A stretch of DNA of 64,000 nucleotides from Flavobacterium aerium (GTDB taxonomy: Bacteria; Bacteroidota; Bacteroidia; Flavobacteriales; Flavobacteriaceae), in NCBI RefSeq assembly GCF_030766725.1, contig NZ_JARQWR010000001.1, positions 372,001 through 436,000 of the forward strand, read 5' to 3'. This document shows positions 1 through 64,000 of the stretch, piece after piece. Both the position numbers and the translations under genes were made by a program. Each line of letters starts with the position of its first letter. The stretch's first letter is position 1. Under the pieces are notes generated by a model that worked only from the letters and a program-made list of their open reading frames with translations, made no database searches and was not told the origin of the DNA.

Positions 1-454
1 TACAAGGCAACTCATTATTTTGAACCATGTATTCTAATGCCTTTACGTGCATATACATTTGTCCTTTATCATCACAAGCTCCACGAGCAAAGATGGCACC
101 TTCTGGGTGAATTTCAGTTTTCTTAATAATTGGTTCAAATGGACCACTTTCCCATAACTCTAATGGATCAGCTGGTTGCACATCATAGTGACCGTATACC
201 AATACAGTAGGTAATTTAGGATCGATCATTTTTTCTCCATATACAATTGGATAACCAGGTGTTTCGCAAATTTCAACGAAATCACAACCCGCTTTTTCAA
301 GGCTCTTTTTTACCGCATTAGCAGTATCAATCACATCTTGAGCATAAGCAGAGTCAGCACTAACAGAAGGGATTTTTAATAATTCGACTAATTCATTGAT
401 GAATCTTTCTTTGTTTTCTTGTATGTAAGCAGCAATATTATTCATGGTATTCAT
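1..454 (-). CDS. M20-family dipeptidase, 5' part only (cut by window edge)
   Basis: This is the N-terminal ~150 residues of a cytosolic metallodipeptidase of the M20 (ArgE/DapE/ACY1) family. The stretch VLVYGHYDVQPAD carries the first metal-ligand His of the family (GHxDVxP), and the motif ARGACDDKGQ carries the bridging Asp. Two in-frame ATGs lie at 454 and 445; either could be the start. No signal peptide is seen. The rest of the gene lies left of the window. It reads away from the tRNA and is taken as chromosomal flank, outside the mobile element. Family assignment is firm; substrate is unknown. Confidence 0.9.
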   Translation of the reverse strand, partial: MNTMNNIAAYIQENKERFINELVELLKIPSVSADSAYAQDVIDTANAVKKSLEKAGCDFVEICETPGYPIVYGEKMIDPKLPTVLVYGHYDVQPADPLELWESGPFEPIIKKTEIHPEGAIFARGACDDKGQMYMHVKALEYMVQNNELPC

Positions 455-472
455 GCGTTATTTATGTGTAGG

Positions 473-2179
473 TCAAAAATACAAAAAAAATGATTTAATT
501 TTTTTTGATAAAATAGTTTGTGAATTGGAAGATATTAGTATATTTGCACCTCCTAATGAAACAATACGTTGTTTTAGTCCTGCGGGTGTGGTGAAATTGG
601 TAGACATGCCAGACTTAGGATCTGGTGCTTCACGGCGTGTAGGTTCGAGTCCTATCACCCGCACCTCTTGGGACAAGTCATCAAATGATTGACTTGTCCC
701 TTTTTTTTTAGAACATAACTTCTTGTTTATCAATATCATAAGAGATAAAGCTTCATTGACACGGGTGGTTCGAAAGTTAAATCCGTCATATATCAATTTT
801 TCTGGGAACATCGAACCAATTATTTTTCTTTGCTGTATAACATTACCATTTTGGTATAAATTATCAAGGTGAGAAATATTTGAACTTGCCAGTTCCAGAA
901 GCGGCTCTACATTGACAACTGGGACTAACTTACCGGTTAATTCAGCCTCACTTCTAAGGATTCTTTTATCTATATCAGCTTTTATTGTCCGATAGTCATC
1001 GGCTTCGATATCTCCGGAAAGAAGCAAATCACGTGCTTTGGATAAACGATTATTTGCATCTTCCAACTGTGCTTTTAATTCTAGAACTCGTGAGTTTTGT
1101 CCTTGCATTCTACTTTTAAAGACCGATGAAATTGTATCTCTATACAATCTCAATGCTGGTAAGGGTCTGACATACCTTTTAATTTCATCAACAATAGTTT
1201 CGTTTACTAATTCAGCTTTAAACCTTACTCCGCACGATGATGTACAATGATAATAACGATAATATTGGTTACGCCCTTTTGAGGCACTTCCTGTTAATAA
1301 TTTTCCACACTCAGGACAAAGTAAGAACCCTCTTAGAGGCAGGTGGCTATCTACAAATATTTTAGTTCTCATTATTTTTTTTCGGCCGTCTAAAATATCC
1401 TGAACATCGTAATATAGTTCTTCAGATATCAAAGGTTCATGCTGACCAGGCGCCATATAGCTTTCTTCATCTTTATGTTTTGGAATAAATATTTTACCAC
1501 AATACATTGGATTTCGAATTGTATGCCAAAAATTACTCTTGCTAGATTTTAAGCCTTTTTCTCTCACAGTTTTCCATATCTGTTCCGTATTTAAGTTTCC
1601 ACGGCCAAGCTCTGTAAATGCCCATTTCATAATTTTGGCTTCATCTTCTTTAATGGCAATATATTTTTTGCCATCTTCTGAAACCTTATTAGTATATCCT
1701 AATGGCGCCAATCCCATGTATCGGCCTTCCTTTTTAGCCCTACGCATTCCATGGAAAACATTTAATGCTCTACGGTCGTTTTCCACTTCCGGAGCAGCGA
1801 GGTAAAATGCGAGCATCATTTTGTTTTCAGGTATGGAAAGATCTAAAGGCTGTTCAACAGCTTGCGGTTCAACACCCAGCCTGCGCAACGTACTTATCAT
1901 TTGGTAAGCGTCGCCCGCATTTCTGCTAAATCTGTCCCATTTCGTAAATAGTATCAGGTCAGATTTTCCCTTATGTTTTCGTAATTCTAGCAGTAATGTA
2001 TTCCACGAAGGTCTTTTAAAAGTCTTAGCCGAATGATCTTCGTAGACTACTTTACGTACTTGTAAATTATTAATTTCACAATATTTACGTAAACGCTCTT
2101 CTTGGTCTCGTTGTGAATAACCTTTATCCGCCTGCTCATCGGTACTTACCCTGATATATAAATCTGCTATTTTCATCAT
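473..2179 (-). CDS. Large serine recombinase/integrase with antisense-tRNA tail
   Basis: A DNA integrase of the large serine recombinase family. The N-terminal resolvase domain has the nucleophile Ser12 in YIRVSTDEQ and Arg residues in TKWDRFSRN (80-87). A recombinase domain spans ~150-280, and a zinc ribbon has Cys288, Cys291, Cys312 and Cys316. A coiled coil lies at ~355-415. The open frame is 568 codons, but codons from about 490 on are the antisense of the terminator, tRNA-Leu and tRNA leader. The native protein therefore probably ends near residue 490, and its stop codon was left at the other end of the element or in the circular form. It sits at the left junction and reads toward the chromosome. 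It is the best candidate for the element's integrase. Confidence 0.88.
   Translation of the reverse strand: MMKIADLYIRVSTDEQADKGYSQRDQEERLRKYCEINNLQVRKVVYEDHSAKTFKRPSWNTLLLELRKHKGKSDLILFTKWDRFSRNAGDAYQMISTLRRLGVEPQAVEQPLDLSIPENKMMLAFYLAAPEVENDRRALNVFHGMRRAKKEGRYMGLAPLGYTNKVSEDGKKYIAIKEDEAKIMKWAFTELGRGNLNTEQIWKTVREKGLKSSKSNFWHTIRNPMYCGKIFIPKHKDEESYMAPGQHEPLISEELYYDVQDILDGRKKIMRTKIFVDSHLPLRGFLLCPECGKLLTGSASKGRNQYYRYYHCTSSCGVRFKAELVNETIVDEIKRYVRPLPALRLYRDTISSVFKSRMQGQNSRVLELKAQLEDANNRLSKARDLLLSGDIEADDYRTIKADIDKRILRSEAELTGKLVPVVNVEPLLELASSNISHLDNLYQNGNVIQQRKIIGSMFPEKLIYDGFNFRTTRVNEALSLMILINKKLCSKKKGTSQSFDDLSQEVRVIGLEPTRREAPDPKSGMSTNFTTPAGLKQRIVSLGGANILISSNSQTILSKKIKSFFLYF
517..546 (+). promoter_or_regulatory. 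Bacteroidota-type promoter of tRNA-Leu
   Basis: TATATTTG at 539-546 matches the Bacteroidota -7 consensus TAnnTTTG exactly. TTTG at 517-520 lies 18 bases upstream, close to the expected spacing of the -33 box. The tRNA begins 35 bases downstream. Transcription start is inferred, not seen. Confidence 0.7.
582..663 (+). tRNA. tRNA-Leu (anticodon UAG)
   Basis: A complete 82-base class II tRNA. The acceptor stem GCGGGTG pairs with CACCCGC at the 3' end, followed by discriminator A. The anticodon stem CCAGA/TCTGG encloses loop CTTAGGA, giving anticodon TAG. A long variable arm and the T-loop motif GGTTCGAGTCC are present. CCA is not encoded. Its 3' end abuts the recombinase of the mobile element, so it is the likely integration target. 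The tRNA remains intact after integration. Confidence 0.97.
670..709 (+). terminator. Intrinsic terminator downstream of tRNA-Leu
   Basis: GGGACAAGTCA (670-680) pairs perfectly with TGACTTGTCCC (690-700), followed by nine T residues at 701-709. It ends the tRNA transcript on the + strand. The opposite-strand recombinase frame reads straight through it. Confidence 0.9.
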
Positions 2180-2244
2180 TCCAAAATTTAAGTCTGCTAA
2201 ACTCGTAAGCTAAACATCTATTTAACAATATTATATCTACAAAA

Positions 2245-2415
2245 TTACAAAGAATCATTCGGATTTAAATATTGATCAACAACTATTTCACTCATTAAAT
2301 AAAGAAAATCTAATATAATTTTGGCTTCCTCAATAGTAACATCTATCCCATCTTCACCTAAAAGCAGTTTTGCTTTTTCTGGACTTATTTCATCTGTTGT
2401 ATTATCCTTCATCAT
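2245..2415 (-). CDS. Small acidic protein (56 aa) upstream of the recombinase
   Basis: A short frame on the same strand as the recombinase, starting at tandem ATGs (2415 and 2412) and stopping 66 bases before the recombinase start. The product is acidic and predicted helical (for example IEEAKIILDFLYLMSEIV), with no signal peptide or cysteine. Coding is supported by its position, by preserved frame and by protein-like composition; I recognise no domain. Genes this small beside serine integrases sometimes encode recombination directionality factors, so that role is possible but purely positional. Confidence 0.55.
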   Translation of the reverse strand: MMKDNTTDEISPEKAKLLLGEDGIDVTIEEAKIILDFLYLMSEIVVDQYLNPNDSL

Positions 2416-2740
2416 TTACCTCGCTTAGCTTGTTAAGTGATGCGAAGCTCGGAAGCATTTATTTCAATTGTAAAAAAGCGGTAGACAGAGTAATTCTTTG
2501 GCAGTCGATGTCCGGTTTAAGCGTTAAATTTATTTAGGTAAATTTTCCAGATTTTGGATTGGTATAATAAGTACTTAAATACATTATCTGTAAAAATATA
2601 TTCTTACAAGTCATTTAAATATTTTAGTTGTCATAGAAAACTGCGCAAGTTGCATGTAACAAATATCAGAGTTGATATTATCGCGCAGATTTCTTTCCAA
2701 AGTAATTTCATGTGAATATTCAATTAAGTCTTACGATAAC
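2416..2740. other. Intergenic stretch without a recognised gene
   Basis: About 325 AT-rich bases between the small acidic ORF and the terminator of the secreted-protein operon. No frame of convincing composition, RNA gene or repeat was seen. It should hold the promoter for the small ORF and recombinase, but no TAnnTTTG match was found. Confidence 0.4.
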
Positions 2741-2770
2741 CAAAAATAGTAGTTAGCAGATACCACTATT
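2741..2770 (-). terminator. Terminator of the 7964-2780 operon
   Basis: Read on the minus strand, AATAGTGGT pairs with ACTACTATT (nine pairs, one G-U) across an eight-base loop and is followed by a run of five T. It begins ten bases after the stop codon of the last gene in the run. Confidence 0.7.
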
Positions 2771-2779
2771 GCCAAATAG

Positions 2780-3247
2780 CTATTTTTTCCTAACTCGTAG
2801 CATTTGTCCTGTGGAGTACTTCAACTCAAAAGTATATTCCTTGCCTTTTAATGATTCCAGTTTTCTGTATTTTTTCTTATTGGTGTTATAAATATTTAAG
2901 ATAAGGTATGGTTGTTCAAACCAAATTTTCCCCATCTCAATTTCATAATTCATAACTTTCTGTTGACCTTTCAAATATTCGTAGTAGTCAAATTTTAAGA
3001 GGATTGTCCCTTTAAACTGCATGATTTCATCGTAATCTGTTTGATTCATGGACAAATTGCCAGGATAATAATTGAAGTGAATAGTTCTTAGATTATTATT
3101 TCCTTGGCTTAAGATAATTGTACTATTCGCTAGTGCCAATGCTATATCTTCATCCACTGCAATAATAAAATTACAGGCTCTTTTGGAATCTTGTGCCGAT
3201 GCCACTTGACCAAGCAAAAAAACCAAAATCAAAAGTAATTTTTTCAT
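2780..3247 (-). CDS. Secreted protein of unknown function (155 aa)
   Basis: The N-terminus MKKLLLILVFLLGQVASAQ is a clear signal peptide with cleavage after Ala, so the product is exported. The mature ~135 residues are beta-rich with many aromatic residues (YYEYLKGQQKVMNYEIEMG) and a single Cys. No family is recognised. It is the last gene of the leftward run from 7964 and lies 65 bases after its upstream neighbour. A strong terminator follows. A role as accessory or immunity protein to the RHS-tip gene is possible from position only. Confidence 0.75.
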   Translation of the reverse strand: MKKLLLILVFLLGQVASAQDSKRACNFIIAVDEDIALALANSTIILSQGNNNLRTIHFNYYPGNLSMNQTDYDEIMQFKGTILLKFDYYEYLKGQQKVMNYEIEMGKIWFEQPYLILNIYNTNKKKYRKLESLKGKEYTFELKYSTGQMLRVRKK

Positions 3248-3312
3248 GCGTTAATTTTTATACGTTCTGGATTGCTGATAAAAACTTACAGTACCACCAT
3301 TTGACAACTATC

Positions 3313-4005
3313 TTATTTTTTCTTTTTTTTACCCTTTTCCGGTAAGATATAATATTCTAGGAGTTTGCCGATTTCAAAAATTTCAGCAAAACAATCATTT
3401 TGTCCAATTGCGAGAATAGAGGTTTTATCAATGGCGGCTATGATTTCAAATGCTCTTCGAGGATGATCCTCATAGGCATTTTCAGAATTCACATGAATGA
3501 AATTTTTTAAATTGAATGCTGGAATCGTGTCCACAATAACTGTTTCAGTTAATTCTTTACCATTGTAAATAATATTTGCTTCCAATGTTGGAACTAATTT
3601 TATGTGCTGTATCGTGTCATTTCGTTGACCTATATAAATATGAACATCACTTTTACCTCCAGTCCAACCTCCAGACACAGTACCTTTTATTGAAATAGTC
3701 TTTTTTTCTAGATTTAGAAGAATAAGTTGTGGATTTAAGTGTAAAGTGTCCGCAACATGTTCATTTGGCAAATCCATTTCTTTTTTTGTTTCGGTGTTTA
3801 CCAAAATAGTCTTTAAATTCAAATTGCGGCTACTGGTAAAATTCGGTATTTTTCCATCTTCAAAAAAACTGCCACTATATTCGTAAAGAAATCGATCGAC
3901 TCTCACTTTGAATAACTCCGATGAAGTAATCTGAATATCGCTAGAGTTTGTCTGTGCAGACAAATTATTAATGGCAACTAAAAATAAAATAGAAAAGATT
4001 TTCAT
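3313..4005 (-). CDS. Secreted protein of unknown function (230 aa)
   Basis: A signal peptide (MKIFSILFLVAINNLSAQ) precedes a beta-rich mature region ending in a poly-Lys tail (EKGKKKKK). The ATG at 4005 is chosen; a TTG one codon earlier (4008) is in frame but less likely. The ATG lies three bases after the upstream gene's TAA, so the two are probably translationally coupled. No domain is recognised. It is exported to the periplasm or outer surface and belongs to the operon holding the RHS-tip and transglutaminase-like genes. Confidence 0.78.
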   Translation of the reverse strand: MKIFSILFLVAINNLSAQTNSSDIQITSSELFKVRVDRFLYEYSGSFFEDGKIPNFTSSRNLNLKTILVNTETKKEMDLPNEHVADTLHLNPQLILLNLEKKTISIKGTVSGGWTGGKSDVHIYIGQRNDTIQHIKLVPTLEANIIYNGKELTETVIVDTIPAFNLKNFIHVNSENAYEDHPRRAFEIIAAIDKTSILAIGQNDCFAEIFEIGKLLEYYILPEKGKKKKK

Positions 4006-4008
4006 CAA

Positions 4009-4461
4009 TTATATTTTTATATAATTTAATCCTTTAAGATTTTTAGAGCTAAACAAATCGTTAATAGAGTCTCTTTCAATACAAATCGTTGTTTTCTCGT
4101 CAAAACCCAAACAAGTAACATGAGGAGTTTGCGATGGTGAAACGTTTATACCGCCTATCATAATTTTTTCGTTCCAAATTGAGTGAAGCGAAAATTTATA
4201 ATCAGTATTAATTTTAATTCTATTATTACGCATAGCACTTTCCTTTTTTGAGACAATCTTAAACCATCTGTTATCCCTTTTAGCATAAATAAGATAGTAA
4301 TTGTTAATTGAATCAATCTTGCGAACTGTAAAAATGGAGTCCGATTTGGCAGTAGTTGTGAATTGATCGGATTTCTTAGAACTAATTTTTTGAGCGCATG
4401 ATGCGAGATAACAAAAAGTCACGAGGATTAATATTGAGAAAAAGCGAAAATATGTTTTCAT
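4009..4461 (-). CDS. Lipoprotein of unknown function (150 aa)
   Basis: The N-terminus carries a hydrophobic segment ending in the lipobox LASC with Cys22, so the product is a lipoprotein. The remaining ~128 residues are basic and beta-rich (YYLIYAKRDNRWFKIVSKKE) and match no family I know. It starts three bases after the RHS-tip stop. A small lipoprotein or secreted gene directly behind a polymorphic-toxin gene is the classic place for an immunity protein, and that is the leading inference here. Confidence 0.78.
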   Translation of the reverse strand: MKTYFRFFSILILVTFCYLASCAQKISSKKSDQFTTTAKSDSIFTVRKIDSINNYYLIYAKRDNRWFKIVSKKESAMRNNRIKINTDYKFSLHSIWNEKIMIGGINVSPSQTPHVTCLGFDEKTTICIERDSINDLFSSKNLKGLNYIKI

Positions 4462-4464
4462 AGT

Positions 4465-5538
4465 TTATGGATAAGTCATTATAGTTTGTGGAGCTCTTGT
4501 GCCTTGTTGAACAGTATAATCAACCCGAGTAGCTCCTGTAAATGGAGATTGAAGTTGATTACCTTGCGCATCATAAACATTTTGATTAACTGCCATATTT
4601 TGTGGAGTTGCGGCGTTATGTGCCCGCATATATACACTGCTTGGATTAGCTGCGTCAGCATTCGTCGCTGGACCAACAGAAGTTCCAGAAGCTTGTGTAA
4701 TCAATGCACCCTGATAAGATTCAGTGACCTCGTGGAGTGTAAGTGATCCAGATGTTCCAAAATAATTGTCGGCGCTAGATAGAACGCCAGGGTTGATTTC
4801 CTGTTGCGTACTAACTGTATTTCCGCCTCCTAATAAAGGATCACCAGCAGTTACCGTATTGCCCATGAAAGCTCCACCAATATACAGGTTTCCTGTTGAT
4901 GTTGTTTTAGTGTTTTCTGCTACGACATTTACTGTAATAGATTGACTATCTACAGCATTTACTAATTGTGCTGCACCTGCTGTAAGCGGGCCGGTACCAG
5001 TTTGGGTGTAACTAACTTTGCCGGCGGAATTCATCGATAATGTTAATTGTCCTTGCACTGAATTTTGTAATTCTTGCAAGGCCGCCTGGCTTTGCGTACC
5101 CGTTATAATGACTTCATCCGGAGCCATTCCTGTTGGATCGTTGAATCTTAGTGGATTATTAAAAACAAAGGAGTATGGAGACCAATTTGTAAACTCCTCA
5201 CTTAATGGGTCAGGAGAAAGCCATCTGCTTGGCATATCGCCTGTAGGTCTTGCATATATCCCGTTTATTGTATCTGGTGCAGCATTGCCTACAATTTCTT
5301 TTTTATCTACATGAAAACGAATCGAACCAATTGTAACGATACTGTCAAGGTCATGGACTTCTAGATATTTGCCTTTGCTCAATGTAGCCACTTTAGCTTT
5401 ATACCCGAATTGCTTAAAGGGATTTGCTGCATCAATATTCTTTTGCCTTCGGGCTTGTTCTTCTTTTGAGAGCTTCTCTTGGGCAGACATTGTTCCCACT
5501 GCCAAAAGGAGAAAAATTAAATAATAGAGTTTTCTCAT
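4465..5538 (-). CDS. Orphan RHS-core tip with C-terminal HExxE domain, secreted (357 aa)
   Basis: Residues 1-20 form a signal peptide. Residues ~38-80 resemble the N-terminal module of short flavobacterial RHS-type proteins (NPFKQFGYKAKVATLS). Residues ~103-138 are the end of the RHS repeat-associated core, with RWLSPDP, WSPYSFVFNNP and DPTG motifs. The C-terminal ~215 residues form a variable domain with LHEVTESY at 268-275, a possible metal site (His269, Glu270, Glu273), and a later His308. The thousand-residue RHS shell is absent, so this is a self-contained tip with its own export signal. Downstream lie two candidate immunity genes. A toxin-like metalloenzyme is inferred; no catalytic activity can be read with certainty. 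Confidence 0.75.
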   Translation of the reverse strand: MRKLYYLIFLLLAVGTMSAQEKLSKEEQARRQKNIDAANPFKQFGYKAKVATLSKGKYLEVHDLDSIVTIGSIRFHVDKKEIVGNAAPDTINGIYARPTGDMPSRWLSPDPLSEEFTNWSPYSFVFNNPLRFNDPTGMAPDEVIITGTQSQAALQELQNSVQGQLTLSMNSAGKVSYTQTGTGPLTAGAAQLVNAVDSQSITVNVVAENTKTTSTGNLYIGGAFMGNTVTAGDPLLGGGNTVSTQQEINPGVLSSADNYFGTSGSLTLHEVTESYQGALITQASGTSVGPATNADAANPSSVYMRAHNAATPQNMAVNQNVYDAQGNQLQSPFTGATRVDYTVQQGTRAPQTIMTYP

Positions 5539-5547
5539 TGTGTTGGT

Positions 5548-6588
5548 TTATTGCTTGTTAAAGGTATTCAATTTTTTGTTTTCGTACTTATCCCTTTCAG
5601 TTTTTAATGAACTGAGCCAGTTCAAATACATTTCTTCCGGCATAAAGCGGTAGCCTATCTCATGGATGTGAGCGTACTCTATTTCCAATAACTTAAAATC
5701 TGCATTTGCCTTTTGGGCGTCTGCCTCATTTTCTACTCGTTTTTTATGGAGCTCTGCCTTTAGTATTAAAGCAGTAGCAAAATTTGGATAAGCAGCTACG
5801 GCAGCATCGGCACATTTCATCAGGAACACTCCGTCATTTTCAGGAAAGGATTTTTGATAAGCGTTAGCTAAATCAATAATGAGAAGAGCAATACTCTCAT
5901 TATTGTTTAGTGCTTTCATATACACGCCATTTCTTATAGCATCTAGATGTATGAAACCCGACGCCATGAGCCATGAATCATTTGGAAAAATCCCGCTTGT
6001 CAGTTCCGTATTATACCATCCATTTTTTTTATTTTGGTGCTTTATATACACATGGTTAGGAGCTAAAGCAAGTTGCGCCGTCGTTCCCTGTTCCTCGCAC
6101 AAAATCTTATATAAATAAGGTAATGAATGGCAATTCCCTTTTCGGCTATTAAGTAGCTTTGAAACAAACATGTTAGATATTTCTTCATTGCCAAATACAT
6201 CGTTAAAATCGTATTTGAATGGAATGTAATTATACTCCTTATTATTTATAATAATTGGAATACTATCACACATGACCTGATAAGCAGCAGCCCATTTATT
6301 TACGTCTTTTTTATCATTTTCTACGTATGCTAAAAACCTATTTTCTACGAGAGAGTTGCACAAGACAGTAAGGGTGCGGATTTCTTTGTCAACTTTAGCT
6401 ATATCCAATGTACCATTCAAATAGGCATTTTCGACTGATAGCACTGCCTGTTTAAAATTATATTTACTACCATCGACCAGCATACTATTGAGAGTAATAA
6501 AACTGTCCATATAAAGCGTCTCCTGACTCTGTGCTTTTACAGAAACAGAAAATATCAAATAAAATATTATTACTAAATTTATTTTCAT
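5548..6588 (-). CDS. Secreted transglutaminase-like protein, paralogue 2 (346 aa)
   Basis: A signal peptide (cut after KAQ, ~20) is followed by helices and a papain/transglutaminase-like core. Cys153 lies in RKGNCHSLPYLY, His179 in LAPNHVYI and Glu195 in WYNTELT, the order Cys-His-acidic residue expected for the fold. The C-terminal third is helical, TPR-like (YPNFATALILKAELHK). It shares the core and flanks with the upstream gene, so the pair arose by duplication. Its ATG overlaps the upstream stop (TAATG), and the RHS-tip gene starts nine bases after it. A periplasmic cysteine protease, transglutaminase or amidase processing or modifying the RHS tip is inferred. Confidence 0.72.
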   Translation of the reverse strand: MKINLVIIFYLIFSVSVKAQSQETLYMDSFITLNSMLVDGSKYNFKQAVLSVENAYLNGTLDIAKVDKEIRTLTVLCNSLVENRFLAYVENDKKDVNKWAAAYQVMCDSIPIIINNKEYNYIPFKYDFNDVFGNEEISNMFVSKLLNSRKGNCHSLPYLYKILCEEQGTTAQLALAPNHVYIKHQNKKNGWYNTELTSGIFPNDSWLMASGFIHLDAIRNGVYMKALNNNESIALLIIDLANAYQKSFPENDGVFLMKCADAAVAAYPNFATALILKAELHKKRVENEADAQKANADFKLLEIEYAHIHEIGYRFMPEEMYLNWLSSLKTERDKYENKKLNTFNKQ

Positions 6589-7964
6589 TAATTCTTTAAT
6601 TGTTTTGTTGACTTAATTATTGCACCCTTAAATTGTTTTTCAATAGCCTTGTTTTCTTCCCTTTGTTTTTCACCCTTCATGGATTGAAGCCACTTCTGAT
6701 ATTCTTCCGGTGGCATGTTTTCGTATCCTAAATTATCAATAACTGCATATTGCTTTTGCATTTCTTTAAGAAGTTCCACTGCTTTAGGATAATTGAGAAT
6801 CCTTTCACGTTCCTTAGCATCAGAAATATTTATTCCTAATTGCTGCACTACATATTTCACGCGTACAGTAGCAAGATTTGCATTAATCATATTTGCTGAT
6901 ATGCTATTAGGATACAATTCCAGTGCCTTGTCGATAACGCTTTGAGCAAATTCATCATACCCGAATTTATGAATATAGCCTTCTGCTAAATCTGAAAAGT
7001 GTTTTGATAGTAGCTCCTTTTTTGATAAATTTTCCATATAAATCTTATTCTGTAGGGCTTCCGACTTGATATAACCAGATTGAGAGATATAAGATTCTGT
7101 TGAAAACATTCCGTTGGTCAATTCAATGTTATACCATTTTCCGCGATCATCAGGAAAGCGTATATATGAATGATTCGGTGATAGAGACAAATAAGCTTCC
7201 GCACCAATTTCTTCTGCAAGAATAAGGTATAATAGAGGCAATGAATGACACTGTCCAGAACCTGTGGAAATGAGTTTGGACACAAACATCTTTGAATAAT
7301 CTTTAACACCCATATAATCTTCAAAATCGTATTTGAAAGGCAAATGCGTTTGTTTCCCTAATTTCATTTCTTCCGAAAAAAACTGAAACAGTATATAGTT
7401 TTTTGCTGAATTGCTATTTTGGTCATATTTTAATTCTTTCATTTTAGCAGTCAGAAATTCTCCAGTATGATGTATAATTTGGTCAAATTGGGACTTATCT
7501 GCTTTGTTGTTGAAATAGGCATTTTCAATATCAAAATTTACACCTTTTACGGAAAAATTATTTACGTCCAGCGTAAGCATCTTATCAAAAAGAATCTTAT
7601 ATGCGGATGTACCCTCTATGTTTGATTTAGATGGTAAATCGTAATGAATTTCAGATCGTAGCTCATCTATGTCAGATTTCATACTGTACAAAGTCTCTTG
7701 ACGAAGCTTTTCATGCTGATCTACTTCGTTCATGATACGCTTATTCTGCTGTTGCTGATACGTATTACCAGATGATGTTGAATAATTTGACGTAGGTATA
7801 ATAAAATTATCCATACTCGGTGAAATAAGAGTTGGAAGAGTTGGTTGAATTACGGGCAAATCTGTCTTGGGTACAGATTGACCAGAAGCTTGTGCTGTAT
7901 AAAGAAAAACGCAAAAGGCTATCTTAATAAGCTTGTAAATTTCTAAAAGATTATTATTTCTCAC
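6588..7964 (-). CDS. Secreted transglutaminase-like protein, paralogue 1 (458 aa)
   Basis: First gene of the leftward operon, with a GTG start at 7964. The N-terminus is a signal peptide ending near ASGQS. A low-complexity Pro/Ser/Gln linker (~30-75) and a charged helix (~78-110) follow. The core has Cys239 in GSGQCHSLPLLY, His265 in LSPNHSYI and Glu281 in WYNIELT. A C-terminal helical region (~290-440) contains YPNSISANMINANL, TPR-like. It matches the next gene over ~200 residues but has an extra N-terminal extension. The fold assignment rests on the Cys/His/Glu spacing; the substrate is unknown. Confidence 0.72.
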   Translation of the reverse strand: MRNNNLLEIYKLIKIAFCVFLYTAQASGQSVPKTDLPVIQPTLPTLISPSMDNFIIPTSNYSTSSGNTYQQQQNKRIMNEVDQHEKLRQETLYSMKSDIDELRSEIHYDLPSKSNIEGTSAYKILFDKMLTLDVNNFSVKGVNFDIENAYFNNKADKSQFDQIIHHTGEFLTAKMKELKYDQNSNSAKNYILFQFFSEEMKLGKQTHLPFKYDFEDYMGVKDYSKMFVSKLISTGSGQCHSLPLLYLILAEEIGAEAYLSLSPNHSYIRFPDDRGKWYNIELTNGMFSTESYISQSGYIKSEALQNKIYMENLSKKELLSKHFSDLAEGYIHKFGYDEFAQSVIDKALELYPNSISANMINANLATVRVKYVVQQLGINISDAKERERILNYPKAVELLKEMQKQYAVIDNLGYENMPPEEYQKWLQSMKGEKQREENKAIEKQFKGAIIKSTKQLKN

Positions 7965-7978
7965 TTTATCCCTAACTT

Positions 7979-8038
7979 GGACGTACGTCCTATAGTATTT
8001 ATTATTAGAACTCTGAATTTTGTCCTGTGAGGGACAAA
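7979..8038. promoter_or_regulatory. Two palindromes between the secreted operon and the XRE regulator
   Basis: GGACGTACGTCC at 7979-7990 is a perfect 12-base palindrome 15 bases upstream of the leftward operon's GTG. TTTGTCC (8019-8025) and GGACAAA (8032-8038) form a second inverted repeat spanning the GTG start of the XRE gene. Both share a GGAC/GTCC edge. They are candidate operators through which the XRE protein would control itself and the operon. Confidence 0.5.
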
Positions 8039-8248
8039 GACAAAGAATATTTACAAAATTTTGGAGCCAACCTTAAGAAAATTCGCGAAGACAAAGGCTT
8101 TACTCAAGCCCAGCTTGCTATTGACAGCGATTTGGATATCTCCTATATCAGCCGTATTGAAAACGGCAGGATTAGTCCGTCCCTAATCTATCTCACACAT
8201 CTTGCTGAAGCGCTTGGCGTGGATATGAAACAGCTAATTAGCTTTTAG
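8027..8248 (+). CDS. XRE-family helix-turn-helix regulator (73 aa)
   Basis: A single-domain Cro/CI-type DNA-binding protein. The five-helix HTH_3 fold is visible: LKKIREDKGFTQAQLAID, then DISYISRIENGRISPS as recognition helix, then LIYLTHLAEALGVDMKQLI. The start is GTG at 8027, inside an inverted repeat, suggesting that binding there would block its own translation or transcription. It is divergent from the secreted operon and convergent with the polymerase cassette. It most likely controls the secreted operon; binding specificity is unknown. Confidence 0.88.
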   Translation: MRDKDKEYLQNFGANLKKIREDKGFTQAQLAIDSDLDISYISRIENGRISPSLIYLTHLAEALGVDMKQLISF

Positions 8249-8359
8249 TAGGTAAGACTTTTCCGAAGCGAACATACAAAATATTTTTTCTATATCCTTA
8301 CGGAAAAACCTCAAAAAGTGAAAACAAGTATTTTTACGTGGTTTCTTTACTGATCATCT

Positions 8360-11300
8360 TCAGGCACTTCCCATTTTATGTCGTGGCAGACCTATCTCAT
8401 GCTCCTGAGGGTATGGCGCTCTCTGGGTCATGCTTATATCCTCGCGGATATTTCTATGTGCATCGTATTGTTTTTCGCTACTTTCAGAATACCTTGGATC
8501 TGGTATAAAAGGCATTTTAGCCATCTTGGTTACTGTTATCGTAGGAAAGTGATAATCGACCTCCACATTTCCTAGCAGCAGATAACATCCTCCTCCTTCA
8601 AAGGGATATTCTTTAAGGCTGCCAGTAAAATGAGCCGTATCAAACAGTTCTCCCTCTACATCTATCCATGTTCCAAAAAACATTGCGCCCATCTTTGTAG
8701 GAACGTGCTTTCGAGAGATCAAATAAGCCAGCATTTTTACCGTTTTTTTGTGATGTTGTAATAAGTCTTTTGCCATTACATCGCCTCGAAATTTTGTTTG
8801 TAGCAGATCGAAAGGCGTGCACGAAACAGGAAAGCTTAATAATTCAATTTCATCGAAAGCATCTTCAAATCTTGAACGCTCCAAAACCGGGAGGTTGTAT
8901 TCCTTTACTGGTTCCTGAAGAAGCATCAAACTGCGATTTTCAGGTTTGAAATTAACCATTATCAGCCTTGCAATGACTAATAACTGGTTCTTTGTTTTTC
9001 CTGTGAAACGGAATGCTCCGATAAATATTAATATTTGGATTCCTTCGATGCCAATCGGTATTCTATTTATAAAATCTTCCAGTGATTTATATTCTCCATT
9101 TAATTGACGCTCGTTAACTATGTGCTCTGCTACTTTGGTTTCCAATCCTTCAAGATGCATAAACCCAAGGTAGACGTCGATACCATAAAGTGTAGTTTCA
9201 TATTCGCTTTTATTTACACATGGATTATGTATTACGGCACCTGACATCCGGGCTTCATGCACATATACTTCAGTTCTGTAAAAACCTCCTTGGTTATTAA
9301 TAACCGCAACCATAAATTCAATTGGATAATGTACTTTAAGATATAAGCTCTGATAGCTTTCAACTGCATAAGATGCTGAGTGTGCCTTACAGAAAGAATA
9401 TCCGGCAAACGATTCGATCTGGCGATAAATTTCCTGACTAAGTTCCAAAGGATGGCCTTGACGCTCACAGCATTCAAAAAAGTTATCTTTTACTTTCTGA
9501 AGGGCGGATTTTGACCTCCCTTTTCCGCTCATTGCCCTGCGCAATATATCCCCATCTGCAGCAGGAAGTCCTCCATAATGAAGGGCTATCTTTATTACGT
9601 CTTCTTGGTAAACCATTATGCCATACGTCTCACCGAGTTGCTCCTTAAATACTTCATGGAAGTACTCAAATTGTGTCGGGTTGTTATGCCTGAAAATATA
9701 TTCCTTCATCATTCCACTTTGGGCAACGCCAGGACGGATAATGGACGATGCGGCCACAAGGATCTTGTAGTTATTACATTGTAGTCTTCGGAGAAGCCCG
9801 CGCATTGCGGGACTTTCAATATAAAAACAGCCGATAGTTTTACCACGACCTAAATATTGATTGCACAAAACCTCATTTTTAGAAAGCGAAGTATCCCTAA
9901 TATCGACATTGATGCCACGGTTCTTAAGTATCAGCTTGACACTATCATCAATATGCCCTATTCCGCGCTGGCTCAAAATATCGAATTTTTCAAAACCAAT
10001 ATCTTCAGCAACATGCATATCGAACAGTGCGATTGGAAATCCTTTTGGTGGCATTTCCAGCACTGTAAAATTTGTAATAGGTTCTTCAGAAATCAGTATT
10101 CCACATGAATGCATACTTCTCTGATTGGGATACTTTTCAAGCATCATTCCGTATTCCTGAACCATCCTCACCACCTTATTATTATCGTGTAGTTCCAGCG
10201 GGTTTTTAGCAAGGGCATCAAGTTCCTCTTTTGGCAGTCCAAATACTTTTCCAACTTCTCTGAATATTGACCGATATTTAAACTCAACATTGGTGCCGCA
10301 GAAAGCAACGTGCTCGACTCCGTAACGGTTGAAGATATATTCTAATATTATATCACGTTCTTTCCATGACCAGTCAATGTCGAAATCTGGCGGGCTTTTT
10401 CGGTTTACATTTAGAAAGCGCTCAAAATACAAATCCAGTTCGATAGGACAGATATCAGTAATGCCTAGACAATAGGCGATAATGCTGTTAGCTCCGCTGC
10501 CCCTTCCTATGTGTAAAAAGCCCATACTGATACTATACCTAATAATATCCCATGTTATGAGAAAATAACCACTGAACTCCAATTCTTCAATGACTTTTAG
10601 CTCTTTGTCAACACGCTGTTTTGCAATAATATTATTAGTACCATATTTTTTGATCATTCCTTCCTGGGCTAGTTCTCTCAACCGTTGCATATCCTCATCG
10701 CGGCTGTTGGTGAAATATTTTTTATTGCGCGGGATTCCGAATTCATATTCAAAATTGCACCTTTCAATTATGTTTTGGGTATTATGAATAATAGTAGGAT
10801 AGAGCGTATATTTTTCCAATAATTCTGAGAGGGGCAGCATTGTTTCTGAATCATTACAATAATCCTCCGTAGTTAATTTTGACCCTATCACGTTTAGATC
10901 GACAGCACGTAATATTTTATGAAGGTTATATTCTTTTTTATTCCTAATTGTAACAGGATGAAGTATCATCATTTTATCTAACCTGTTTTTCCATTTTTCT
11001 TTATATAATAGAAGAAGTTCATCAGGCTTTATCCCGATGTATTCGTTTTGTTGTAGATTTGCCGGGGCATTGCTTAAAGGATAAATTACGATAACATTCT
11101 CGAAAGCCGGCGCAATGACTGGAAGCAGTAAATCTTCAAAATTATGCTTTGTCAAAAATCGGTTCATTTCTCCTAAACCTTCGCGATTTAAGGCAAGACC
11201 AATATATCGTAATGTATGCTGGCAGCGAAATTCAATTCCTATGAGGGGCTTTATAGATGCAGCTTGACATAATTTAATAAAATCGTAAATGCCTGTTACC

Positions 11301-11419
11301 GTATTGATGTCAGTAAGTACCATAGATTCTGCTTTGCATAGAACCCCCAGCTGTACCAATTCGTCAACCGGTATAGTGCCGTAGCGAAGGCTATGAAATG
11401 AATGGCAATTGAGGTACAT
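8360..11419 (-). CDS. dnaE: DnaE-type DNA polymerase III alpha subunit, short error-prone-like form (1019 aa)
   Basis: A C-family DNA polymerase. An N-terminal PHP domain (~1-250) is degenerate: the usual HxH reads NCH and the usual TDHG reads TDIN. The palm carries the catalytic aspartates in PDFDID (~341-346) and a later KFDIL. A tandem helix-hairpin-helix region and an OB fold (ISRKHVPTKMG onward, ~880-970) follow. At 1019 residues it is shorter than replicative DnaE (~1160) and nearer to DnaE2/ImuC. It lies three bases after the Y-family polymerase gene, so the two form one transcript. This pairing matches known SOS mutagenesis cassettes. Role in translesion synthesis is inferred. Confidence 0.92.
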   Translation of the reverse strand: MYLNCHSFHSLRYGTIPVDELVQLGVLCKAESMVLTDINTVTGIYDFIKLCQAASIKPLIGIEFRCQHTLRYIGLALNREGLGEMNRFLTKHNFEDLLLPVIAPAFENVIVIYPLSNAPANLQQNEYIGIKPDELLLLYKEKWKNRLDKMMILHPVTIRNKKEYNLHKILRAVDLNVIGSKLTTEDYCNDSETMLPLSELLEKYTLYPTIIHNTQNIIERCNFEYEFGIPRNKKYFTNSRDEDMQRLRELAQEGMIKKYGTNNIIAKQRVDKELKVIEELEFSGYFLITWDIIRYSISMGFLHIGRGSGANSIIAYCLGITDICPIELDLYFERFLNVNRKSPPDFDIDWSWKERDIILEYIFNRYGVEHVAFCGTNVEFKYRSIFREVGKVFGLPKEELDALAKNPLELHDNNKVVRMVQEYGMMLEKYPNQRSMHSCGILISEEPITNFTVLEMPPKGFPIALFDMHVAEDIGFEKFDILSQRGIGHIDDSVKLILKNRGINVDIRDTSLSKNEVLCNQYLGRGKTIGCFYIESPAMRGLLRRLQCNNYKILVAASSIIRPGVAQSGMMKEYIFRHNNPTQFEYFHEVFKEQLGETYGIMVYQEDVIKIALHYGGLPAADGDILRRAMSGKGRSKSALQKVKDNFFECCERQGHPLELSQEIYRQIESFAGYSFCKAHSASYAVESYQSLYLKVHYPIEFMVAVINNQGGFYRTEVYVHEARMSGAVIHNPCVNKSEYETTLYGIDVYLGFMHLEGLETKVAEHIVNERQLNGEYKSLEDFINRIPIGIEGIQILIFIGAFRFTGKTKNQLLVIARLIMVNFKPENRSLMLLQEPVKEYNLPVLERSRFEDAFDEIELLSFPVSCTPFDLLQTKFRGDVMAKDLLQHHKKTVKMLAYLISRKHVPTKMGAMFFGTWIDVEGELFDTAHFTGSLKEYPFEGGGCYLLLGNVEVDYHFPTITVTKMAKMPFIPDPRYSESSEKQYDAHRNIREDISMTQRAPYPQEHEIGLPRHKMGSA

Positions 11420-11422
11420 GAC

Positions 11423-12613
11423 TTATTTTTTTCTTTTTAATATTTCATTTTTATTATTGGGCTTGAATGTTGCGCCGCCTCCACGCATTACTGCATCAAA
11501 ACCATATCGGGTTTTCATTCTGTCCATTGCCTGGTACAACGAAAGCATTTCTTCGGTGTCTTCAAACATATTGATCTGATAAGTACCTCTCACCAGACCG
11601 CTGAAACGAATACCAATAAGTCGAAGGCGCATCCTGCGTTGGTAAAGTTTGTTGAAAAGGTCTGTTACATTCTTCATCAGTATATGATCTGCAGAAGTGT
11701 ACTGAACTCTGCATTGTTTGGTTTCAGTATCGAAATTTGCATAGCGTATTTTAATGACCACCGTTGAGGTAAGCCAGCCTTCAGAACGAAGCTGAAAAGC
11801 CAATTTTTCCACCATACCCTGAAGTACTCTTTTGAGTTTGTCGAGATCTATTGTATCCTGCAAAAAAGTATGCTCTGTAGAAATTGATTTACGCTCCGTA
11901 TACGGTTCAACTGGATTGTTGTCGATACCGTTAGCTTTTTTCCATAACTCGATTCCGTTCTTACCAATCATCTGCTGTAGTACCTCAGCCGGCATTTCAG
12001 AAAGTGTCTGGATATTTCTGACGCCTATACGTGATAACAATTGAAAAGTGGCATCACCTACCATCGGTATTTTTCTAATAGATAATGGATTAAGAAAAGG
12101 TTTTACCATATCTTCAGGAATTTCAAGATTACCTTTAGGCTTACCTTCTCCGGTTGCAATTTTGGATACAGTTTTATTGACCGATAATGCAAAGCTAATC
12201 GGCAAGCCCGTTTCTTTTGTAACGGACTGAGCCAGCTCGTTAGTCCAAACGTATGAACCGTAGAATTTATCCATACCCGTTATATCGAGATAAAATTCAT
12301 CGATACTGGCTTTCTCCATGACCGGGGCTTTTTCTTCTATAACCTCGGTAACTGCATGTGATAACCGCGAATATAATTCCATGTCACCTTTCATCACTTT
12401 TGCCTGCGGACATAAACGCAGCGCCATTTTAATTGGCATCGCTGAGCGTACGCCGAAAGTTCTAGCTTCATAAGAGCATGAAGCAACGACACCCCTTTCT
12501 CCTCCGCCAATAATCAGCGGAATACCATTCAATCTTGAATCAGTAAGCCTCTCGCAGGACACAAAAAATGTGTCCAGATCCATGTGCACAATTGCCCTTC
12601 CCATAACCTTCAT
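11423..12613 (-). CDS. dinB: Y-family DNA polymerase (DinB/Pol IV type)
   Basis: A translesion polymerase. Catalytic carboxylates are in HMDLDTFF near the N-terminus and in ASIDEFYLD (~100 residues later). Fingers motif YEARTFGVRSAMP, thumb HhH (IRKIPMVGDATFQLLSRIG) and little-finger domain follow. The longest frame starts at 12712, but that would overlap the divergent repressor and encode an atypical leader. ATG at 12613 (MKVMGRAIVHMD) or 12604 fits the family better. A minus-strand TAATTTTG box lies at 12633-12626. It is co-transcribed with dnaE and probably controlled by the divergent S24 protein. Confidence 0.92.
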   Translation of the reverse strand: MKVMGRAIVHMDLDTFFVSCERLTDSRLNGIPLIIGGGERGVVASCSYEARTFGVRSAMPIKMALRLCPQAKVMKGDMELYSRLSHAVTEVIEEKAPVMEKASIDEFYLDITGMDKFYGSYVWTNELAQSVTKETGLPISFALSVNKTVSKIATGEGKPKGNLEIPEDMVKPFLNPLSIRKIPMVGDATFQLLSRIGVRNIQTLSEMPAEVLQQMIGKNGIELWKKANGIDNNPVEPYTERKSISTEHTFLQDTIDLDKLKRVLQGMVEKLAFQLRSEGWLTSTVVIKIRYANFDTETKQCRVQYTSADHILMKNVTDLFNKLYQRRMRLRLIGIRFSGLVRGTYQINMFEDTEEMLSLYQAMDRMKTRYGFDAVMRGGGATFKPNNKNEILKRKK

Positions 12614-12625
12614 TTTTGTACCAAA

Positions 12626-12683
12626 CAAAATTAGTACAGATTGTAACAAATAAATTATATTTGCTGATACAAATTGTAACAAA
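12626..12683. promoter_or_regulatory. Divergent promoters and twin operator repeats
   Basis: TACAGATTGTAACAAA (12635-12650) and TACAAATTGTAACAAA (12668-12683) are 16-base direct repeats with one mismatch, 33 bases apart, about three helical turns. Each contains the palindromic core TTGTAACAA. A plus-strand TATATTTG (12656-12663) and a minus-strand TAATTTTG (12633-12626) match the TAnnTTTG -7 box. Each promoter is therefore bordered by one repeat. This is a strong candidate for control of both transcripts by the S24 repressor. Confidence 0.7.
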
Positions 12684-12689
12684 AACCAC

Positions 12690-13454
12690 ATGTCTTTATT
12701 TTCCGACAACATCAGAAGCCTAAGGCTAAAAAAGAAAATTTCGCAGGAAAAAGTCGCTATAAGCCTCCTAATAACACGTGGGAGGTATGCAAAATATGAA
12801 GACGGGACTTCAGAAGCCCCCTATGAAATATTGAAAAGAATATCAAAATATTACCAGGTCAGCATTGACATCCTGCTATGTGTTGACGTAAGGAAAGTCA
12901 AAATTGATGATTTGGTCAAGCTTGAGGATAACAGGGTTCTATTACCAGTGATAGTGACTAATGATGGTGAAAGTTTTATAGAAATTGTAACTCAAAAAGC
13001 TAAGGCGGGGTATATGAATGGATATTCAGATCCGGAATATATCGAAAGCCTGCCGCGTATTTCGCTGCCATTTTTAGGCCCCGGTATTCATAGGGGGTTT
13101 ACAGTTGATGGGGATTCTATGCCTCCACATGAAGACGGTGATGTTATTATTGCCAAATATATAGAAAGACTTGGCGAAGTAGTTGGCGGCAAGACGTATA
13201 TTATCATGACTAAAAATGATGGAATTGTCTACAAAAGATTGAATAAAAACAAGAAAAACTTACTGGTAGTCGAATCTGACGAACCTTTCTATAGTCCCTA
13301 TGAGGTTAAAACATCGGAGATTGAACAGATTTGGGAATTCAAATGTAATCTGGGCAAAAAAGACAAGAAGAGGGCTACCATTATTCCCGGCAGTATTGAA
13401 GAAATGTTTATGGAATTAAAGAATGACATTCAAAGACTGGAACGAAAGAGATAA
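12690..13454 (+). CDS. S24-type repressor: HTH plus LexA/CI-like autoprotease (254 aa)
   Basis: The N-terminal HTH_3 domain (~5-65) is followed by a linker and an S24 peptidase domain. Ser143 in VDGDSMPP and Lys182 in GIVYKRL form the expected Ser-Lys dyad. An Ala106-Gly107 pair (QKAKAGYM) is a plausible self-cleavage site. Such proteins repress DNA-damage genes until RecA-stimulated self-cleavage. It is divergent from dinB-dnaE and starts seven bases after an operator repeat, so autoregulation is likely. It is not the housekeeping LexA, because it has an XRE-type rather than winged-helix domain. Confidence 0.85.
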   Translation: MSLFSDNIRSLRLKKKISQEKVAISLLITRGRYAKYEDGTSEAPYEILKRISKYYQVSIDILLCVDVRKVKIDDLVKLEDNRVLLPVIVTNDGESFIEIVTQKAKAGYMNGYSDPEYIESLPRISLPFLGPGIHRGFTVDGDSMPPHEDGDVIIAKYIERLGEVVGGKTYIIMTKNDGIVYKRLNKNKKNLLVVESDEPFYSPYEVKTSEIEQIWEFKCNLGKKDKKRATIIPGSIEEMFMELKNDIQRLERKR

Positions 13455-13518
13455 ATAGGATACTTGTACTATGAGTTGGCTTATGCAGGCTTTTTTGTTT
13501 TTAATTTTTTCTATACAA

Positions 13519-13558
13519 TGCAAAATGGATCGTTTTTTGCAAATTTTGGATCGTTTTT
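13519..13558. repeat. Tandem direct repeats upstream of the MauE-like gene
   Basis: Two tandem units share TGCAAA and TGGATCGTTTTT: 13519-13537 and 13538-13558. TGGATCGTTTTT recurs 21 bases apart. A second pair, TTGTAAAACACT, is at 13596-13607 and 13676-13687, 80 bases apart. These could be regulator-binding sites for the peptide cluster downstream. No TAnnTTTG box was found nearby. Confidence 0.45.
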
Positions 13559-13708
13559 GTCAACAATCCTTCTATTTTATTGTTTTAATTTCGCTTTGTA
13601 AAACACTTACACAGTGATAATTGCACATTAATAACCTGCATATGTCAAGCTGGTTTGGCATATCTTCAAGTCAGATTGTAAAACACTGTAAAGATTAAAA
13701 CTAATGAC

Positions 13709-15217
13709 ATGAAAACATCAGTATCTTTTAAAAACACTGTAGTCGAGATAATCTGCTTGCTTTATATAATATTATTTGTGTATGCGGCAGTGAGCAAGAT
13801 ACTGGATTTTGAAAATTTCCAAACACAATTGGCACAATCGCCACTTATTAGTTCTTTTGCTGGAATCATATCATATATTGTTCCAGTTGTCGAAATTTTA
13901 ATTGCTGTAATGTTATGCTTTAAAAAATTCAGGAATTTAGCGCTTTACTGTTCACTGAGTTTAATGGTCATGTTTTCAGCGTATATCATAATTATCTTAA
14001 ATTTTAGTCCGTTTGTTCCTTGTTCCTGTGGCGGTATATTAGATAAATTATCATGGACTCAGCATTTGATTTTTAATCTCTGTTTCGTTCTGTTATCATC
14101 GATCGCAATTATTTTTTGGAATCCAAATCATGCTGAAAATAATTTATCTCGCAGCTATATAAAGTTTCCTTCAATTTTAATAACTACACTTTGTAGCATT
14201 ACTGTTATGGTAACACTGTTTCTATTCTCTGAGGATATGATTCACCATCGCAATAACTTCACACGGAGGTTCCCGAATCATCCTGTTCTATTTGAACGGG
14301 ATTATACTTTATCAAAAGGTCGTTACTACATTGCAGGAATAGGAAAAGGCAGTCTCTTTATTGGTAATATCCTAAACCCCTTGGAAGTAATCGAATTGGA
14401 TGCCACTCTTACCCACAGCAAAACCCATTTCATCACTGTGAAAGACCCTAACAGAAGGTATCGTTCTTTGCAGGTTAACGTAAAATACCCCTATTTCTAT
14501 TTAAGTGATGGTACTGAAGCTTTTGTTTATAGGGGATTGGTCAACGACTGGAATGCGGAAATCTGGATTGATAAAAAATCCTATTTCAATTCATTTGTCC
14601 CTATCGATTCTAATACTGTTGCGATACGTGCGGTTAGTAGTGATAATAACGAAAATATGATTGGTCTGATTAAAAATATCGATACAGTTTCCGTAAACTT
14701 TAATCGCAATCTTCTCGATAAACAAATCGATGGCATTTTCGATACAGATGGAAAGTTGCTATACAACAGCATATTGGACAAACTAATATATGTTTATACG
14801 TATCGAAATGAATATCTCATTTCTGACGGTGAGCTTAATGAAAAGTACGTAGCACACACTATTGACACGACCTCACGCGCTAATATCAAAGTTGCCTATA
14901 TCAATTCTCTCGAAGCAAGTAAACTTGCATCTCCAGCTAGAATTGTCAATAAGACAGCTGCAACTTATGGAGAATATCTTTATGTGAATTCGCAACTCAT
15001 TGGGCAGTATGAACCTAAAGACGTTTGGAATGAGGCTTCTGTGATTGACGCATACAATCTTAAAACGCATGCCTATCAATTCAGCTTTTACCTGTATGAC
15101 AAAGAAGGAAAGAAAATTTCAGAATTTATTTCGGATGAAAATCACATTTATACACTTTCTGGGAAAACCGTAAGTGTTTATAAAATCGACAAAAAAATAT
15201 TTGACAAAAATCAATAA
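13709..15217 (+). CDS. MauE/DoxX-like redox membrane protein with large extracytoplasmic domain (502 aa)
   Basis: Residues ~10-170 hold four to five membrane helices typical of the MauE/DoxX family, including VYAAVSKILDF after helix 1 and the redox motif PCSCGG (Cys105, Cys107). Residues ~185-502 form a soluble, beta-rich domain without cysteines (repeats such as YFYLSDGTEAFVYRG), perhaps propeller-like. MauE-type proteins are linked to disulfide formation in exported proteins. Two Cys-rich exported peptides follow at once, so this protein probably oxidises or escorts them. Fusion to a large C-terminal domain is unusual for the family. Promoter lies somewhere in the repeat-containing 250 bases upstream. 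Confidence 0.8.
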   Translation: MKTSVSFKNTVVEIICLLYIILFVYAAVSKILDFENFQTQLAQSPLISSFAGIISYIVPVVEILIAVMLCFKKFRNLALYCSLSLMVMFSAYIIIILNFSPFVPCSCGGILDKLSWTQHLIFNLCFVLLSSIAIIFWNPNHAENNLSRSYIKFPSILITTLCSITVMVTLFLFSEDMIHHRNNFTRRFPNHPVLFERDYTLSKGRYYIAGIGKGSLFIGNILNPLEVIELDATLTHSKTHFITVKDPNRRYRSLQVNVKYPYFYLSDGTEAFVYRGLVNDWNAEIWIDKKSYFNSFVPIDSNTVAIRAVSSDNNENMIGLIKNIDTVSVNFNRNLLDKQIDGIFDTDGKLLYNSILDKLIYVYTYRNEYLISDGELNEKYVAHTIDTTSRANIKVAYINSLEASKLASPARIVNKTAATYGEYLYVNSQLIGQYEPKDVWNEASVIDAYNLKTHAYQFSFYLYDKEGKKISEFISDENHIYTLSGKTVSVYKIDKKIFDKNQ

Positions 15218-15292
15218 AGATATACAGCGCAGTATCAGGGTAAGATCGAAAACCTGTAACAGAGTAGATCACTAATTATAAATTTTTTTATT

Positions 15293-15544
15293 ATGAAAAC
15301 CAGAATTTTTAAAACCGTTTTCCCGATGTTGGCTTTCGTTATTGCCATTTCCGGTGCATTTGCATTTAGTAGCACTCCTACAACAAAGACTGCTGCCCAG
15401 TTTATCGGACACAAGCCACAAGATTGTGAGGAAACTGGCGTAATGTGTCAGGATAATACTGTCACTACGCCTTGTCAAAGCGGTGGCGTTAATCTTTACA
15501 AACTTAACGGTTCTACCTGCCCTAACCAATTGTGGAGAATTTAG
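15293..15544 (+). CDS. Small Cys-rich exported peptide, DUF6520-like, copy 1 (83 aa)
   Basis: A hydrophobic signal-like N-terminus (TVFPMLAFVIAISGAFAF) precedes a mature part with four cysteines in the pattern C-x6-C-x8-C-x14-C. The last segment NLYKLNGSTCPNQLWRI is shared with the next gene. The size and pattern recall the flavobacterial DUF6520 family, named from memory. Even cysteine number and the adjacent MauE-like gene suggest disulfide bonds. The function is unknown; a secreted signal, structural peptide or bacteriocin-like product are all open. Confidence 0.75.
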   Translation: MKTRIFKTVFPMLAFVIAISGAFAFSSTPTTKTAAQFIGHKPQDCEETGVMCQDNTVTTPCQSGGVNLYKLNGSTCPNQLWRI

Positions 15545-15557
15545 TCCGCTAAAAAAT

Positions 15558-15593
15558 GAAGCATGCCGCGAATGATTGCGGCATGCTTCTTTA
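15558..15593 (+). terminator. Perfect 12-bp hairpin between the two peptide genes
   Basis: GAAGCATGCCGC (15558-15569) and GCGGCATGCTTC (15578-15589) pair fully around an eight-base loop. The + strand tail has only four T; the minus-strand tail is ATTTTTT, so it may also stop leftward transcripts. On the + strand it may act as a partial terminator or a 3' stabiliser that lowers expression of the second peptide relative to the first. Confidence 0.65.
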
Positions 15594-15614
15594 AAAAAAA
15601 CTAAAACTACAAAA

Positions 15615-15872
15615 ATGAAAAATTTACAACCCCGTAACATGTTTGCGATCATCGCGTTTATAACCGGTATTAGTGGTGCATTTTCCTTTAAACCTGCACA
15701 AGATCGAGATGCCTTGTACATAGGGTACATTCATCTTGCAGCAGATTGTTTGGAGACCGACGTTTTGTGTTCAGATTTGGGTCCAATCTTATGTAAAAGC
15801 GGCACGCAAAACCTTTATGGCTTAACATCAGGGGGAACTACGTGTGCTTTGCAATTGTTTAGGATTCCATGA
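15615..15872 (+). CDS. Small Cys-rich exported peptide, DUF6520-like, copy 2 (85 aa)
   Basis: Homologue of the preceding peptide. The signal-like segment is MFAIIAFITGISGAFSF, and the mature region has four cysteines as C-x6-C-x7-C-x16-C, ending TTCALQLFRIP. The start is set at ATG 15615; an in-frame ATG at 15576 lies within the hairpin and would spoil the signal peptide. Its TGA stop abuts the stop of the convergent S9 peptidase gene with no spacer. Duplication with divergence between copies suggests a family of related products. Confidence 0.75.
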   Translation: MKNLQPRNMFAIIAFITGISGAFSFKPAQDRDALYIGYIHLAADCLETDVLCSDLGPILCKSGTQNLYGLTSGGTTCALQLFRIP

Positions 15873-18422
15873 TCAAAAGCCTTTCAAATACTTGTCAAAC
15901 CATGTTTTTATCCTTGCCGTTAAATCCTGCTGTGTTGATTCATCTGTGAGAATGTGGCCTTGTCCCGGATATAAAAGCATTGTTCCTGTTTTCCCCAAGC
16001 GACGCATAGCCAAATGCAGTTCTACGCTTTGCTCAAAATTAACCTGTGTATCGGCGGTTCCTGCCCAACTTAATAAAGGCGTTTTAATTTTTGCTGCATT
16101 CATTATCGGAGAATTGTTTTCATAACCAAGTTTATTGTCGAAGGGCGAACTACCCATTCGGAACTGTTGGGATTCCAACCTCCAAGCATTTGAGTGTTGT
16201 CCAATATAATTCATCGTATGATACCAACTAATAATATCCGTAACTCCTGAACCGGCTACTGCGGCACTAAACAATTCTGTTTGGGTAATAATCAGCGATA
16301 CTTCATAACCACCGAAAGAATGCCCGATAATACCTAATTTATCCTTATTGACTAGTCCACGAGCAACGACTGTGTTTACCGCTGCCGTTATGCAATCTAC
16401 AGCTGATTTACCCGGATCGCCAAGCGCAAACTGAATATCAGGCAATAACACAAAATATCCGTCTAAAAAGTAAGTTGATGCTTTAAAACCTGCGCGATCT
16501 AACAAAGTAGGGTTTATATATTCATATAAGTGTTGCGACAACTTTTCGTAAATATATGTTACCATAGGATATTTTTTGCCACTTTCGTAATCCGATGGAT
16601 ACATTAAAATTCCTTGTAGCGTTTCTCCAGCCGTATTTTTGTAAGTGATCAGTTCTGATCGCGACCATTCATATTTGTTGTAATGGGCATTTGACTGGTA
16701 CACTTTCTTCCTTTTCCCAGTTTTCACATTATAAACTACCAACGAAGGTGGCGACTGTTCTGTCTGCTCGATGTAGCAGTAAGTATGTTTTGACTTAGCT
16801 TTTTTAATCCGGTCTTTCTGCGATTTTCCGTAATCTAATTTTCGTAAACCTTTTTCTTTTGTATACATATAATAGCCACTTGATTTGTCTTCGCCAAAAG
16901 CTGAACAAACGATTCCTTGATTGATATCAAATTCATATTTTGAAAATTCTGCAAAGTTGCCCACCTGCTTCAGGTAAATTTCCGTTGGAATCCTGAAACA
17001 TTGCTTTGTTTCCCTGCCATTTGTGATTCGTGTTCCTTTGTAATCATCAGTCGAAACCAGCCAAATATCGTATTTGTCATAAACGATCAAAAAACGGCTG
17101 TCATTTGTAAACCCCGGACTTGTATAGCCTTCGTTTTCTGCGGCGTTGTCGTAACCTTCCCTGTAAAAATCACTATGCAAAGAAGCCGTGACATTGACAG
17201 AAATTTCTTTGGACGTGTCATAAACAAAATAATTGCCTCCTTTGAAATGACTTATAAAATTGCCGTCTGGCGATGGAAGGACTGCATTTGCGGAGATTGA
17301 TCCTTTCGTAATGATTAGTTTTGAACCTGTATTTTCAAAATTATTCAAGTAGTAATCTACGGGCGCCAATTCTGCATATTGCGGTTCATAAGTAAGCTTT
17401 GAATACGACAAGTATAATTTATCGCCAGGTAGTATTTTTGATTCTGTTGCGGTGTCGGGTTCGAGTTTTTCTACGCTATTTCCACCCAATGTCCAAGAGG
17501 CCAAAAAGAGACCATTGGTAACTTTTAAATTTTCCTGAGCCGGGTATTCCAATGGTGAGCTTGTTTCCCAAACTTCTACGATGGGTTTTACTGAGTCGGA
17601 ATGCTTTATTTCTACACAACTGAAATAAATTTTTTGTGCATCACTGGCGACTACCAACTTACTGTCTTTAAACTGAAAGATGACATTATCAAACTGCAGA
17701 TTTTGGGCATCCAATTTTTGCAGCTTCATATTATCCGTATTCAAATATGCGAGGGAATTGATTTTAGTTGATACATTTTCCGAAATGTAAAATGCTAAGA
17801 AATTGCCTGATTTGTCCCATGTCAATTTTTTATACTTGATCAAATCACTATGGACGATTTCTCTAAATTCAATGATCCTTCCGAGCGATGCGATTTTAAG
17901 GCCTTGGTTTGTCTCAATAGCAATCTTGTTGGAGGTACTTATGGAATAATCAGAAACACCTTTGGTTTTTGAAATGACAAAATTGTTGCTGTCAAGAATC
18001 GACAATGTATTCCCTATACTATCCTGCTGTAGCACCAACAGGTACTTACCATCGTTCGAAAAGTTATGCTTTAACATATTGTTGTATGCCTGCCGTTCTC
18101 CTGATTTAAGATTGAGTATTTCCAGATTATTTTCTGGACCGGATATTGCAGCACTAAAGCTATCTTTACTAAAAACAATATCATCTGCTTTTGGGAAATT
18201 GTAGGTAACTTTGCTATTTATTCTTCTGATAAACATGGTATCAAGACTGTTTTCATAAGTCATCTGAAATGATACCCAATTGCCATCGGGAGAAATGGAT
18301 TCTCCCGACAGCGTTCCCCATTTAGCATAGTCAGCAATAGTAATCTTGCGTTTTTGCTGCTGCGCCGAGCAGGACAAAAACAACAATACCATTACCAATA
18401 CTTTATAATAAACTGTTTCCAT
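15873..18422 (-). CDS. S9 prolyl-oligopeptidase/dipeptidyl-peptidase-type peptidase (849 aa)
   Basis: An exported serine peptidase. The N-terminus ends in a lipobox-like FLSCSAQ (Cys18). Residues ~30-600 form a beta-propeller-like region with repeated SPDGN-type strands. The alpha/beta hydrolase domain has the nucleophile in GHSFGGYE (Ser ~702), Asp in AGTADTQV and His in GQGHIL. It would cleave short peptides at the cell surface or periplasm. It follows susD by one base and is the third gene of a SusC-SusD-peptidase operon. Its stop abuts that of the second Cys-rich peptide gene, so the units converge. Substrate may be the peptides nearby or imported oligopeptides. Confidence 0.9.
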   Translation of the reverse strand: METVYYKVLVMVLLFLSCSAQQQKRKITIADYAKWGTLSGESISPDGNWVSFQMTYENSLDTMFIRRINSKVTYNFPKADDIVFSKDSFSAAISGPENNLEILNLKSGERQAYNNMLKHNFSNDGKYLLVLQQDSIGNTLSILDSNNFVISKTKGVSDYSISTSNKIAIETNQGLKIASLGRIIEFREIVHSDLIKYKKLTWDKSGNFLAFYISENVSTKINSLAYLNTDNMKLQKLDAQNLQFDNVIFQFKDSKLVVASDAQKIYFSCVEIKHSDSVKPIVEVWETSSPLEYPAQENLKVTNGLFLASWTLGGNSVEKLEPDTATESKILPGDKLYLSYSKLTYEPQYAELAPVDYYLNNFENTGSKLIITKGSISANAVLPSPDGNFISHFKGGNYFVYDTSKEISVNVTASLHSDFYREGYDNAAENEGYTSPGFTNDSRFLIVYDKYDIWLVSTDDYKGTRITNGRETKQCFRIPTEIYLKQVGNFAEFSKYEFDINQGIVCSAFGEDKSSGYYMYTKEKGLRKLDYGKSQKDRIKKAKSKHTYCYIEQTEQSPPSLVVYNVKTGKRKKVYQSNAHYNKYEWSRSELITYKNTAGETLQGILMYPSDYESGKKYPMVTYIYEKLSQHLYEYINPTLLDRAGFKASTYFLDGYFVLLPDIQFALGDPGKSAVDCITAAVNTVVARGLVNKDKLGIIGHSFGGYEVSLIITQTELFSAAVAGSGVTDIISWYHTMNYIGQHSNAWRLESQQFRMGSSPFDNKLGYENNSPIMNAAKIKTPLLSWAGTADTQVNFEQSVELHLAMRRLGKTGTMLLYPGQGHILTDESTQQDLTARIKTWFDKYLKGF

Positions 18423-18423
18423 T

Positions 18424-19809
18424 TCAGTAGCCAGGATTTTGTGGTAAAAGATTTGAGTTTAGTAAAATTTCGGTTTCTGGCAGTGGAAGCAAAACATCCG
18501 TATTTTGCCAACCTGGTTTAATTGGACTCAACGCCGTACCAGCATTTCCTGTCCTTTTCAAATCGAACCAACGGTGACCTTGTTCACAAAAGAATTCGAA
18601 CCGTCTTTCCTGTAAAATTGCAGCTTTTAAAGATGTGGTTGTATTTGCAGTTGTATTGGGCAAACCTGCACGATTACGCGTCATGTTTAAATCCTGCTGT
18701 GCACCTGTAATGTCTCCAAGGATGGCGCGTGCTTCGGCACGGATCAGGTGTTGTTCTTCAATCCTGAGAACAATTGTGTATTCCTGCGACGGTTCTGTTA
18801 CCGAAGATTTTTTGTATTTATATGCCTGGTACCAAACATCTGTGCCGTCCGTAATTGTGCGAATCCAAGATGTTTGGCGGATGTCTCCACTTTCAAAGGC
18901 ATTTCTCAGATTAACCGCTAAGGCTGCTTTAGTAGGTGGCCCTGACGAAAAAATATAGGCTCTCGCGTCTTTCGTATTCAGCCCTGCAATTCCCGGGTGG
19001 AAAGACCAGATAATTGATGGGCTTTCTTTTAAAAAAGCCAATGCGAGATTTGGTTCTACCGAATACAGGCTGTTGTTGATTACTGCAGTAGCATAATTCC
19101 GTGCTTTTTCATAATCTTCAATGTACAGGTAAACCCTTGCTAACATTGCCAGTGCAGCCGCCTTACTGACACGAACACGGTATTCTGACGGATAACTTTC
19201 AGGCAAAAAGGTTTCTGCCTCCGTCAAGTCTGACACAATCAGTTCATAAACCTGCGTTTGTGCCATTTTAGATACTGTCGTGTTCGCTTCATAATCTATT
19301 GTAGTTATATAAGGAATATCGCCATAGATATTCACTAAATAAAAATGGATGAACGCCCTAATAAACATTGCCTCACCGAGTAAACGGTTCCGATCTTCAC
19401 CTGTGATAACAGTAGAATTTTGTACGCCTTCGATCAGAGCATTGACTGCATATATTTCGCCATAACTCGTATTCCAAAGATTGGTAAGCAACGTGTTCGA
19501 TGGCAAAACTGTATGTTTATTGAACTGTTCAATATCGACATTTGTACCGTAAAAATCCATGTCGTCGGCATAGTTTGCAAATAGTGTTGTACCTCCTAAT
19601 TGTGTACCTGCTGAAACGCTCCCTTCTCGCAAACGTGCATAGATGTCTGACAAAGCTGCATTTGCAGTTGACACGTCTTCAAATACAGCAGGACCTGTCA
19701 GTTGGGACTGGGGCATATCGGTTTCTGTAAAATCTTCGCAGGAAAATATAAAAAGGAATATGAAGGGCAATAATAGTACCCTTGCTGTTAAATTTATAAG
19801 TTTTTTCAT
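18424..19809 (-). CDS. RagB/SusD-family outer-membrane lipoprotein (461 aa)
   Basis: A surface lipoprotein that caps a SusC channel and binds its substrate. The lipobox is LFIFSCEDF (Cys24). TPR-like helices (EAMFIRAFIHFYLVNIYGDIP and AALAMLARVYLYIEDY) and the C-terminal EQGHRWFDLKRTG motif are hallmarks of SusD proteins. It lies between the SusC gene (16 bases upstream) and the peptidase (one base downstream). The pairing with a peptidase points to peptide rather than glycan handling. Confidence 0.93.
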   Translation of the reverse strand: MKKLINLTARVLLLPFIFLFIFSCEDFTETDMPQSQLTGPAVFEDVSTANAALSDIYARLREGSVSAGTQLGGTTLFANYADDMDFYGTNVDIEQFNKHTVLPSNTLLTNLWNTSYGEIYAVNALIEGVQNSTVITGEDRNRLLGEAMFIRAFIHFYLVNIYGDIPYITTIDYEANTTVSKMAQTQVYELIVSDLTEAETFLPESYPSEYRVRVSKAAALAMLARVYLYIEDYEKARNYATAVINNSLYSVEPNLALAFLKESPSIIWSFHPGIAGLNTKDARAYIFSSGPPTKAALAVNLRNAFESGDIRQTSWIRTITDGTDVWYQAYKYKKSSVTEPSQEYTIVLRIEEQHLIRAEARAILGDITGAQQDLNMTRNRAGLPNTTANTTTSLKAAILQERRFEFFCEQGHRWFDLKRTGNAGTALSPIKPGWQNTDVLLPLPETEILLNSNLLPQNPGY

Positions 19810-19825
19810 GTTAGTCGTTTTTTAA

Positions 19826-22800
19826 TTAGAAACTTAATTGTATGCCCATTGTGAATTGTTTTAACGGAGGCAGATAATTTACAGACTTGTTCTCGGGATC
19901 GACACCTTTGTATTTTGTGAATGTCAAAAGGTTCTGCCCTTGAATGTAAATTTTCCCCGAGAATGATTTTGACCAAAGGGCGGGAATGCTGTATGACAGG
20001 CTGGTGCTTTTGAGTCTAATAAAAGATGCATCGGTAACCATCGCATCACTGGATGTAAACCTGTCCTGCGCCTGATTTGCGAGTGAATTGCTACCAGTGG
20101 CGTATTGCTGTACTGTTGCCGTAGTGCTATCTTGCGGGAAATGATTTAGCACCTGCGCCGGTTGATTTGAAAATGTACCTGAATGGGGGAAAAATGAAAG
20201 CACATTAACGCCGTCTTGTTTTACAAACTGAAAAAGGAAATCCAATGACCAATTTTTGTATGACAATTGATTTGCAAATCCTCCATAGTATTGAGGTGAA
20301 GTGTCGATCATGGCTTGGCGGTCGTCTGTAGCGGTAATTTCACTATCGCCATTAAAGTCCTCAAATTCATATAATCCTGTTTCCGAATTGATGCCTGTGT
20401 AGTGATAAAGCTTCTGAATGTTTAGAGATTCCCCGATTACAAACAGGTTTTTATAAGTTGAGGTTTCCAGTCCCGGAAATTCCAACAATTTATTACGTGG
20501 AATAGTGAGATTTAACATTGTTGTCCAATTGAAATTTTGTGATTTAAAATTGACGGTACGCCATTCCAATTCAAGGCCTGTGTTCTCAACGGTTGCATCG
20601 AGATTTGCCTGTAAGGTTGGAAAACCTGTAGTTCCAGGAAGGGGAATACCGACCAACTGGTTTGAAGACCGATTTTGAAACCATGCAGCACTGAGAGAAA
20701 TTTTGTCGTTCAGAAAGCCCAATTCGACAGCCACTTCAAATTTCCTGTTGGTTTCCCACCCAAAATTTGGATTGAATAACCTTGTTGGCTGAATACCGGT
20801 CATGCCATCATATTCATTTTGTGACACTTGATATGTATCGAGATACTGATAATCGCCAATTTGGTCATTTCCCGTAATTCCGTAACTAGAGCGAATTTTA
20901 CCGAAACTCAGCACTCCGGAATTGTCTTTTAAGAACGGTTCGTTAGAAAAAATCCAGGCTGCGCCAACAGCACCGAAGTTTGCGAAACGGTTGTCAGGAC
21001 CAAAACGGCTTGAGCCATCGCGACGACCAGTAAGATTCAATATGTATTTGTCTACGAGGTTTATATTGATCCGTCCAAAAAATGCATTGTATTTGTATTC
21101 GGAAAAATCATCGTTAAGTACTTCCACAGTTGTAGCAGCTGTAAGGCTATTAATGAGCGCATTGCTTGGAAACCCGATACCGTTTACCGCCAATTGCTCC
21201 TGTTTTTTTGTCTGGAAAGTTGTCCCTGCTAAGATATTAACTTCCAGAATTTCCCATTTTTTCTGCCAATTGAGTTGCGGTTCGATGATCCAGGAACGCC
21301 TCGTGCCATCGTTCGCAAATACTGACGAATCGTCTGTGGTATAGTTGCCAAACGGATTGTACATCGTTGACGGAATCAACCTTTTTTCCGAAAGCTTCGT
21401 ATCGCTGAACCCTAAACTTGTTCGTATCTCAAAACCGTATTTCAATTTGTATGATAGCAGTGCATTTGCCAAAAGCGTATTTGTTTTATTTATGTAACTG
21501 CCATTTAAGAACCCTAGTGGATTTTCGAAAGAGCCATTTTCCCAATTCAGATTTCCAGATTCCTCGTAAAGCGATGGGGCGTTAGGCGCCAGCACATACG
21601 ATTGCCTTGTGAGGTCAATTCCAGGGAGTGTGTTTTTGTCGCCCGAGTAGTCAGCAGAAAAAGCCAACTTAAATCTGTCGTCTTCTGAGCGGTGGTTGAT
21701 ACTCACGTGAACTGCTCCGCGATTAAAATGCGAATCACCAGGAAAAACTGTCGTTTCTTTGCGATAAGTCCCACTCAGTAAATATTGGGTTTGGCTTGAG
21801 CCGCCTGATATAGTCGCCTGTGCATTGTAGATGTTTGCCGTGCCACCGATCAATACTTTTTGCCAGTCGGTTTCGCGCGTATCGCTCCAAGTTCCATTGA
21901 CATCATAGGCATCTGCAGGATAGGTTGTTATGCCATCATTTGCAAATGCTTCGCGACGCATTGCCAGATATTGCTGTGTATTGAGCAAATTCATTTTGCG
22001 TGTTATTTTCCCAACGGTGGTGTAAGATTGAATTTCAAATTTGGTTTTCCCCGCTTTCCCTTTTTTCGTCGTGATTAACACGACACCATTTGCACCGCGA
22101 GAACCGTAGATTGCGGTGGCATCTGCGTCTTTCAGTACTTCAATATTTTCGATGTCGGCAGGATTGATGTTGCTTAAAGGACTGGACAGACCGCCGAATC
22201 GATCGTTCGAAACCGTGCTGTTCCCTAAACTTTGCGACGCATACGGTACACCATCGACAATATATAACGGATCGTTACCTTCACCACGAATTGAATTCAG
22301 GCCGCGTACTTGAATGCTGAAACCGCTTCCTGGTGTTCCCGCAGACTGTGTTATGTTTACACCTGCCATTCGGCCTTGCATAGCAGCCAATGGATTACTG
22401 ACGGGTTGTTTTTCGATATCAGTTGCCTTGACCCTTGCGATGCTTCCTGTTCTTTCTTTATCCTTAACCGAATAATACCCTGCATTAATAGTCACTTCCT
22501 TAAGTTGAGTACTATCTTCGGCTAATATTACATTAATGGATATTTGGTTTTCAACGGTAATTTCTTGCGTAGCATAACCAATAAATGAAAAAACGAGAAT
22601 GTCTGTAGAGTTAGCAGTAATTGAAAAATTGCCTTTTTCATCTGTTACGGCTGAAGTTGTAGTTCCTTTGACAAAGACCGTTACGCTTGGAAGTGGTCCA
22701 GCGGCATCGGTAACTGTACCTGTAATTTGATGTTGTAACTGCTTCGTGTAGCTTCCGAACGTTAGTTCGGTGGCATACATATAATTGGAAAGCAGAATTG

Positions 22801-22858
22801 CGAAAATAAATATGCAAAGACAGGAAGGCCTGCCCTTGTTAAATGAAAGATTTTTCAT
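19826..22858 (-). CDS. RagA/SusC-family TonB-dependent outer-membrane channel (1010 aa)
   Basis: A signal peptide (to ~29) is followed by a carboxypeptidase-like regulatory domain (TGTVTDAAGPLPSVTVFVKG, ~47-110), a plug domain with SusC signatures (NPLAAMQGRMAGVNI, RGxNSIRG, YGSRGANGVVLITTKKG) and a ~750-residue barrel ending in aromatic QLSF. It imports or exports a substrate with SusD, energised by TonB. No FecI/FecR pair is nearby. The 660 bases upstream hold a large palindrome. Its small size suits peptide-type SusC proteins. Confidence 0.95.
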   Translation of the reverse strand: MKNLSFNKGRPSCLCIFIFAILLSNYMYATELTFGSYTKQLQHQITGTVTDAAGPLPSVTVFVKGTTTSAVTDEKGNFSITANSTDILVFSFIGYATQEITVENQISINVILAEDSTQLKEVTINAGYYSVKDKERTGSIARVKATDIEKQPVSNPLAAMQGRMAGVNITQSAGTPGSGFSIQVRGLNSIRGEGNDPLYIVDGVPYASQSLGNSTVSNDRFGGLSSPLSNINPADIENIEVLKDADATAIYGSRGANGVVLITTKKGKAGKTKFEIQSYTTVGKITRKMNLLNTQQYLAMRREAFANDGITTYPADAYDVNGTWSDTRETDWQKVLIGGTANIYNAQATISGGSSQTQYLLSGTYRKETTVFPGDSHFNRGAVHVSINHRSEDDRFKLAFSADYSGDKNTLPGIDLTRQSYVLAPNAPSLYEESGNLNWENGSFENPLGFLNGSYINKTNTLLANALLSYKLKYGFEIRTSLGFSDTKLSEKRLIPSTMYNPFGNYTTDDSSVFANDGTRRSWIIEPQLNWQKKWEILEVNILAGTTFQTKKQEQLAVNGIGFPSNALINSLTAATTVEVLNDDFSEYKYNAFFGRININLVDKYILNLTGRRDGSSRFGPDNRFANFGAVGAAWIFSNEPFLKDNSGVLSFGKIRSSYGITGNDQIGDYQYLDTYQVSQNEYDGMTGIQPTRLFNPNFGWETNRKFEVAVELGFLNDKISLSAAWFQNRSSNQLVGIPLPGTTGFPTLQANLDATVENTGLELEWRTVNFKSQNFNWTTMLNLTIPRNKLLEFPGLETSTYKNLFVIGESLNIQKLYHYTGINSETGLYEFEDFNGDSEITATDDRQAMIDTSPQYYGGFANQLSYKNWSLDFLFQFVKQDGVNVLSFFPHSGTFSNQPAQVLNHFPQDSTTATVQQYATGSNSLANQAQDRFTSSDAMVTDASFIRLKSTSLSYSIPALWSKSFSGKIYIQGQNLLTFTKYKGVDPENKSVNYLPPLKQFTMGIQLSF

Positions 22859-23270
22859 AAATTTAAAAAGGATTAAAATTGAACGAAAGTTTGGTTTTCT
22901 CTTGCCTTCTATGCTAGTATTCGACCACGAGTTATAGAAGGCTTTTCTTGTTAATTATTTGATCATAGGCATAATTTGGTTTTTGTTTATTTAATAAGTG
23001 AATAGCTGTTTTATGTGGTTTTCGGATCTGCACTATGCAGGTTAATTTTAAATGGTGAAGTTGATAGCAAAATAACCCGGCCCTTCCCCCGACTAACTCA
23101 ACAGGATACCAGTACGGGCCAGGTATTTATAAAAATGAAAATAAAGAAACTACACCATAAGCAACCAATTAAAGGTTATACAGGCTGCGATTCTTAAGAA
23201 TATCGTGCAGTAGCTTTGAGAAGATGAGATATAGCCAAAAAAAAAGAGGCGCGGAACTCAACATATCCGC

Positions 23271-23382
23271 TTCCGAGGTACTGGTATACCCTTATGCGCG
23301 AATAAGTGAGCCCACGCCCTTTTATAGGCGTGAGCATTTACACTTATCATCTCGCGCATTTAAAAATTACCAGTTTTCGGAA
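23271..23382. repeat. 112-base nested palindrome (five stems)
   Basis: Five helices nest in order: TTCCGA 23271-23276 with 23377-23382; ACTGGTA 23280-23286 with 23368-23374; ATGCGCGA 23294-23301 with 23352-23359; ATAAGTG 23302-23308 with 23341-23347; CACGCC 23313-23318 with 23327-23332. All 34 pairs are Watson-Crick. It could act as structured RNA, a single-strand-folding DNA site or a palindromic insertion. No coding frame explains it. Confidence 0.7.
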
Positions 23383-23485
23383 ACGAGACTCCAAGCGAAT
23401 GCTTCAAATGTTTTCTATTGAAGAATCGCAAATTTAATAAAACATGTACTGATTAACTAGTACTGAGCCAAATATATTAAAAAAA

Positions 23486-23509
23486 ATCGGTACGCCAAAA
23501 CGTACCGAT
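23486..23509 (-). terminator. Hairpin, terminator-like on the minus strand
   Basis: ATCGGTACG (23486-23494) and CGTACCGAT (23501-23509) pair perfectly around six bases. On the minus strand the hairpin is followed by a run of T. No minus-strand gene is seen just right of it, so it may shield the SusC region from antisense transcripts or be an operator for the HTH gene starting at 23525. Confidence 0.5.
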
Positions 23510-23524
23510 AAATTATTTTAGTTA

Positions 23525-23854
23525 ATGTTAATTGCAGTTGTGAAAAAAGAGACGGACGACAATACTAAATTTAAGATTGCAATTAGCTTACGGAAGCTAC
23601 TTGATAGAAATGGTAACTTGCCAATAATGCAGAGTTATGATAAAATTGCTGCAACTGCAAATATCAGAAAAGCTACGGTTTCTGATACTTTTAATGCAAA
23701 GTCAGTTCCAAATTCACTAACATTGTTTTTAATCATTGAAGCAATGGGTTTCTCCTTGACAGATTTTTCAAAAGTTTATGATTCAATTGTAAATTCTGAC
23801 ATAGAATCATTTAAAAAATTTTTAGCTGAACAACCAAGAAATACCAAAAAATAG
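23525..23854 (+). CDS. Small HTH-type regulator (109 aa)
   Basis: The middle region (YDKIAATANIRKATVSDTFNAKSVPN) looks like the second and third helices of a Cro/CI-type helix-turn-helix, followed by LTLFLIIEAMGFSLTDFSKVYD, typical of XRE proteins. The N-terminal ~25 residues form a strand and helix. ATG at 23525 is used. It is probably a DNA-binding regulator; assignment is from pattern only. Palindromes lie on both sides of it. Confidence 0.6.
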   Translation: MLIAVVKKETDDNTKFKIAISLRKLLDRNGNLPIMQSYDKIAATANIRKATVSDTFNAKSVPNSLTLFLIIEAMGFSLTDFSKVYDSIVNSDIESFKKFLAEQPRNTKK

Positions 23855-23994
23855 ACCTTTTTCATTCCTCAAAAAGTTTCATAAATTATTCTTTTTATCT
23901 TCAATTAAATAAAAGACTAATTTTTGGAAACTGAATAATTAATTGTTGTAATGTATTAAAGTAAAATGGAACATTGTACTTTATTTTTTATAAA

Positions 23995-24016
23995 TTAGTG
24001 TGAGAATTAACACTAA
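23995..24016. promoter_or_regulatory. Palindromic operator candidate upstream of 24067
   Basis: TTAGTGT (23995-24001) and ACACTAA (24010-24016) form a perfect inverted repeat with an eight-base spacer, 50 bases before the next gene. It could bind the HTH protein encoded just upstream. Confidence 0.4.
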
Positions 24017-24066
24017 CTTTTCTTTGCAAATAGAGTTAATTAATTGTCTAATTTAAAGCAAATGCT

Positions 24067-24309
24067 ATGAATAGAGATAATGCTGTATTAATTATTTTCG
24101 GTGTATTAGCACTGGTCATAGGAATCGCCCTTAAACTCTTTATTGGCAGAAGAAAATTCTATCGCCGCAGTCCGTCGGGAGGACAGGGGTTTAAAAATTA
24201 TCGCAATGCATTACTCACACCATTCTGGGAGGGCATATTAACATTTACGGGCGCACTGCTTATTATTCTTGGCGTACTAGCACTCGCCTTTGCAAAGTGG
24301 ATGTTGTGA
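24067..24309 (+). CDS. Small two-helix membrane protein (80 aa)
   Basis: Two hydrophobic helices (VLIIFGVLALVIGIALKLFI and GILTFTGALLIILGVLALAF) flank a basic loop (GRRKFYRRSPSGGQGFKNY). Similar short proteins are common in flavobacteria and are sometimes mislabelled as ABC permeases; nothing here supports a transporter role. The function is unknown. Confidence 0.65.
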   Translation: MNRDNAVLIIFGVLALVIGIALKLFIGRRKFYRRSPSGGQGFKNYRNALLTPFWEGILTFTGALLIILGVLALAFAKWML

Positions 24310-24448
24310 TCACTACCATTAAAGCTGTTAGCTAAAGTGACTGCAGCAGCATCCTTTTCAGGAAAGAGATACAGCGGAGTGCGCGGGTGTTGTCCAAACA
24401 AAAACATGGCAGCAATAAATTGCTCTCGATAAATATACATCAGCACTT

Positions 24449-25366
24449 ATGGACAAATATGAAGCATTTGAAAAATTAAAGGAATACTCAAAAGATTTAT
24501 CATCCGTATCTTATGAAGAAATATATGATCTATTAAAAAACGGTATAAAATACATTCCAATCCCACTAGCAAAAGTTAGAAAAAAAGCTCATATTGACAG
24601 AGTCAGACCCAATAAAGGTAGTACGCTTTATGAGCACATTGATAATTTGGGTTATATAAAAGACAAAGATATCATTGACAAATATCTTACGTCCTTTGGC
24701 AGAGCAAATTGCCCCCATCAAGTCATGTTTTATGGAGCATTAGAAACTTCACTAATAGATAAACAAAGACTTACAGCTATTGCAGAAACTTCTGATTTGT
24801 TCAGAGAGAATAAGGACAGCCTGGATGGAAAATATTATACAGTTAGCAGATGGGAAACTCAAGATGAATTCTTAATTGTTGAAGTGGTTTTCTCTGAATT
24901 TGCCTTGAAAAATAATCCCGATATTAAAAAGTCTTTCGATAAACAGAAAGAACTTCTCCAAAATCACGGTTTAGATGAGAAGGAAGTAAATTTTCACTTG
25001 GATTTTTTGAAGTTTATAAGTGAAGAGTTTTCTAAAAAAGTAACTAATTCCGAAGATTATAAAATAAGTGCTGCTTATACAAATATTATCTTGTTACATC
25101 CAGAAACGAATGGAATTTCCTATCCAAGCGTACAAACAGAATACTTCGGTGTAAATATAGTCCTGACTCCCCAAGCAGTTGATAAATATTTAATTCCTAT
25201 TATTTGCAGCACTCAAATCGTTTATAAAGATGGTCTAAAGACACTTATCGTTAATGGTGAAAACTATTGTGATAGTATTGACAGCACAAAGAACATTGAT
25301 TGGAGAGAACATGATAAATCGATTTTGACCGATAAGGATGAAATTATAAAACATCTTAAGTCTTAA
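24449..25366 (+). CDS. RES-domain-like protein (305 aa)
   Basis: I see features of the RES fold (ADP-ribosyltransferase-like NAD-consuming enzymes): Arg residues in HIDRVRPN (51, 53), FGRANCP then MFYGALE (Tyr95), a Glu at 113 (AIAETSD), and ISYPSVQTEYFGVNIVL (Ser227, Asn236). Order and spacing match Arg-Tyr-Glu-Ser of RES toxins such as MbcT, but this protein is about twice as long and has no Xre-type antitoxin directly before it. The 109-residue HTH protein at 23525 is 600 bases away. Enzyme activity is an inference. Confidence 0.5.
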   Translation: MDKYEAFEKLKEYSKDLSSVSYEEIYDLLKNGIKYIPIPLAKVRKKAHIDRVRPNKGSTLYEHIDNLGYIKDKDIIDKYLTSFGRANCPHQVMFYGALETSLIDKQRLTAIAETSDLFRENKDSLDGKYYTVSRWETQDEFLIVEVVFSEFALKNNPDIKKSFDKQKELLQNHGLDEKEVNFHLDFLKFISEEFSKKVTNSEDYKISAAYTNIILLHPETNGISYPSVQTEYFGVNIVLTPQAVDKYLIPIICSTQIVYKDGLKTLIVNGENYCDSIDSTKNIDWREHDKSILTDKDEIIKHLKS

Positions 25367-25459
25367 TTCTGGGATCTTCTCGGAAAAACCAATTACTTTC
25401 TATTAATTTGCTGGTTTAATTTTTGACGATAGTTTTACTATAATACAGCAAAACATACA

Positions 25460-25822
25460 ATGGACCATACAACTTATGATTTTTTTATCCGCAGGTGCTG
25501 GGACTGTGACCGGTTCAAGCATGGCGCCAATACCGATACATGGGAAGATTTATTGATAAAGCACTATAATTTTAAAAATGCCACTGTCGGAAATTTTAAA
25601 ATTACACAAAAAGAATTTGAGAATAAACTTGAAAACGTCAAAGCTTATCTAGACAAAGCTTACAATAAGCTTATAGCAACGGCAAACAAGAAGAAAGTCG
25701 ATCAGCAGGTAATTGAGCAGTTATTACGTTCGCGGGAAGAGGTGGCGATATTGTCAGAGCCAAAGGAAATCTTTGATACTCTCAAAGTGGTTTTTTCACT
25801 GATGAATGCTAATAATCTTTAG
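25460..25822 (+). CDS. Hypothetical protein (120 aa)
   Basis: A soluble, charged, helical protein with no signal peptide. The N-terminus has a CWDCDRF motif (Cys pair). A long helix-rich middle (ENKLENVKAYLDKAYNKLIAT) may form a coiled coil. No family recognised. It lies 93 bases after the RES-like gene and 67 bases before the HEPN-like gene on the same strand, so the three may be co-transcribed. Confidence 0.6.
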   Translation: MDHTTYDFFIRRCWDCDRFKHGANTDTWEDLLIKHYNFKNATVGNFKITQKEFENKLENVKAYLDKAYNKLIATANKKKVDQQVIEQLLRSREEVAILSEPKEIFDTLKVVFSLMNANNL

Positions 25823-25889
25823 CGACTCAGATGCTATGCAAAGTTGAGTATACAACTTATCAAATAACTGTGACAAAAATAAAGAACCT

Positions 25890-26633
25890 ATGAAATACAT
25901 TATGACAGGCATAGAACTTCATCCAGATTTTGGATTTGGAGTTACAGCAGATGCATATTATAAAAGTGCCGAACATTTGATGCAAAATCATTTCGAGCAT
26001 TATGACGTTACCCAGCAAGCAGAAATGCCACAAAATTTTCTATTCCGTCACACCATTGAACTTTACCTAAAGTCGCTGATCATACTCTTCCACAAAAAAT
26101 TAGAATTAGATTATGGGACTGTTGACTTCAACAGTGATGAACCTGAAGCACTTTTCGATGGTAAATGGAGAAAGTTGTATTCTTGCCATTTTATAGATAA
26201 ACTTTATGAATACTGGCTTAATAACCTACTACTGCCTAATGTCAAAATTTTACAGGAAATAGCGCCTGAGGGTGATTGGGCAGAATATCAAAAAGTAACC
26301 GAATTATTTGAAATCATTTCGAGATACGACCAAGACAGCTCTTATTTCCGGTATCCAATAACAAAGAATGCAAACCTTGACAATAAAAAATATTCAATGC
26401 AAAAATTTAAGGCAGTTGACCTGGAAAGTTTCTTAGAAGAAATCAAAGAAAGAAAGGCTGATGGAAAAGGCAGAATGACTATGCTTATGGTTGATGATAA
26501 AGATAATATTACAAGTGCATTCAGTAAAGACGAAAATATCCTTTCTGACGTGAGGGATGCATTAAAAGAGGTTGCATATTATTTTAACGGCATTCATGTC
26601 ATGAGCAGGGTAACGCTTTTTGACGGAATGTAA
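25890..26633 (+). CDS. HEPN-like hypothetical protein (247 aa)
   Basis: The segment NFLFRHTIELYLKSLI (49-64) has the Arg-His pair (53-54) on an amphipathic helix seen in HEPN-like and related nucleotide-binding helical bundles. The rest is soluble and helix-rich with several Trp/Tyr. HEPN domains are often RNases in toxin and defence systems, but the canonical R-x(4-6)-H is not exact here. The family call is therefore tentative. It has no export signal and lies between the unknown 120-residue gene and the GIY-YIG-like gene. Confidence 0.5.
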   Translation: MKYIMTGIELHPDFGFGVTADAYYKSAEHLMQNHFEHYDVTQQAEMPQNFLFRHTIELYLKSLIILFHKKLELDYGTVDFNSDEPEALFDGKWRKLYSCHFIDKLYEYWLNNLLLPNVKILQEIAPEGDWAEYQKVTELFEIISRYDQDSSYFRYPITKNANLDNKKYSMQKFKAVDLESFLEEIKERKADGKGRMTMLMVDDKDNITSAFSKDENILSDVRDALKEVAYYFNGIHVMSRVTLFDGM

Positions 26634-26736
26634 AGAGCACCTTCTGGAGGTAAATCCTAACCTTGCGATATTCAATATACAAGATTCTTAACTTTTTTCA
26701 CATGTCTAATCGAAACAGCATTAGCTGGTACACTAT

Positions 26737-27720
26737 ATGGAATTTAAATCATTATTAGGTCAATTGCAATTAGCTTACGGTCCAATGAGCAACTACGATT
26801 TTAGTATTCTTAAACAAGATTCAATTGTACAGGATCTATTGCGGGAAAGCAGTCTATATATAATTGCGCAAAGGCCTGTTTTGAGTTTTGAAAATTTGAC
26901 GTTTAACGAAATTGAAAAAGTCGTTTACTTTGAAATCCATCAAAAAAATAATTTAAAAAAATTAAGTGTGAAGCTACCCTTCTTCCAGGAAAATATTGCA
27001 ACAGATTATGAGAAGGAAGTAATTATTGATATTGGATCAAACGATCCGGATCATGTTTTTGATAGGGAAAACATTGTAAATGTTCATGGAATCAAGTTTT
27101 ATGAATCAACGCAGACTAGAGAAAATTTCCTTGTATGGTTTTCTCCAGAGAAATTTATACATAATTATTCTCGCGGGCATATTGAAGCTGAAATAACTGG
27201 CAATGTAGGGGACTTTTTAAATTATAAAGTTCTTTATGTCGGAAAGGCGACAGATCAGGATATTTGGACAAGGTTAACTGGACACTCATCACTTCAAGAT
27301 ATTCTGAGCGTAGAATATCCTTTTGTATACGGCTCCTTACCAACTCATGAAATCGTATTGTTGCTTTTTGAGTTTTACGACAACTTTACTATGAGGACCT
27401 ATGACATAAATTCGTCGGTTGAAGAGATGACTGATTCATTTCTGGGCAAAAATCACCCGGATAAGAAGACGGTATTTTTGGACGCAGAAAAAGCATTAAT
27501 TAAAGCCATGCAACCTAAACATAATAAGGTGCTTTTTAAAAACTATCCCAAAAGTAAAGATGGTTTGCATAAACATAACTTCGATACCGTAGGATTTACT
27601 TTTATGGATCCAATTACGCTAAAATATGAAAACGGTGTGATAAGGGGCGGACTAAATTTTATGGGAGGCGATATAATTTCAATTAAAAATAACACCGATT
27701 TTAGCGTGATAACGCTATAG
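26737..27720 (+). CDS. GIY-YIG-like nuclease-domain protein (327 aa)
   Basis: Residues ~160-265 resemble a GIY-YIG-type core: YKVLYVGKATD (strand with Tyr167, Gly169, Lys170), then IWTRLTGHSSL (Arg179, His183), and finally AEKALIKAMQPKHN, where Glu251 is the expected metal-binding Glu and QPKHN the common family ending. The N-terminal ~155 residues are a separate unknown domain. The C-terminal ~60 residues are beta-rich. Predicted DNA endonuclease, possibly in defence or element competition. Catalytic Tyr of the first strand is not clear. Confidence 0.6.
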   Translation: MEFKSLLGQLQLAYGPMSNYDFSILKQDSIVQDLLRESSLYIIAQRPVLSFENLTFNEIEKVVYFEIHQKNNLKKLSVKLPFFQENIATDYEKEVIIDIGSNDPDHVFDRENIVNVHGIKFYESTQTRENFLVWFSPEKFIHNYSRGHIEAEITGNVGDFLNYKVLYVGKATDQDIWTRLTGHSSLQDILSVEYPFVYGSLPTHEIVLLLFEFYDNFTMRTYDINSSVEEMTDSFLGKNHPDKKTVFLDAEKALIKAMQPKHNKVLFKNYPKSKDGLHKHNFDTVGFTFMDPITLKYENGVIRGGLNFMGGDIISIKNNTDFSVITL

Positions 27721-27805
27721 ACCTTTGTTCTTAAGCCAATGCGGATTTTGGGCAATTATTTGTACCCGCCAAATATAAAGTATCTGCTTTTATATCACTT
27801 CTTTA

Positions 27806-29485
27806 TTACAATCCACTGTCTTCCTTTTTTAATTCTTCAATAAAATATTTAGGTGTTATACCTGTAGAGCTTATAAATGCATTTACAAATCTTCTGGTTG
27901 TGCTGAATCCGGCTTCCTCTGCAAGAGCATCATGGGTGTAATTTTGCAGGAATTTCTCATTGCGAATCCTCTGGGCAATATTCTCAACCTTAAGATTATT
28001 GATATACTCGATAAATTTTTTATTTCTGTGACGCGCAATTATCTGTGACAGGTATTTAGTGTTAGTATTGAAATATACAGCTAATTTAGTAAGGGTCAAG
28101 TCGCTTTCAAGGAATTTTTTGCCATTTTCAAATTTCTGTAAACTCTGCAGAACTGCGATCTCAGCATCTTTACTCATTAAAAATTCGGCTTCGTCGCCTT
28201 TATCGGCCTTAGCTTTTTCAGCTTCTTCAATTTTTTTTAACAGCTCTTCATACTTCTTTCTGGCCTCCTTTTTATTCTTAAAATACTTCACGATTCCATA
28301 TACAATGAACATGAACATTATACTGATGATCGATAGGGCAATCTGATCATTGTATTTTCGGACATTCAGTGAACTTTTAAGATTTTTCTGTTCTTCTACA
28401 AGTTCCTTCGTATCATATTCTTTGCGAATTTTTCCCTGAAGATACGCATATGTCTGGTGTAACTTTTTGTCAACTTCGAGTAGCCTTTCAACGTAGAAAA
28501 GTTGGGTTTTGAGCATATTTTTTTCTTTGTAATAAGAGATCATGTACTCATAAGCTTCTCTTATATCGGGACGCATATAATCTCGTTCCACATAGCTCTT
28601 GTCAACTTTTTTAAAGTGTACAAGTGCATTTTCCCTTTTATCTAACGCCCAATAACCTTTACCGATATAAAAATACCCTACAGTCTCATTAGCAAAATCT
28701 TTGTTCAGGCGGATTCTCGGAAGTGAAGCTTGTATTTTTCTTATTCCTATCTCATAATTGTGAATCATAATTTGATTCACTCCTTCAGAATGAATGAAAT
28801 ATGGTTCCATTTTACGAATTCCTGTCTGCATGCCTTCTGCAAGTCCTGTTTCATTAACCGAAGAACAGAGTCCGTGATTACCAATCATATTATAACACAC
28901 TCCCAATGAATGCAGCGAATTTAAATACGCCCTAGGGTCGGAACGCTTAAAGTAGTTGATACAATCTTTAAAAATTACGATAGCTTCCTCGTAAAACCCC
29001 AGATAATATTTTATCTGTCCAATATGATACTTGGTCTTGTAGATTAAATAATTATCGTTTGTTTTCTTAACGTACTGGTCTGCAATGAGGTAGATGTCCA
29101 TTGCCTCTTTCAGACGCTTTTTTCCATAATAGGCGATACCTTTTGACAGATATGCTGCACCTATAACTTCATCATCGTTTGTTTTTTTTGCTGCCATAAC
29201 CATACTGTCAGCATACATAAGCTTATATCTTTCGGGCGCATGATGCACATAGTTCTTATAGGCATTAGAAAGCTCTTCCCAATCTTCTTCATGTTTAGCT
29301 TTTATCAAAAAGGATAGCATATAAACAGATCTCTGGCTACTGGTGATGCTGTCATCTACAATACGATCAAATAAATAATCAAAATCCCTATTTCTTAGCG
29401 AATCTGGAATTTGTGTTCTATGCTTTTGTGCGTCTGCATTATGATAAAAGCATAAAGATATTAGAAGTAAATATCTTACAATCAT
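27806..29485 (-). CDS. TPR-containing membrane-anchored AraC-type regulator (559 aa)
   Basis: A signal peptide (MIVRYLLLISLCFYHNADAQ) precedes ~330 residues of TPR-like helices (AYLSKGIAYYGKKRLKEAMDIY and similar). One membrane helix follows (~378-396, LSIISIMFMFIVYGIV), then a charged coil and a C-terminal AraC-type DNA-binding domain (KYLSQIIARHRNKKFIEYIN; TRRFVNAFISSTGITPKYF). Such proteins sense an extracytoplasmic or envelope signal and act on DNA from the inner membrane. Common in Chryseobacterium/Flavobacterium. Target unknown; the divergent lipoprotein gene at 29835 is a candidate. Confidence 0.88.
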   Translation of the reverse strand: MIVRYLLLISLCFYHNADAQKHRTQIPDSLRNRDFDYLFDRIVDDSITSSQRSVYMLSFLIKAKHEEDWEELSNAYKNYVHHAPERYKLMYADSMVMAAKKTNDDEVIGAAYLSKGIAYYGKKRLKEAMDIYLIADQYVKKTNDNYLIYKTKYHIGQIKYYLGFYEEAIVIFKDCINYFKRSDPRAYLNSLHSLGVCYNMIGNHGLCSSVNETGLAEGMQTGIRKMEPYFIHSEGVNQIMIHNYEIGIRKIQASLPRIRLNKDFANETVGYFYIGKGYWALDKRENALVHFKKVDKSYVERDYMRPDIREAYEYMISYYKEKNMLKTQLFYVERLLEVDKKLHQTYAYLQGKIRKEYDTKELVEEQKNLKSSLNVRKYNDQIALSIISIMFMFIVYGIVKYFKNKKEARKKYEELLKKIEEAEKAKADKGDEAEFLMSKDAEIAVLQSLQKFENGKKFLESDLTLTKLAVYFNTNTKYLSQIIARHRNKKFIEYINNLKVENIAQRIRNEKFLQNYTHDALAEEAGFSTTRRFVNAFISSTGITPKYFIEELKKEDSGL

Positions 29486-29834
29486 AGGTTAAAGATAAGA
29501 AGTTTCCATTGGTAGGAAACCCATTTAATACAATCAGTATTAAAACAAGATTCAGGGGCAACCTAAAAAGTGGCGAATCTATCAAAGATATATAAAAATA
29601 GGTGAAAACCATGCAGTTAAACTCAAAATAAGCTGTGTCGATTTTCGGAAAATCGGTAGTAAAAATTCGGTAAATGTCCAGACAACCATTTGTGAGGGGC
29701 ACATTTTGCTCATAGTTTTGCTTTCGAATTCAAGCAAAAAGTCTGGCTCAAACCAGCATCGTTCTGCTTTCCCCCGGGGTGAAAAATGAACTGACGAAAA
29801 AAAAGTAATCAGTCACATTTAACACGACGTACAC
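29486..29834. promoter_or_regulatory. Divergent intergenic region with a minus-strand -7 box
   Basis: About 350 bases separate the AraC-type gene from the lipoprotein gene. A minus-strand TATCTTTG at 29590-29583 matches TAnnTTTG about 98 bases upstream of the regulator's ATG; a matching -33 box was not found. No gene-like frame is supported here. Confidence 0.4.
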
Positions 29835-30545
29835 ATGAAAAATTTAAAAGCATGGCTGGTAATCCTGCCACTAATCACTATTGCATGCTCGGATGAAAAC
29901 ACAGAGCAAACTATTGAATCTGCAAGCAAACTTAATATTGCAAAAAAATCAGTTATTGGACCTGAAAACGCAGCTAATCCTTATGATTCAGCAGGAATAC
30001 TCCACAATGAAATCTTAGAGATTTTAGATGAAACTGCCTCTAATTCACAGACAATTGAAGAAATCACTATTTTGATTGATTCGTTGTCGGCTGTCCACCC
30101 GGATCTGATGCTATTATCAAATAATCCAACGGTGTCTTCAAGGGTTTTAGAAATCACTTCGATAGTAAACACAAGTAATCCAGCTACTGATTTGATGGAT
30201 ACTTTAAGCCTTAGCACTAGTGCCAGGGCCAGTTTCCTAGCATTTTTGAATTCACTTCTGCTGACAGCTGACAGCCCTTATGAGGATATTCATCCCATTA
30301 TAGTTTCCTACGAAACCTCTGTAATTGGCAGTACCTCATTCTCCGCTGTTGAAAAGCAAATTATTCTGACAGCTTCATCGGTAGCCCGTTATTCGGTAGC
30401 GAAGAAAAAGAGAAAGGATCAGGACTGGGATATATCAGTTACTAATATTGTGGCAGCAGCCTCCGGAGCAGGACAAAATAGTGTTTTGGGCCTTAAAATG
30501 GCTGCAACGGTCGATATATACCAAAATACTCACCCCACAAATTGA
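29835..30545 (+). CDS. Lipoprotein of unknown function (236 aa)
   Basis: The N-terminus MKNLKAWLVILPLITIACSD ends in a lipobox with Cys18. The mature region is rich in Ser, Thr, Ile and acidic residues and is predicted mostly helical. No domain recognised. It is followed, with a possible four-base overlap, by a small membrane protein. The divergent TPR-AraC protein may regulate it. Confidence 0.7.
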   Translation: MKNLKAWLVILPLITIACSDENTEQTIESASKLNIAKKSVIGPENAANPYDSAGILHNEILEILDETASNSQTIEEITILIDSLSAVHPDLMLLSNNPTVSSRVLEITSIVNTSNPATDLMDTLSLSTSARASFLAFLNSLLLTADSPYEDIHPIIVSYETSVIGSTSFSAVEKQIILTASSVARYSVAKKKRKDQDWDISVTNIVAAASGAGQNSVLGLKMAATVDIYQNTHPTN

Positions 30546-30565
30546 ACTGGATAATTTTTCTGCTG

Positions 30566-30805
30566 ATGCGCTATGAGCGAACATTTACAATTTCTGCAAT
30601 TGTTCTTTTCATAGCGCTGAATGCAGGAAGCCTCTATTTCATCATAGATCTGCTTAGCTATGATGAAATAGTGTGCTATCTCGCAGATGGGGGCATTAAA
30701 TCCTCTGACCCTCACGGTTTCGTTTACGCTCTGCTCATCACTACGCTTTTCGATGTACTATTTGTTTTTGCAATGCTGTGCAGCTGGTTTACAAAAAGAA
30801 AGTGA
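30566..30805 (+). CDS. Small two-helix membrane protein (79 aa)
   Basis: Two hydrophobic segments (FTISAIVLFIALNAGSLYFI and YALLITTLFDVLFVFAMLC) with a basic end (FTKRK). ATG at 30566 is chosen; an in-frame TTG at 30542 would overlap the stop of the lipoprotein gene and add eight residues. The pair probably forms a transcript. No function can be read. Confidence 0.6.
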   Translation: MRYERTFTISAIVLFIALNAGSLYFIIDLLSYDEIVCYLADGGIKSSDPHGFVYALLITTLFDVLFVFAMLCSWFTKRK

Positions 30806-30822
30806 AAAAAGCATAATAAAAG

Positions 30823-31716
30823 TTGGTAGCATTCTCCCGCAATTTAATTACTAAAAAACATAACATCTTGGACATCTTAAAAAATAGACGTTGGAAAAAG
30901 GAATTAAAAGTCCTGCATATGACAGATTTTAAATCTTTGAAGTCACGCAAAACTCTTATGAATCCAGACTGGTTCTCTCTTCTTGTGGTAATGTCCGGCA
31001 CAATATATTTTATGGACGGCGCTTCAACTGTCTCTCTTTCACACGGAGATATGTATGCAGTTCCCAATACAGCAGAAGTCATTAGGATGACACCGTCGCT
31101 GAAAGTCTGCTTTATCTCTTGTAAAAGGGATTTTGCTATTACCAACAGATTCTCAAAATCAGGTATCGGTTACATAGAGATCCTGACCGGCTATTCACCT
31201 TTTGTAATTTCACTTACTCAAACTGAAATAAGTTATCTGATAGAGCTTTTTGGATTTCTTAAGAAAAAAATTATTAGCCGGGACAGTATTTTCCAGGAAG
31301 AAATGGTACTGCTGTATTTCAATCTTATACTTTATGAATTCAGCGGCCTATGCTACAAGCACGGCGAAAATAAAATTGACCTTCACTGTCGCACTGAAAA
31401 AATAAGCATGCGCTTTATGACACTTGTACAACAGCATTGCACAGTACACCATAATGTAAGTTTTTATGCCGAATCCTTATTTGTCAGCAAAGGGCATCTA
31501 GGCAAAGCTGTACGGAATGCTATTGGCATGTCAGCCAAACATTATATTGAAGTGGCTATTATATCAGAAGCGTATACACTTCTCGCAAATGATGATCTAA
31601 CCATTACCCAGATCGGTGAGCATTTAAACTTTAGAAATTCTTCATCTTTCAGCAATTTTTTTAAAAAGCACACCAAATTAACGCCGACCCAATATCGCTT
31701 AAACCTAAAATTTTAA
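30823..31716 (+). CDS. AraC-family regulator of the element core (297 aa)
   Basis: An N-terminal cupin-like sensing region (SGTIYFMDGASTVSLSHGDMYAVP) precedes a C-terminal AraC DNA-binding domain of two HTH motifs (YAESLFVSKGHLGKAVRNAIG and LTITQIGEHLNFRNSSSFSNFFKKHTKLTP). The long frame starts with TTG at 30823; ATG at 30919 would give 265 residues and still keep the cupin part. It sits 175 bases upstream of rteC, where CTnDOT has the RteA/RteB two-component pair, so it may supply the inducing signal for rteC. Confidence 0.85.
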   Translation: MVAFSRNLITKKHNILDILKNRRWKKELKVLHMTDFKSLKSRKTLMNPDWFSLLVVMSGTIYFMDGASTVSLSHGDMYAVPNTAEVIRMTPSLKVCFISCKRDFAITNRFSKSGIGYIEILTGYSPFVISLTQTEISYLIELFGFLKKKIISRDSIFQEEMVLLYFNLILYEFSGLCYKHGENKIDLHCRTEKISMRFMTLVQQHCTVHHNVSFYAESLFVSKGHLGKAVRNAIGMSAKHYIEVAIISEAYTLLANDDLTITQIGEHLNFRNSSSFSNFFKKHTKLTPTQYRLNLKF

Positions 31717-31891
31717 ACCGTTCTTATTATCCAACTGTAAATCTACTGAACCGTAATATCTTTTCATAATTGGTTTTGCTTGTGAATAGCCCCATCTTAA
31801 TCGTATAGCATGTATTTGTACAGTAAGCACAGTAATGTTTATATAGTCCATAAGTTTTTTTGAAAGGTATTACATTAAAACCATATGCGCT

Positions 31892-32734
31892 ATGAAATCA
31901 CTGAGTACAATTATTTCCGAAATCCACAATAAGGAAGATCAAATTTCGCGGGAAACCTCCCATCTGATTGATGAGGCTTATCAAATGACTCTGTATTTGA
32001 ATGAGCTGCTGCATACAACCAGAGAACAAATCTTAAAAGAGGGCTTTGCAAATGAAGCCGACGAGATACAATTTTTCCGTGACATTAAGCCCTATATTTT
32101 AGGACAACTGATGTATTATAATAAAGTATTCAGAATTGAAACCATCTGTCCGGTAAAGAACGGCAAGATGTACCAGAAATTTTTCATGAATCAGCTTCAG
32201 GCACTTAAACAGGAATTTAAAGAAGATGTCTGCGGCTGTCACTTTTATCGCTATTACAGATCAGGGAGAATAGACCGAGATGAGGAATATTTTTTGAGAG
32301 GAAAAATTAATTACAGGGACGGACTCAACAGTTACGTTTTTGAAATAGATCACCAGTTTTCTACTTACTACGATTCTAAAGTGGCCAGGATTATGGCCAA
32401 CGAATTAATTTATACCTATCTGATAACGAAGATAAATCCAGAGGAGCATTCAAGTTCTTTGCTGAATAATCATGAATCAACCAAAGATATTTTTTGGACA
32501 GACTCTAAAAATGCACTTATCGAACTCATTTATGCGCTCTACGCTTCGGGTGTGATATCCCATGGAAAAATTGGTATCCGCAAAATTACGCTGGTCTTTC
32601 AAATACTTTTCCATATTCCGCTTGGTGATATTCATCATTCATTTCATCGCATGAAAGACAGGGCCATCAATCGTACCTTATTCCTAGACCAGCTCAAATC
32701 TTCCCTTGAGCAATATATGGATAAGGAGCTATAG
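31892..32734 (+). CDS. rteC: RteC regulator of conjugative-transposon excision
   Basis: The full 280 residues resemble RteC: the N-terminal helical SLSTIISEIHNKEDQI region, the central FFRDIKPYILGQLMYYNKVFRIET and YRYYRSGRIDRDEEYFLRG motifs, and a C-terminal winged-helix-like region ending LFLDQLKSSLEQYMDKEL. In CTnDOT, RteC binds inverted repeats and activates the excision operon. Here a terminator follows rteC, and inverted repeats lie between that terminator and the excisionase-like gene, matching that arrangement. Confidence 0.92.
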   Translation: MKSLSTIISEIHNKEDQISRETSHLIDEAYQMTLYLNELLHTTREQILKEGFANEADEIQFFRDIKPYILGQLMYYNKVFRIETICPVKNGKMYQKFFMNQLQALKQEFKEDVCGCHFYRYYRSGRIDRDEEYFLRGKINYRDGLNSYVFEIDHQFSTYYDSKVARIMANELIYTYLITKINPEEHSSSLLNNHESTKDIFWTDSKNALIELIYALYASGVISHGKIGIRKITLVFQILFHIPLGDIHHSFHRMKDRAINRTLFLDQLKSSLEQYMDKEL

Positions 32735-32757
32735 GTTTATACAGAATGTTTTACATA

Positions 32758-32784
32758 AAGCAGTGCCGCCAGCACTGCTTTTTT
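32758..32784 (+). terminator. Terminator of rteC
   Basis: AAGCAGTGC (32758-32766) and GCACTGCTT (32772-32780) pair perfectly around five bases and run into a stretch of T. It lies 24 bases after the rteC stop. It falls inside the longest frame of the next gene, which argues that the real start of that gene is downstream. Confidence 0.88.
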
Positions 32785-32796
32785 ATTGCCCATGTC

Positions 32797-32922
32797 TGCC
32801 CATTGGCAAAAGACGAAACCCTTATTTATCAAAGTGAATGCTCTATCTCAACCCCCGATATTCTGCTATTAAACAAAACGATTACAGAAAAAATCTTCAT
32901 TGCCAATGGGCAAGACTTGGCA
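32797..32922. promoter_or_regulatory. Inverted-repeat operator candidates between rteC and the HTH gene
   Basis: TGCCCATTGGCA (32797-32808) and TGCCAATGGGCA (32901-32912) are exact 12-base inverted copies 92 bases apart. The second overlaps a shorter pair, TGCCAA (32901-32906) with TTGGCA (32917-32922). A weak -7 match, CAATTTTG, is at 32944-32951. By analogy with CTnDOT these are candidate RteC binding sites controlling the excision genes. Confidence 0.55.
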
Positions 32923-32976
32923 GAAAATATTTTTTTCATGTGTCAATTTTGTGGTGTTAAACCTAAAATACTGGTT

Positions 32977-33291
32977 ATGAATATCGATAGAATGGAATTC
33001 ACGGCGTGGATGGACCGAATCATGGAGAGATTCGACATCATTATGGAGGTGGTAAACACAAGTAAGAATCAGCGTACTGCCGTTGATGGAGAAGAGTTGC
33101 TGGACAGTCAGGATGTCCTCCAGATGCTCAAGATAAGTGCACGATCATTGCAAAGGTACCGCTCGTCAGGCAAGCTCCCATATTATACAATTAGCGGAAA
33201 AATTTATTATAAGCTATCAGATATACATCAGTTGGTCAGGGAAAGCTTTACCGCCCCGGTGCCTAAAAGAAAGCCAACAAGTGACAAATAA
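32977..33291 (+). CDS. Excisionase-like helix-turn-helix protein (104 aa)
   Basis: The C-terminal half holds a MerR/excisionase-type winged helix: LLDSQDVLQMLKISARSLQRYRSSGKLPYYTISGK, with YKLSDIHQLV as wing and last helix. The start is set at ATG 32977, because upstream codons of the longer frame (from 32746) encode the rteC terminator and the inverted-repeat region. It takes the place of Xis2d-type proteins in the CTnDOT excision operon and probably bends DNA at the element ends or regulates neighbours. Confidence 0.8.
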   Translation: MNIDRMEFTAWMDRIMERFDIIMEVVNTSKNQRTAVDGEELLDSQDVLQMLKISARSLQRYRSSGKLPYYTISGKIYYKLSDIHQLVRESFTAPVPKRKPTSDK

Positions 33292-33366
33292 GGCCATCGG
33301 ATGCCAGTTAACACCAGATAGCAAAGACCTCTTTTACTTTCGGGATTGAATTTAAAAATTTAAACT

Positions 33367-34809
33367 ATGAGTGAACAAATTTCAGAAAAAAAAGAGTCTC
33401 CCGAACAACTATCGGAGATATTATTGGTGCTGGATAAAGAGAAAATGAAAATTATGGCTGTAAAGGGTATTGATGAAAATGGAAAACTGGAAACCGTTGA
33501 ACCTTCAAAGAAAAACCAGAACCAATTCATGCGCGTGGATAAGCAAGGGGATTTATTTTCCAACTTCTTTTCCAATTTTTTCAGCCAGCTTAAGAACCCT
33601 ACCAATTTTTCCTTCTTTAAAATTCCTGCACCACTTACTATTAAGTTGGCAAAAGAAATGCAAAAACAGGTAGATCAACCAACTCCTGAAGGTGATAAGT
33701 TGATGAAGCAAAACGAAGTGAAGACACCAGAAGAGAATCATAAACAAGAAAATAAAAATAATATGGAAACAACGCAGAACACACCGGATACAATTGAGTA
33801 TAAATACAAACCGGAACAGATTGATTGGGAAACCATGAACAACTTGGGATTAAGTAAAGAGAAACTTGAAAAAATGAACCTGCTCGATCCGCTGCTTAAA
33901 GGTTATAAGACAAATGAGCTTGTACCTGTAAGCCTAAACCTGGGAACCGCCGTTACGAGAATGGACGCCCGATTATCGCTGCAATCGAATGACGACGGAC
34001 AGGTAGTAGTTGCCATTCACGGAATTCGAAAAGAGCCCAACCTGAACTTTGAGTTTTTTGGGCATAGCTTCAGTCAGGCAGACAAGAACAATCTGCTAGA
34101 AACAGGAAATATGGGGCGTGTTGTTAATCTAGTAAATATAAAAAATCCCAACGAGACCATTCCTTCCATTATCAGTGTGGACAGGCTTACCAATGAACTG
34201 GTGGCATTACGTACTGAGTTTATCAAAATCCCTGACGAGCTCAAAGGAGTAAAACTTAATGATGAGCAGAAGCAAACCTTAATGGAGGGCAAGCCACTTT
34301 ATTTAGAAGGAATGACTTCCAAAAAAGGAACTCAGTTCGATGCAACTGTACAATTCAATGCCGACAAGCGTTTTGTAGAGTTCCAGTTCGACAGGAGCAA
34401 CACCAACAAACAAACGCAGGACAATCAGCAAAACCAATCGCAAGAAGTTCCGAAAACTTTCAGGGGCAAAGAGCTAGATAAAGAGCAATACCAAAAGTTC
34501 AAAGATGGGCTGACGGTATATGTAAGTGGACTCGTGGATAAGAAAGGAAAGGAATATAATGGTTATATCACTTTCAATAAGCAAACCAATAAAACGGATT
34601 TCTCTTTCCAAAATCCGGACAAGATTAAGGAACAGGCAAAACCTACTGAAGCACATAAAACGCAGACTGCTGTCAATTCAGAAGGTAAAACCAATGAGGC
34701 AACCAAGAATATCAAAGAGCCCTTGGAATCCGGTCAAACAAATCCCACCAGCAGAAAGCAACAGGAAGAGCAGGAAGCACCTGCCAAATCGAAAGGGCGT
34801 AAAATGTAA
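33367..34809 (+). CDS. DUF4099/DUF3945 protein of conjugative transposons (480 aa)
   Basis: After an acidic/basic N-terminus (~1-140), a DUF4099-like domain spans ~150-290 (IDWETMNNLGLSKEKLEKMNL). Two DUF3945-type repeats follow: KGVKLNDEQKQTLMEGKPLY and FRGKELDKEQYQKFKDGLTV, each with G-M/L-x-x-KKG and a beta hairpin. The tail is low-complexity Gln/Glu/Lys and ends KSKGRKM. The repeats resemble the C-terminal repeat of the topoisomerase encoded next. Function is unknown; DNA processing with TopB is likely. It is five bases upstream of topB. Confidence 0.85.
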   Translation: MSEQISEKKESPEQLSEILLVLDKEKMKIMAVKGIDENGKLETVEPSKKNQNQFMRVDKQGDLFSNFFSNFFSQLKNPTNFSFFKIPAPLTIKLAKEMQKQVDQPTPEGDKLMKQNEVKTPEENHKQENKNNMETTQNTPDTIEYKYKPEQIDWETMNNLGLSKEKLEKMNLLDPLLKGYKTNELVPVSLNLGTAVTRMDARLSLQSNDDGQVVVAIHGIRKEPNLNFEFFGHSFSQADKNNLLETGNMGRVVNLVNIKNPNETIPSIISVDRLTNELVALRTEFIKIPDELKGVKLNDEQKQTLMEGKPLYLEGMTSKKGTQFDATVQFNADKRFVEFQFDRSNTNKQTQDNQQNQSQEVPKTFRGKELDKEQYQKFKDGLTVYVSGLVDKKGKEYNGYITFNKQTNKTDFSFQNPDKIKEQAKPTEAHKTQTAVNSEGKTNEATKNIKEPLESGQTNPTSRKQQEEQEAPAKSKGRKM

Positions 34810-34814
34810 GATGT

Positions 34815-36911
34815 ATGAAAACTATAATTGCAGAAAAACCAAGCGTAGCAAGGGAAATAGCTGGCTTGTTAGGCGCATCCGAGAAAAAGGACGGCTACCT
34901 GACCGGTAACGGCTATTTTGTTACCTGGGCACTAGGCCATCTTATAGGATTGGGAATGCCCGAAGATTACGGGATTACGGGATTTGACAAAGCATCACTG
35001 CCTATACTCCCAAACCCTTTTTTACTCACTGTGCGAAAGGTCAAAAAAGATAAAGGCTACTCTGCCGATACAGGCGCATTAAAGCAACTGAAAATCATTG
35101 AACAGCTCTTTAATAACAGCAATAGCATCATCGTTGCCACCGATGCAGGACGTGAAGGCGAACTCATTTTCAGGTACATTTACGAATACCTGAAATGCAA
35201 CAAATCCTTTGAACGGCTTTGGATAAGCTCGCTTACCGAAAAAGCTATCAAACAGGGTTTTCATAATCTTAAAGACGGAAAAGAGTTTGACGGATTGTAT
35301 CAGGCGGCACTAGGCAGAAGCCGTGCCGATTGGCTTGTGGGCATCAATGCTACGCAGGCACTAAGCATTGCCGCAGGCAATGGCATCCATTCGCTCGGAA
35401 GAGTGCAAACACCTACACTGGCTTTAATATGCAAACGCTATTTGGAAAACAAGAGTTTCGCGGTACAAAATTATTGGCAGGTACAGTTGTCACATAATAA
35501 AGAGCTGATAGATTTTAAAAGCCTCTCAAAAATCAAATGGGAAGACAAAAAACCTGCCGGTGATACTCTTAAAGCCATTCAGCGAAGCGAAACGGCAGTA
35601 GTTACATTGGTAGAAACCAGAAGCGTTACAGAGCAGCCGCCTTTATTGTTCGACCTTACTGGCTTGCAGAAAGAAGCTAACAAAAAATTGAGCCTTTCTG
35701 CCGAAGAAACCCTCAGCATTTCCCAAAGCCTTTACGAAAAGAAGTTTATCACATACCCACGAACGGGAAGTAAATACATTCCTGAAGATATGTGGGCAGA
35801 AATTCCCAGCCTGGTAAGAGCTTTACAAAACAGGGAAAACATTAAACAAACCTTATCTCAAGTGAAATGGGGTCGTTTTAATAAACGTATCGTGAACGAT
35901 TTGCGTGTTACTGACCATCATGGATTATTGATTACTGATAAAATCCCTTCAGCGTTGAATGCAAAGGAAAATGCGGTTTATGATATGATTGCCTTTCGAT
36001 TACTCGAAGCCATTTCCGGAGCCTGCATCAAAGAGTTAACGGATGTCGGTTTACAGGTATTGCATTATGATTTTACCTCAAAAGGCTTCAAGATTATAGA
36101 AGCGGGCTGGCGTTCCATTAAAGGCAGTTTCTCAGATGATGATACAGAACCGGTACAGGATTTACCCCTGCTCAAAAATGGCGATGAACTCAAAATAAAA
36201 GAAGCTTCCGTTTTGGAAAAGAAAACCAAACCGCCTGTGCTTTATACCGAAGCAGGCCTTTTGTCGGCTATGGAAACTGCCGGAAAAGAAATTGAAAATG
36301 CAGACCAACGCAAAGTCTTGCAAAATATTGGTATAGGCACCCCGGCGACAAGAGCTGCGATAATTGAAACGTTGTTTACCCGTAAATATATCCAAAGGGA
36401 TAAGAAATCCTTGATACCAACAGAAAAAGGACTGCAGGTATATGAATTGGTTAAAGACCAAAAAATAGCAGATGTGGCAATGACCGCCCAGTGGGAACTT
36501 GCATTGCAGAAAATCGAAAACAACGAATCAGATGCCGGAACATTTCAAAAGGAAATGGAAAATTACGCTGCATCTATTACCAGTGAATTGTTGCAGACTT
36601 CCATTGCCCAAAATAACCTGCCAAAACTCATTTGCCCGAAATGTAAAAGCCAACAGCTCATTATACGTGACAAAATTGTGAAGTGTCCTGATGAAACTTG
36701 CAGCTGGGTACAGTTCCGCAATGTCTGCGGCGTACAAATCGGCATAGATGATATTGAAAGCCTTCTCAGCAAGGGTAAGACTTCACTCATCAAAGGAATG
36801 AAAAGCAAGGCAGGAAAGATGTTTGATGCTTACATAGTACTGAACGATTGTGCCGAAACTTCCTTTGAGTTTGACAAAAAAAATAAAAGCTTCAAAAAGA
36901 ATGAAAATTAA
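34815..36911 (+). CDS. topB: DNA topoisomerase III (698 aa)
   Basis: A type IA topoisomerase that relaxes and decatenates single-strand-containing DNA. The Toprim domain has IIAEKPSVAREIAGLLGA and ATDAGREGELIFRY with the metal-binding acidic residues. The active-site Tyr lies in KFITYPRTGSKYIP (~313). A zinc ribbon (CPKCKSQQ...CPDETCSW) and a final DUF3945-like repeat (LLSKGKTSLIKGMKSKAGK) end the protein. In CTnDOT the equivalent, Exc, belongs to the excision operon. A terminator follows at 36993. Confidence 0.95.
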   Translation: MKTIIAEKPSVAREIAGLLGASEKKDGYLTGNGYFVTWALGHLIGLGMPEDYGITGFDKASLPILPNPFLLTVRKVKKDKGYSADTGALKQLKIIEQLFNNSNSIIVATDAGREGELIFRYIYEYLKCNKSFERLWISSLTEKAIKQGFHNLKDGKEFDGLYQAALGRSRADWLVGINATQALSIAAGNGIHSLGRVQTPTLALICKRYLENKSFAVQNYWQVQLSHNKELIDFKSLSKIKWEDKKPAGDTLKAIQRSETAVVTLVETRSVTEQPPLLFDLTGLQKEANKKLSLSAEETLSISQSLYEKKFITYPRTGSKYIPEDMWAEIPSLVRALQNRENIKQTLSQVKWGRFNKRIVNDLRVTDHHGLLITDKIPSALNAKENAVYDMIAFRLLEAISGACIKELTDVGLQVLHYDFTSKGFKIIEAGWRSIKGSFSDDDTEPVQDLPLLKNGDELKIKEASVLEKKTKPPVLYTEAGLLSAMETAGKEIENADQRKVLQNIGIGTPATRAAIIETLFTRKYIQRDKKSLIPTEKGLQVYELVKDQKIADVAMTAQWELALQKIENNESDAGTFQKEMENYAASITSELLQTSIAQNNLPKLICPKCKSQQLIIRDKIVKCPDETCSWVQFRNVCGVQIGIDDIESLLSKGKTSLIKGMKSKAGKMFDAYIVLNDCAETSFEFDKKNKSFKKNEN

Positions 36912-36992
36912 GACTAGCTCTAGCAAATTGGTAATCATGGACCAGATTTATACCATTCGTGAAAGCAAGCCATAATTCTAAACAATGCTTAA

Positions 36993-37021
36993 AAACCTCT
37001 AAATATCCAGAGGTTTTTTTA
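36993..37021 (+). terminator. Terminator of the topB operon
   Basis: AAACCTCT (36993-37000) pairs with AGAGGTTT (37009-37016) and runs into eight T. It lies 82 bases after the topB stop. A 12-base sequence, AATTCTAAACAA, occurs both just before it and just before the next gene. Confidence 0.85.
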
Positions 37022-37134
37022 TTGTCCATCACGTCATATCCTGCCACACAAAGCCAAAGTATTCAACTTCAGTAAAGGCTCTTATTTACTACTATAATTT
37101 TAGGCTTCATGCCAATTCTAAACAAAATTATAGT

Positions 37135-37572
37135 ATGAATACACAGCAAAAAGACCTATCGTATTTCAGATTGCGACTGCAAGAATTATTAAATACCAGT
37201 TTCCCCGAAAAAGCAGATGACCAAAAGTTTATTGAACAGCGCTCCTCATGGGCGGCCAATGCCTACCACGGTGCATTTAATTCGGGAAACACTATTGAGC
37301 AATGCAGCGAAATAGCAAATTATATCCTGTTTAAAAACCTGTATTTCTCCAGGTTTGACGCTGTTTTTCAGGTGGTCTGCAATGAGTTTGATACCATTAT
37401 GGCAGACGAGGAACTGCGACCATTTGCTTTGAAAATGTTACGTGTCTGCGCGGCTGCTTTCTCTAACTACGAGCTAAGTGATGACTTCGCGTACAGTTAT
37501 GAGTTTGACCTGCTCTATACCGAAATAACGGGAACCATCTCAATATGGATACAGAAACATGGGCTTCAGTAA
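37135..37572 (+). CDS. DUF1896 protein (145 aa)
   Basis: A conserved small protein of Bacteroidota conjugative transposons, recognised by [36 protein letters not shown] and [18 protein letters not shown]. It is soluble, acidic and helical. Its last 14 bases overlap the start of the giant methylase-helicase gene, so translation is coupled and the two probably work together. Biochemical role is unknown. Confidence 0.85.
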
Positions 37573-40500
37573 AAAGCATCATCTCCAACAGAACATTGAT
37601 GCCCTGCGAATTGCTTTTAAACTGGAAAAGGAGAAACGACAAGCCACCGTAGGCGAAAGACTTCTAATGATGCAATACAGCGGATTTGGCGGTCTTAAAT
37701 TCGTGTTGAACCCTATAGCGAATGAAATTGACATCAATAATTGGAGAAAAACCGAACACGACCTTTTCGCGATCACCCGCGAACTCCACCACCTACTCAA
37801 AGAAAATTCAGAAGACGAAAAGCAATACCGCAGATATGTTGATAGTATGAAAAGCTCCGTTCTGACGGCTTTTTATACTCCGTCACAGGTCATTAATGCG
37901 ATTTCCGTAACCTTGCGTGAAAGCGGTCTGAACATTGATAAATTCCTCGAACCCTCTGCCGGTGTCGGCTCATTCATACAATCCTTTTCAGAAAATCAAA
38001 AAGCCAATGTTACTGCTTACGAAAAAGATCTGCTCACAGGCAAGATCTTAAAACAGCTTTATCCCGAAAGCAATATCCGTATTTCCGGTTTTGAAGAAAT
38101 CCCCGAAAAGGAACAAAACAGCTATGATGTAATAGCCAGTAACATCCCTTTTGGAGACACTTCCGTTTTCGACCTTTCCTATTCCCGAAGCAAGGACAGT
38201 GCAAAAGTACAGGCAGCCCGAAGCGTTCACAATTACTTTTTTCTCAAAGGTACTGATATGCTCCGTGAGGGTGGTCTGCTGGCTTACATTACCTCGCAGG
38301 GCATTCTCAACAGCCCTAACAATGAGCCTATACGCAGGGCGCTCATGCAGGATAATAATCTGATTTCGGTTGTTCGCTTGCCCAACAACCTGTTTACAGA
38401 TTACGCCGGAACAGCAGTTGGAAGTGATTTGATTATCCTGCAAAAGAATAGGGTAAAGCAAGGTCTGACCCAAAGGGAAGATCTGTTTTGCCAAAGCATG
38501 CAGACAGAATACAACACACCAGGCAATGCACTCTTTCAGGACAGTACAAGAATTGTGCATACCGAACGTAAATTAGATACCGACGCTTATGGGCAACCTG
38601 CATTAATCTATACGCATAAAGACGGCCTTGAGGGAATTGCCAAAGACTTGAAGCAAATGCTTTCCGACGATTTTGGAATGCATTTGAATTTTGGTTTGTA
38701 TAAAGGAGAAAGTAACGCAGGACCTACAACAAAGACCCCTACTCAAACAACGGCTACACCAGCAGTTGTCGAACCCGTGAGCATTATACAAAAGTCGCTA
38801 TCTCTCCCAACTTCTGTAACCAATAGGGAAAGCCTGCAGGAATTAAAGCAGTTAAGCATTTTTGACCTGTTTGAAAATGTGGACGAACCTGTAATGTTAG
38901 CTGTTCCAACCAAAGGAACTCCCAAAGTCAAAAAGCAAAGTACTAAAAAAAACAGCCGTGCGATAGGTCGTCAAACTGACCTTTTCAGTGCGATGCAGCA
39001 ACCGTACACGCCAACTCTTACCAATGGAAATACCTCAGCCGAAGATAAAAAACAGGAAGCTATCGGCGACCTGTTTTCGAGTACAAGCGGTAATAATCCA
39101 ACTGATACGTCAGTTATTCCCAAACCTGCTCCGTACAGTGGCGAGGTGCAATCGTTCCATCGTAACGACTGCCTTGTTGCAAATAATGGCTGGGTCGGTC
39201 ATCTGCAAGATGTAGATACATCAGAGGGCGTGGCGGTTTTCCACCCTTTGCATCTGCCACCTTTACAGAAAGCAAGAGCCGAAGCGTACATAGCTGTACG
39301 TGATGTTTACCAACAGCTTTACAATAAGGAGGCAACGTTTCAGACTGAACAAAAAGAAGAAAGGGAAAACCTTAACCGCCTTTACGATTCCTTTGTCAAA
39401 AGGTACGGTAGCCTTAATAATGCCGATAATATCAAGCTCATCAAAACAGATAGCTCCGGCAAGGAAATCCCTTATTTGGAGCGTGTCATTGGAGGCGTTG
39501 TACACAAAGCCGATATATTCAGTCGTCCTGTAAGTTTCTCCACCTCAACAATAGCAACGGACAATCCTGACGAGGCGCTGGCGGCATCGCTGAACAAATA
39601 TGGAAGGGTGGATTTGGACTATATGTCGGAAATCAGTGGCATGACGGGCGATACTTTGAAAGAAGCATTACACGGTCGAATTTACTACAATCCCCTGCAA
39701 AAGGAATATGAAATATCCGAACGATGGATTGCAGGCAACGTAGTTGAAAAAGCGCAAGAGGTCAAAGCCTACCTCGAAAACAATCCAGAAGACAGCCAAG
39801 CCCAAACAAGCCTTACCGTCCTGGAAGAAGCCCGACCAAGACGTATCGAATTTGAGGAACTCGATTTTAATTTGGGGGAACGCTGGATACCCACAGGCCT
39901 TTATGCCCGTTTTGCTTCACATCTTTTCGATACAGATGTGCATATAAATTACTCGGAAAGCTCCGATGACTTTTCGGTAAAGTGCCATCAGGGAAATTTG
40001 CATATATGGGAAAAATATGCCGTCAAAGCCGAAAGCCGGACCTTTGACGGGATTGCCCTTCTCAAACACGCCCTTGTCAATACCACACCTGATATTACCA
40101 AAAAAATAATGGTTGGCGACCAGGAGCTCAAGGTTCGGGATATGGAAGCCATACAAATGGCTAACACCAAGATAGATGAAATCCGTACCGCTTTTACCGA
40201 CTGGCTGCACGCCCAGAATGATGAGTTAAAAAACAGGCTGACGGGTCAATACAACGACACTTTTAACTGTTTCGTCCGACCAAACTATGACGGAAGCCAT
40301 CAGGATTTTCCAGGACTGGACCGCAAAGCATTGGGTATCGAAGATTTGTATTCGAGCCAAAAGGATACCGTGTGGATGATAAAGCTTAACAACGGCGCGA
40401 TCTGCGACCACGAAGTAGGCGCAGGAAAAACGCTGGTAATGTGTACGGCTGCGCAGGAAATGAAGCGTTTGGGGTTAGCCAATAAGCCAATGATTATCGG

Positions 40501-42946
40501 GCTAAAAAGCAATGTTCACGAGATAGCAGAAGCTTACCGCACTGCCTATCCACATGCTAAAATCCTATTTCCAGGCAAAGAGGATTTTACGCCTCAAAAA
40601 CGCTTGCGAATTTTCGGGGATATTAAAAACAATGATTGGGATTGCGTTATCCTCACGCACGACCAATTCGGAATGATACCCCAATCTCCTGAAATTCAAA
40701 AGGAAATACTCGAAATAGAATTGGACAGCGTAGAGCGTAACCTCGATGCACTGCAATCACAAGGCAAGGAAGTTACCAGAGGGATGCTTGCCGGAGTAAT
40801 CAAGCGGAAGGAAAACCTTGAAGTCAAGCTTAAAACCTTGCAGCACGATATTGAAAACCGAAAGGATGATGTGGTGGACTTTAAGATGATGGGCATTGAC
40901 CATTTGTTCGTGGATGAAAGTCACCAATTCAAAAACCTAATGTTCAACACAAGACATACAAGGGTTGCCGGATTGGGTAATGTAGACGGAAGCCAAAAGG
41001 CAATGAACCTTTTGTTTGCTATCCGTACTATTCAGGAACGCATAAATGCCGATATGGGTGCAACCTTTCTTTCGGGTACAACTATCAGCAATTCATTAAC
41101 TGAGCTGTACCTGCTATTCAAATACCTGCGGCCACGGGCAATGGAAAAACAAGGCATTCACTCTTTTGATGCGTGGGCAGCTATTTATGCAAGGAAAACG
41201 ACCGATTATGAATTTTCGGTGGCTAACAATATCGTGGCAAAAGAACGTTTCCGATACTTTATTAAAGTGCCGGAGCTGGCTCAGTTTTACTCGGAAATAA
41301 CGGATTACCGCACGGCAAAAGATATAGGAATTGACCGCCCAGATAAGAACGAGGTATTGTATAATATACCGCCTACTCCAGACCAGGAAGATTTTATCAA
41401 AAAGCTAATGGAGTTTGCCAAATCGGGCAATGCTACCTTATTAGGAAGAGCACCTTTATCACAAAGCGAAGAAAAAGCAAAGATGCTCATCGCTACGGAC
41501 TATGCCCGTAAGATGTCGCTGGATATGCGTATGGTAAGTGGTCGCTATGATGACCACTCCGATAACAAGGCTTCGCATTGTGCGGCAAACATTGCCAAAT
41601 ATTACAACCAATACAACGCACAGAAAGGAACACAGTTCGTTTTCTCGGATTTGGGGACCTACAATCCGGGCGAATGGAATGTGTACTCCGAAATCAAACG
41701 CAAGCTAGTGGAAGACCACGGCATACCTGGACACGAAGTCCGGTTTATACAGGAAGCCAAGACTGATAAGCAGCGCAAAGAACTTATCAAGGGAATGAAC
41801 GAGGGAAAAATCCGTGTACTTTTTGGTTCAACAAGTATGTTAGGCACCGGTGTAAATGCACAGAAAAGAGCTGTTACTGTTCATCATCTAGATACGCCGT
41901 GGCGACCAAGTGACCTTGCCCAAAGGGACGGTCGTGCAGTCCGAAAAGGTAATGAGATTGCCAAGTTCTTTGCCAGCAACAAAGTAGATGTAATTATCTA
42001 TGCCGTAGAAAAATCATTGGACAGCTATAAGTTTAACCTGCTGTACAATAAACAGCTTTTTATTGACCAGTTAAAAAACAACAATCTGGGCAAGCGAACA
42101 ATTGACGAAGGCAGTATGGACGAAAAATCGGGAATGAACTTCTCGGAATATGTGGCCATCCTTTCGGGAAATACCGACCTTCTTGATAAAGCCAAATTGG
42201 AAAAGCAGATTGCAGGATTGGAAAGCGAGAAACAGGCGTTCAATCGTTCTAAGCTCAGTGCCAAATACAAGTTGCAAGACTTTACGGAATTGCTGGAAAG
42301 TTCCCAATCACGTTTTAACAGAATCAGCCTTGATTGGACAAACTTGCAAGGACGTATGCAAAAGCGTTCGGACGGTACTATTGCAAACCCTGTTTTTCTG
42401 GACGGCTTATCGGCTAATGCGGATATAAAACAAATCGGTGCAAAGCTCAGCCAGCTTGCAGACAAAGCCCGCACTGCAGGTCAGTATGAAGAAATCGGTA
42501 CGTTGTACGGATTTACGCTGTTGGTCAAAACTGAAATCTCCGAAAAAGAGGGTGCGGATATTAGGGTAAACCGCTTTTTGGTACAGGGCGAGGGCAATAT
42601 CAAATATACCTACAACAATGGCTTAATCGCTAAAGATGAAAAGCTGGCTGCTATGAACTTTCTTAATGCACTGGAAAAATTACCGGGCTATATCGAGCAA
42701 GAGCAAAAGAAAATTGCGGAAATACAAAAAGATTTACCTGTTCTTCATGAATTGGTAAATGGTACGTGGTCTAAGGAAAGCAGGCTGGGTGAATTGAAAA
42801 ACGAATTGGCTGCCATTGATAGAAAAATACATTTATCAATAACTCCCGACAATAAAGAGTTGATTGTTGAAGAGCAAGAAGAAAGGGTTAAAATTGATAG
42901 TATTCAGGTTCAAGAAAGACTTTCTATACGCTTAAAGACGACTTGA
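37559..42946 (+). CDS. Giant N6-adenine methylase-like/SNF2-type helicase fusion (1795 aa)
   Basis: Two enzymatic parts are seen. The methylase-like part has the SAM-binding motif [10 protein letters not shown] (~130-139) and NIPF (195-198) where active N6-adenine enzymes have (D/N)PP(Y/F). The helicase part has Walker A HEVGAGKT (~951), Walker B DESHQF (~1117) and the C-terminal SF2 block with TGVNAQ and [11 protein letters not shown] (~1419-1465). A Pro/Thr/Gln-rich linker lies at ~395-540. Such proteins are conserved in this ICE family, near topB, and are thought to aid DNA mobilisation or protection; none has a settled role to my knowledge. It starts inside the DUF1896 gene. Confidence 0.9.
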
Positions 42947-42953
42947 GAACGAT

Positions 42954-42980
42954 CAATTCGCCCCAGTTGAATTGCTTTTT
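42954..42980 (+). terminator. Weak terminator after the methylase-helicase gene
   Basis: CAATTC (42954-42959) pairs with GAATTG (42969-42974) around nine bases and is followed by CTTTTT. It lies eight bases after the stop codon, between convergent genes. Confidence 0.4.
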
Positions 42981-43018
42981 AACTGCTATTGTGCGATCGG
43001 CTTTTGTTTTATATATTT

Positions 43019-44149
43019 TCATATAAAGTTTAAAATATATCCAATTATTGAACCACCTAAAACTACAAAAGCACTATTTATTTTTCTATAATTAAATGTT
43101 ATGATAATACTTAAAAAAGCAATTAAAATTGTTCGCCAATCAATTATAGTTTCTTTTCCCATTTCTAAACAAATAGAAATTATAATTGCTATTGACGCAA
43201 CATTGACAGCGTCTAAAAATGTTGAAAACATTTTAGAATTTCGCATTTTTTTTACCAATGGATTTAATAACGCAACAAAAATAAAGGATGGCAAAAAAAT
43301 GGCAATTGTCGAAATTATTGCTCCTGGAAGACCATTAATTTGATAACCAATAAAAGTTACTGATGAAAAAACTGGACCAGGCGTAAATTGTCCGACTGCA
43401 ATTGCATCTATTAATTGTGTTCTTGATAAAAGTCCTGTTTCAACTAATTCTGCATCAAGAAAAGCAAAAAGAACATAGCCACTTCCGTATAAAATTGCTC
43501 CAATTTTTAAAAAAATTAAAAATAAATTTAAGTTTGTTGCTGAAATTATATTGGTGTTTGAAACTTGTAAAAGTGTTAACGGAAGAAAAGTGTTTATGCT
43601 TTTATTCGTGTTTTGTTTTAAATAATAAATTAATAATGCAATTATTCCTGCACCAAACATTAAAATTATTTCATTATAATTTAGAAGTGAAAGTAGCAAA
43701 ATTATGCCTCCAATAATTCCTAATTGAATTGTTTTTAAGGATTTTTTCGCTAACGGAAATATTGCCGAAAGAATTATGGCAATAATTGCAGGTTTTATTC
43801 CATATAAAAAAGGTTTTATTTCTGGAATTTGCCCGTATTCTTTATACAACCAAGCAAAAAATCCTGTTATGATTACTGCTGGAAAAATAAAACAAATTCC
43901 TGCTACAATTAGTCCTTTCCAACCTGCTTTTTCGTGTCCAATATGAATAGCCATTTCGGTACTATTTGGACCGGGAATTAAATTAGTTGCACCAATTAAG
44001 TCAAGAAAATGTTGTTCGGTTAGCCACTTTTTTTTGACGACTACTTCATCTTGCATCATAGCAATATGTACTGCTGGACCACCAAAACCAATAATGCCAA
44101 GTTTCAAAAATAATTTTGCTATTTCTTTTAAATTATTTTTCTCCTCCAT
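43019..44149 (-). CDS. chrA: ChrA-family chromate transporter (376 aa)
   Basis: A membrane protein with two homologous halves of about six helices. N-terminal signature LKLGIIGFGGPAVHIAMMQDEVV and ATNLIPGPNSTEMAIHIG, and C-terminal signature LKIGAILYGSGYVLFAFLDAELV and AVGQFTPGPVFSSVTFIGYQ, are the paired ChrA motifs. The length suits the two-domain type that exports chromate. Its start overlaps the end of the DoxX gene by 17 bases, so it is last in a four-gene operon with an AraC regulator. Chromate or other oxyanion resistance is the likely phenotype. Confidence 0.93.
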   Translation of the reverse strand: MEEKNNLKEIAKLFLKLGIIGFGGPAVHIAMMQDEVVVKKKWLTEQHFLDLIGATNLIPGPNSTEMAIHIGHEKAGWKGLIVAGICFIFPAVIITGFFAWLYKEYGQIPEIKPFLYGIKPAIIAIILSAIFPLAKKSLKTIQLGIIGGIILLLSLLNYNEIILMFGAGIIALLIYYLKQNTNKSINTFLPLTLLQVSNTNIISATNLNLFLIFLKIGAILYGSGYVLFAFLDAELVETGLLSRTQLIDAIAVGQFTPGPVFSSVTFIGYQINGLPGAIISTIAIFLPSFIFVALLNPLVKKMRNSKMFSTFLDAVNVASIAIIISICLEMGKETIIDWRTILIAFLSIIITFNYRKINSAFVVLGGSIIGYILNFI

Positions 44150-44570
44150 TTTTATTTAATTTCTTGTCTAGCGACCATTTTCCTGCACCTTCAATCAAAA
44201 GGAAAATACCACCGAGTAACATTGCCCAATCAGTTCTACTGCCGTGAAGCATTTCCCAAAACCCATCGTTTTTAAGAACTTCTGCTTTTGTTGTTGCAAT
44301 TGCAACAAGCATAATTATAATAATTGGAATACTTGCTAAACGTGTAAAAAGTCCAATTAGGATTAATGCACCACAAAGTATTTCAAAAAAGCCAACAAAA
44401 CTGCCTAAAAATTCTGGTGATGGTAAACCAATTTTAGCAAATCTTCCTGCACCTAAAGTATCAGGAAATAAAAATTTTTGTATTCCTTCGGAAAAAAATA
44501 CTGCTCCAATCATTAAACGTACTAAAATAGTTGTTGTTGAATTATCTGTATTTATTAGTTTCTTATACAT
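44133..44570 (-). CDS. DoxX-family membrane protein (145 aa)
   Basis: Four hydrophobic helices with the DoxX pattern: RLMIGAVFFSEGIQKFLFP, GSFVGFFEILCGALILIGLF, IPIIIIMLVAIATTK and WAMLLGGIFLLIEG. DoxX proteins are linked to redox or sulfur metabolism in the membrane. It lies two bases after the cytochrome-like lipoprotein gene and overlaps chrA, which places it in the metal/oxyanion operon, perhaps handling oxidative stress. Confidence 0.88.
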   Translation of the reverse strand: MYKKLINTDNSTTTILVRLMIGAVFFSEGIQKFLFPDTLGAGRFAKIGLPSPEFLGSFVGFFEILCGALILIGLFTRLASIPIIIIMLVAIATTKAEVLKNDGFWEMLHGSRTDWAMLLGGIFLLIEGAGKWSLDKKLNKNGGEK

Positions 44571-44572
44571 AA

Positions 44573-45061
44573 TTATTTTTTTATTTGAAAATCCTGATTA
44601 GAAAATGGTGAGTTTTTAGGAACTACGATTACATTATATTCGTGATTTGTAGCTTGATGACAAGAATTGCAAGAGTTTGTGAGATTGGTGTAATTTTTCT
44701 GAAACATTTCTTGATTTTTTTTCAAAATAGAATTACTTAAACTATCCATCGCGAGATTTATCATTCCAATAGATTTAGTTTCTGGTCTGTCTGAACAGTA
44801 TTTTTGAATTCCTTCTAAATTTTCTTTGATTTCATTCATTTCAAAATCAGCTAATTTCCAATTTTGATTTTCTCCTGCAAACCAAAGTTTTGCGTGATGA
44901 ATTTGAATGTTACCCATAAATTCTCCAAATCCGGGTTTGTATGTCTGGGAAAGTTTGTTTTCTAAACTATCAATTCGAGTTTGTAAATCTTTTGAATTGC
45001 CAGACTTTTGACAACTACTTAACATCGTAATCGTAAGCATTATAATTACTGTTTTTTTCAT
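44573..45061 (-). CDS. Lipoprotein with c-type haem motif (162 aa)
   Basis: A lipobox (LSSCQKS, Cys17) is followed by a coiled-coil-like region (LQTRIDSLENKLSQ) and a helical bundle. The single haem-binding motif CNSCH lies at ~135-139. The fold resembles a cytochrome c'-like helical protein with its CxxCH near the C-terminus. It probably sits in the periplasm as an electron carrier or redox sensor. A decayed second copy lies at 46683-46898. First structural gene after the AraC regulator. Confidence 0.8.
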   Translation of the reverse strand: MKKTVIIMLTITMLSSCQKSGNSKDLQTRIDSLENKLSQTYKPGFGEFMGNIQIHHAKLWFAGENQNWKLADFEMNEIKENLEGIQKYCSDRPETKSIGMINLAMDSLSNSILKKNQEMFQKNYTNLTNSCNSCHQATNHEYNVIVVPKNSPFSNQDFQIKK

Positions 45062-45129
45062 CTTTATTTTTTAGTAAAAATAAACAACAAACAAATAATT
45101 TTATGGTCTATTTGAAAAACGAATGGTAT

Positions 45130-45954
45130 CTAATTCGTTGTTGAACGAAAAGTATTTGGAGTAATACCTGTATATCTTTTAAAATATTTAGTAAAGTGGG
45201 AATTGTCCTTGAAGTCTAGTGAATAAGAAATTTCAGTAATCGTTACATCGGTGTAAAGTAATAATCGTTTAGCTTCACCAATTATAGATTCCGAAAGCAC
45301 TTCAGTTGCTGACTGGTTATTTTCCTTTCTACAAATAGCATTGAGATTTTGAGGAGTAGTATTCAACAGTTTGGCGTAATGCGCAACTTCATTTGTCAAT
45401 TTTTTCTCTTGAACAAGAAGATCTTTAAATTTTCGAAAAAGATTCTCTTTGTGGCTACTTATTGAATTTTTAGGTTTTTCGGATTGAAGCAATTTAGCCA
45501 ATAAAGCTTTTAATAAACCTTCTATAATTGCGTTGCTCTCACCTTTACTTTCTTGATATTCTTTGTTTAAAAGTTGGAATAATTGTTCAACTGTACTTTT
45601 ATCATTTGGAAACAAGCAAGGATAGGAACTTATTTTGGAAAGTAATTGCTTTATTTCTTTGTCTAAACTCTCATCAATAAACGATTTTTTAATGATGATT
45701 ACAAAACCAGATGGTTCTGTTTCAATATCCCAAAAATGAATCTGTTCTTTACGTACAATGAAAACGACAGGAGGTATTATGGGAAATTCCTGTGTATCAA
45801 TAACGTGCACTCCTTTTCCTTTTGAGAGATACACAATTTCAAAATAGCTATTGTGTTTGTGAGGTGACGTTTTGCGGGTGTATTTTCTGAACGGAGAAAC
45901 TTTAATATTATCAACCGCTTTGGTTTTATCTTTTATTTTTAGTTCAGAATTCAT
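45130..45954 (-). CDS. AraC-family regulator with cupin domain (274 aa)
   Basis: The N-terminal cupin (HKHNSYFEIVYLSKGKGVHVID and FPIIPPVVFIVRKEQIHFWD) binds an unknown ligand. The C-terminal AraC domain (EVAHYAKLLNTTPQNLNAIC and VTITEISYSLDFKDNSHFTKYFKRYTGITP) binds DNA. It is 68 bases upstream of the cytochrome-like gene on the same strand and probably controls this cargo operon. Confidence 0.9.
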   Translation of the reverse strand: MNSELKIKDKTKAVDNIKVSPFRKYTRKTSPHKHNSYFEIVYLSKGKGVHVIDTQEFPIIPPVVFIVRKEQIHFWDIETEPSGFVIIIKKSFIDESLDKEIKQLLSKISSYPCLFPNDKSTVEQLFQLLNKEYQESKGESNAIIEGLLKALLAKLLQSEKPKNSISSHKENLFRKFKDLLVQEKKLTNEVAHYAKLLNTTPQNLNAICRKENNQSATEVLSESIIGEAKRLLLYTDVTITEISYSLDFKDNSHFTKYFKRYTGITPNTFRSTTN

Positions 45955-46085
45955 TTTTCTTTAGTACATGGTTAATTAGAGTGATGGTAAAATTCAGTTT
46001 ATTTTTTAGTTTTGCTTTTGCAATTACAGAAGTAAATTATAAAAAAAACATTGCTATCGTTGGATAAGTGTAGTGTAGTTACATT

Positions 46086-46652
46086 TTAATTGGAGTAAAA
46101 GGGTTTAAATTTTACTAAAAGCATTTTTGTCAAATAGCCATAAATAACTCCTAAAAACATTGCAACAATTACATCACTTGGATAATGAACTCCATTATAA
46201 ATTCGGCTGTATACCACTAAAATAGCCCAAAATATTAATATAATTTTTAGCCAGTTGTATTTCTTTGGTAAAAGTAAAATTAAAAAAGTAGCTAATCCAA
46301 AAGCATTGGCTGAATGTGATGATATGAAACCAAATTGTCCACCAGGTCCAGCTTCACTTAAATGAATTAGGTTTTGCAGTGCTGGTTCGTGGGAAGGTCT
46401 TAACCTTTTGACTGCGTTTTTTATAAGATGTGATGCAGTTTGGTCACACAAAGCAATTAAAAAAGTAATAGTTATAAAAACATAAACACTCTGTTTTCTA
46501 TATTCTCTAATGATAAGAAATGATATTAAGATATAAAAAGGTATCCAAAACAATTTATCGCTTGCCCAGTACATAATTGTGTCAAAAAAGGAGTTGTGTA
46601 TTCCGTTTAAATAGAGGAATAATTCTGTGTCAATTTTATTTATTTCGTTCAT
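46086..46652 (-). CDS. PAP2-family membrane phosphatase (188 aa)
   Basis: A polytopic lipid phosphatase. The three PAP2 motifs are complete: KNAVKRLRPSHEP, then ISSHSANAFG (catalytic His) and SRIYNGVHYPSDV (nucleophile His). Five to six helices surround them. It acts on undecaprenyl diphosphate, phosphatidylglycerol phosphate or related lipids at the inner membrane. It lies 130 bases upstream of the AraC gene on the same strand; a functional tie to the chromate operon is not evident. Confidence 0.9.
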   Translation of the reverse strand: MNEINKIDTELFLYLNGIHNSFFDTIMYWASDKLFWIPFYILISFLIIREYRKQSVYVFITITFLIALCDQTASHLIKNAVKRLRPSHEPALQNLIHLSEAGPGGQFGFISSHSANAFGLATFLILLLPKKYNWLKIILIFWAILVVYSRIYNGVHYPSDVIVAMFLGVIYGYLTKMLLVKFKPFYSN

Positions 46653-46682
46653 CGTATTTCATTTCATTTAATTCCAAAACCG

Positions 46683-46898
46683 TTTGATTTCCAATTTTTA
46701 TTTTCTCCTACAAACTAAATTTTTGCGTAATAAATTCGTGTGTTAATCATAAATTCTCCAAATTTAGGATACGTATGCTTCGGAAAAATTGATTTCTAAA
46801 CGACCAATTCTAATTTGTAAAATTTTAGTTTTGTCTGGTCGTTGACTACAAGAAACTAGAATAAAAAGTAAAAGGATTAATGGAATATGTTTTTTCAT
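46683..46898 (-). pseudogene. Decayed 5' fragment duplicate of the haem-motif lipoprotein gene
   Basis: Read from ATG 46898, the fragment encodes a lipoprotein signal (LLFILVSCSQ) followed by IRIGRLE, parallel to the intact gene's TRIDSLE. After a frame change near 46770 the reading continues as KFGEFM, then YYAKI, an in-frame stop, FVGEN and NWK, matching GFGEFMG, HHAKLW, FAGENQNWK of 44573-45061. It ends before the haem motif. It is therefore a truncated, frameshifted copy, not a functional gene. Confidence 0.8.
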
Positions 46899-46946
46899 TT
46901 TAAGATAAAATTTATCATTTGTTGCGTTAGGTTATTGAATTCTCCC

Positions 46947-47084
46947 GATTCTCAAGCTGTCGCACAACGTCAGTCTGTGAAAAAACTAAAATCAGCCTCT
47001 TGAGAATCTCATATTTGAGTTTTTTCTTTGGTAACCCTCCGAATAGTTTCTAAATTTGAAGTAGTTTTTTCACAGCCTTACGTT
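46947..47084. repeat. Two interlocked inverted repeats
   Basis: Arm a, GATTCTCAAG (46947-46956), is repeated inverted at 46999-47008 (10 of 10). Arm b, 46966-46988, is repeated inverted at 47062-47084 with 21 of 23 matches and the core CTGTGAAAAAACTA. The arms overlap in a-b-a'-b' order, a pseudoknot-like topology. They lie in about 300 bases with no gene, at the edge of the decayed gene copy. Confidence 0.65.
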
Positions 47085-47218
47085 CTCGCACTACAAGCAG
47101 TTTGGGATTAAGGAATCCTAATTTTTTGGATAATCACAAATTTATCTGATACAAGATCATTTAAAAAAGCTGAATACACAAATTGCTTGTAGCGTGTGTT
47201 GGCATATAACCCTTTTGG

Positions 47219-47836
47219 TTAGCTTAATTGTCGTCTAAAACTACAAAAAATAAAATTCTGTTTTGTTTCAAAAGGAGTTATATGGTCTTCGGTTACACAT
47301 TTTATTTTTTCAAATCCATTCTCCATTTCGGCGGTTAATGTTTCTTCACTATATTGTTTTATGTCTAAACCGCTACATTTTTTCGGTCCGTTTTCAGAAA
47401 ATGTTCCAACAGTTAAATATCCTGAAACTGATTTTCTTGCAGTTTCCATATATTTTTGAATTTGCTCTTCACTCGTCAAGAAATGAAAAGTTGCTCTGTC
47501 GTGCCAAACTTCAAAAGTTTCATTTGGTTCAAATTCTGTTATATCGCTTACAACCCAATTTACTTTTTCTGCATTTACTCCTAATCTTACTTTCGCTTTC
47601 TCAATTGCTTTTGCGGAAATATCTAAAACAGTTATATTCTCAAAACCTTCTTCGATTAGAAAATCTACGAGTTTACTATCTCCGCCACCAATATCAATAA
47701 TTTTTGATTTTTTTGTTAAATCAAACGATTTTATAAAATCTAATGAAGTTTTCGGAACTTCTTGAGTCCAACTTACTTCGTTTGAATTTTTTGTTTCGTA
47801 AACTGTTTCCCAATGATTTTTTCTGTTTTCTTCCAT
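47219..47836 (-). CDS. Class I SAM-dependent methyltransferase (205 aa)
   Basis: Motif I, IIDIGGGDSKLVDFLIEEG, is followed by VLDISAKAIEKAK (motif II acidic residue) and VSDITEF. The N-terminus NHWETVYETKNSNEVSWTQ is typical of small Bacteroidota methyltransferases. Soluble, no signal peptide. The substrate is unknown; detoxification of metalloids or small thiols is a possibility from its cargo context. Very AT-rich, like the rest of 43-48 kb. Confidence 0.88.
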   Translation of the reverse strand: MEENRKNHWETVYETKNSNEVSWTQEVPKTSLDFIKSFDLTKKSKIIDIGGGDSKLVDFLIEEGFENITVLDISAKAIEKAKVRLGVNAEKVNWVVSDITEFEPNETFEVWHDRATFHFLTSEEQIQKYMETARKSVSGYLTVGTFSENGPKKCSGLDIKQYSEETLTAEMENGFEKIKCVTEDHITPFETKQNFIFCSFRRQLS

Positions 47837-48062
47837 TATTCTTATTTTCTTTCGCTACGGTTCTTTTAGGGTTTTTGCCAACTTGTTTACACTGCTCACA
47901 AAATGTCATTGATACAACTAAAGCAGTGTGGCTTTCCACCAAATTTACAAGGGGGGCTTATTTTAGTTGTAAATATAATATAATGTTTTATAAATTATCA
48001 AAAAGAGTTTTGCGTGGGGGAAAGATGGTCGCTCCAAATTGCAAACTGATATATATTCGTAT

Positions 48063-50081
48063 TTATACATTGCTTTTGGGCTTATCCTTTTGCACCAAAT
48101 GCTGTAAGTCGGGGTTATTCTTTATGCGCTCCAGTTCGGCTTCGATAACCAGTACAATATCCGTTTTTATCTGCCTGTAATTGCCTTCGATTGCCTGCTT
48201 CATATTGTCTTTCCCGTTTTTGTCAATAAAAGATAAGATTTCCGGTATTTTTTGATATACTTTAGTTTCGGAAGCAACCTTTTCATTGTCCACGACAATT
48301 TCAGCATGGAAGATTTTCTGCTCGATCCTTTCATCAAAATTGTCCGATACAGCACCAACAAAAAAACCTTGTGTCAAGGTGGATATTTTGGAAGCCGGTA
48401 TGAGACTGTCTAATTGGGTAGATATCGAAGTCGATGTGTCGTTGCGGTTGATGCTCATACTCTGCCTTTTCTGTAATACTTTCCCGAATCGCTCCGAAAG
48501 GCTTTTTGCCGTTTCGCCAACAACCTGGCCACTAAAAATATTACCTACTGTATTTTGAATAACCTTGCTTTCCTTGTCGCCATAATCCCTTGTTAATTGC
48601 GAGAAATCCTGAAAGCCCAAACAAACCGCTACTTTATTACTACGGGCAGTTGCGATAAGATTATCCAATCCTCGAAAATATATTGTTGGCAATTCGTCTA
48701 TAATAACAGAACTTTTTAATTGTCCTTTTTTGTTAATGAGCTTTACAATTCTTGAATTGTACAAACCTAATGCTGCAGAGTAAATGTTTTGGCGGTCGGG
48801 ATTGTTACCTACACAAAGTATTTTGGGTTCTTTAGGGTTGTTGATGTCTAATGAAAAATCGTCGCCTGTCATTACCCAATACAATTGTGGACTAATCATT
48901 CTTGATAAAGGAATTTTAGCCGATGCAATCTGTCCTTGTAACTGGTCTTGGGCTCCGCCTTGCCACGCATCCATAAAGGGTGAAAGATAATTTTCCAAAT
49001 CAGGATATGAAGTAAGGATAGTAAATACGTCCGAATACTTTTTGTTCAGTAATTCAATGGCGTGTGGGAAAGTACAGTACTTACCATCCTCGTAGATTTT
49101 CAGATACCAAATAATGGCAGCAAACAGGATAATTGGGCTTTCCACGAAAAAATCGCCCTGCTTCTGTATCCAGCTACGGTTGAGGTTCAGCATTATGGTA
49201 TAAGCTGCTTCGTAAGCGTCGGAAATGTCCGTCATAAAGTCGGGATTGAGTGGATTGCAACGATGACTCTTACGTGGATCGTCAAAGTTGATGACATAGA
49301 ATTTGGGTTGTACTTTATACTTATCCCGATGCTTTAATAAATGGTTATAAGCAATGGTAGAAAGATCGTCAAACTTGAAATCGTAGATGTACATACTGAA
49401 ACCTTTCTCAATTTGTTGTTTGATGTAATTATTGATAATCGCATACGATTTTCCTGAACCTGGAGTTCCCAAAACTATCGTTGCCCGAAAAGGATTGACT
49501 ATATTAATCCAGCCGTTGTTCCATTTGCCTTTGTAATAAAATTTTGTGGGAAGATTGACAGAATATTCGTTTTCCATCAGTTTGGTTTCCTGTTGGAAAC
49601 TCTCGTTTTCATTATTGAAAACATCGTCCATCAGATTAGTACGGAGCAATCGGCTCATCCAAACTCCGGCTACCATTAAAGCGATATAACCTAAACTTGT
49701 GGTAAGGATATAAAGGATTGTGGCCGTAATTATTGATAGCTTTAATAAAGGTGTGTTCAGAAAAAACAGAACAAAGCCAATCGCCAAAGCAATATAAATT
49801 TTAGTCCAGGTTATCTTCTCGTCTTTAACCCCCTTTGTACCCAAACAGCTTAGTGCCAATAATACCAGAGCAAACACTTTGGTATATAAAGTATGCGAAA
49901 ACAATCCCGCGGTACGCTGAAAATTGCCTAATATTTTGTTGATTAGCTCTAAAGTCCATCCGCGATCTATAAAGTAACCGTAGCAAAACCAATAAAGGTG
50001 CATCAATACCAATAGGATACTTACTGCCCGCATAAAAGCCATAATTTTGGCTAATCCTCTTAAATCATCTTCTCCCTGCAT
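48063..50081 (-). CDS. mobC: MobC/TraG-type conjugative coupling protein (672 aa)
   Basis: A VirD4-like ATPase that links the relaxosome to the secretion channel. The N-terminal ~140 residues have several membrane helices. Walker A is GTPGSGKSYAI (~205-215), and Walker B is VIIDELPTIY with FQDFSQL sensor motif later (~470-500). The C-terminus is helical. It reads leftward from mobA-mobB and lies next to the cargo block, whose right edge is thus about 48.0 kb. It starts 101 bases after mobB ends. Confidence 0.92.
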   Translation of the reverse strand: MQGEDDLRGLAKIMAFMRAVSILLVLMHLYWFCYGYFIDRGWTLELINKILGNFQRTAGLFSHTLYTKVFALVLLALSCLGTKGVKDEKITWTKIYIALAIGFVLFFLNTPLLKLSIITATILYILTTSLGYIALMVAGVWMSRLLRTNLMDDVFNNENESFQQETKLMENEYSVNLPTKFYYKGKWNNGWINIVNPFRATIVLGTPGSGKSYAIINNYIKQQIEKGFSMYIYDFKFDDLSTIAYNHLLKHRDKYKVQPKFYVINFDDPRKSHRCNPLNPDFMTDISDAYEAAYTIMLNLNRSWIQKQGDFFVESPIILFAAIIWYLKIYEDGKYCTFPHAIELLNKKYSDVFTILTSYPDLENYLSPFMDAWQGGAQDQLQGQIASAKIPLSRMISPQLYWVMTGDDFSLDINNPKEPKILCVGNNPDRQNIYSAALGLYNSRIVKLINKKGQLKSSVIIDELPTIYFRGLDNLIATARSNKVAVCLGFQDFSQLTRDYGDKESKVIQNTVGNIFSGQVVGETAKSLSERFGKVLQKRQSMSINRNDTSTSISTQLDSLIPASKISTLTQGFFVGAVSDNFDERIEQKIFHAEIVVDNEKVASETKVYQKIPEILSFIDKNGKDNMKQAIEGNYRQIKTDIVLVIEAELERIKNNPDLQHLVQKDKPKSNV

Positions 50082-50182
50082 TATTTTAATTTTTAATGTT
50101 CGGGCGTGAATTTAAAAGCTGTACAGGTTGACTATAAGAATGTGGAAGTCAATGGCGTTGCGGGGCAGTGTTTGGCTGATTT

Positions 50183-51472
50183 CTATTTCTGACCTCTTTG
50201 GCGATTTCTTTTCTTCTTCATTCTGTTGGCAAAATCCTGTTCCTGGGAATCTTCGCCCTGTGCTTCAGGGAGCAAACCGCCTAGTGCTTCAATCAAACCG
50301 TCTTCGTGTTTTTCAGCGGTATTCAGGAAGTCGAATAAATAATGAGGTTCCTCTTTAGGAAGATCTGCATCTTTTGATTTTGTCATTTTTGACTGCACTT
50401 CCACAGGCTCTATAATTTCCGGTTTGATATTATTATTCCAGTAATCATTAAAGGTATTGGCAGAAAGCTCTTTTCCCAATCGTGAACCGTTCCATACTGT
50501 TTTAGAATTATGGTCTATAAAGGTGATTCCGTAAATACGTCCTGTGTCATTTCTGCGTACTACTACGTTAATTCCCTGTTCGCCTAACTGTTTTTTAAAA
50601 GCCAGCTCATCACTTGTTGATTGTAAAGCAATGGTAACTGCAGCTTTAATGGTTGGCTTTGCCGGATGGTCTTTTAAAGTCTCTTTGCATTTCGCGTAGT
50701 TTAATTCCAAAGTCGGTAGTCCAGCATTCTTTCCGAATAAAGAAGCCTTGAACGGATGTCCGGCTCTTTCGCCTTTTGCATTTAAAGGGATATATAATAA
50801 ACCCTGCTGCATTTTTCCCTTCAACTCGCCCTGCACTTTTTCGGTGGTAACATTAAAAAGAGAAAGCAAAGCATTATATTCTCCCAAAGTTTGGTACTTA
50901 TAATAATTCGGCAGGTGACGCACTACTGAGGCTATCTGACTTTTGACATCACCTGAGCGATAATCTACCGGACGGAAAACCTTGTCGTTCTGTCTATACT
51001 CTTTATCCGTTGCGGGTATCAATCCATGTTTTTTTTCCAGTTCACGACACACATTCATAGAGCGCATTTTCTCAAAACTGTCTGGAATCTTTTTGCCCTG
51101 CTCGTCCACGCAAACCGATACAATGTGAATATGGCTACGGTCAATATCGGTATGCTTGAACACCACAAAAGGCTGCTGGCCATAACCCATTTCCCTCATA
51201 TATTCTTCCGCCATTTCCCTGTACCTGTCATCACTTACTTTATCTTTCGGGTCAGGATTGAGCGAAATATGCAAAGTATGTTTCTCGGTATTGCGATTGG
51301 CTATTAGATAAGGGGCAAAAGATTGAGCTAATTGCGCAACGGAATAATGACCGCTTGCGGTTTCAATCATCTTATTGCCAAACAAAATCTGCCCGCTTTC
51401 ATTCTCTACTTTTAGCTGATTGTATGCCAATGCCCCGTATAAATTTCCGCTTCTTCCGATTTTTGCTATCAT
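50183..51472 (-). CDS. mobB: MobB-type relaxase (429 aa)
   Basis: A relaxase/mobilisation nuclease that nicks oriT. The N-terminus MIAKIGRSGNLYGALAYN carries the catalytic Tyr12 or Tyr17. The metal-binding triad is in FKHTDIDRSHIHIVS (HxDxxxxHxH). The C-terminal part ends in a basic tail (MKKKRNRQRGQK) that may be the secretion signal. It starts two bases after the mobA stop. An oriT-like hairpin lies upstream of mobA. Confidence 0.92.
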   Translation of the reverse strand: MIAKIGRSGNLYGALAYNQLKVENESGQILFGNKMIETASGHYSVAQLAQSFAPYLIANRNTEKHTLHISLNPDPKDKVSDDRYREMAEEYMREMGYGQQPFVVFKHTDIDRSHIHIVSVCVDEQGKKIPDSFEKMRSMNVCRELEKKHGLIPATDKEYRQNDKVFRPVDYRSGDVKSQIASVVRHLPNYYKYQTLGEYNALLSLFNVTTEKVQGELKGKMQQGLLYIPLNAKGERAGHPFKASLFGKNAGLPTLELNYAKCKETLKDHPAKPTIKAAVTIALQSTSDELAFKKQLGEQGINVVVRRNDTGRIYGITFIDHNSKTVWNGSRLGKELSANTFNDYWNNNIKPEIIEPVEVQSKMTKSKDADLPKEEPHYLFDFLNTAEKHEDGLIEALGGLLPEAQGEDSQEQDFANRMKKKRNRQRGQK

Positions 51473-51474
51473 TT

Positions 51475-51912
51475 CTAAGGATTTTTTTTCACATATTTTG
51501 TTTCAAATTCTTCGGTTATCTGAATGATTTTTTGGCATAATAGCGCCATCTCAGCAGTCTGTTTTTCCAATTTATAGAGAAAAGCTGCCGCCTTTTTCTC
51601 GGAAAAATGACGGTACAACAGCTTTACAATCTGGTTATAATTTACACCTACCGAGCGAAACTGGCTGTGAAATGAAGTCAATCGCATATAAAAATCAACT
51701 GTCCCTTTGTCAATTTTAACCGATTTCATCTCCTTGCTGAAAAGCAGCGAAATGATAAATTTTGCTTTATTGGGCATTCCCGATGTTTCAAAAAGCAATA
51801 AAAGTTTGGCATTTTCTTCATCCGTCAGTCGAAATACGTGGCGGTGGATGCTTGGGTCGTCTTTTGGCGAACGCCCACCCTTATTGCGTTTGTTGTTATT
51901 GTTTTCGTCCAT
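51475..51912 (-). CDS. mobA: MobA-type relaxosome accessory protein (145 aa)
   Basis: A small, basic, helical protein with an N-terminal disordered part (NNNNKRNKGGRSPKDD) and the family motifs HRHVFRLTDEENAKLLLLFE and VGVNYNQIVKLL. It resembles ribbon-helix-helix-type accessory proteins that bind oriT and guide the relaxase. First gene of the mobA-mobB-mobC operon, reading away from the oriT-like region. Confidence 0.9.
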   Translation of the reverse strand: MDENNNNKRNKGGRSPKDDPSIHRHVFRLTDEENAKLLLLFETSGMPNKAKFIISLLFSKEMKSVKIDKGTVDFYMRLTSFHSQFRSVGVNYNQIVKLLYRHFSEKKAAAFLYKLEKQTAEMALLCQKIIQITEEFETKYVKKNP

Positions 51913-51977
51913 AACCTGTCCATTTTAATCCTTACACAAAACCCTGACTTCGGAAGGTGTTTTTCAGCTCCCGGAAG

Positions 51978-52074
51978 GGCAAGTTGTTTTGAGGCACGAA
52001 CTCGGTTTCGAGTGCCTCAAAACACAACTTGCCGTGTTCCGTTGAACACAAAAATCCGCCCTTCGGGACGGATT
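51978..52074. other. oriT candidate: long hairpin plus second hairpin upstream of mobA
   Basis: Bases 51978-51996 pair with 52013-52033 with two unpaired bases, giving an approximately 19-bp stem; both arms include AAGTTG/CAACTT and GAGGCA/TGCCTC. An inner CTCG/CGAG stem closes the tip. AATCCG (52053-52058) with CGGATT (52069-52074) forms a second hairpin. Position beside mobA and the lack of any gene make this the best oriT candidate; the nick site cannot be read. Confidence 0.6.
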
Positions 52075-52360
52075 AAGTGTAACAGGGAAATACGGCTCGA
52101 TGCCGTTCTGTTTAGTTTCCATTCTGTCAAGATGCTTCGCATAAATATGTTAATAAAAATCATTTTACAAAGTAAAGATCTGTCTGTAAGAATATTGTAA
52201 TGTAATCACTAGACAAACTCTGCCTTTGATTGCCAAACACTACCACACAACAATAAGGAGCTAATTCAATCGCTTTATTTGCTTTATGGTTTTAATGCAG
52301 GTTATAAAAAATGTGTACAGGTAAATAAGAAAGGAGTATTTGGATACAGATATTTTGGAA

Positions 52361-52424
52361 TAAAAGCATAAGGTTTTAAAAGCGTAGAACTTTAAAAATG
52401 TAAAAGCATAAAAGTGGTAAAGCA
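52361..52424. repeat. Octamer-phased direct repeats (consensus TAAAAGCR)
   Basis: TAAAAGCA at 52361, TAAAAGCG at 52377, TAAAAATG at 52393, TAAAAGCA at 52401, TAAAAGTG at 52409 and GTAAAGCA at 52417 all fall on an eight-base grid; the intervening octamers at 52369 and 52385 also begin TA. They lie 190-250 bases upstream of a ParA-like gene. Iterons or a parS-like site for ParA/TraB are possible. Confidence 0.65.
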
Positions 52425-52610
52425 ATTTACCGATTACAACGTTTACCATTTGCTAAAAATTATTACTCACCAAGCTGTAATGAAAGCAAACAACAATCAA
52501 GGAAATTTTCAAAAAGGGAATACAGGCATATGGAAAATAGGTACTATTCAAATACACCAATATTTAAACCTACCAACCAAATAAAATGTGTAACAATAAA
52601 TATTTAAAAA

Positions 52611-53378
52611 ATGGAAACAAAAATGAAAACCTTAAAAATCAGTTTTTCAACGCCTAAGGGCGGTGTTGGAAAATCTACTATGACTGCACTACTTTCAAGT
52701 GTATTGCATTATCGTTTAGGATTTAATGTACTTGTAATGGATTGTGATTTTCCGCAACACAGTTTAGCCAATATGAGAGAAAGAGATTTGAAAACGATTA
52801 TGCAGAATGACTACCATAAAAGAGCTGCAATGAAGTTGTATCAAAGTATCAATAAAAAGGCATATCCGATTATCAGTTGTAAAGCGGAGGATGCCTTATC
52901 AAAGGCTTTGGAATACATAAATGAATCTGCAATAGAGCCTGATATAATTTTTTTTGACCTTCCTGGTACAGCCAATACAAAAGGTGTGCTTACTACCTTA
53001 AGAAGAATGGATTTTATTTTTTCTCCAATCAGTGCTGATCGTCTAGTTATGGAAAGTACATTGAGCTTTACTAAAGCATTCCTTGGTTTACCCGAAACAG
53101 ATGAGAGTAATAAGGATCAAAAAATGTGGATGTTTTGGAACCAGGTAGATGGTCGAGAAAAGACAGGAATATACGAGGCTTATCAAAGTGTTATTAACGA
53201 GCTTGATTTATCTGTAATGACCTCAAAAATAATGGATAGTAAACGTTTTAGGAAAGAAACGGATGATACACTCAACAGTGTATTTCGGTCAAGTTTGCTA
53301 CCTGCCGAACCACAGCTTATGAAAGCAACTAGAATAGATTTGTTTGTCGAGGAGTTTTTAAAAATTGTTAATCTCTAA
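52611..53378 (+). CDS. traA: ParA-like ATPase, TraA (255 aa)
   Basis: A MinD/ParA-type ATPase. The deviant Walker A is STPKGGVGKST (~12-22), Walker A' has DCDFPQHS, and Walker B is IIFFDLPGTANT. The C-terminus ends LFVEEFLKIVNL. Start ATG 52611 or ATG 52623 are both possible. It heads the right-hand transfer region and is followed 11 bases later by the DUF3408 gene. It probably partitions the excised element or positions the transfer apparatus. Confidence 0.9.
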   Translation: METKMKTLKISFSTPKGGVGKSTMTALLSSVLHYRLGFNVLVMDCDFPQHSLANMRERDLKTIMQNDYHKRAAMKLYQSINKKAYPIISCKAEDALSKALEYINESAIEPDIIFFDLPGTANTKGVLTTLRRMDFIFSPISADRLVMESTLSFTKAFLGLPETDESNKDQKMWMFWNQVDGREKTGIYEAYQSVINELDLSVMTSKIMDSKRFRKETDDTLNSVFRSSLLPAEPQLMKATRIDLFVEEFLKIVNL

Positions 53379-53389
53379 AACACTTAAGG

Positions 53390-53794
53390 ATGTCCATAGA
53401 TAAAAGAAGAAAAGACTTTGATAAACCTGCTGTTGATGAGGAGTTAATCATGAACATCATGAGTGGTAATAAGTCTTCTACTGTACCCGAAGCTAATCAG
53501 CAAAAAGAAATACTAAAGGAACCAAAACCAAAAGAAAAAGTCCGCACTGCTTCTTCAAAGAAGGTGGATTATGAGGAGATATTTATGGTCAATAGGTTTC
53601 CTTCAGGTCGTAATGGAAAGGTTGTTTACATACGTCCCGAATATCACGAAAGGTTAATCCGCATTGTGCAATTAACGAGGGAAGAAAAGACAACACTGTA
53701 CTCCTATATTGACAACATCCTTGAACATCACTTTAAGGAGTTTGGGGATGATATTACTGATTATTTCAACGAACGTTTTAAACCCATTTTATAA
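53390..53794 (+). CDS. traB: DUF3408 protein, TraB (134 aa)
   Basis: A basic, disordered N-terminus (~1-65, rich in Lys/Glu/Pro) is followed by a ribbon-helix-helix-like DUF3408 domain (VYIRPEYHERLIRIVQLTREEKTTLYSYIDNILEHHF). It probably binds DNA, as partner of the ParA-like protein. Eleven bases after traA, three bases before the next gene. Confidence 0.88.
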   Translation: MSIDKRRKDFDKPAVDEELIMNIMSGNKSSTVPEANQQKEILKEPKPKEKVRTASSKKVDYEEIFMVNRFPSGRNGKVVYIRPEYHERLIRIVQLTREEKTTLYSYIDNILEHHFKEFGDDITDYFNERFKPIL

Positions 53795-53797
53795 GCT

Positions 53798-54433
53798 ATG
53801 GAAAATGTAATTGTGATATGTCTGCTGATAGTCATTGTCCTGCTTTTGCAGGACAAGATTGTCATTAAGAAAAGGTCGGAGCAACAGCAGCCGAAACAGG
53901 AAAAAGTTAACCCAAACCTGCCGGATATTATGGGTCAGCCCAAGCCTGTAAGAAGCCTTTCAATTCCAAACAATGCCACTGAGAGCCAAATTGAGGAAAC
54001 AGAGATAAATCCCTATAATTTAGACATTGAATACGACAAAAATGAAAACGTAAGTATTCAAATTCCGCAGGAAGAGCTGGACGAAGTTTTCAGTAATATG
54101 CCTGATTTTGAACAGGAAGAAGAAGAATGGAACAGGTACGGAATATCCGCAGGTGATGACAGTCTTGCCCAGGGGGTTACCTATGATGAACTAAGCTCCG
54201 TAGGGGAGTTACTCCAGAAAGAAAAATTGGAGCAGGCCCAAAAAGAAACGGCAATTGCAATAGTTCAAAAAATACAGGGTACTGAATTATTCAGCCTGCT
54301 GGAAAATTCTATAGAGGGTGCTTCAAGAAAAATAGCCATGCTGTTGGACAGCAGTCTCTCTGAACCTGATTCCGGTTCTTCCACTTTGCGGAAAAATGAT
54401 TTGGGTGATTTTGATATTGGGGAGTTTGTTTGA
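53798..54433 (+). CDS. traC: TraC-position protein, DUF4122-like (211 aa)
   Basis: A single N-terminal membrane helix (VIVICLLIVIVLLLQ) precedes a mostly acidic, poorly ordered soluble part with FSNMPDFEQEEEEWNRYG and a C-terminal helical segment. Position between DUF3408 and the next gene corresponds to TraC in CTnDOT-type elements. Family name from memory. Probably a membrane-anchored accessory of the transfer region. Confidence 0.7.
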   Translation: MENVIVICLLIVIVLLLQDKIVIKKRSEQQQPKQEKVNPNLPDIMGQPKPVRSLSIPNNATESQIEETEINPYNLDIEYDKNENVSIQIPQEELDEVFSNMPDFEQEEEEWNRYGISAGDDSLAQGVTYDELSSVGELLQKEKLEQAQKETAIAIVQKIQGTELFSLLENSIEGASRKIAMLLDSSLSEPDSGSSTLRKNDLGDFDIGEFV

Positions 54434-54479
54434 AAGGGCAATACTCCCCTTTATTGTTTAATAAAAAACACAGAATATC

Positions 54480-55301
54480 ATGGAAAGAGAGCTGCCAGTC
54501 ATAAATATTGAAGGTACCGACTTTATTGTAGATGTATCCAAATTTGAACTCAGGGAAAAGGCTGACCCGACAAATATCATTGCATTTGAAAATATGCGTG
54601 ATGTCGGAGATGGTTATACTTTTGACTACAGCCTGAAAAATAAAAATCTTCCATCTATGTTTGACCGTGAATGTATAACAGTTAAGATTTCTGAATTTGT
54701 GGCACTTGATCCGCAAGGAATGGCTGCCCGATATAATTATGCACCAGAAGAGGTAAAGGGTAAATCTGATTTTGAGCTAATGGTAGATCAAAAAACTTTT
54801 GATATGCGTGTAAACAAAGGAATATTGCCAACGGTAGATATTGCAGGACATACATTCTACGTTGATATCCGAATGGATATGCTCCGACCAAAAGATGATT
54901 TCCTTTCTAAAGGTATTGTGCTCTCGGATATCGAAAACTACTACGATGAAGACAAAAGAACCTATACCATACCTTATAATCCTAACACCCACGAATTCCA
55001 TGAGCCCGACTATCAGAATATCAAGGAGCTTCCCAAAGATTTAATAGCTGTGCAGTTTCCCTCTGAAAGATTGCTTGACAGAATTGGATGGAACAGGCAA
55101 CACGGATTTGAACTTACGCAAGGACTTGCAAAGCACGGTTTGAAATTAAAGTTTAGGGCGAAGCTTATTCCATGGAAAAAAACCTTTCTTCCTGATTTGA
55201 TTGAAAGCAACCTCAAAACCGAAAAGAACCACCAAAAAGCCAACGAAAAACAGCTGCTTGCACAACCGGATATAAGCAAACCTAAAGGACGAAAAATGTA
55301 A
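54480..55301 (+). CDS. Conjugative-element protein at the TraD position (273 aa)
   Basis: A soluble protein with conserved-looking stretches (FELREKADPTNIIAFENM, IAVQFPSERLLDRIGWNRQHG) and no known catalytic motif. The C-terminus is basic and ends PKGRKM, as does the DUF4099/DUF3945 protein. No family name assigned. A terminator lies 20 bases after its stop, so it closes the traA-led transcript. Confidence 0.7.
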   Translation: MERELPVINIEGTDFIVDVSKFELREKADPTNIIAFENMRDVGDGYTFDYSLKNKNLPSMFDRECITVKISEFVALDPQGMAARYNYAPEEVKGKSDFELMVDQKTFDMRVNKGILPTVDIAGHTFYVDIRMDMLRPKDDFLSKGIVLSDIENYYDEDKRTYTIPYNPNTHEFHEPDYQNIKELPKDLIAVQFPSERLLDRIGWNRQHGFELTQGLAKHGLKLKFRAKLIPWKKTFLPDLIESNLKTEKNHQKANEKQLLAQPDISKPKGRKM

Positions 55302-55320
55302 GTCGGAACTCCGAGAACAG

Positions 55321-55354
55321 AACGCCAGACTGTAAAAAAGTCTGGCGTTTTTTT
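55321..55354 (+). terminator. Terminator between the traA and traE transcripts
   Basis: AACGCCAGACT (55321-55331) pairs perfectly with AGTCTGGCGTT (55339-55349) around seven bases, then a T run. The transfer genes from traE onward therefore need their own promoter in 55355-55498; no exact TAnnTTTG was found there. Confidence 0.92.
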
Positions 55355-55498
55355 ATGCTTAAACATCTACAATAATGCCAAAGTTAGCCAAGTAATTCCA
55401 CTGACTGCCATATTGTTATGACGCCTTGATTTCCATAACATCTTTGTACTGAACGCCCGCAAAGTGTGGGAAATCAGAAACAATTAAAGTTTTTAATC

Positions 55499-55804
55499 AT
55501 GGAAAAACAAACAAAAAAAATCCTGTTGGCAGCAGTGGCAATGCTGACAGGTTTAGGTGCGCTGGCACAGGGAAATGGTACGGCGGGTATCAATGAAGCC
55601 ACGCAGATGGTAACCTCGTATTTCGATCCCGCCACGCAGCTTATTTATGCCATCGGAGCAGTGGTAGGCCTTATCGGAGGTGTTAAGGTATATAACAAAT
55701 TCAGCAGCGGCGATCCCGATACAAGCAAAACCGCAGCAAGTTGGTTCGGTGCCTGTATCTTCCTAATAGTAGCTGCAACCATCCTGCGCTCATTCTTCCT
55801 TTAA
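55499..55804 (+). CDS. traE: TraE, DUF4134 pilin-like protein (101 aa)
   Basis: A signal-like N-terminus (KKILLAAVAMLTGLGALAQ) is followed by two membrane helices (LIYAIGAVVGLIGGVKVY and WFGACIFLIVAATILRSFF) with a small loop, the pattern of VirB2-like pilins. ATG 55499 is used; the longer frame from 55466 adds a non-signal leader. First gene of the channel operon. Confidence 0.9.
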   Translation: MEKQTKKILLAAVAMLTGLGALAQGNGTAGINEATQMVTSYFDPATQLIYAIGAVVGLIGGVKVYNKFSSGDPDTSKTAASWFGACIFLIVAATILRSFFL

Positions 55805-55816
55805 TCCCACAGTCTT

Positions 55817-56149
55817 ATGAGTAATTATAACATCAACAAGGGCATTGGGAGAACCGTAGAGTTTAAGGGGCTGAAAGCACAATACCTTTTCATTTTTGCC
55901 GGCGGACTGCTCGGAACTCTTATGCTGGTCATGATACTATACATGGCGGGAGTTAACTCCTTCATCTGCCTGTTTCTTGGAGCCGGCGGTGCTTCTCTTA
56001 TTGTATGGCAGACTTTCTCCCTGAATAAAAAATACGGTGAGCACGGACTCATGAAAGTGGGTGCAAAGAAAAGGCATCCCCGCTACATCATCTGCCGGAA
56101 GCCTGTACACTGCTATCTGAGGTTTACCCCTAAATCCAATGCCGTATGA
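55817..56149 (+). CDS. traF: TraF, DUF4133 (VirB3-like) (110 aa)
   Basis: Two membrane helices (YLFIFAGGLLGTLMLVMILYM and FICLFLGAGGASLIVWQTF) with a basic C-terminal tail (GAKKRHPRYIICRKP). Comparable to VirB3, which joins the VirB4 ATPase to the channel. It overlaps traG by four bases (ATGA). Confidence 0.9.
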   Translation: MSNYNINKGIGRTVEFKGLKAQYLFIFAGGLLGTLMLVMILYMAGVNSFICLFLGAGGASLIVWQTFSLNKKYGEHGLMKVGAKKRHPRYIICRKPVHCYLRFTPKSNAV

Positions 56150-58650
56150 GAAATTCAGCAAAGACCACAACATTGGAAAGCAGGTTTCCATTACTGGCGG
56201 TAGAGAATAACTGCATCCTGTCAAAGGACGCGGACATTACCGCCTGCTTTGAAGTGCGTTTACCGGAACTTTTTACAGTTGCATCTGCGGAATATGAAGC
56301 TATTCATTCTGCCTGGCACAAGGCTATCAAGACTTTGCCTGATTTTACGGTAATCCACAAACAAGATTGGTATATCAAGGAAAACTATGCCCCTGATTTG
56401 GCAAAGGATGACCAGAGCTTTCTGGCTAAATCCTACCAGCGTCATTTTAATGAGCGTCCATTCCTGAACCATTACTGCTACCTGTTCCTGACCAAGACGA
56501 GCAAGGAGCGTATGCGCATGCAGAGCAATTTCTCTTCGCTATGCAAAGGTTCGCTTATACCAAAGGAAATCAGGGACAAGGAAGCGATTCATCGTTTTAT
56601 GGAAGCCGTCGCACAGTTTGAGCGTATCATTAACGACAGCGGACTTATCAAGCTGAACCGCCTGAGTGAAGAAGACATTGTGGGTACAGATGAAAAGCAG
56701 GGACTGCTGGAGCAATACCTGACGCTTTCGAGGGAAGCCGCGACACCGATGCAGGATATCGTACTGGGCGCTGAAGAGGTCCGTATCGGAAACAAAAGGC
56801 TGTGCCTGCATACTTTGTCCGATACTGATGACCTGCCCGGAACCGTCTCGGCAGATACCCGTTATGAAAAACTTTCTACAGACCGAAGCGACTGCAGGCT
56901 GTCATTTGCTGCACCCGTTGGACTGCTTCTGAGCTGCAATCATATTTACAACCAATACCTGTTTTTGGATAACAGCGAAGAGAGCCTTCAGAAGTTTGAA
57001 AAATCAGCGAGAAATATGCACTCTTTGGCTCGTTACAGCCGTGCCAACCAGATCAACAAAGAGTGGATAGAAAAATACCTGAACGAAGCACATTCATTCG
57101 GTCTTTCTTCCATCAGGGCACACTTCAACATTATGGCATGGTCGGATGATCCGGCGGAACTCAAACAGCTAAAAAATGATAGCGGGAGTGCACTGGCGCT
57201 AATGGAATGCAAGCCGCGGCACAATACCACCGATGTGGCCACGCTGTATTGGGCTGGAATGCCTGGAAATGCAGGTGATTTTCCAAGCGAGGAAAGCTTT
57301 TATACCTTCATTGAACCTGCCTTGTGCTTCTTCACGGAAGAAACGAATTACCACAATTCGCCTTCACCGTTCGGTATCAAAATGGCAGACAGGCTCACAG
57401 GAAAGCCCATCCATCTGGATATTTCTGATTTGCCGATGAAGCGCGGGATTATCACCAACCGGAACAAATTTATTTTGGGTCCGTCGGGAAGCGGTAAATC
57501 TTTTTTCACTAACCATATGGTAAGGCAATATTACGAGCAGGGCGCACACGTGTTGCTGGTCGATACAGGTAATTCCTATCAGGGATTATGTGAGCTAATA
57601 AAAGGCAAAACCAAAGGAGAAGACGGGGTGTATTTTACCTATACAGAGGACAATCCAATTGCCTTTAACCCTTTCTACACAGATGATGGCGTATTTGACA
57701 TTGAAAAAAGGGAAAGTGTCAAAACGCTCATTCTTACCCTTTGGAAACGGGATGACGAGCCGCCAACCCGTTCTGAAGAAGTAGCATTGTCCAATGCGGT
57801 GAGCGGTTACATAGAACGTATCAAGTGCGATGATGTATATCCGTCTTTCAATGGTTTTTATGAATATGTTCAGGGTGATTACCGCCAGGTACTTCAGGAA
57901 AAACAGGTTAGGGAAAAAGATTTTGATATTGCCAATTTCCTCAATGTCCTGGAACCTTATTACAAAGGCGGAGAGTATGATTACCTGCTCAATTCCGATA
58001 AGCAGTTAGACCTGCTTTCCAAGCGATTCATCGTTTTTGAGATTGATGCCATTAAAGACCACAAAATTCTTTTTCCCATCGTGACCATCATAATTATGGA
58101 GGTCTTTATAAATAAGATGAGAAGGCTCAAAGGTATCCGCAAGCTCATCCTCATTGAAGAGGCCTGGAAAGCCATTGCCAAGGAAGGAATGGCGGAATAC
58201 ATCAAGTATTTGTTTAAGACTGTGAGAAAGTTCTTTGGAGAGGCAATAGTAGTAACGCAGGAAGTGGATGATATCATCCAGTCTCCTATTGTAAAAGAAA
58301 GTATTATCAATAACTCCGACTGTAAAATCCTGTTGGACCAGCGCAAGTACATGAACAAGTTCGATGACATTCAGGCGATGCTCGGTCTAACCGATAAGGA
58401 AAAGGCACAGGTACTTTCTATCAATATGAATAATGATGCTTCGCGCCTTTACAAGGAAGTATGGATAGGCCTCGGTGGTACGGATTCAGCAGTATATGCT
58501 ACAGAAGTGAGCCTTGAGGAGTACCTCGCCTATACCACTGAAGAAACAGAAAAAATGGAAGTGATGCAGCTCGCATCAGAATTGGACGGCAATGTGGAAC
58601 TCGCCATTAAGCATATTGCTATGCAGAGGCGCGAGAAAGCAAATCAGTAA
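56146..58650 (+). CDS. traG: TraG, VirB4-type conjugation ATPase (834 aa)
   Basis: The channel's main energy source. Residues ~1-400 form the N-terminal VirB4 domain. Walker A is LGPSGSGKSFF (~443), Walker B is KLILIEEAWKAI (~665), and the C-terminal region ends KHIAMQRREKANQ. A TraG_P-loop-type protein in the same position in every CTnDOT-like operon. Cytoplasmic, membrane-associated via TraF. Confidence 0.95.
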   Translation: MRNSAKTTTLESRFPLLAVENNCILSKDADITACFEVRLPELFTVASAEYEAIHSAWHKAIKTLPDFTVIHKQDWYIKENYAPDLAKDDQSFLAKSYQRHFNERPFLNHYCYLFLTKTSKERMRMQSNFSSLCKGSLIPKEIRDKEAIHRFMEAVAQFERIINDSGLIKLNRLSEEDIVGTDEKQGLLEQYLTLSREAATPMQDIVLGAEEVRIGNKRLCLHTLSDTDDLPGTVSADTRYEKLSTDRSDCRLSFAAPVGLLLSCNHIYNQYLFLDNSEESLQKFEKSARNMHSLARYSRANQINKEWIEKYLNEAHSFGLSSIRAHFNIMAWSDDPAELKQLKNDSGSALALMECKPRHNTTDVATLYWAGMPGNAGDFPSEESFYTFIEPALCFFTEETNYHNSPSPFGIKMADRLTGKPIHLDISDLPMKRGIITNRNKFILGPSGSGKSFFTNHMVRQYYEQGAHVLLVDTGNSYQGLCELIKGKTKGEDGVYFTYTEDNPIAFNPFYTDDGVFDIEKRESVKTLILTLWKRDDEPPTRSEEVALSNAVSGYIERIKCDDVYPSFNGFYEYVQGDYRQVLQEKQVREKDFDIANFLNVLEPYYKGGEYDYLLNSDKQLDLLSKRFIVFEIDAIKDHKILFPIVTIIIMEVFINKMRRLKGIRKLILIEEAWKAIAKEGMAEYIKYLFKTVRKFFGEAIVVTQEVDDIIQSPIVKESIINNSDCKILLDQRKYMNKFDDIQAMLGLTDKEKAQVLSINMNNDASRLYKEVWIGLGGTDSAVYATEVSLEEYLAYTTEETEKMEVMQLASELDGNVELAIKHIAMQRREKANQ

Positions 58651-58679
58651 TAATAATTAACTATTTAAATTTAAGAAAA

Positions 58680-59312
58680 ATGAAAAAACAAATGTTCATG
58701 GTGTATGCAGCAATTATGCTTGCCGCAGCGCCCTCAGTAAAAGCCCAGTGGGTGGTTACAGATCCTACGAACCTGGCTTCGGGTATCCTCAACAGCGCTA
58801 ATGAAATCGTACAGACTTCATCTACGGTATCCAATGTTGTTAAAAATTTCAAGGAGGTGGAGAAAGTGTACAATCAGGGAAAAGAGTATTACGACAAACT
58901 CAAAGCCGTAAGCAACCTTGTGAAAGATGCCCGTAAAGTGCAGCAGACCGTGCTTTTGGTTGGGGACGTATCAGAGATGTATGTTACCAATTTCGGTAAA
59001 ATGATGAACGATCCCAATTTTACACCGCAGGAACTTGCGGCTATTGGAAACGGTTATTCAGCATTGCTCAATGAGAGTACCGAACTTCTGAAGGAACTCA
59101 AGCAGATAGTTACCGCATCGAATCTCTCTCTAAATGACAAAGAGCGCATGGACGTTATCGACCGCGTTTATAAAGAAGTCAAAGAGTATCACAGTCTTGT
59201 CCGCTACTATACCAGCAAGAATATTTCTGTCAGCTACCTGAGAGCAAAAAAGAAAAATGACGCTAAGCGTGTACTTGAACTCTATGGGACTTCCAACCAA
59301 AAATACTGGTAA
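58680..59312 (+). CDS. traI: TraI, DUF4141 (VirB5-like) (210 aa)
   Basis: A signal peptide (cut after VKAQ, ~23) precedes a helical periplasmic region (ILNSANEIVQTSSTVSNVVK, then YNQGKEYYDKLKAVSNL) typical of DUF4141. It resembles VirB5-like minor pilus components. Thirty bases after traG and three bases before traJ. No TraH-like gene is present between them. Confidence 0.88.
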   Translation: MKKQMFMVYAAIMLAAAPSVKAQWVVTDPTNLASGILNSANEIVQTSSTVSNVVKNFKEVEKVYNQGKEYYDKLKAVSNLVKDARKVQQTVLLVGDVSEMYVTNFGKMMNDPNFTPQELAAIGNGYSALLNESTELLKELKQIVTASNLSLNDKERMDVIDRVYKEVKEYHSLVRYYTSKNISVSYLRAKKKNDAKRVLELYGTSNQKYW

Positions 59313-59315
59313 AGG

Positions 59316-60311
59316 ATGGAATGGAATAATCTTCACGAAGTCCTGCGTTCGCTTTACGATGACATGATGCCGCTTGCAGGTGATATGGCAGCGGTAGCTA
59401 AAGGTCTGGCCGGACTGGGCGCGCTGTTCTATGTAGCATTAAAGGTCTGGCAGGCGTTAAGCCGTGCCGAACCTATCGATATGTTCCCGCTCCTGCGGCC
59501 TTTTGCCTTGGGATTATGTATCATGTTTTTTCCCACGATCGTCCTTGGAACCGTTAATGCGGTGCTAAGTCCTATAGTTACAGGAACGCATGCTATACTC
59601 GAAGACCAGGTGCTGGACCTGAACAAACTACAGCAGCAGAAAGACCAATTGGAATACGAAGCAATGGTACGAAATCCTGAAACTGCCTATATGGTTTCGG
59701 ATGAAGAGTTCGACAAGAAGCTGGATGAACTCGGCTGGTCGCCTTCAGACATTGGGACAATGGCAGGAATGTACATGGATCGTCAGGAGTATAAGATTGA
59801 GAAAGCCATGAAAGAATGGTTCCGTAATCTTTTGGAAGTACTGTTTCAGGCGGCGGCATTGGTGATCGATACCATCAGGACATTTTTTCTTATCGTCCTG
59901 TCTATACTTGGCCCGATTGCCTTCGCTATTTCCGTCTGGGACGGTTTTCAGTCTACGCTTAACCAGTGGTTCACACGATATATAAGTGTCTACCTCTGGC
60001 TTCCTGTAGCGGACCTCTTTAGCTCGATGCTTGCGAGGATTCAATCCCTGATACTGGAACGTGACATTGAAATGCTGTCTGATCCGACATTTATTCCCGA
60101 CACTTCAAATACCGTGTATATCATATTTATGATTATAGGAATTGTGGGTTACTTCACTATTCCAACAGTAACAGGCTGGATTATCCAGGCCGGCGGAGCT
60201 GGGAACTTTACACGCAATGTCAACCAGACAGCGATGAAAGCAGGAAATGTTACCGGAGCGGGAGCCGGTTCAGCAGCAGGAAATATTGGCGGCAGGCTGA
60301 TGAGCAAATAA
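59316..60311 (+). CDS. traJ: TraJ, VirB6-like inner-membrane protein (331 aa)
   Basis: Several membrane helices (LAGLGALFYVALKVWQAL; LRPFALGLCIMFFPTIVLGTV; TFFLIVLSILGPIAFAISVW; YIIFMIIGIVGYFTIPTVTG) enclose a long loop (~95-180). The C-terminus is Gly/Ala rich (GAGAGSAAGNIGG). Channel core component. Three bases after traI. Confidence 0.92.
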   Translation: MEWNNLHEVLRSLYDDMMPLAGDMAAVAKGLAGLGALFYVALKVWQALSRAEPIDMFPLLRPFALGLCIMFFPTIVLGTVNAVLSPIVTGTHAILEDQVLDLNKLQQQKDQLEYEAMVRNPETAYMVSDEEFDKKLDELGWSPSDIGTMAGMYMDRQEYKIEKAMKEWFRNLLEVLFQAAALVIDTIRTFFLIVLSILGPIAFAISVWDGFQSTLNQWFTRYISVYLWLPVADLFSSMLARIQSLILERDIEMLSDPTFIPDTSNTVYIIFMIIGIVGYFTIPTVTGWIIQAGGAGNFTRNVNQTAMKAGNVTGAGAGSAAGNIGGRLMSK

Positions 60312-60332
60312 AACAACTAATTATTTAAGAAA

Positions 60333-60956
60333 ATGGAATTTAAAACGCTAAGAAATATCGAAAATAGTTTCAGGCAGATAAGATTGTATGCTATTGTGTT
60401 TGCCATGCTCTGCACAGCCATTGCAGGATATGCCGTATGGAGATCTTACAGTTTCGCTGAACAGCAGAGACAAAAAATATATGTGCTGGACAATGGCAAA
60501 TCACTCATGCTGGCACTCGCTCAGGACGCGTCTATAAACCGTCCCGTGGAAGCACGGGAACACGTAAGGCGCTTCCATGAACTGTTCTTTACGCTAGCTC
60601 CGGATAAAAATGCTATTGAGAGCAACATGAAAAGGGCATTTAATCTTGCCGATAAAAGTGCCTTTGATTATTACAAAGACCTCTCGGAAAAAGGATATTA
60701 CAACCGTATCATATCGGGCAATGTACAGCAGCGTATCGAAATTGACAGCGTAGCCTGCAATTTTGAGAATTATCCGTATGCCGTGCGCACCTATGCCAAA
60801 CAGTTTATCATCCGTTCGAGCAATGTGACAAAACGTAACCTTGTGACCTCCTGTTTTCTGGTTAACTCCGTCCGCTCGGACAATAACCCGCAGGGCTTTA
60901 ATATCGAGAAATTTTCCGTGGTGGAAAATAAGGACATAGAAGTCATTGAACGTTAA
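60333..60956 (+). CDS. traK: TraK, VirB8-like protein (207 aa)
   Basis: A short cytoplasmic N-terminus, one helix (LYAIVFAMLCTAIAGYAVW) and a ~160-residue periplasmic domain (HELFFTLAPDKNAIESNMKRAFN, NRIISGNVQQRIEIDSV). Matches CTnDOT TraK, a nuclear-transport-factor-like scaffold of the channel. Confidence 0.92.
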   Translation: MEFKTLRNIENSFRQIRLYAIVFAMLCTAIAGYAVWRSYSFAEQQRQKIYVLDNGKSLMLALAQDASINRPVEAREHVRRFHELFFTLAPDKNAIESNMKRAFNLADKSAFDYYKDLSEKGYYNRIISGNVQQRIEIDSVACNFENYPYAVRTYAKQFIIRSSNVTKRNLVTSCFLVNSVRSDNNPQGFNIEKFSVVENKDIEVIER

Positions 60957-60968
60957 AAATTAAGGAAA

Positions 60969-61409
60969 ATGAAACTTTTACTTCATTTAGACGCATTGGT
61001 AAAAACCCTGACCGATAAGGGATATGACGGTTCTTTCCACACTGAGGGCTGTTGCCCAGGCAAACTAAAGGATAGCATTAGCGGGTTTTTACAGACTTGG
61101 GAAAATGGTAATGATGCTCCGAGATTAGCAAATTACTTGCATTTATCCACCTACCTCGAATGGAATGGCGAAGACAGGCCAAAGGTTGAGTGCAATATGC
61201 GGGTAAGATACGAGAACGGGAAATTCGATTTAGGGGATACAGAAATGTATATAAAAAGAACAGACCGCTACGGGCAATTAATGAAGGAATCTAAACAGAC
61301 AAACCTTACAGCAAGTTCGCTTCCGACGATAAAGGAGGCTATTGCCCAAGTGTCAGAAAAACCCAATGAAGAGATTGCTCCGCGAAAAAGAGGGTTTAGA
61401 ATGCGATAA
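60969..61409 (+). CDS. Accessory protein inserted between traK and traL (146 aa)
   Basis: A soluble protein with no export signal; I do not recognise it as a structural Tra component. A motif GSFHTEGCCPGKLKDSISGF with vicinal cysteines is near the N-terminus. The C-terminus is basic (RKRGFRMR). It is twelve bases after traK and eighteen before traL, so it is co-expressed with the channel. Role unknown. Confidence 0.75.
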   Translation: MKLLLHLDALVKTLTDKGYDGSFHTEGCCPGKLKDSISGFLQTWENGNDAPRLANYLHLSTYLEWNGEDRPKVECNMRVRYENGKFDLGDTEMYIKRTDRYGQLMKESKQTNLTASSLPTIKEAIAQVSEKPNEEIAPRKRGFRMR

Positions 61410-61426
61410 CCCATAATCTTTAAAGT

Positions 61427-61711
61427 ATGAAAACAATAAGAATAAATATAGACAAGTGGTTTGACAAGCAGGATAAAATCTGGCGGGCCTTATCGTTAGA
61501 CAGACAGCGAAGATATACGCTATGCCTTTTTTTAGTGTACCTGCTGCTTACCGTCGTGGTTATTTTAAAAGTGTGCTACGACATGGCAAAATCTGATAAC
61601 AGGATGGTCATCGAGCATATTGACAACCCTGTCCGTAAAAAAGAAAGTCCTGCCTCCCAACTGGACACATTATCAACAAAATTAAAAGAAAAGATTTATG
61701 AAAGAAAATGA
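61427..61711 (+). CDS. traL: TraL, DUF3989 (94 aa)
   Basis: A small protein with one helix (YTLCLFLVYLLLTVVVILKVCY) between a basic N-terminus (DKWFDKQDKIWRALSLDRQRR) and a short tail. DUF3989-type in position. Overlaps traM by 14 bases. Confidence 0.88.
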   Translation: MKTIRINIDKWFDKQDKIWRALSLDRQRRYTLCLFLVYLLLTVVVILKVCYDMAKSDNRMVIEHIDNPVRKKESPASQLDTLSTKLKEKIYERK

Positions 61712-63020
61712 AAAAAGGGTCAGCGTTCTGGTTGAAGAAGCTGACCAATCCAGAGCATCCAATCTGCCCGATGATAAAAAGAGCAGCAAAGAACAGCTTA
61801 AAAAACCGGTAATATTCATACTTATGGGAATCGTTTTTCTCGGATGTATGTACCTGATATTTAAACCGTCTTCAGACAAGAAGGAAATCGAGAATATCGG
61901 GCTGAACGATGCCGTCCCGCAGGCCAGCGAAGCCGGCATGCAGGCCGACAAACAGAAAGCATATGAGCAGGAAATGCTGGAGCAGAAAGATCAGGAAAAA
62001 CGTAATGCCTTGACCACGCTTTCCGATTACTGGAATGAGGACAGTTCATCTAAAGACAATCAGGATACACTCGCTGAGCAGGAAGATCAAAGCATGGGTT
62101 ACGGTAATAATCCGGGAAGATCATCTAATCCGGCATTAAACAGTTACCGCAATTCTCAAAGTGCGCTTGGCTCCTTTTATAAGGATGACAATAATGAAAC
62201 GCAAGAACTCCGCAGACAGCTTGATGAGCTGAAAGAAAAGCTGGCTGATAAAGACGTTCCCAAAAGCGTGACTGTAGATGACCAGCTGGCACTCATGGAA
62301 AAGTCCTATCAGATGGCTGCAAAATATCTTCCGACAGGTACAAATAATGGTGAAGCTTCCCCCAACAAAGGCAGTACAGCTTCTGCCAGTACGCAGAAAG
62401 AGTATTTTGTGGCATTTGCCCCTGCAGGAAAAAAAGCCGTTTCGGCTTTGTACAGAGAGCCTTCAGATAGTACTTTTTTAGCGGATTGGAGCGCAAATAA
62501 AAACAGGAATTTTTATACTCCGGGATCTGTACAGCAGATTGCACAACCCAAAAACAGTGTGAAAGCCTGCATACAGGAAACGCAGACCATTATTGGTGAA
62601 AGCGGCGTGCGCCTGCGTTTATTGGAACCTGCCCAAACACCTAACCGCACCATCCCGCAGGGAACGCTCTTAACGGCAATCGCTAAATTTCAGGGAGGTC
62701 GTTTACAGATGAAAATTACTTCCATAGAACTCGATGGTAATATTATCCCGGTAGACATAACCATTTATGACCTTGACGGTCAGCAGGGTTTGTACGTCCC
62801 GTATTCTCCTGAAATGAATGCCCTTACTGAGATGGCCGGTAATATGAGCCAGACTTCAGGAACGAGCCTGATGCTGACCCAATCAGCAGGACAGCAGGTT
62901 GCGGCAGATTTGAGCAGAGGTGTTGTACAGGGCATTTCAGGCTATTTCTCCAAAAAAGTAAAAACGCCAAAAGTTACCCTGAAAGCTGGCTATCAGGTAT
63001 TTCTTGTCTCTAAAAAATAA
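61698..63020 (+). CDS. traM: TraM, VirB10-like channel protein (440 aa)
   Basis: One N-terminal membrane helix (FILMGIVFLGCMYLIF), a charged disordered and coiled-coil spacer (~60-180), and a C-terminal TraM domain (~270-440) with LTAIAKFQGGRLQMKITSIELDG and a Gln/Ser-rich turn. Spans the periplasm to connect inner and outer membranes. In the CTnDOT order after traL. Confidence 0.93.
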   Translation: MKENEKRVSVLVEEADQSRASNLPDDKKSSKEQLKKPVIFILMGIVFLGCMYLIFKPSSDKKEIENIGLNDAVPQASEAGMQADKQKAYEQEMLEQKDQEKRNALTTLSDYWNEDSSSKDNQDTLAEQEDQSMGYGNNPGRSSNPALNSYRNSQSALGSFYKDDNNETQELRRQLDELKEKLADKDVPKSVTVDDQLALMEKSYQMAAKYLPTGTNNGEASPNKGSTASASTQKEYFVAFAPAGKKAVSALYREPSDSTFLADWSANKNRNFYTPGSVQQIAQPKNSVKACIQETQTIIGESGVRLRLLEPAQTPNRTIPQGTLLTAIAKFQGGRLQMKITSIELDGNIIPVDITIYDLDGQQGLYVPYSPEMNALTEMAGNMSQTSGTSLMLTQSAGQQVAADLSRGVVQGISGYFSKKVKTPKVTLKAGYQVFLVSKK

Positions 63021-63043
63021 TAATAAACTAAAATAAATTAACA

Positions 63044-63937
63044 ATGAAAAATTATTTAAAAACCTTTTGGGCAGCTGCCCTTATGATCGGCTTTTCCGCC
63101 GCCTCTTTTGCGCAGGAAACTGCAAAAACTTCGCTTGCCCTGGGCAGGATAGAATCGTACGAAATGCAGGTTACTTACGACAAGACTTCTCATCTGATTT
63201 TCCCAAGCGCAATACGTTACGTGGATCTGGGAAGTGAGTACATAATTGCAGGAAAAGCAGAAGACGCAGAAAATGTGCTTCGCGTAAAAGCCTCGGTAAA
63301 GGACTTTGAGCCTGAAACTAATTTTTCGGTGATTACCGACGACGGCCGTTTTTACAGCTTCAACGCCTATTATAGTGCCTGCCCATCTACATTGAGTTAC
63401 AACCTTCTGGCAATGCAAAAGGCGGTGGATAGATCCGCCGGACAAGATGTACTATTTGAAGAGCTGGGGAACAACTCGCCATCCCTGGCAGGTTTGATAC
63501 TGGAAACGATCTATAAAAAGGATAAACGTTTTGTAAAACATATTGGGGCAAAAAGTTTCGGTATTCAGTTTATTCTCAAAGGAATTTACATCCATAACGG
63601 TAAATACTATTTCCATACCGAACTGGATAATCGCACGAATGTTCCCTTCCAGATTGAATTTATGAATTTCAAGGTGGTAGATAAGAAAATAGCCAAACGC
63701 ACCGTGATACAGGAAAGACCGATGATACCGCTTCGCAATTACAAGCCACTGAGTGTGATTGGCGGTAACGAAGTCGAACAAAACGTATTCCTTTTGGACC
63801 AGTTTACTATTGCCGATGATAAGGTATTGCTGATTGAGATTTTTGAGAAGAACGGCGGAAGGCATCAGACGCTTCAGGTGGAAAATTCGGATTTGATAAA
63901 AGCCCGATTAATTAGCGACATGCATCTGAAGTTTTAG
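63044..63937 (+). CDS. traN: TraN, DUF4138 (VirB9-like) (297 aa)
   Basis: A signal peptide (cut after SFAQ, ~23) is followed by a beta-rich periplasmic protein (YEMQVTYDKTSHLIFPSAIR; GIYIHNGKYYFHTELDNRTN). Conjugative transposon TraN family, an outer-membrane-proximal component. Twenty-three bases after traM. Confidence 0.92.
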   Translation: MKNYLKTFWAAALMIGFSAASFAQETAKTSLALGRIESYEMQVTYDKTSHLIFPSAIRYVDLGSEYIIAGKAEDAENVLRVKASVKDFEPETNFSVITDDGRFYSFNAYYSACPSTLSYNLLAMQKAVDRSAGQDVLFEELGNNSPSLAGLILETIYKKDKRFVKHIGAKSFGIQFILKGIYIHNGKYYFHTELDNRTNVPFQIEFMNFKVVDKKIAKRTVIQERPMIPLRNYKPLSVIGGNEVEQNVFLLDQFTIADDKVLLIEIFEKNGGRHQTLQVENSDLIKARLISDMHLKF

Positions 63938-63958
63938 TAATCCATTAAGCAATAGAAA

Positions 63959-64000
63959 ATGAAAAAGTATATCTATACAGTAATGCTCGTTTTGATGAGT
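63959..64000 (+). CDS. traO: TraO, first 14 codons (cut by window edge)
   Basis: ATG at 63959 begins a signal-like peptide (MKKYIYTVMLVLMS) directly after traN, where TraO is expected in this operon. Only position and export signal support the name. Confidence 0.6.
   Translation, partial: MKKYIYTVMLVLMS

Follow-up and report, generated by a model that had tools for sequence, protein, structure and literature searches.

A recurrent two-armed locus of Bacteroidota that may handle its self-encoded disulfide peptide

Introduction

Why do genes for a predicted redox membrane protein and small exported cysteine peptides lie tail to tail against genes for an outer-membrane importer and a peptidase? 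The question is raised by a six-gene unit in the window, the whole 64,000-nucleotide stretch of Flavobacterium aerium DNA analysed here. A sequence-only reading of it proposed a single system, in which the peptides are oxidised, exported and then trimmed or re-imported, and gave two independent units as its alternative. Here we analyse the architecture of the unit, its recurrence in other genomes and the properties of its parts.

Results

The plus-strand arm opens with a gene (13709..15217, +) for a 502-residue protein that consists of a MauE-type redox membrane domain with a PCSCGG motif, a further helix and a predicted beta-propeller. The MauE domain matches PF07291 with 106.6 bits against a Pfam cut-off of 27. 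The gene is followed by those of two DUF6520-type peptides, P1 (15293..15544, +; 83 aa; PF20130) and P2 (15615..15872, +; 85 aa from the ATG at 15615), each with four cysteines and a start that by eye resembles a signal peptide. The minus-strand arm encodes an S9 prolyl-oligopeptidase-type peptidase (15873..18422, -; PF00326), a SusD/RagB lipoprotein (18424..19809, -; PF14322 and PF07980) and a SusC/RagA TonB-dependent transporter (19826..22858, -; TIGR04056). The stop codons of P2 and the peptidase are adjacent, at 15872/15873. Open reading frame, Pfam and NCBIfam scans recover every gene of the sequence-only reading at its position, and bear out its description of a redox membrane protein with CSCGG, two exported four-cysteine peptides of about 84 residues and convergent SusC, SusD and S9 genes with touching inner stops.

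A second unit with the same convergent order is located on another contig of the genome (C3). Its MauE-propeller protein is 46% identical to that of the window, its peptide 39%, its S9 peptidase 35% and its SusD 51%; SusC is present too. This second copy and the same layout in other Bacteroidota indicate that the arrangement is more than chance.

MauE places were collected from 199 genomes of the family, 395 genomes of the phylum and named genomes, the last set comprising the best 80 of at least 590 relatives. All 34 phylum stretches outside the family and two of the same genus were taken in, and other same-genus places were left out. Downstream SusD was scored where at least 4.5 kb was available 3' of MauE. 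A convergent SusD gene follows MauE in 131 of the 147 places with room: 1/1 for the window's own place, 37/38 in the family set, 69/73 in the named set, 1/2 in the same genus, 5/5 in another family of the order and 18/28 in other families. There is no place where the sole downstream SusD is on the same strand as MauE, and SusD lies upstream of MauE in 1 of 144. Among the 16 exceptions, MauE is truncated in L091, L093 is at a contig end, L113 and L138 have S9 remnants, L172 lacks SusD, and the MauE of L229, from the same genus, has other genes next to it; the remaining ten are MauE-like proteins found in other families (L214, L220, L222, L223, L226, L227 and L230–L233, with L232 classed without inspection by eye). 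Three duplicates (L106, L144 and L165, equal to L054, L055 and L060) and a locus without MauE (L238) were dropped from the linkage counts; the near-identical L094–L096 were all retained.

Among the 199 family genomes, SusD of the unit type is found within 10 kb of 40 of the 43 MauE places listed. Conversely, of 48 places with such a SusD (E up to 1e-50), 40 have MauE within 10 kb. MauE occurs in 26 genomes (among the matches listed), SusD in 26 and both in 25 (hypergeometric 1.7e-29, a value that ignores shared ancestry, as do the Fisher values). DUF6520 has 32 places, 30 of which lie within 3 kb of MauE. The eight unlinked SusD places include one with a MauE gene that is absent from the MauE matches listed (L279), two with a peptide match (L280, L281) and one on a short contig (L287). 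The other four (L278, L282–L284) carry unit-type SusD with TlpA or M16 genes nearby and no detected peptide. The co-occurrence across Bacteroidota by which the sequence-only reading proposed to judge its single-system idea thus favours one unit. It had named frequent separation of the halves, with no co-regulation, as the pattern that would speak against it; SusCD genes without a detected peptide do occur in the four loci above, and the halves are otherwise mostly together. These observations point to one system, the two halves of which usually travel together in Bacteroidota genomes.

Upstream (5') of the window's MauE gene is a direct repeat, GGATCGTTTTT, with a period of 21 (13527..13558, +), a putative regulator site. 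A genome-wide search allowing up to three mismatches returned three matches, all exact (control 0), each upstream of a MauE copy or a MauE remnant; a MauE fragment lies upstream of the C3 copy. Of 155 regions upstream of MauE, 10 contain the 21-base-period repeat within one mismatch, and three of these ten belong to near-identical loci; within six mismatches the number is 23 (reversed control, 1). At six mismatches, periods of 20 and 22 give 14 and 16 matches, so the signal beyond close relatives was rejected as unspecific. In close relatives only, the repeat resembles a promoter element for the peptide arm, and its period would presumably suit a LytTR-type regulator. None of 125 regions upstream of SusC contains it within six mismatches, and co-regulation of the halves is accordingly not supported.

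Of 102 convergent gaps of up to 150 bases, 87 contain a hairpin that has T tails on both strands; none of the 102 did after each gap had been shuffled once by single bases. The convergent orientation and the intervening hairpin indicate that the arms are transcribed separately. Mutual silencing by overlapping transcripts was rejected as the general case, given the two-sided hairpins in 87/102 gaps. The window's own P2/S9 gap has no hairpin. A T-rich-sided hairpin of 12 pairs, a likely shared terminator, is found between P1 and P2 (15558..15589, called on the minus strand; shuffling this stretch gives an expectation of 0.9, and one was observed). From its position beyond this hairpin, P2 looks like a duplicate that was added later, past the shared terminator.

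The AlphaFold2 model of the MauE protein (mean pLDDT 89.1) comprises a helical part, a long helix (residues 152-180) and a beta-propeller (about 190-495), which we place on the periplasmic side of the membrane. C105 and C107 are invariant across 68 aligned MauE-propeller fusions. The nearest solved structure to the propeller is the DUF4221 protein 3s9j (Z 19.9, rmsd 3.7, 288 aligned residues, 9% identity), tied with six-bladed NHL propellers (Z 19.3). The propeller open reading frame overlaps MauE in two loci (L066, L067). Judged on the best 80 of at least 590, the relatives whose MauE proteins are closest belong mostly to Flavobacterium. MauE was speculated to help form the disulfides of the methylamine dehydrogenase beta subunit (PMC7794033). 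By analogy with this supposed role of its family, the MauE domain may oxidise the DUF6520 peptide.

P1 matches PF20130 (DUF6520) with 37.1 bits against a cut-off of 25.4. P2, scanned from an upstream TTG, scores 15.1 bits, which is below the cut-off; it is 47% identical to P1 over P1 residues 7-83 and keeps all four cysteines. Across 80 aligned peptides, taken from loci nearest to the window's, the start and the four cysteines are the sole invariants. Of 40 peptides in the family set, 23 have all four cysteines and 17 the inner two alone, with no other pattern. The joint loss of the outer pair (C1 and C4) leads us to predict nested disulfides, C1-C4 and C2-C3, in the four-cysteine peptides. 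The predicted fold of P1 is a small beta-rich domain following the signal region (mean pLDDT 76.2), for which the PDB yielded no match: the lowest Foldseek E was 0.29, and VIA-align gave nothing with Z of 2 or more. A scan of viral contigs confirmed no relative. Tandem peptides occur, up to five in one locus (L163), and the net charge has a median of -1, reaching +2 or above in 15 of 80 peptides.

The number of cysteines is coupled to the propeller. In 126 of the 129 loci with a peptide detected by a profile made from the family-set peptides, a four-cysteine peptide goes with a propeller or a two-cysteine peptide with none. The three exceptions (L064, L203, L206) lie outside the top-80 set, where the two combinations account for 28 and 25 of 56 loci. 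The coupling also holds within groups of loci sharing the same enzyme beside SusD (below), with 3 and 8 loci for M16, 2 and 6 for DUF4953, and 5 and 6 with two exceptions for TlpA. As it tracks the four-cysteine peptides, the propeller probably serves the outer disulfide. Outside the family, a small open reading frame that passes a crude signal-peptide filter occupies the peptide position in 17 of 20 SusD-linked loci; 16 of these have two cysteines and one has four. L091 and L103 were left out of the propeller table, and L095 and L096, in addition to the loci dropped from the linkage counts, out of the coupling, hairpin, charge, identity and partial-correlation counts.

In the second arm, the SusC protein scores 726.8 bits for TIGR04056 (NCBIfam cut-off 368.25), with SusD (PF14322 114.7 bits, PF07980 84.9 bits) encoded adjacently. 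The nearest solved SusC is 8aa4, which is named 'SusC homolog' and no more, and RagA comes third; the sequence therefore singles out no peptide importer. The S9 peptidase (PF00326, 104 bits) carries the Ser-Asp-His triad, which is kept in 87 of 88 aligned proteins. Its eight best matches, the window's included, all lie within such loci, and weaker ones are mostly longer proteins elsewhere. Assignment as a lasso-peptide isopeptidase (NF033523) was rejected at 101.4 bits against a cut-off of 400, and Pfam and NCBIfam scans of the six unit genes revealed no class-defining RiPP modifying enzyme. A match to the BT_3928 family (NF045576) reached 17.4 bits, below the curated NCBIfam score of 250.

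The position beside SusD, which we call slot X, is filled by different enzymes. In 37 linked family loci it holds M16 (11), S9 (8), DUF4953 Met-zincin (8) or TlpA-like (8) proteins and two unmatched by our profiles, an amidohydrolase with PD40 repeats (L069) and a protein that is TlpA-like by Pfam (L072). Ten representatives were scanned with Pfam, and the counts come from our own profiles. HxxEH is present in 11/11 M16 proteins and HExxHxxGxxD in 8/8 DUF4953 enzymes; the zinc motif HExxHxxGxxH was rejected for the latter (0/8), the third position being Asp in all eight. CxxC is found in 18 of 23 TlpA-like proteins and missing in five. The S9, DUF4953 and TlpA motif counts include the duplicate loci L106, L144 and L165 as well as L238. 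Several loci from other families carry TlpA beyond SusC rather than beside SusD. The sharing of one slot by unrelated enzymes that act on peptides or disulfides is the best evidence for a peptide cargo, and suggests that the SusCD pair carries one. Oligopeptide import by SusCD pairs is stated for RagAB and BT2263-2264, and the same source interprets a SusCD locus of Flavobacterium collinsii, which includes S9 among several peptidases, as one for oligopeptide uptake (PMC10132118). A flavobacterial SusCD was likewise read as an oligopeptide importer (PMC9723704).

Across 70 S9-type loci (L009 left out), the mature peptide is the most divergent part of the unit, with a median identity of 25%, followed by S9 (32%), the propeller (38%), SusD (47%), the MauE domain (52%) and SusC (53%). 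An arms race on the peptide was rejected, since dN is below dS in all 21 close pairs with both values computable (22 of 23 pairs run). Loci were also swapped within genomes (24 loci, 11 genomes, 2000 swaps; per-pair counts are uncorrected). The observed correlation of the peptide was reached in 19/2000 swaps for SusC, 23/2000 for S9 and 8/2000 for the propeller, and that between propeller and SusC in 21/2000. Swapping lowers most part-to-part correlations, with MauE domain–S9 as an exception (719/2000). The partial correlations of the peptide are 0.08 with SusD, 0.04 with SusC, -0.01 with S9 and 0.17 with the propeller.

The unit sits in a region that resembles a conjugative transposon. At the left edge of the window a serine recombinase open reading frame overlaps tRNA-Leu, and the right side encodes a T4CP, a relaxase, a ParA-like protein and TraG, TraJ and TraM of the CTnDOT kind. 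Genes for a relaxase, a DUF3408 protein and a ParA-like protein neighbour the C3 copy, and L138 is next to TraJ and TraM. Relatives of nine window proteins (the transfer and mobilisation proteins plus the dinB/dnaE pair) flank 39 of 159 loci, the window included; this is a raw count, uncorrected for background, with duplicates and L238 kept.

Discussion

Our preferred reading, to which we assign a probability of roughly 45%, is a mobile two-armed unit that handles its self-encoded disulfide peptide. Its footing is the observed architecture, linkage, catalytic motifs and propeller–cysteine coupling. In the first arm, the DUF6520 peptide would be exported by its own signal peptide, and MauE, through its CxC motif and together with the propeller for a four-cysteine peptide, would make or proofread C1-C4 and C2-C3. 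In the second arm, the cognate SusCD pair would move a peptide cargo through the outer membrane, and a periplasmic peptidase (S9, M16 or DUF4953 type) or a TlpA-like thiol reductase would cut or open it. The cargo or ligand would most likely be the peptide that the unit itself encodes, either free or carrying something picked up outside; the unit would then make, release, retrieve and break down a disulfide peptide. The chain of oxidation, export and trimming or re-import put forward in the sequence-only reading is compatible with the observations as a hypothesis.

The weakest step is the assignment of the unit's own peptide as the SusCD cargo. Against the preferred reading as a whole stand the near-zero partial correlations between the peptide and SusD, SusC or S9, the four unit-type SusD loci without a detected peptide, and a SusC sequence that points to no peptide importer in particular. 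The role of TlpA could also be in oxidation instead of breakdown, much as MauD is linked with MauE, and the CxxC is missing in 5/23 TlpA-like proteins. Release through the outer membrane is also conjectural: no exit route was recognised in the unit, and the peptide may remain periplasmic. A more elaborate version strikes us as less likely than not. It describes a Gram-negative peptide cycle of oxidation by MauE and propeller, release, SusCD recapture and processing by peptidase or reductase, in which the peptide acts as carrier or signal and the cycle moves between species on conjugative elements, swapping its terminal enzyme.

The main rival, a credible possibility that we nevertheless rate below our preferred reading, keeps the peptide inside the cell. 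SusCD and the slot-X enzyme would import environmental peptides, as the F. collinsii locus is read to do (PMC10132118), and the MauE-matured peptide would be a periplasmic adaptor, gate, inhibitor or redox sensor. A signal peptide as the sole recognised export feature agrees with such a role, and so do purifying selection on the peptide genes in close pairs and the SusD loci without a detected peptide, as expected of an add-on. However, one homologous peptide family combined with four unrelated types of X would be odd for an enzyme inhibitor, and tandem arrays of up to five peptides fit a ligand better than a subunit.

It is improbable that the unit is a competition system, with the peptide as a released toxin and SusCD-peptidase as receptor and as self-protection by breakdown. 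The conjugative-element genes beside some copies, the patchy distribution (26/199 genomes among the matches listed), the divergence of the mature peptides and their tandem copies would all fit. The antimicrobial role raised in the sequence-only reading is however disfavoured by the charge of the 80 peptides, and likewise by the 21 computable pairs, which show no positive selection, and the window unit has no dedicated exporter or modifying enzyme among its six genes.

We consider it very unlikely that the peptide serves the conjugative element, reporting donor density to a SusCD-peptidase arm that reads or clears it. Phr or pheromone peptides act as such signals in Gram-positive elements. The window and second copies do share regions with transfer or relaxase genes, and relatives of the mobility, dinB or dnaE proteins are found in the flanks of 39/159 loci, but the fetched flanks of the other 120 contain none of the nine queries, the unit has no recognisable cytoplasmic reader, and cargo genes often ride such elements without serving them. 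Finally, two independent units, one for stress or redox and the other for nutrients, could be adjacent by chance, in line with the terminator hairpins between convergent arms and a repeat upstream of MauE alone. As a general explanation this is refuted by linkage in 131/147 places, by the overlap of genomes (25 of 26 and 26 among the matches listed) and by two same-layout copies in one genome.

In the open-access literature, we found no paper on DUF6520, none on MauE with SusCD by title and none on NVEALA peptides, and the unit appears to be undescribed in print. If true, our preferred reading would simultaneously give a testable function to DUF6520, a large MauE group and a class of SusCD-peptidase loci. 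It would also provide a rare outer-membrane importer with its ligand encoded alongside. The coupling of propeller and second disulfide yields a sharp biochemical prediction.

Several known systems share features with the unit. NVEALA peptides of Bacteroidales are likewise small, exported and cysteine-containing, and several lie beside lipoproteins of about 340-390 residues, which we take for propellers. As a Bacteroidales form of the unit they were rejected, with no MauE or SusCD match in three stretches of one genome.

We know of no description of RagAB or BT2263-2264 loci opposite an arm for the production of a self-encoded disulfide peptide; in the present loci, such a peptide-making arm recurs across several Bacteroidota families. 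The likeness to RagAB of Porphyromonas gingivalis and to BT2263-2264, both stated to import oligopeptides (PMC10132118), lies in the SusC-SusD pair, which in the window has an adjacent peptidase gene. Candidate clusters that decRiPPter identified in Streptomyces also place MauE beside a predicted cysteine-rich precursor; those precursors have at least eight cysteines, and the account of them mentions no SusCD arm (PMC7794033). With MauE/MauD of methylamine dehydrogenase maturation, the unit shares a MauE-family membrane protein encoded next to a small secreted protein that contains cysteines, joined in certain loci by a thioredoxin-like protein. In contrast, the small protein here is a DUF6520 peptide rather than a dehydrogenase subunit, and the unit adds a DUF4221/NHL-like propeller and a SusCD pair with its peptidase.

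Genomic setting of the unit

On its left side the window has a serine recombinase ORF at tRNA-Leu (473-2179 and 582-665), and on its right side CTnDOT-type transfer genes (48063-63020), so that the greater part of it resembles an integrative conjugative element. The region adjoining the unit (8360-13454) encodes two polymerases, one DnaE-like on visual inspection and one of the DinB/ImuB type (Pfam IMS), together with an HTH regulator. Relatives of the two polymerases flank other copies of the unit, at 11 and 10 of the 159 loci in the flank survey, which includes the window itself and duplicates. They also adjoin a truncated MauE gene at locus L091.

In the same genome, the locus of the second copy (L009) contains a remnant MauE gene at 12861-13195, which is located upstream of the intact set and is preceded by a separate copy of the putative promoter repeat. 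The remnant may be a trace of recombination between units.

Further loci in other genomes

Four SusCD loci (L278, L282, L283 and L284) share the SusD type of the unit and have TlpA or M16 genes close by; neither MauE nor the peptide was detected in them. They possibly represent an ancestral form of peptide uptake. By eye, their upstream genes resemble an ECF sigma/anti-sigma pair.

A single locus of Flavobacterium aquidurense (L163, 10530-12954) contains five DUF6520-like peptides in tandem, one of which has six cysteines. Several cysteine-containing NVEALA peptides are present in one Bacteroidales-type genome (loci L275-L277), where several adjoin lipoproteins of approximately 340-390 residues. 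It is possible that these peptides and the neighbouring lipoproteins constitute a parallel peptide-propeller system.
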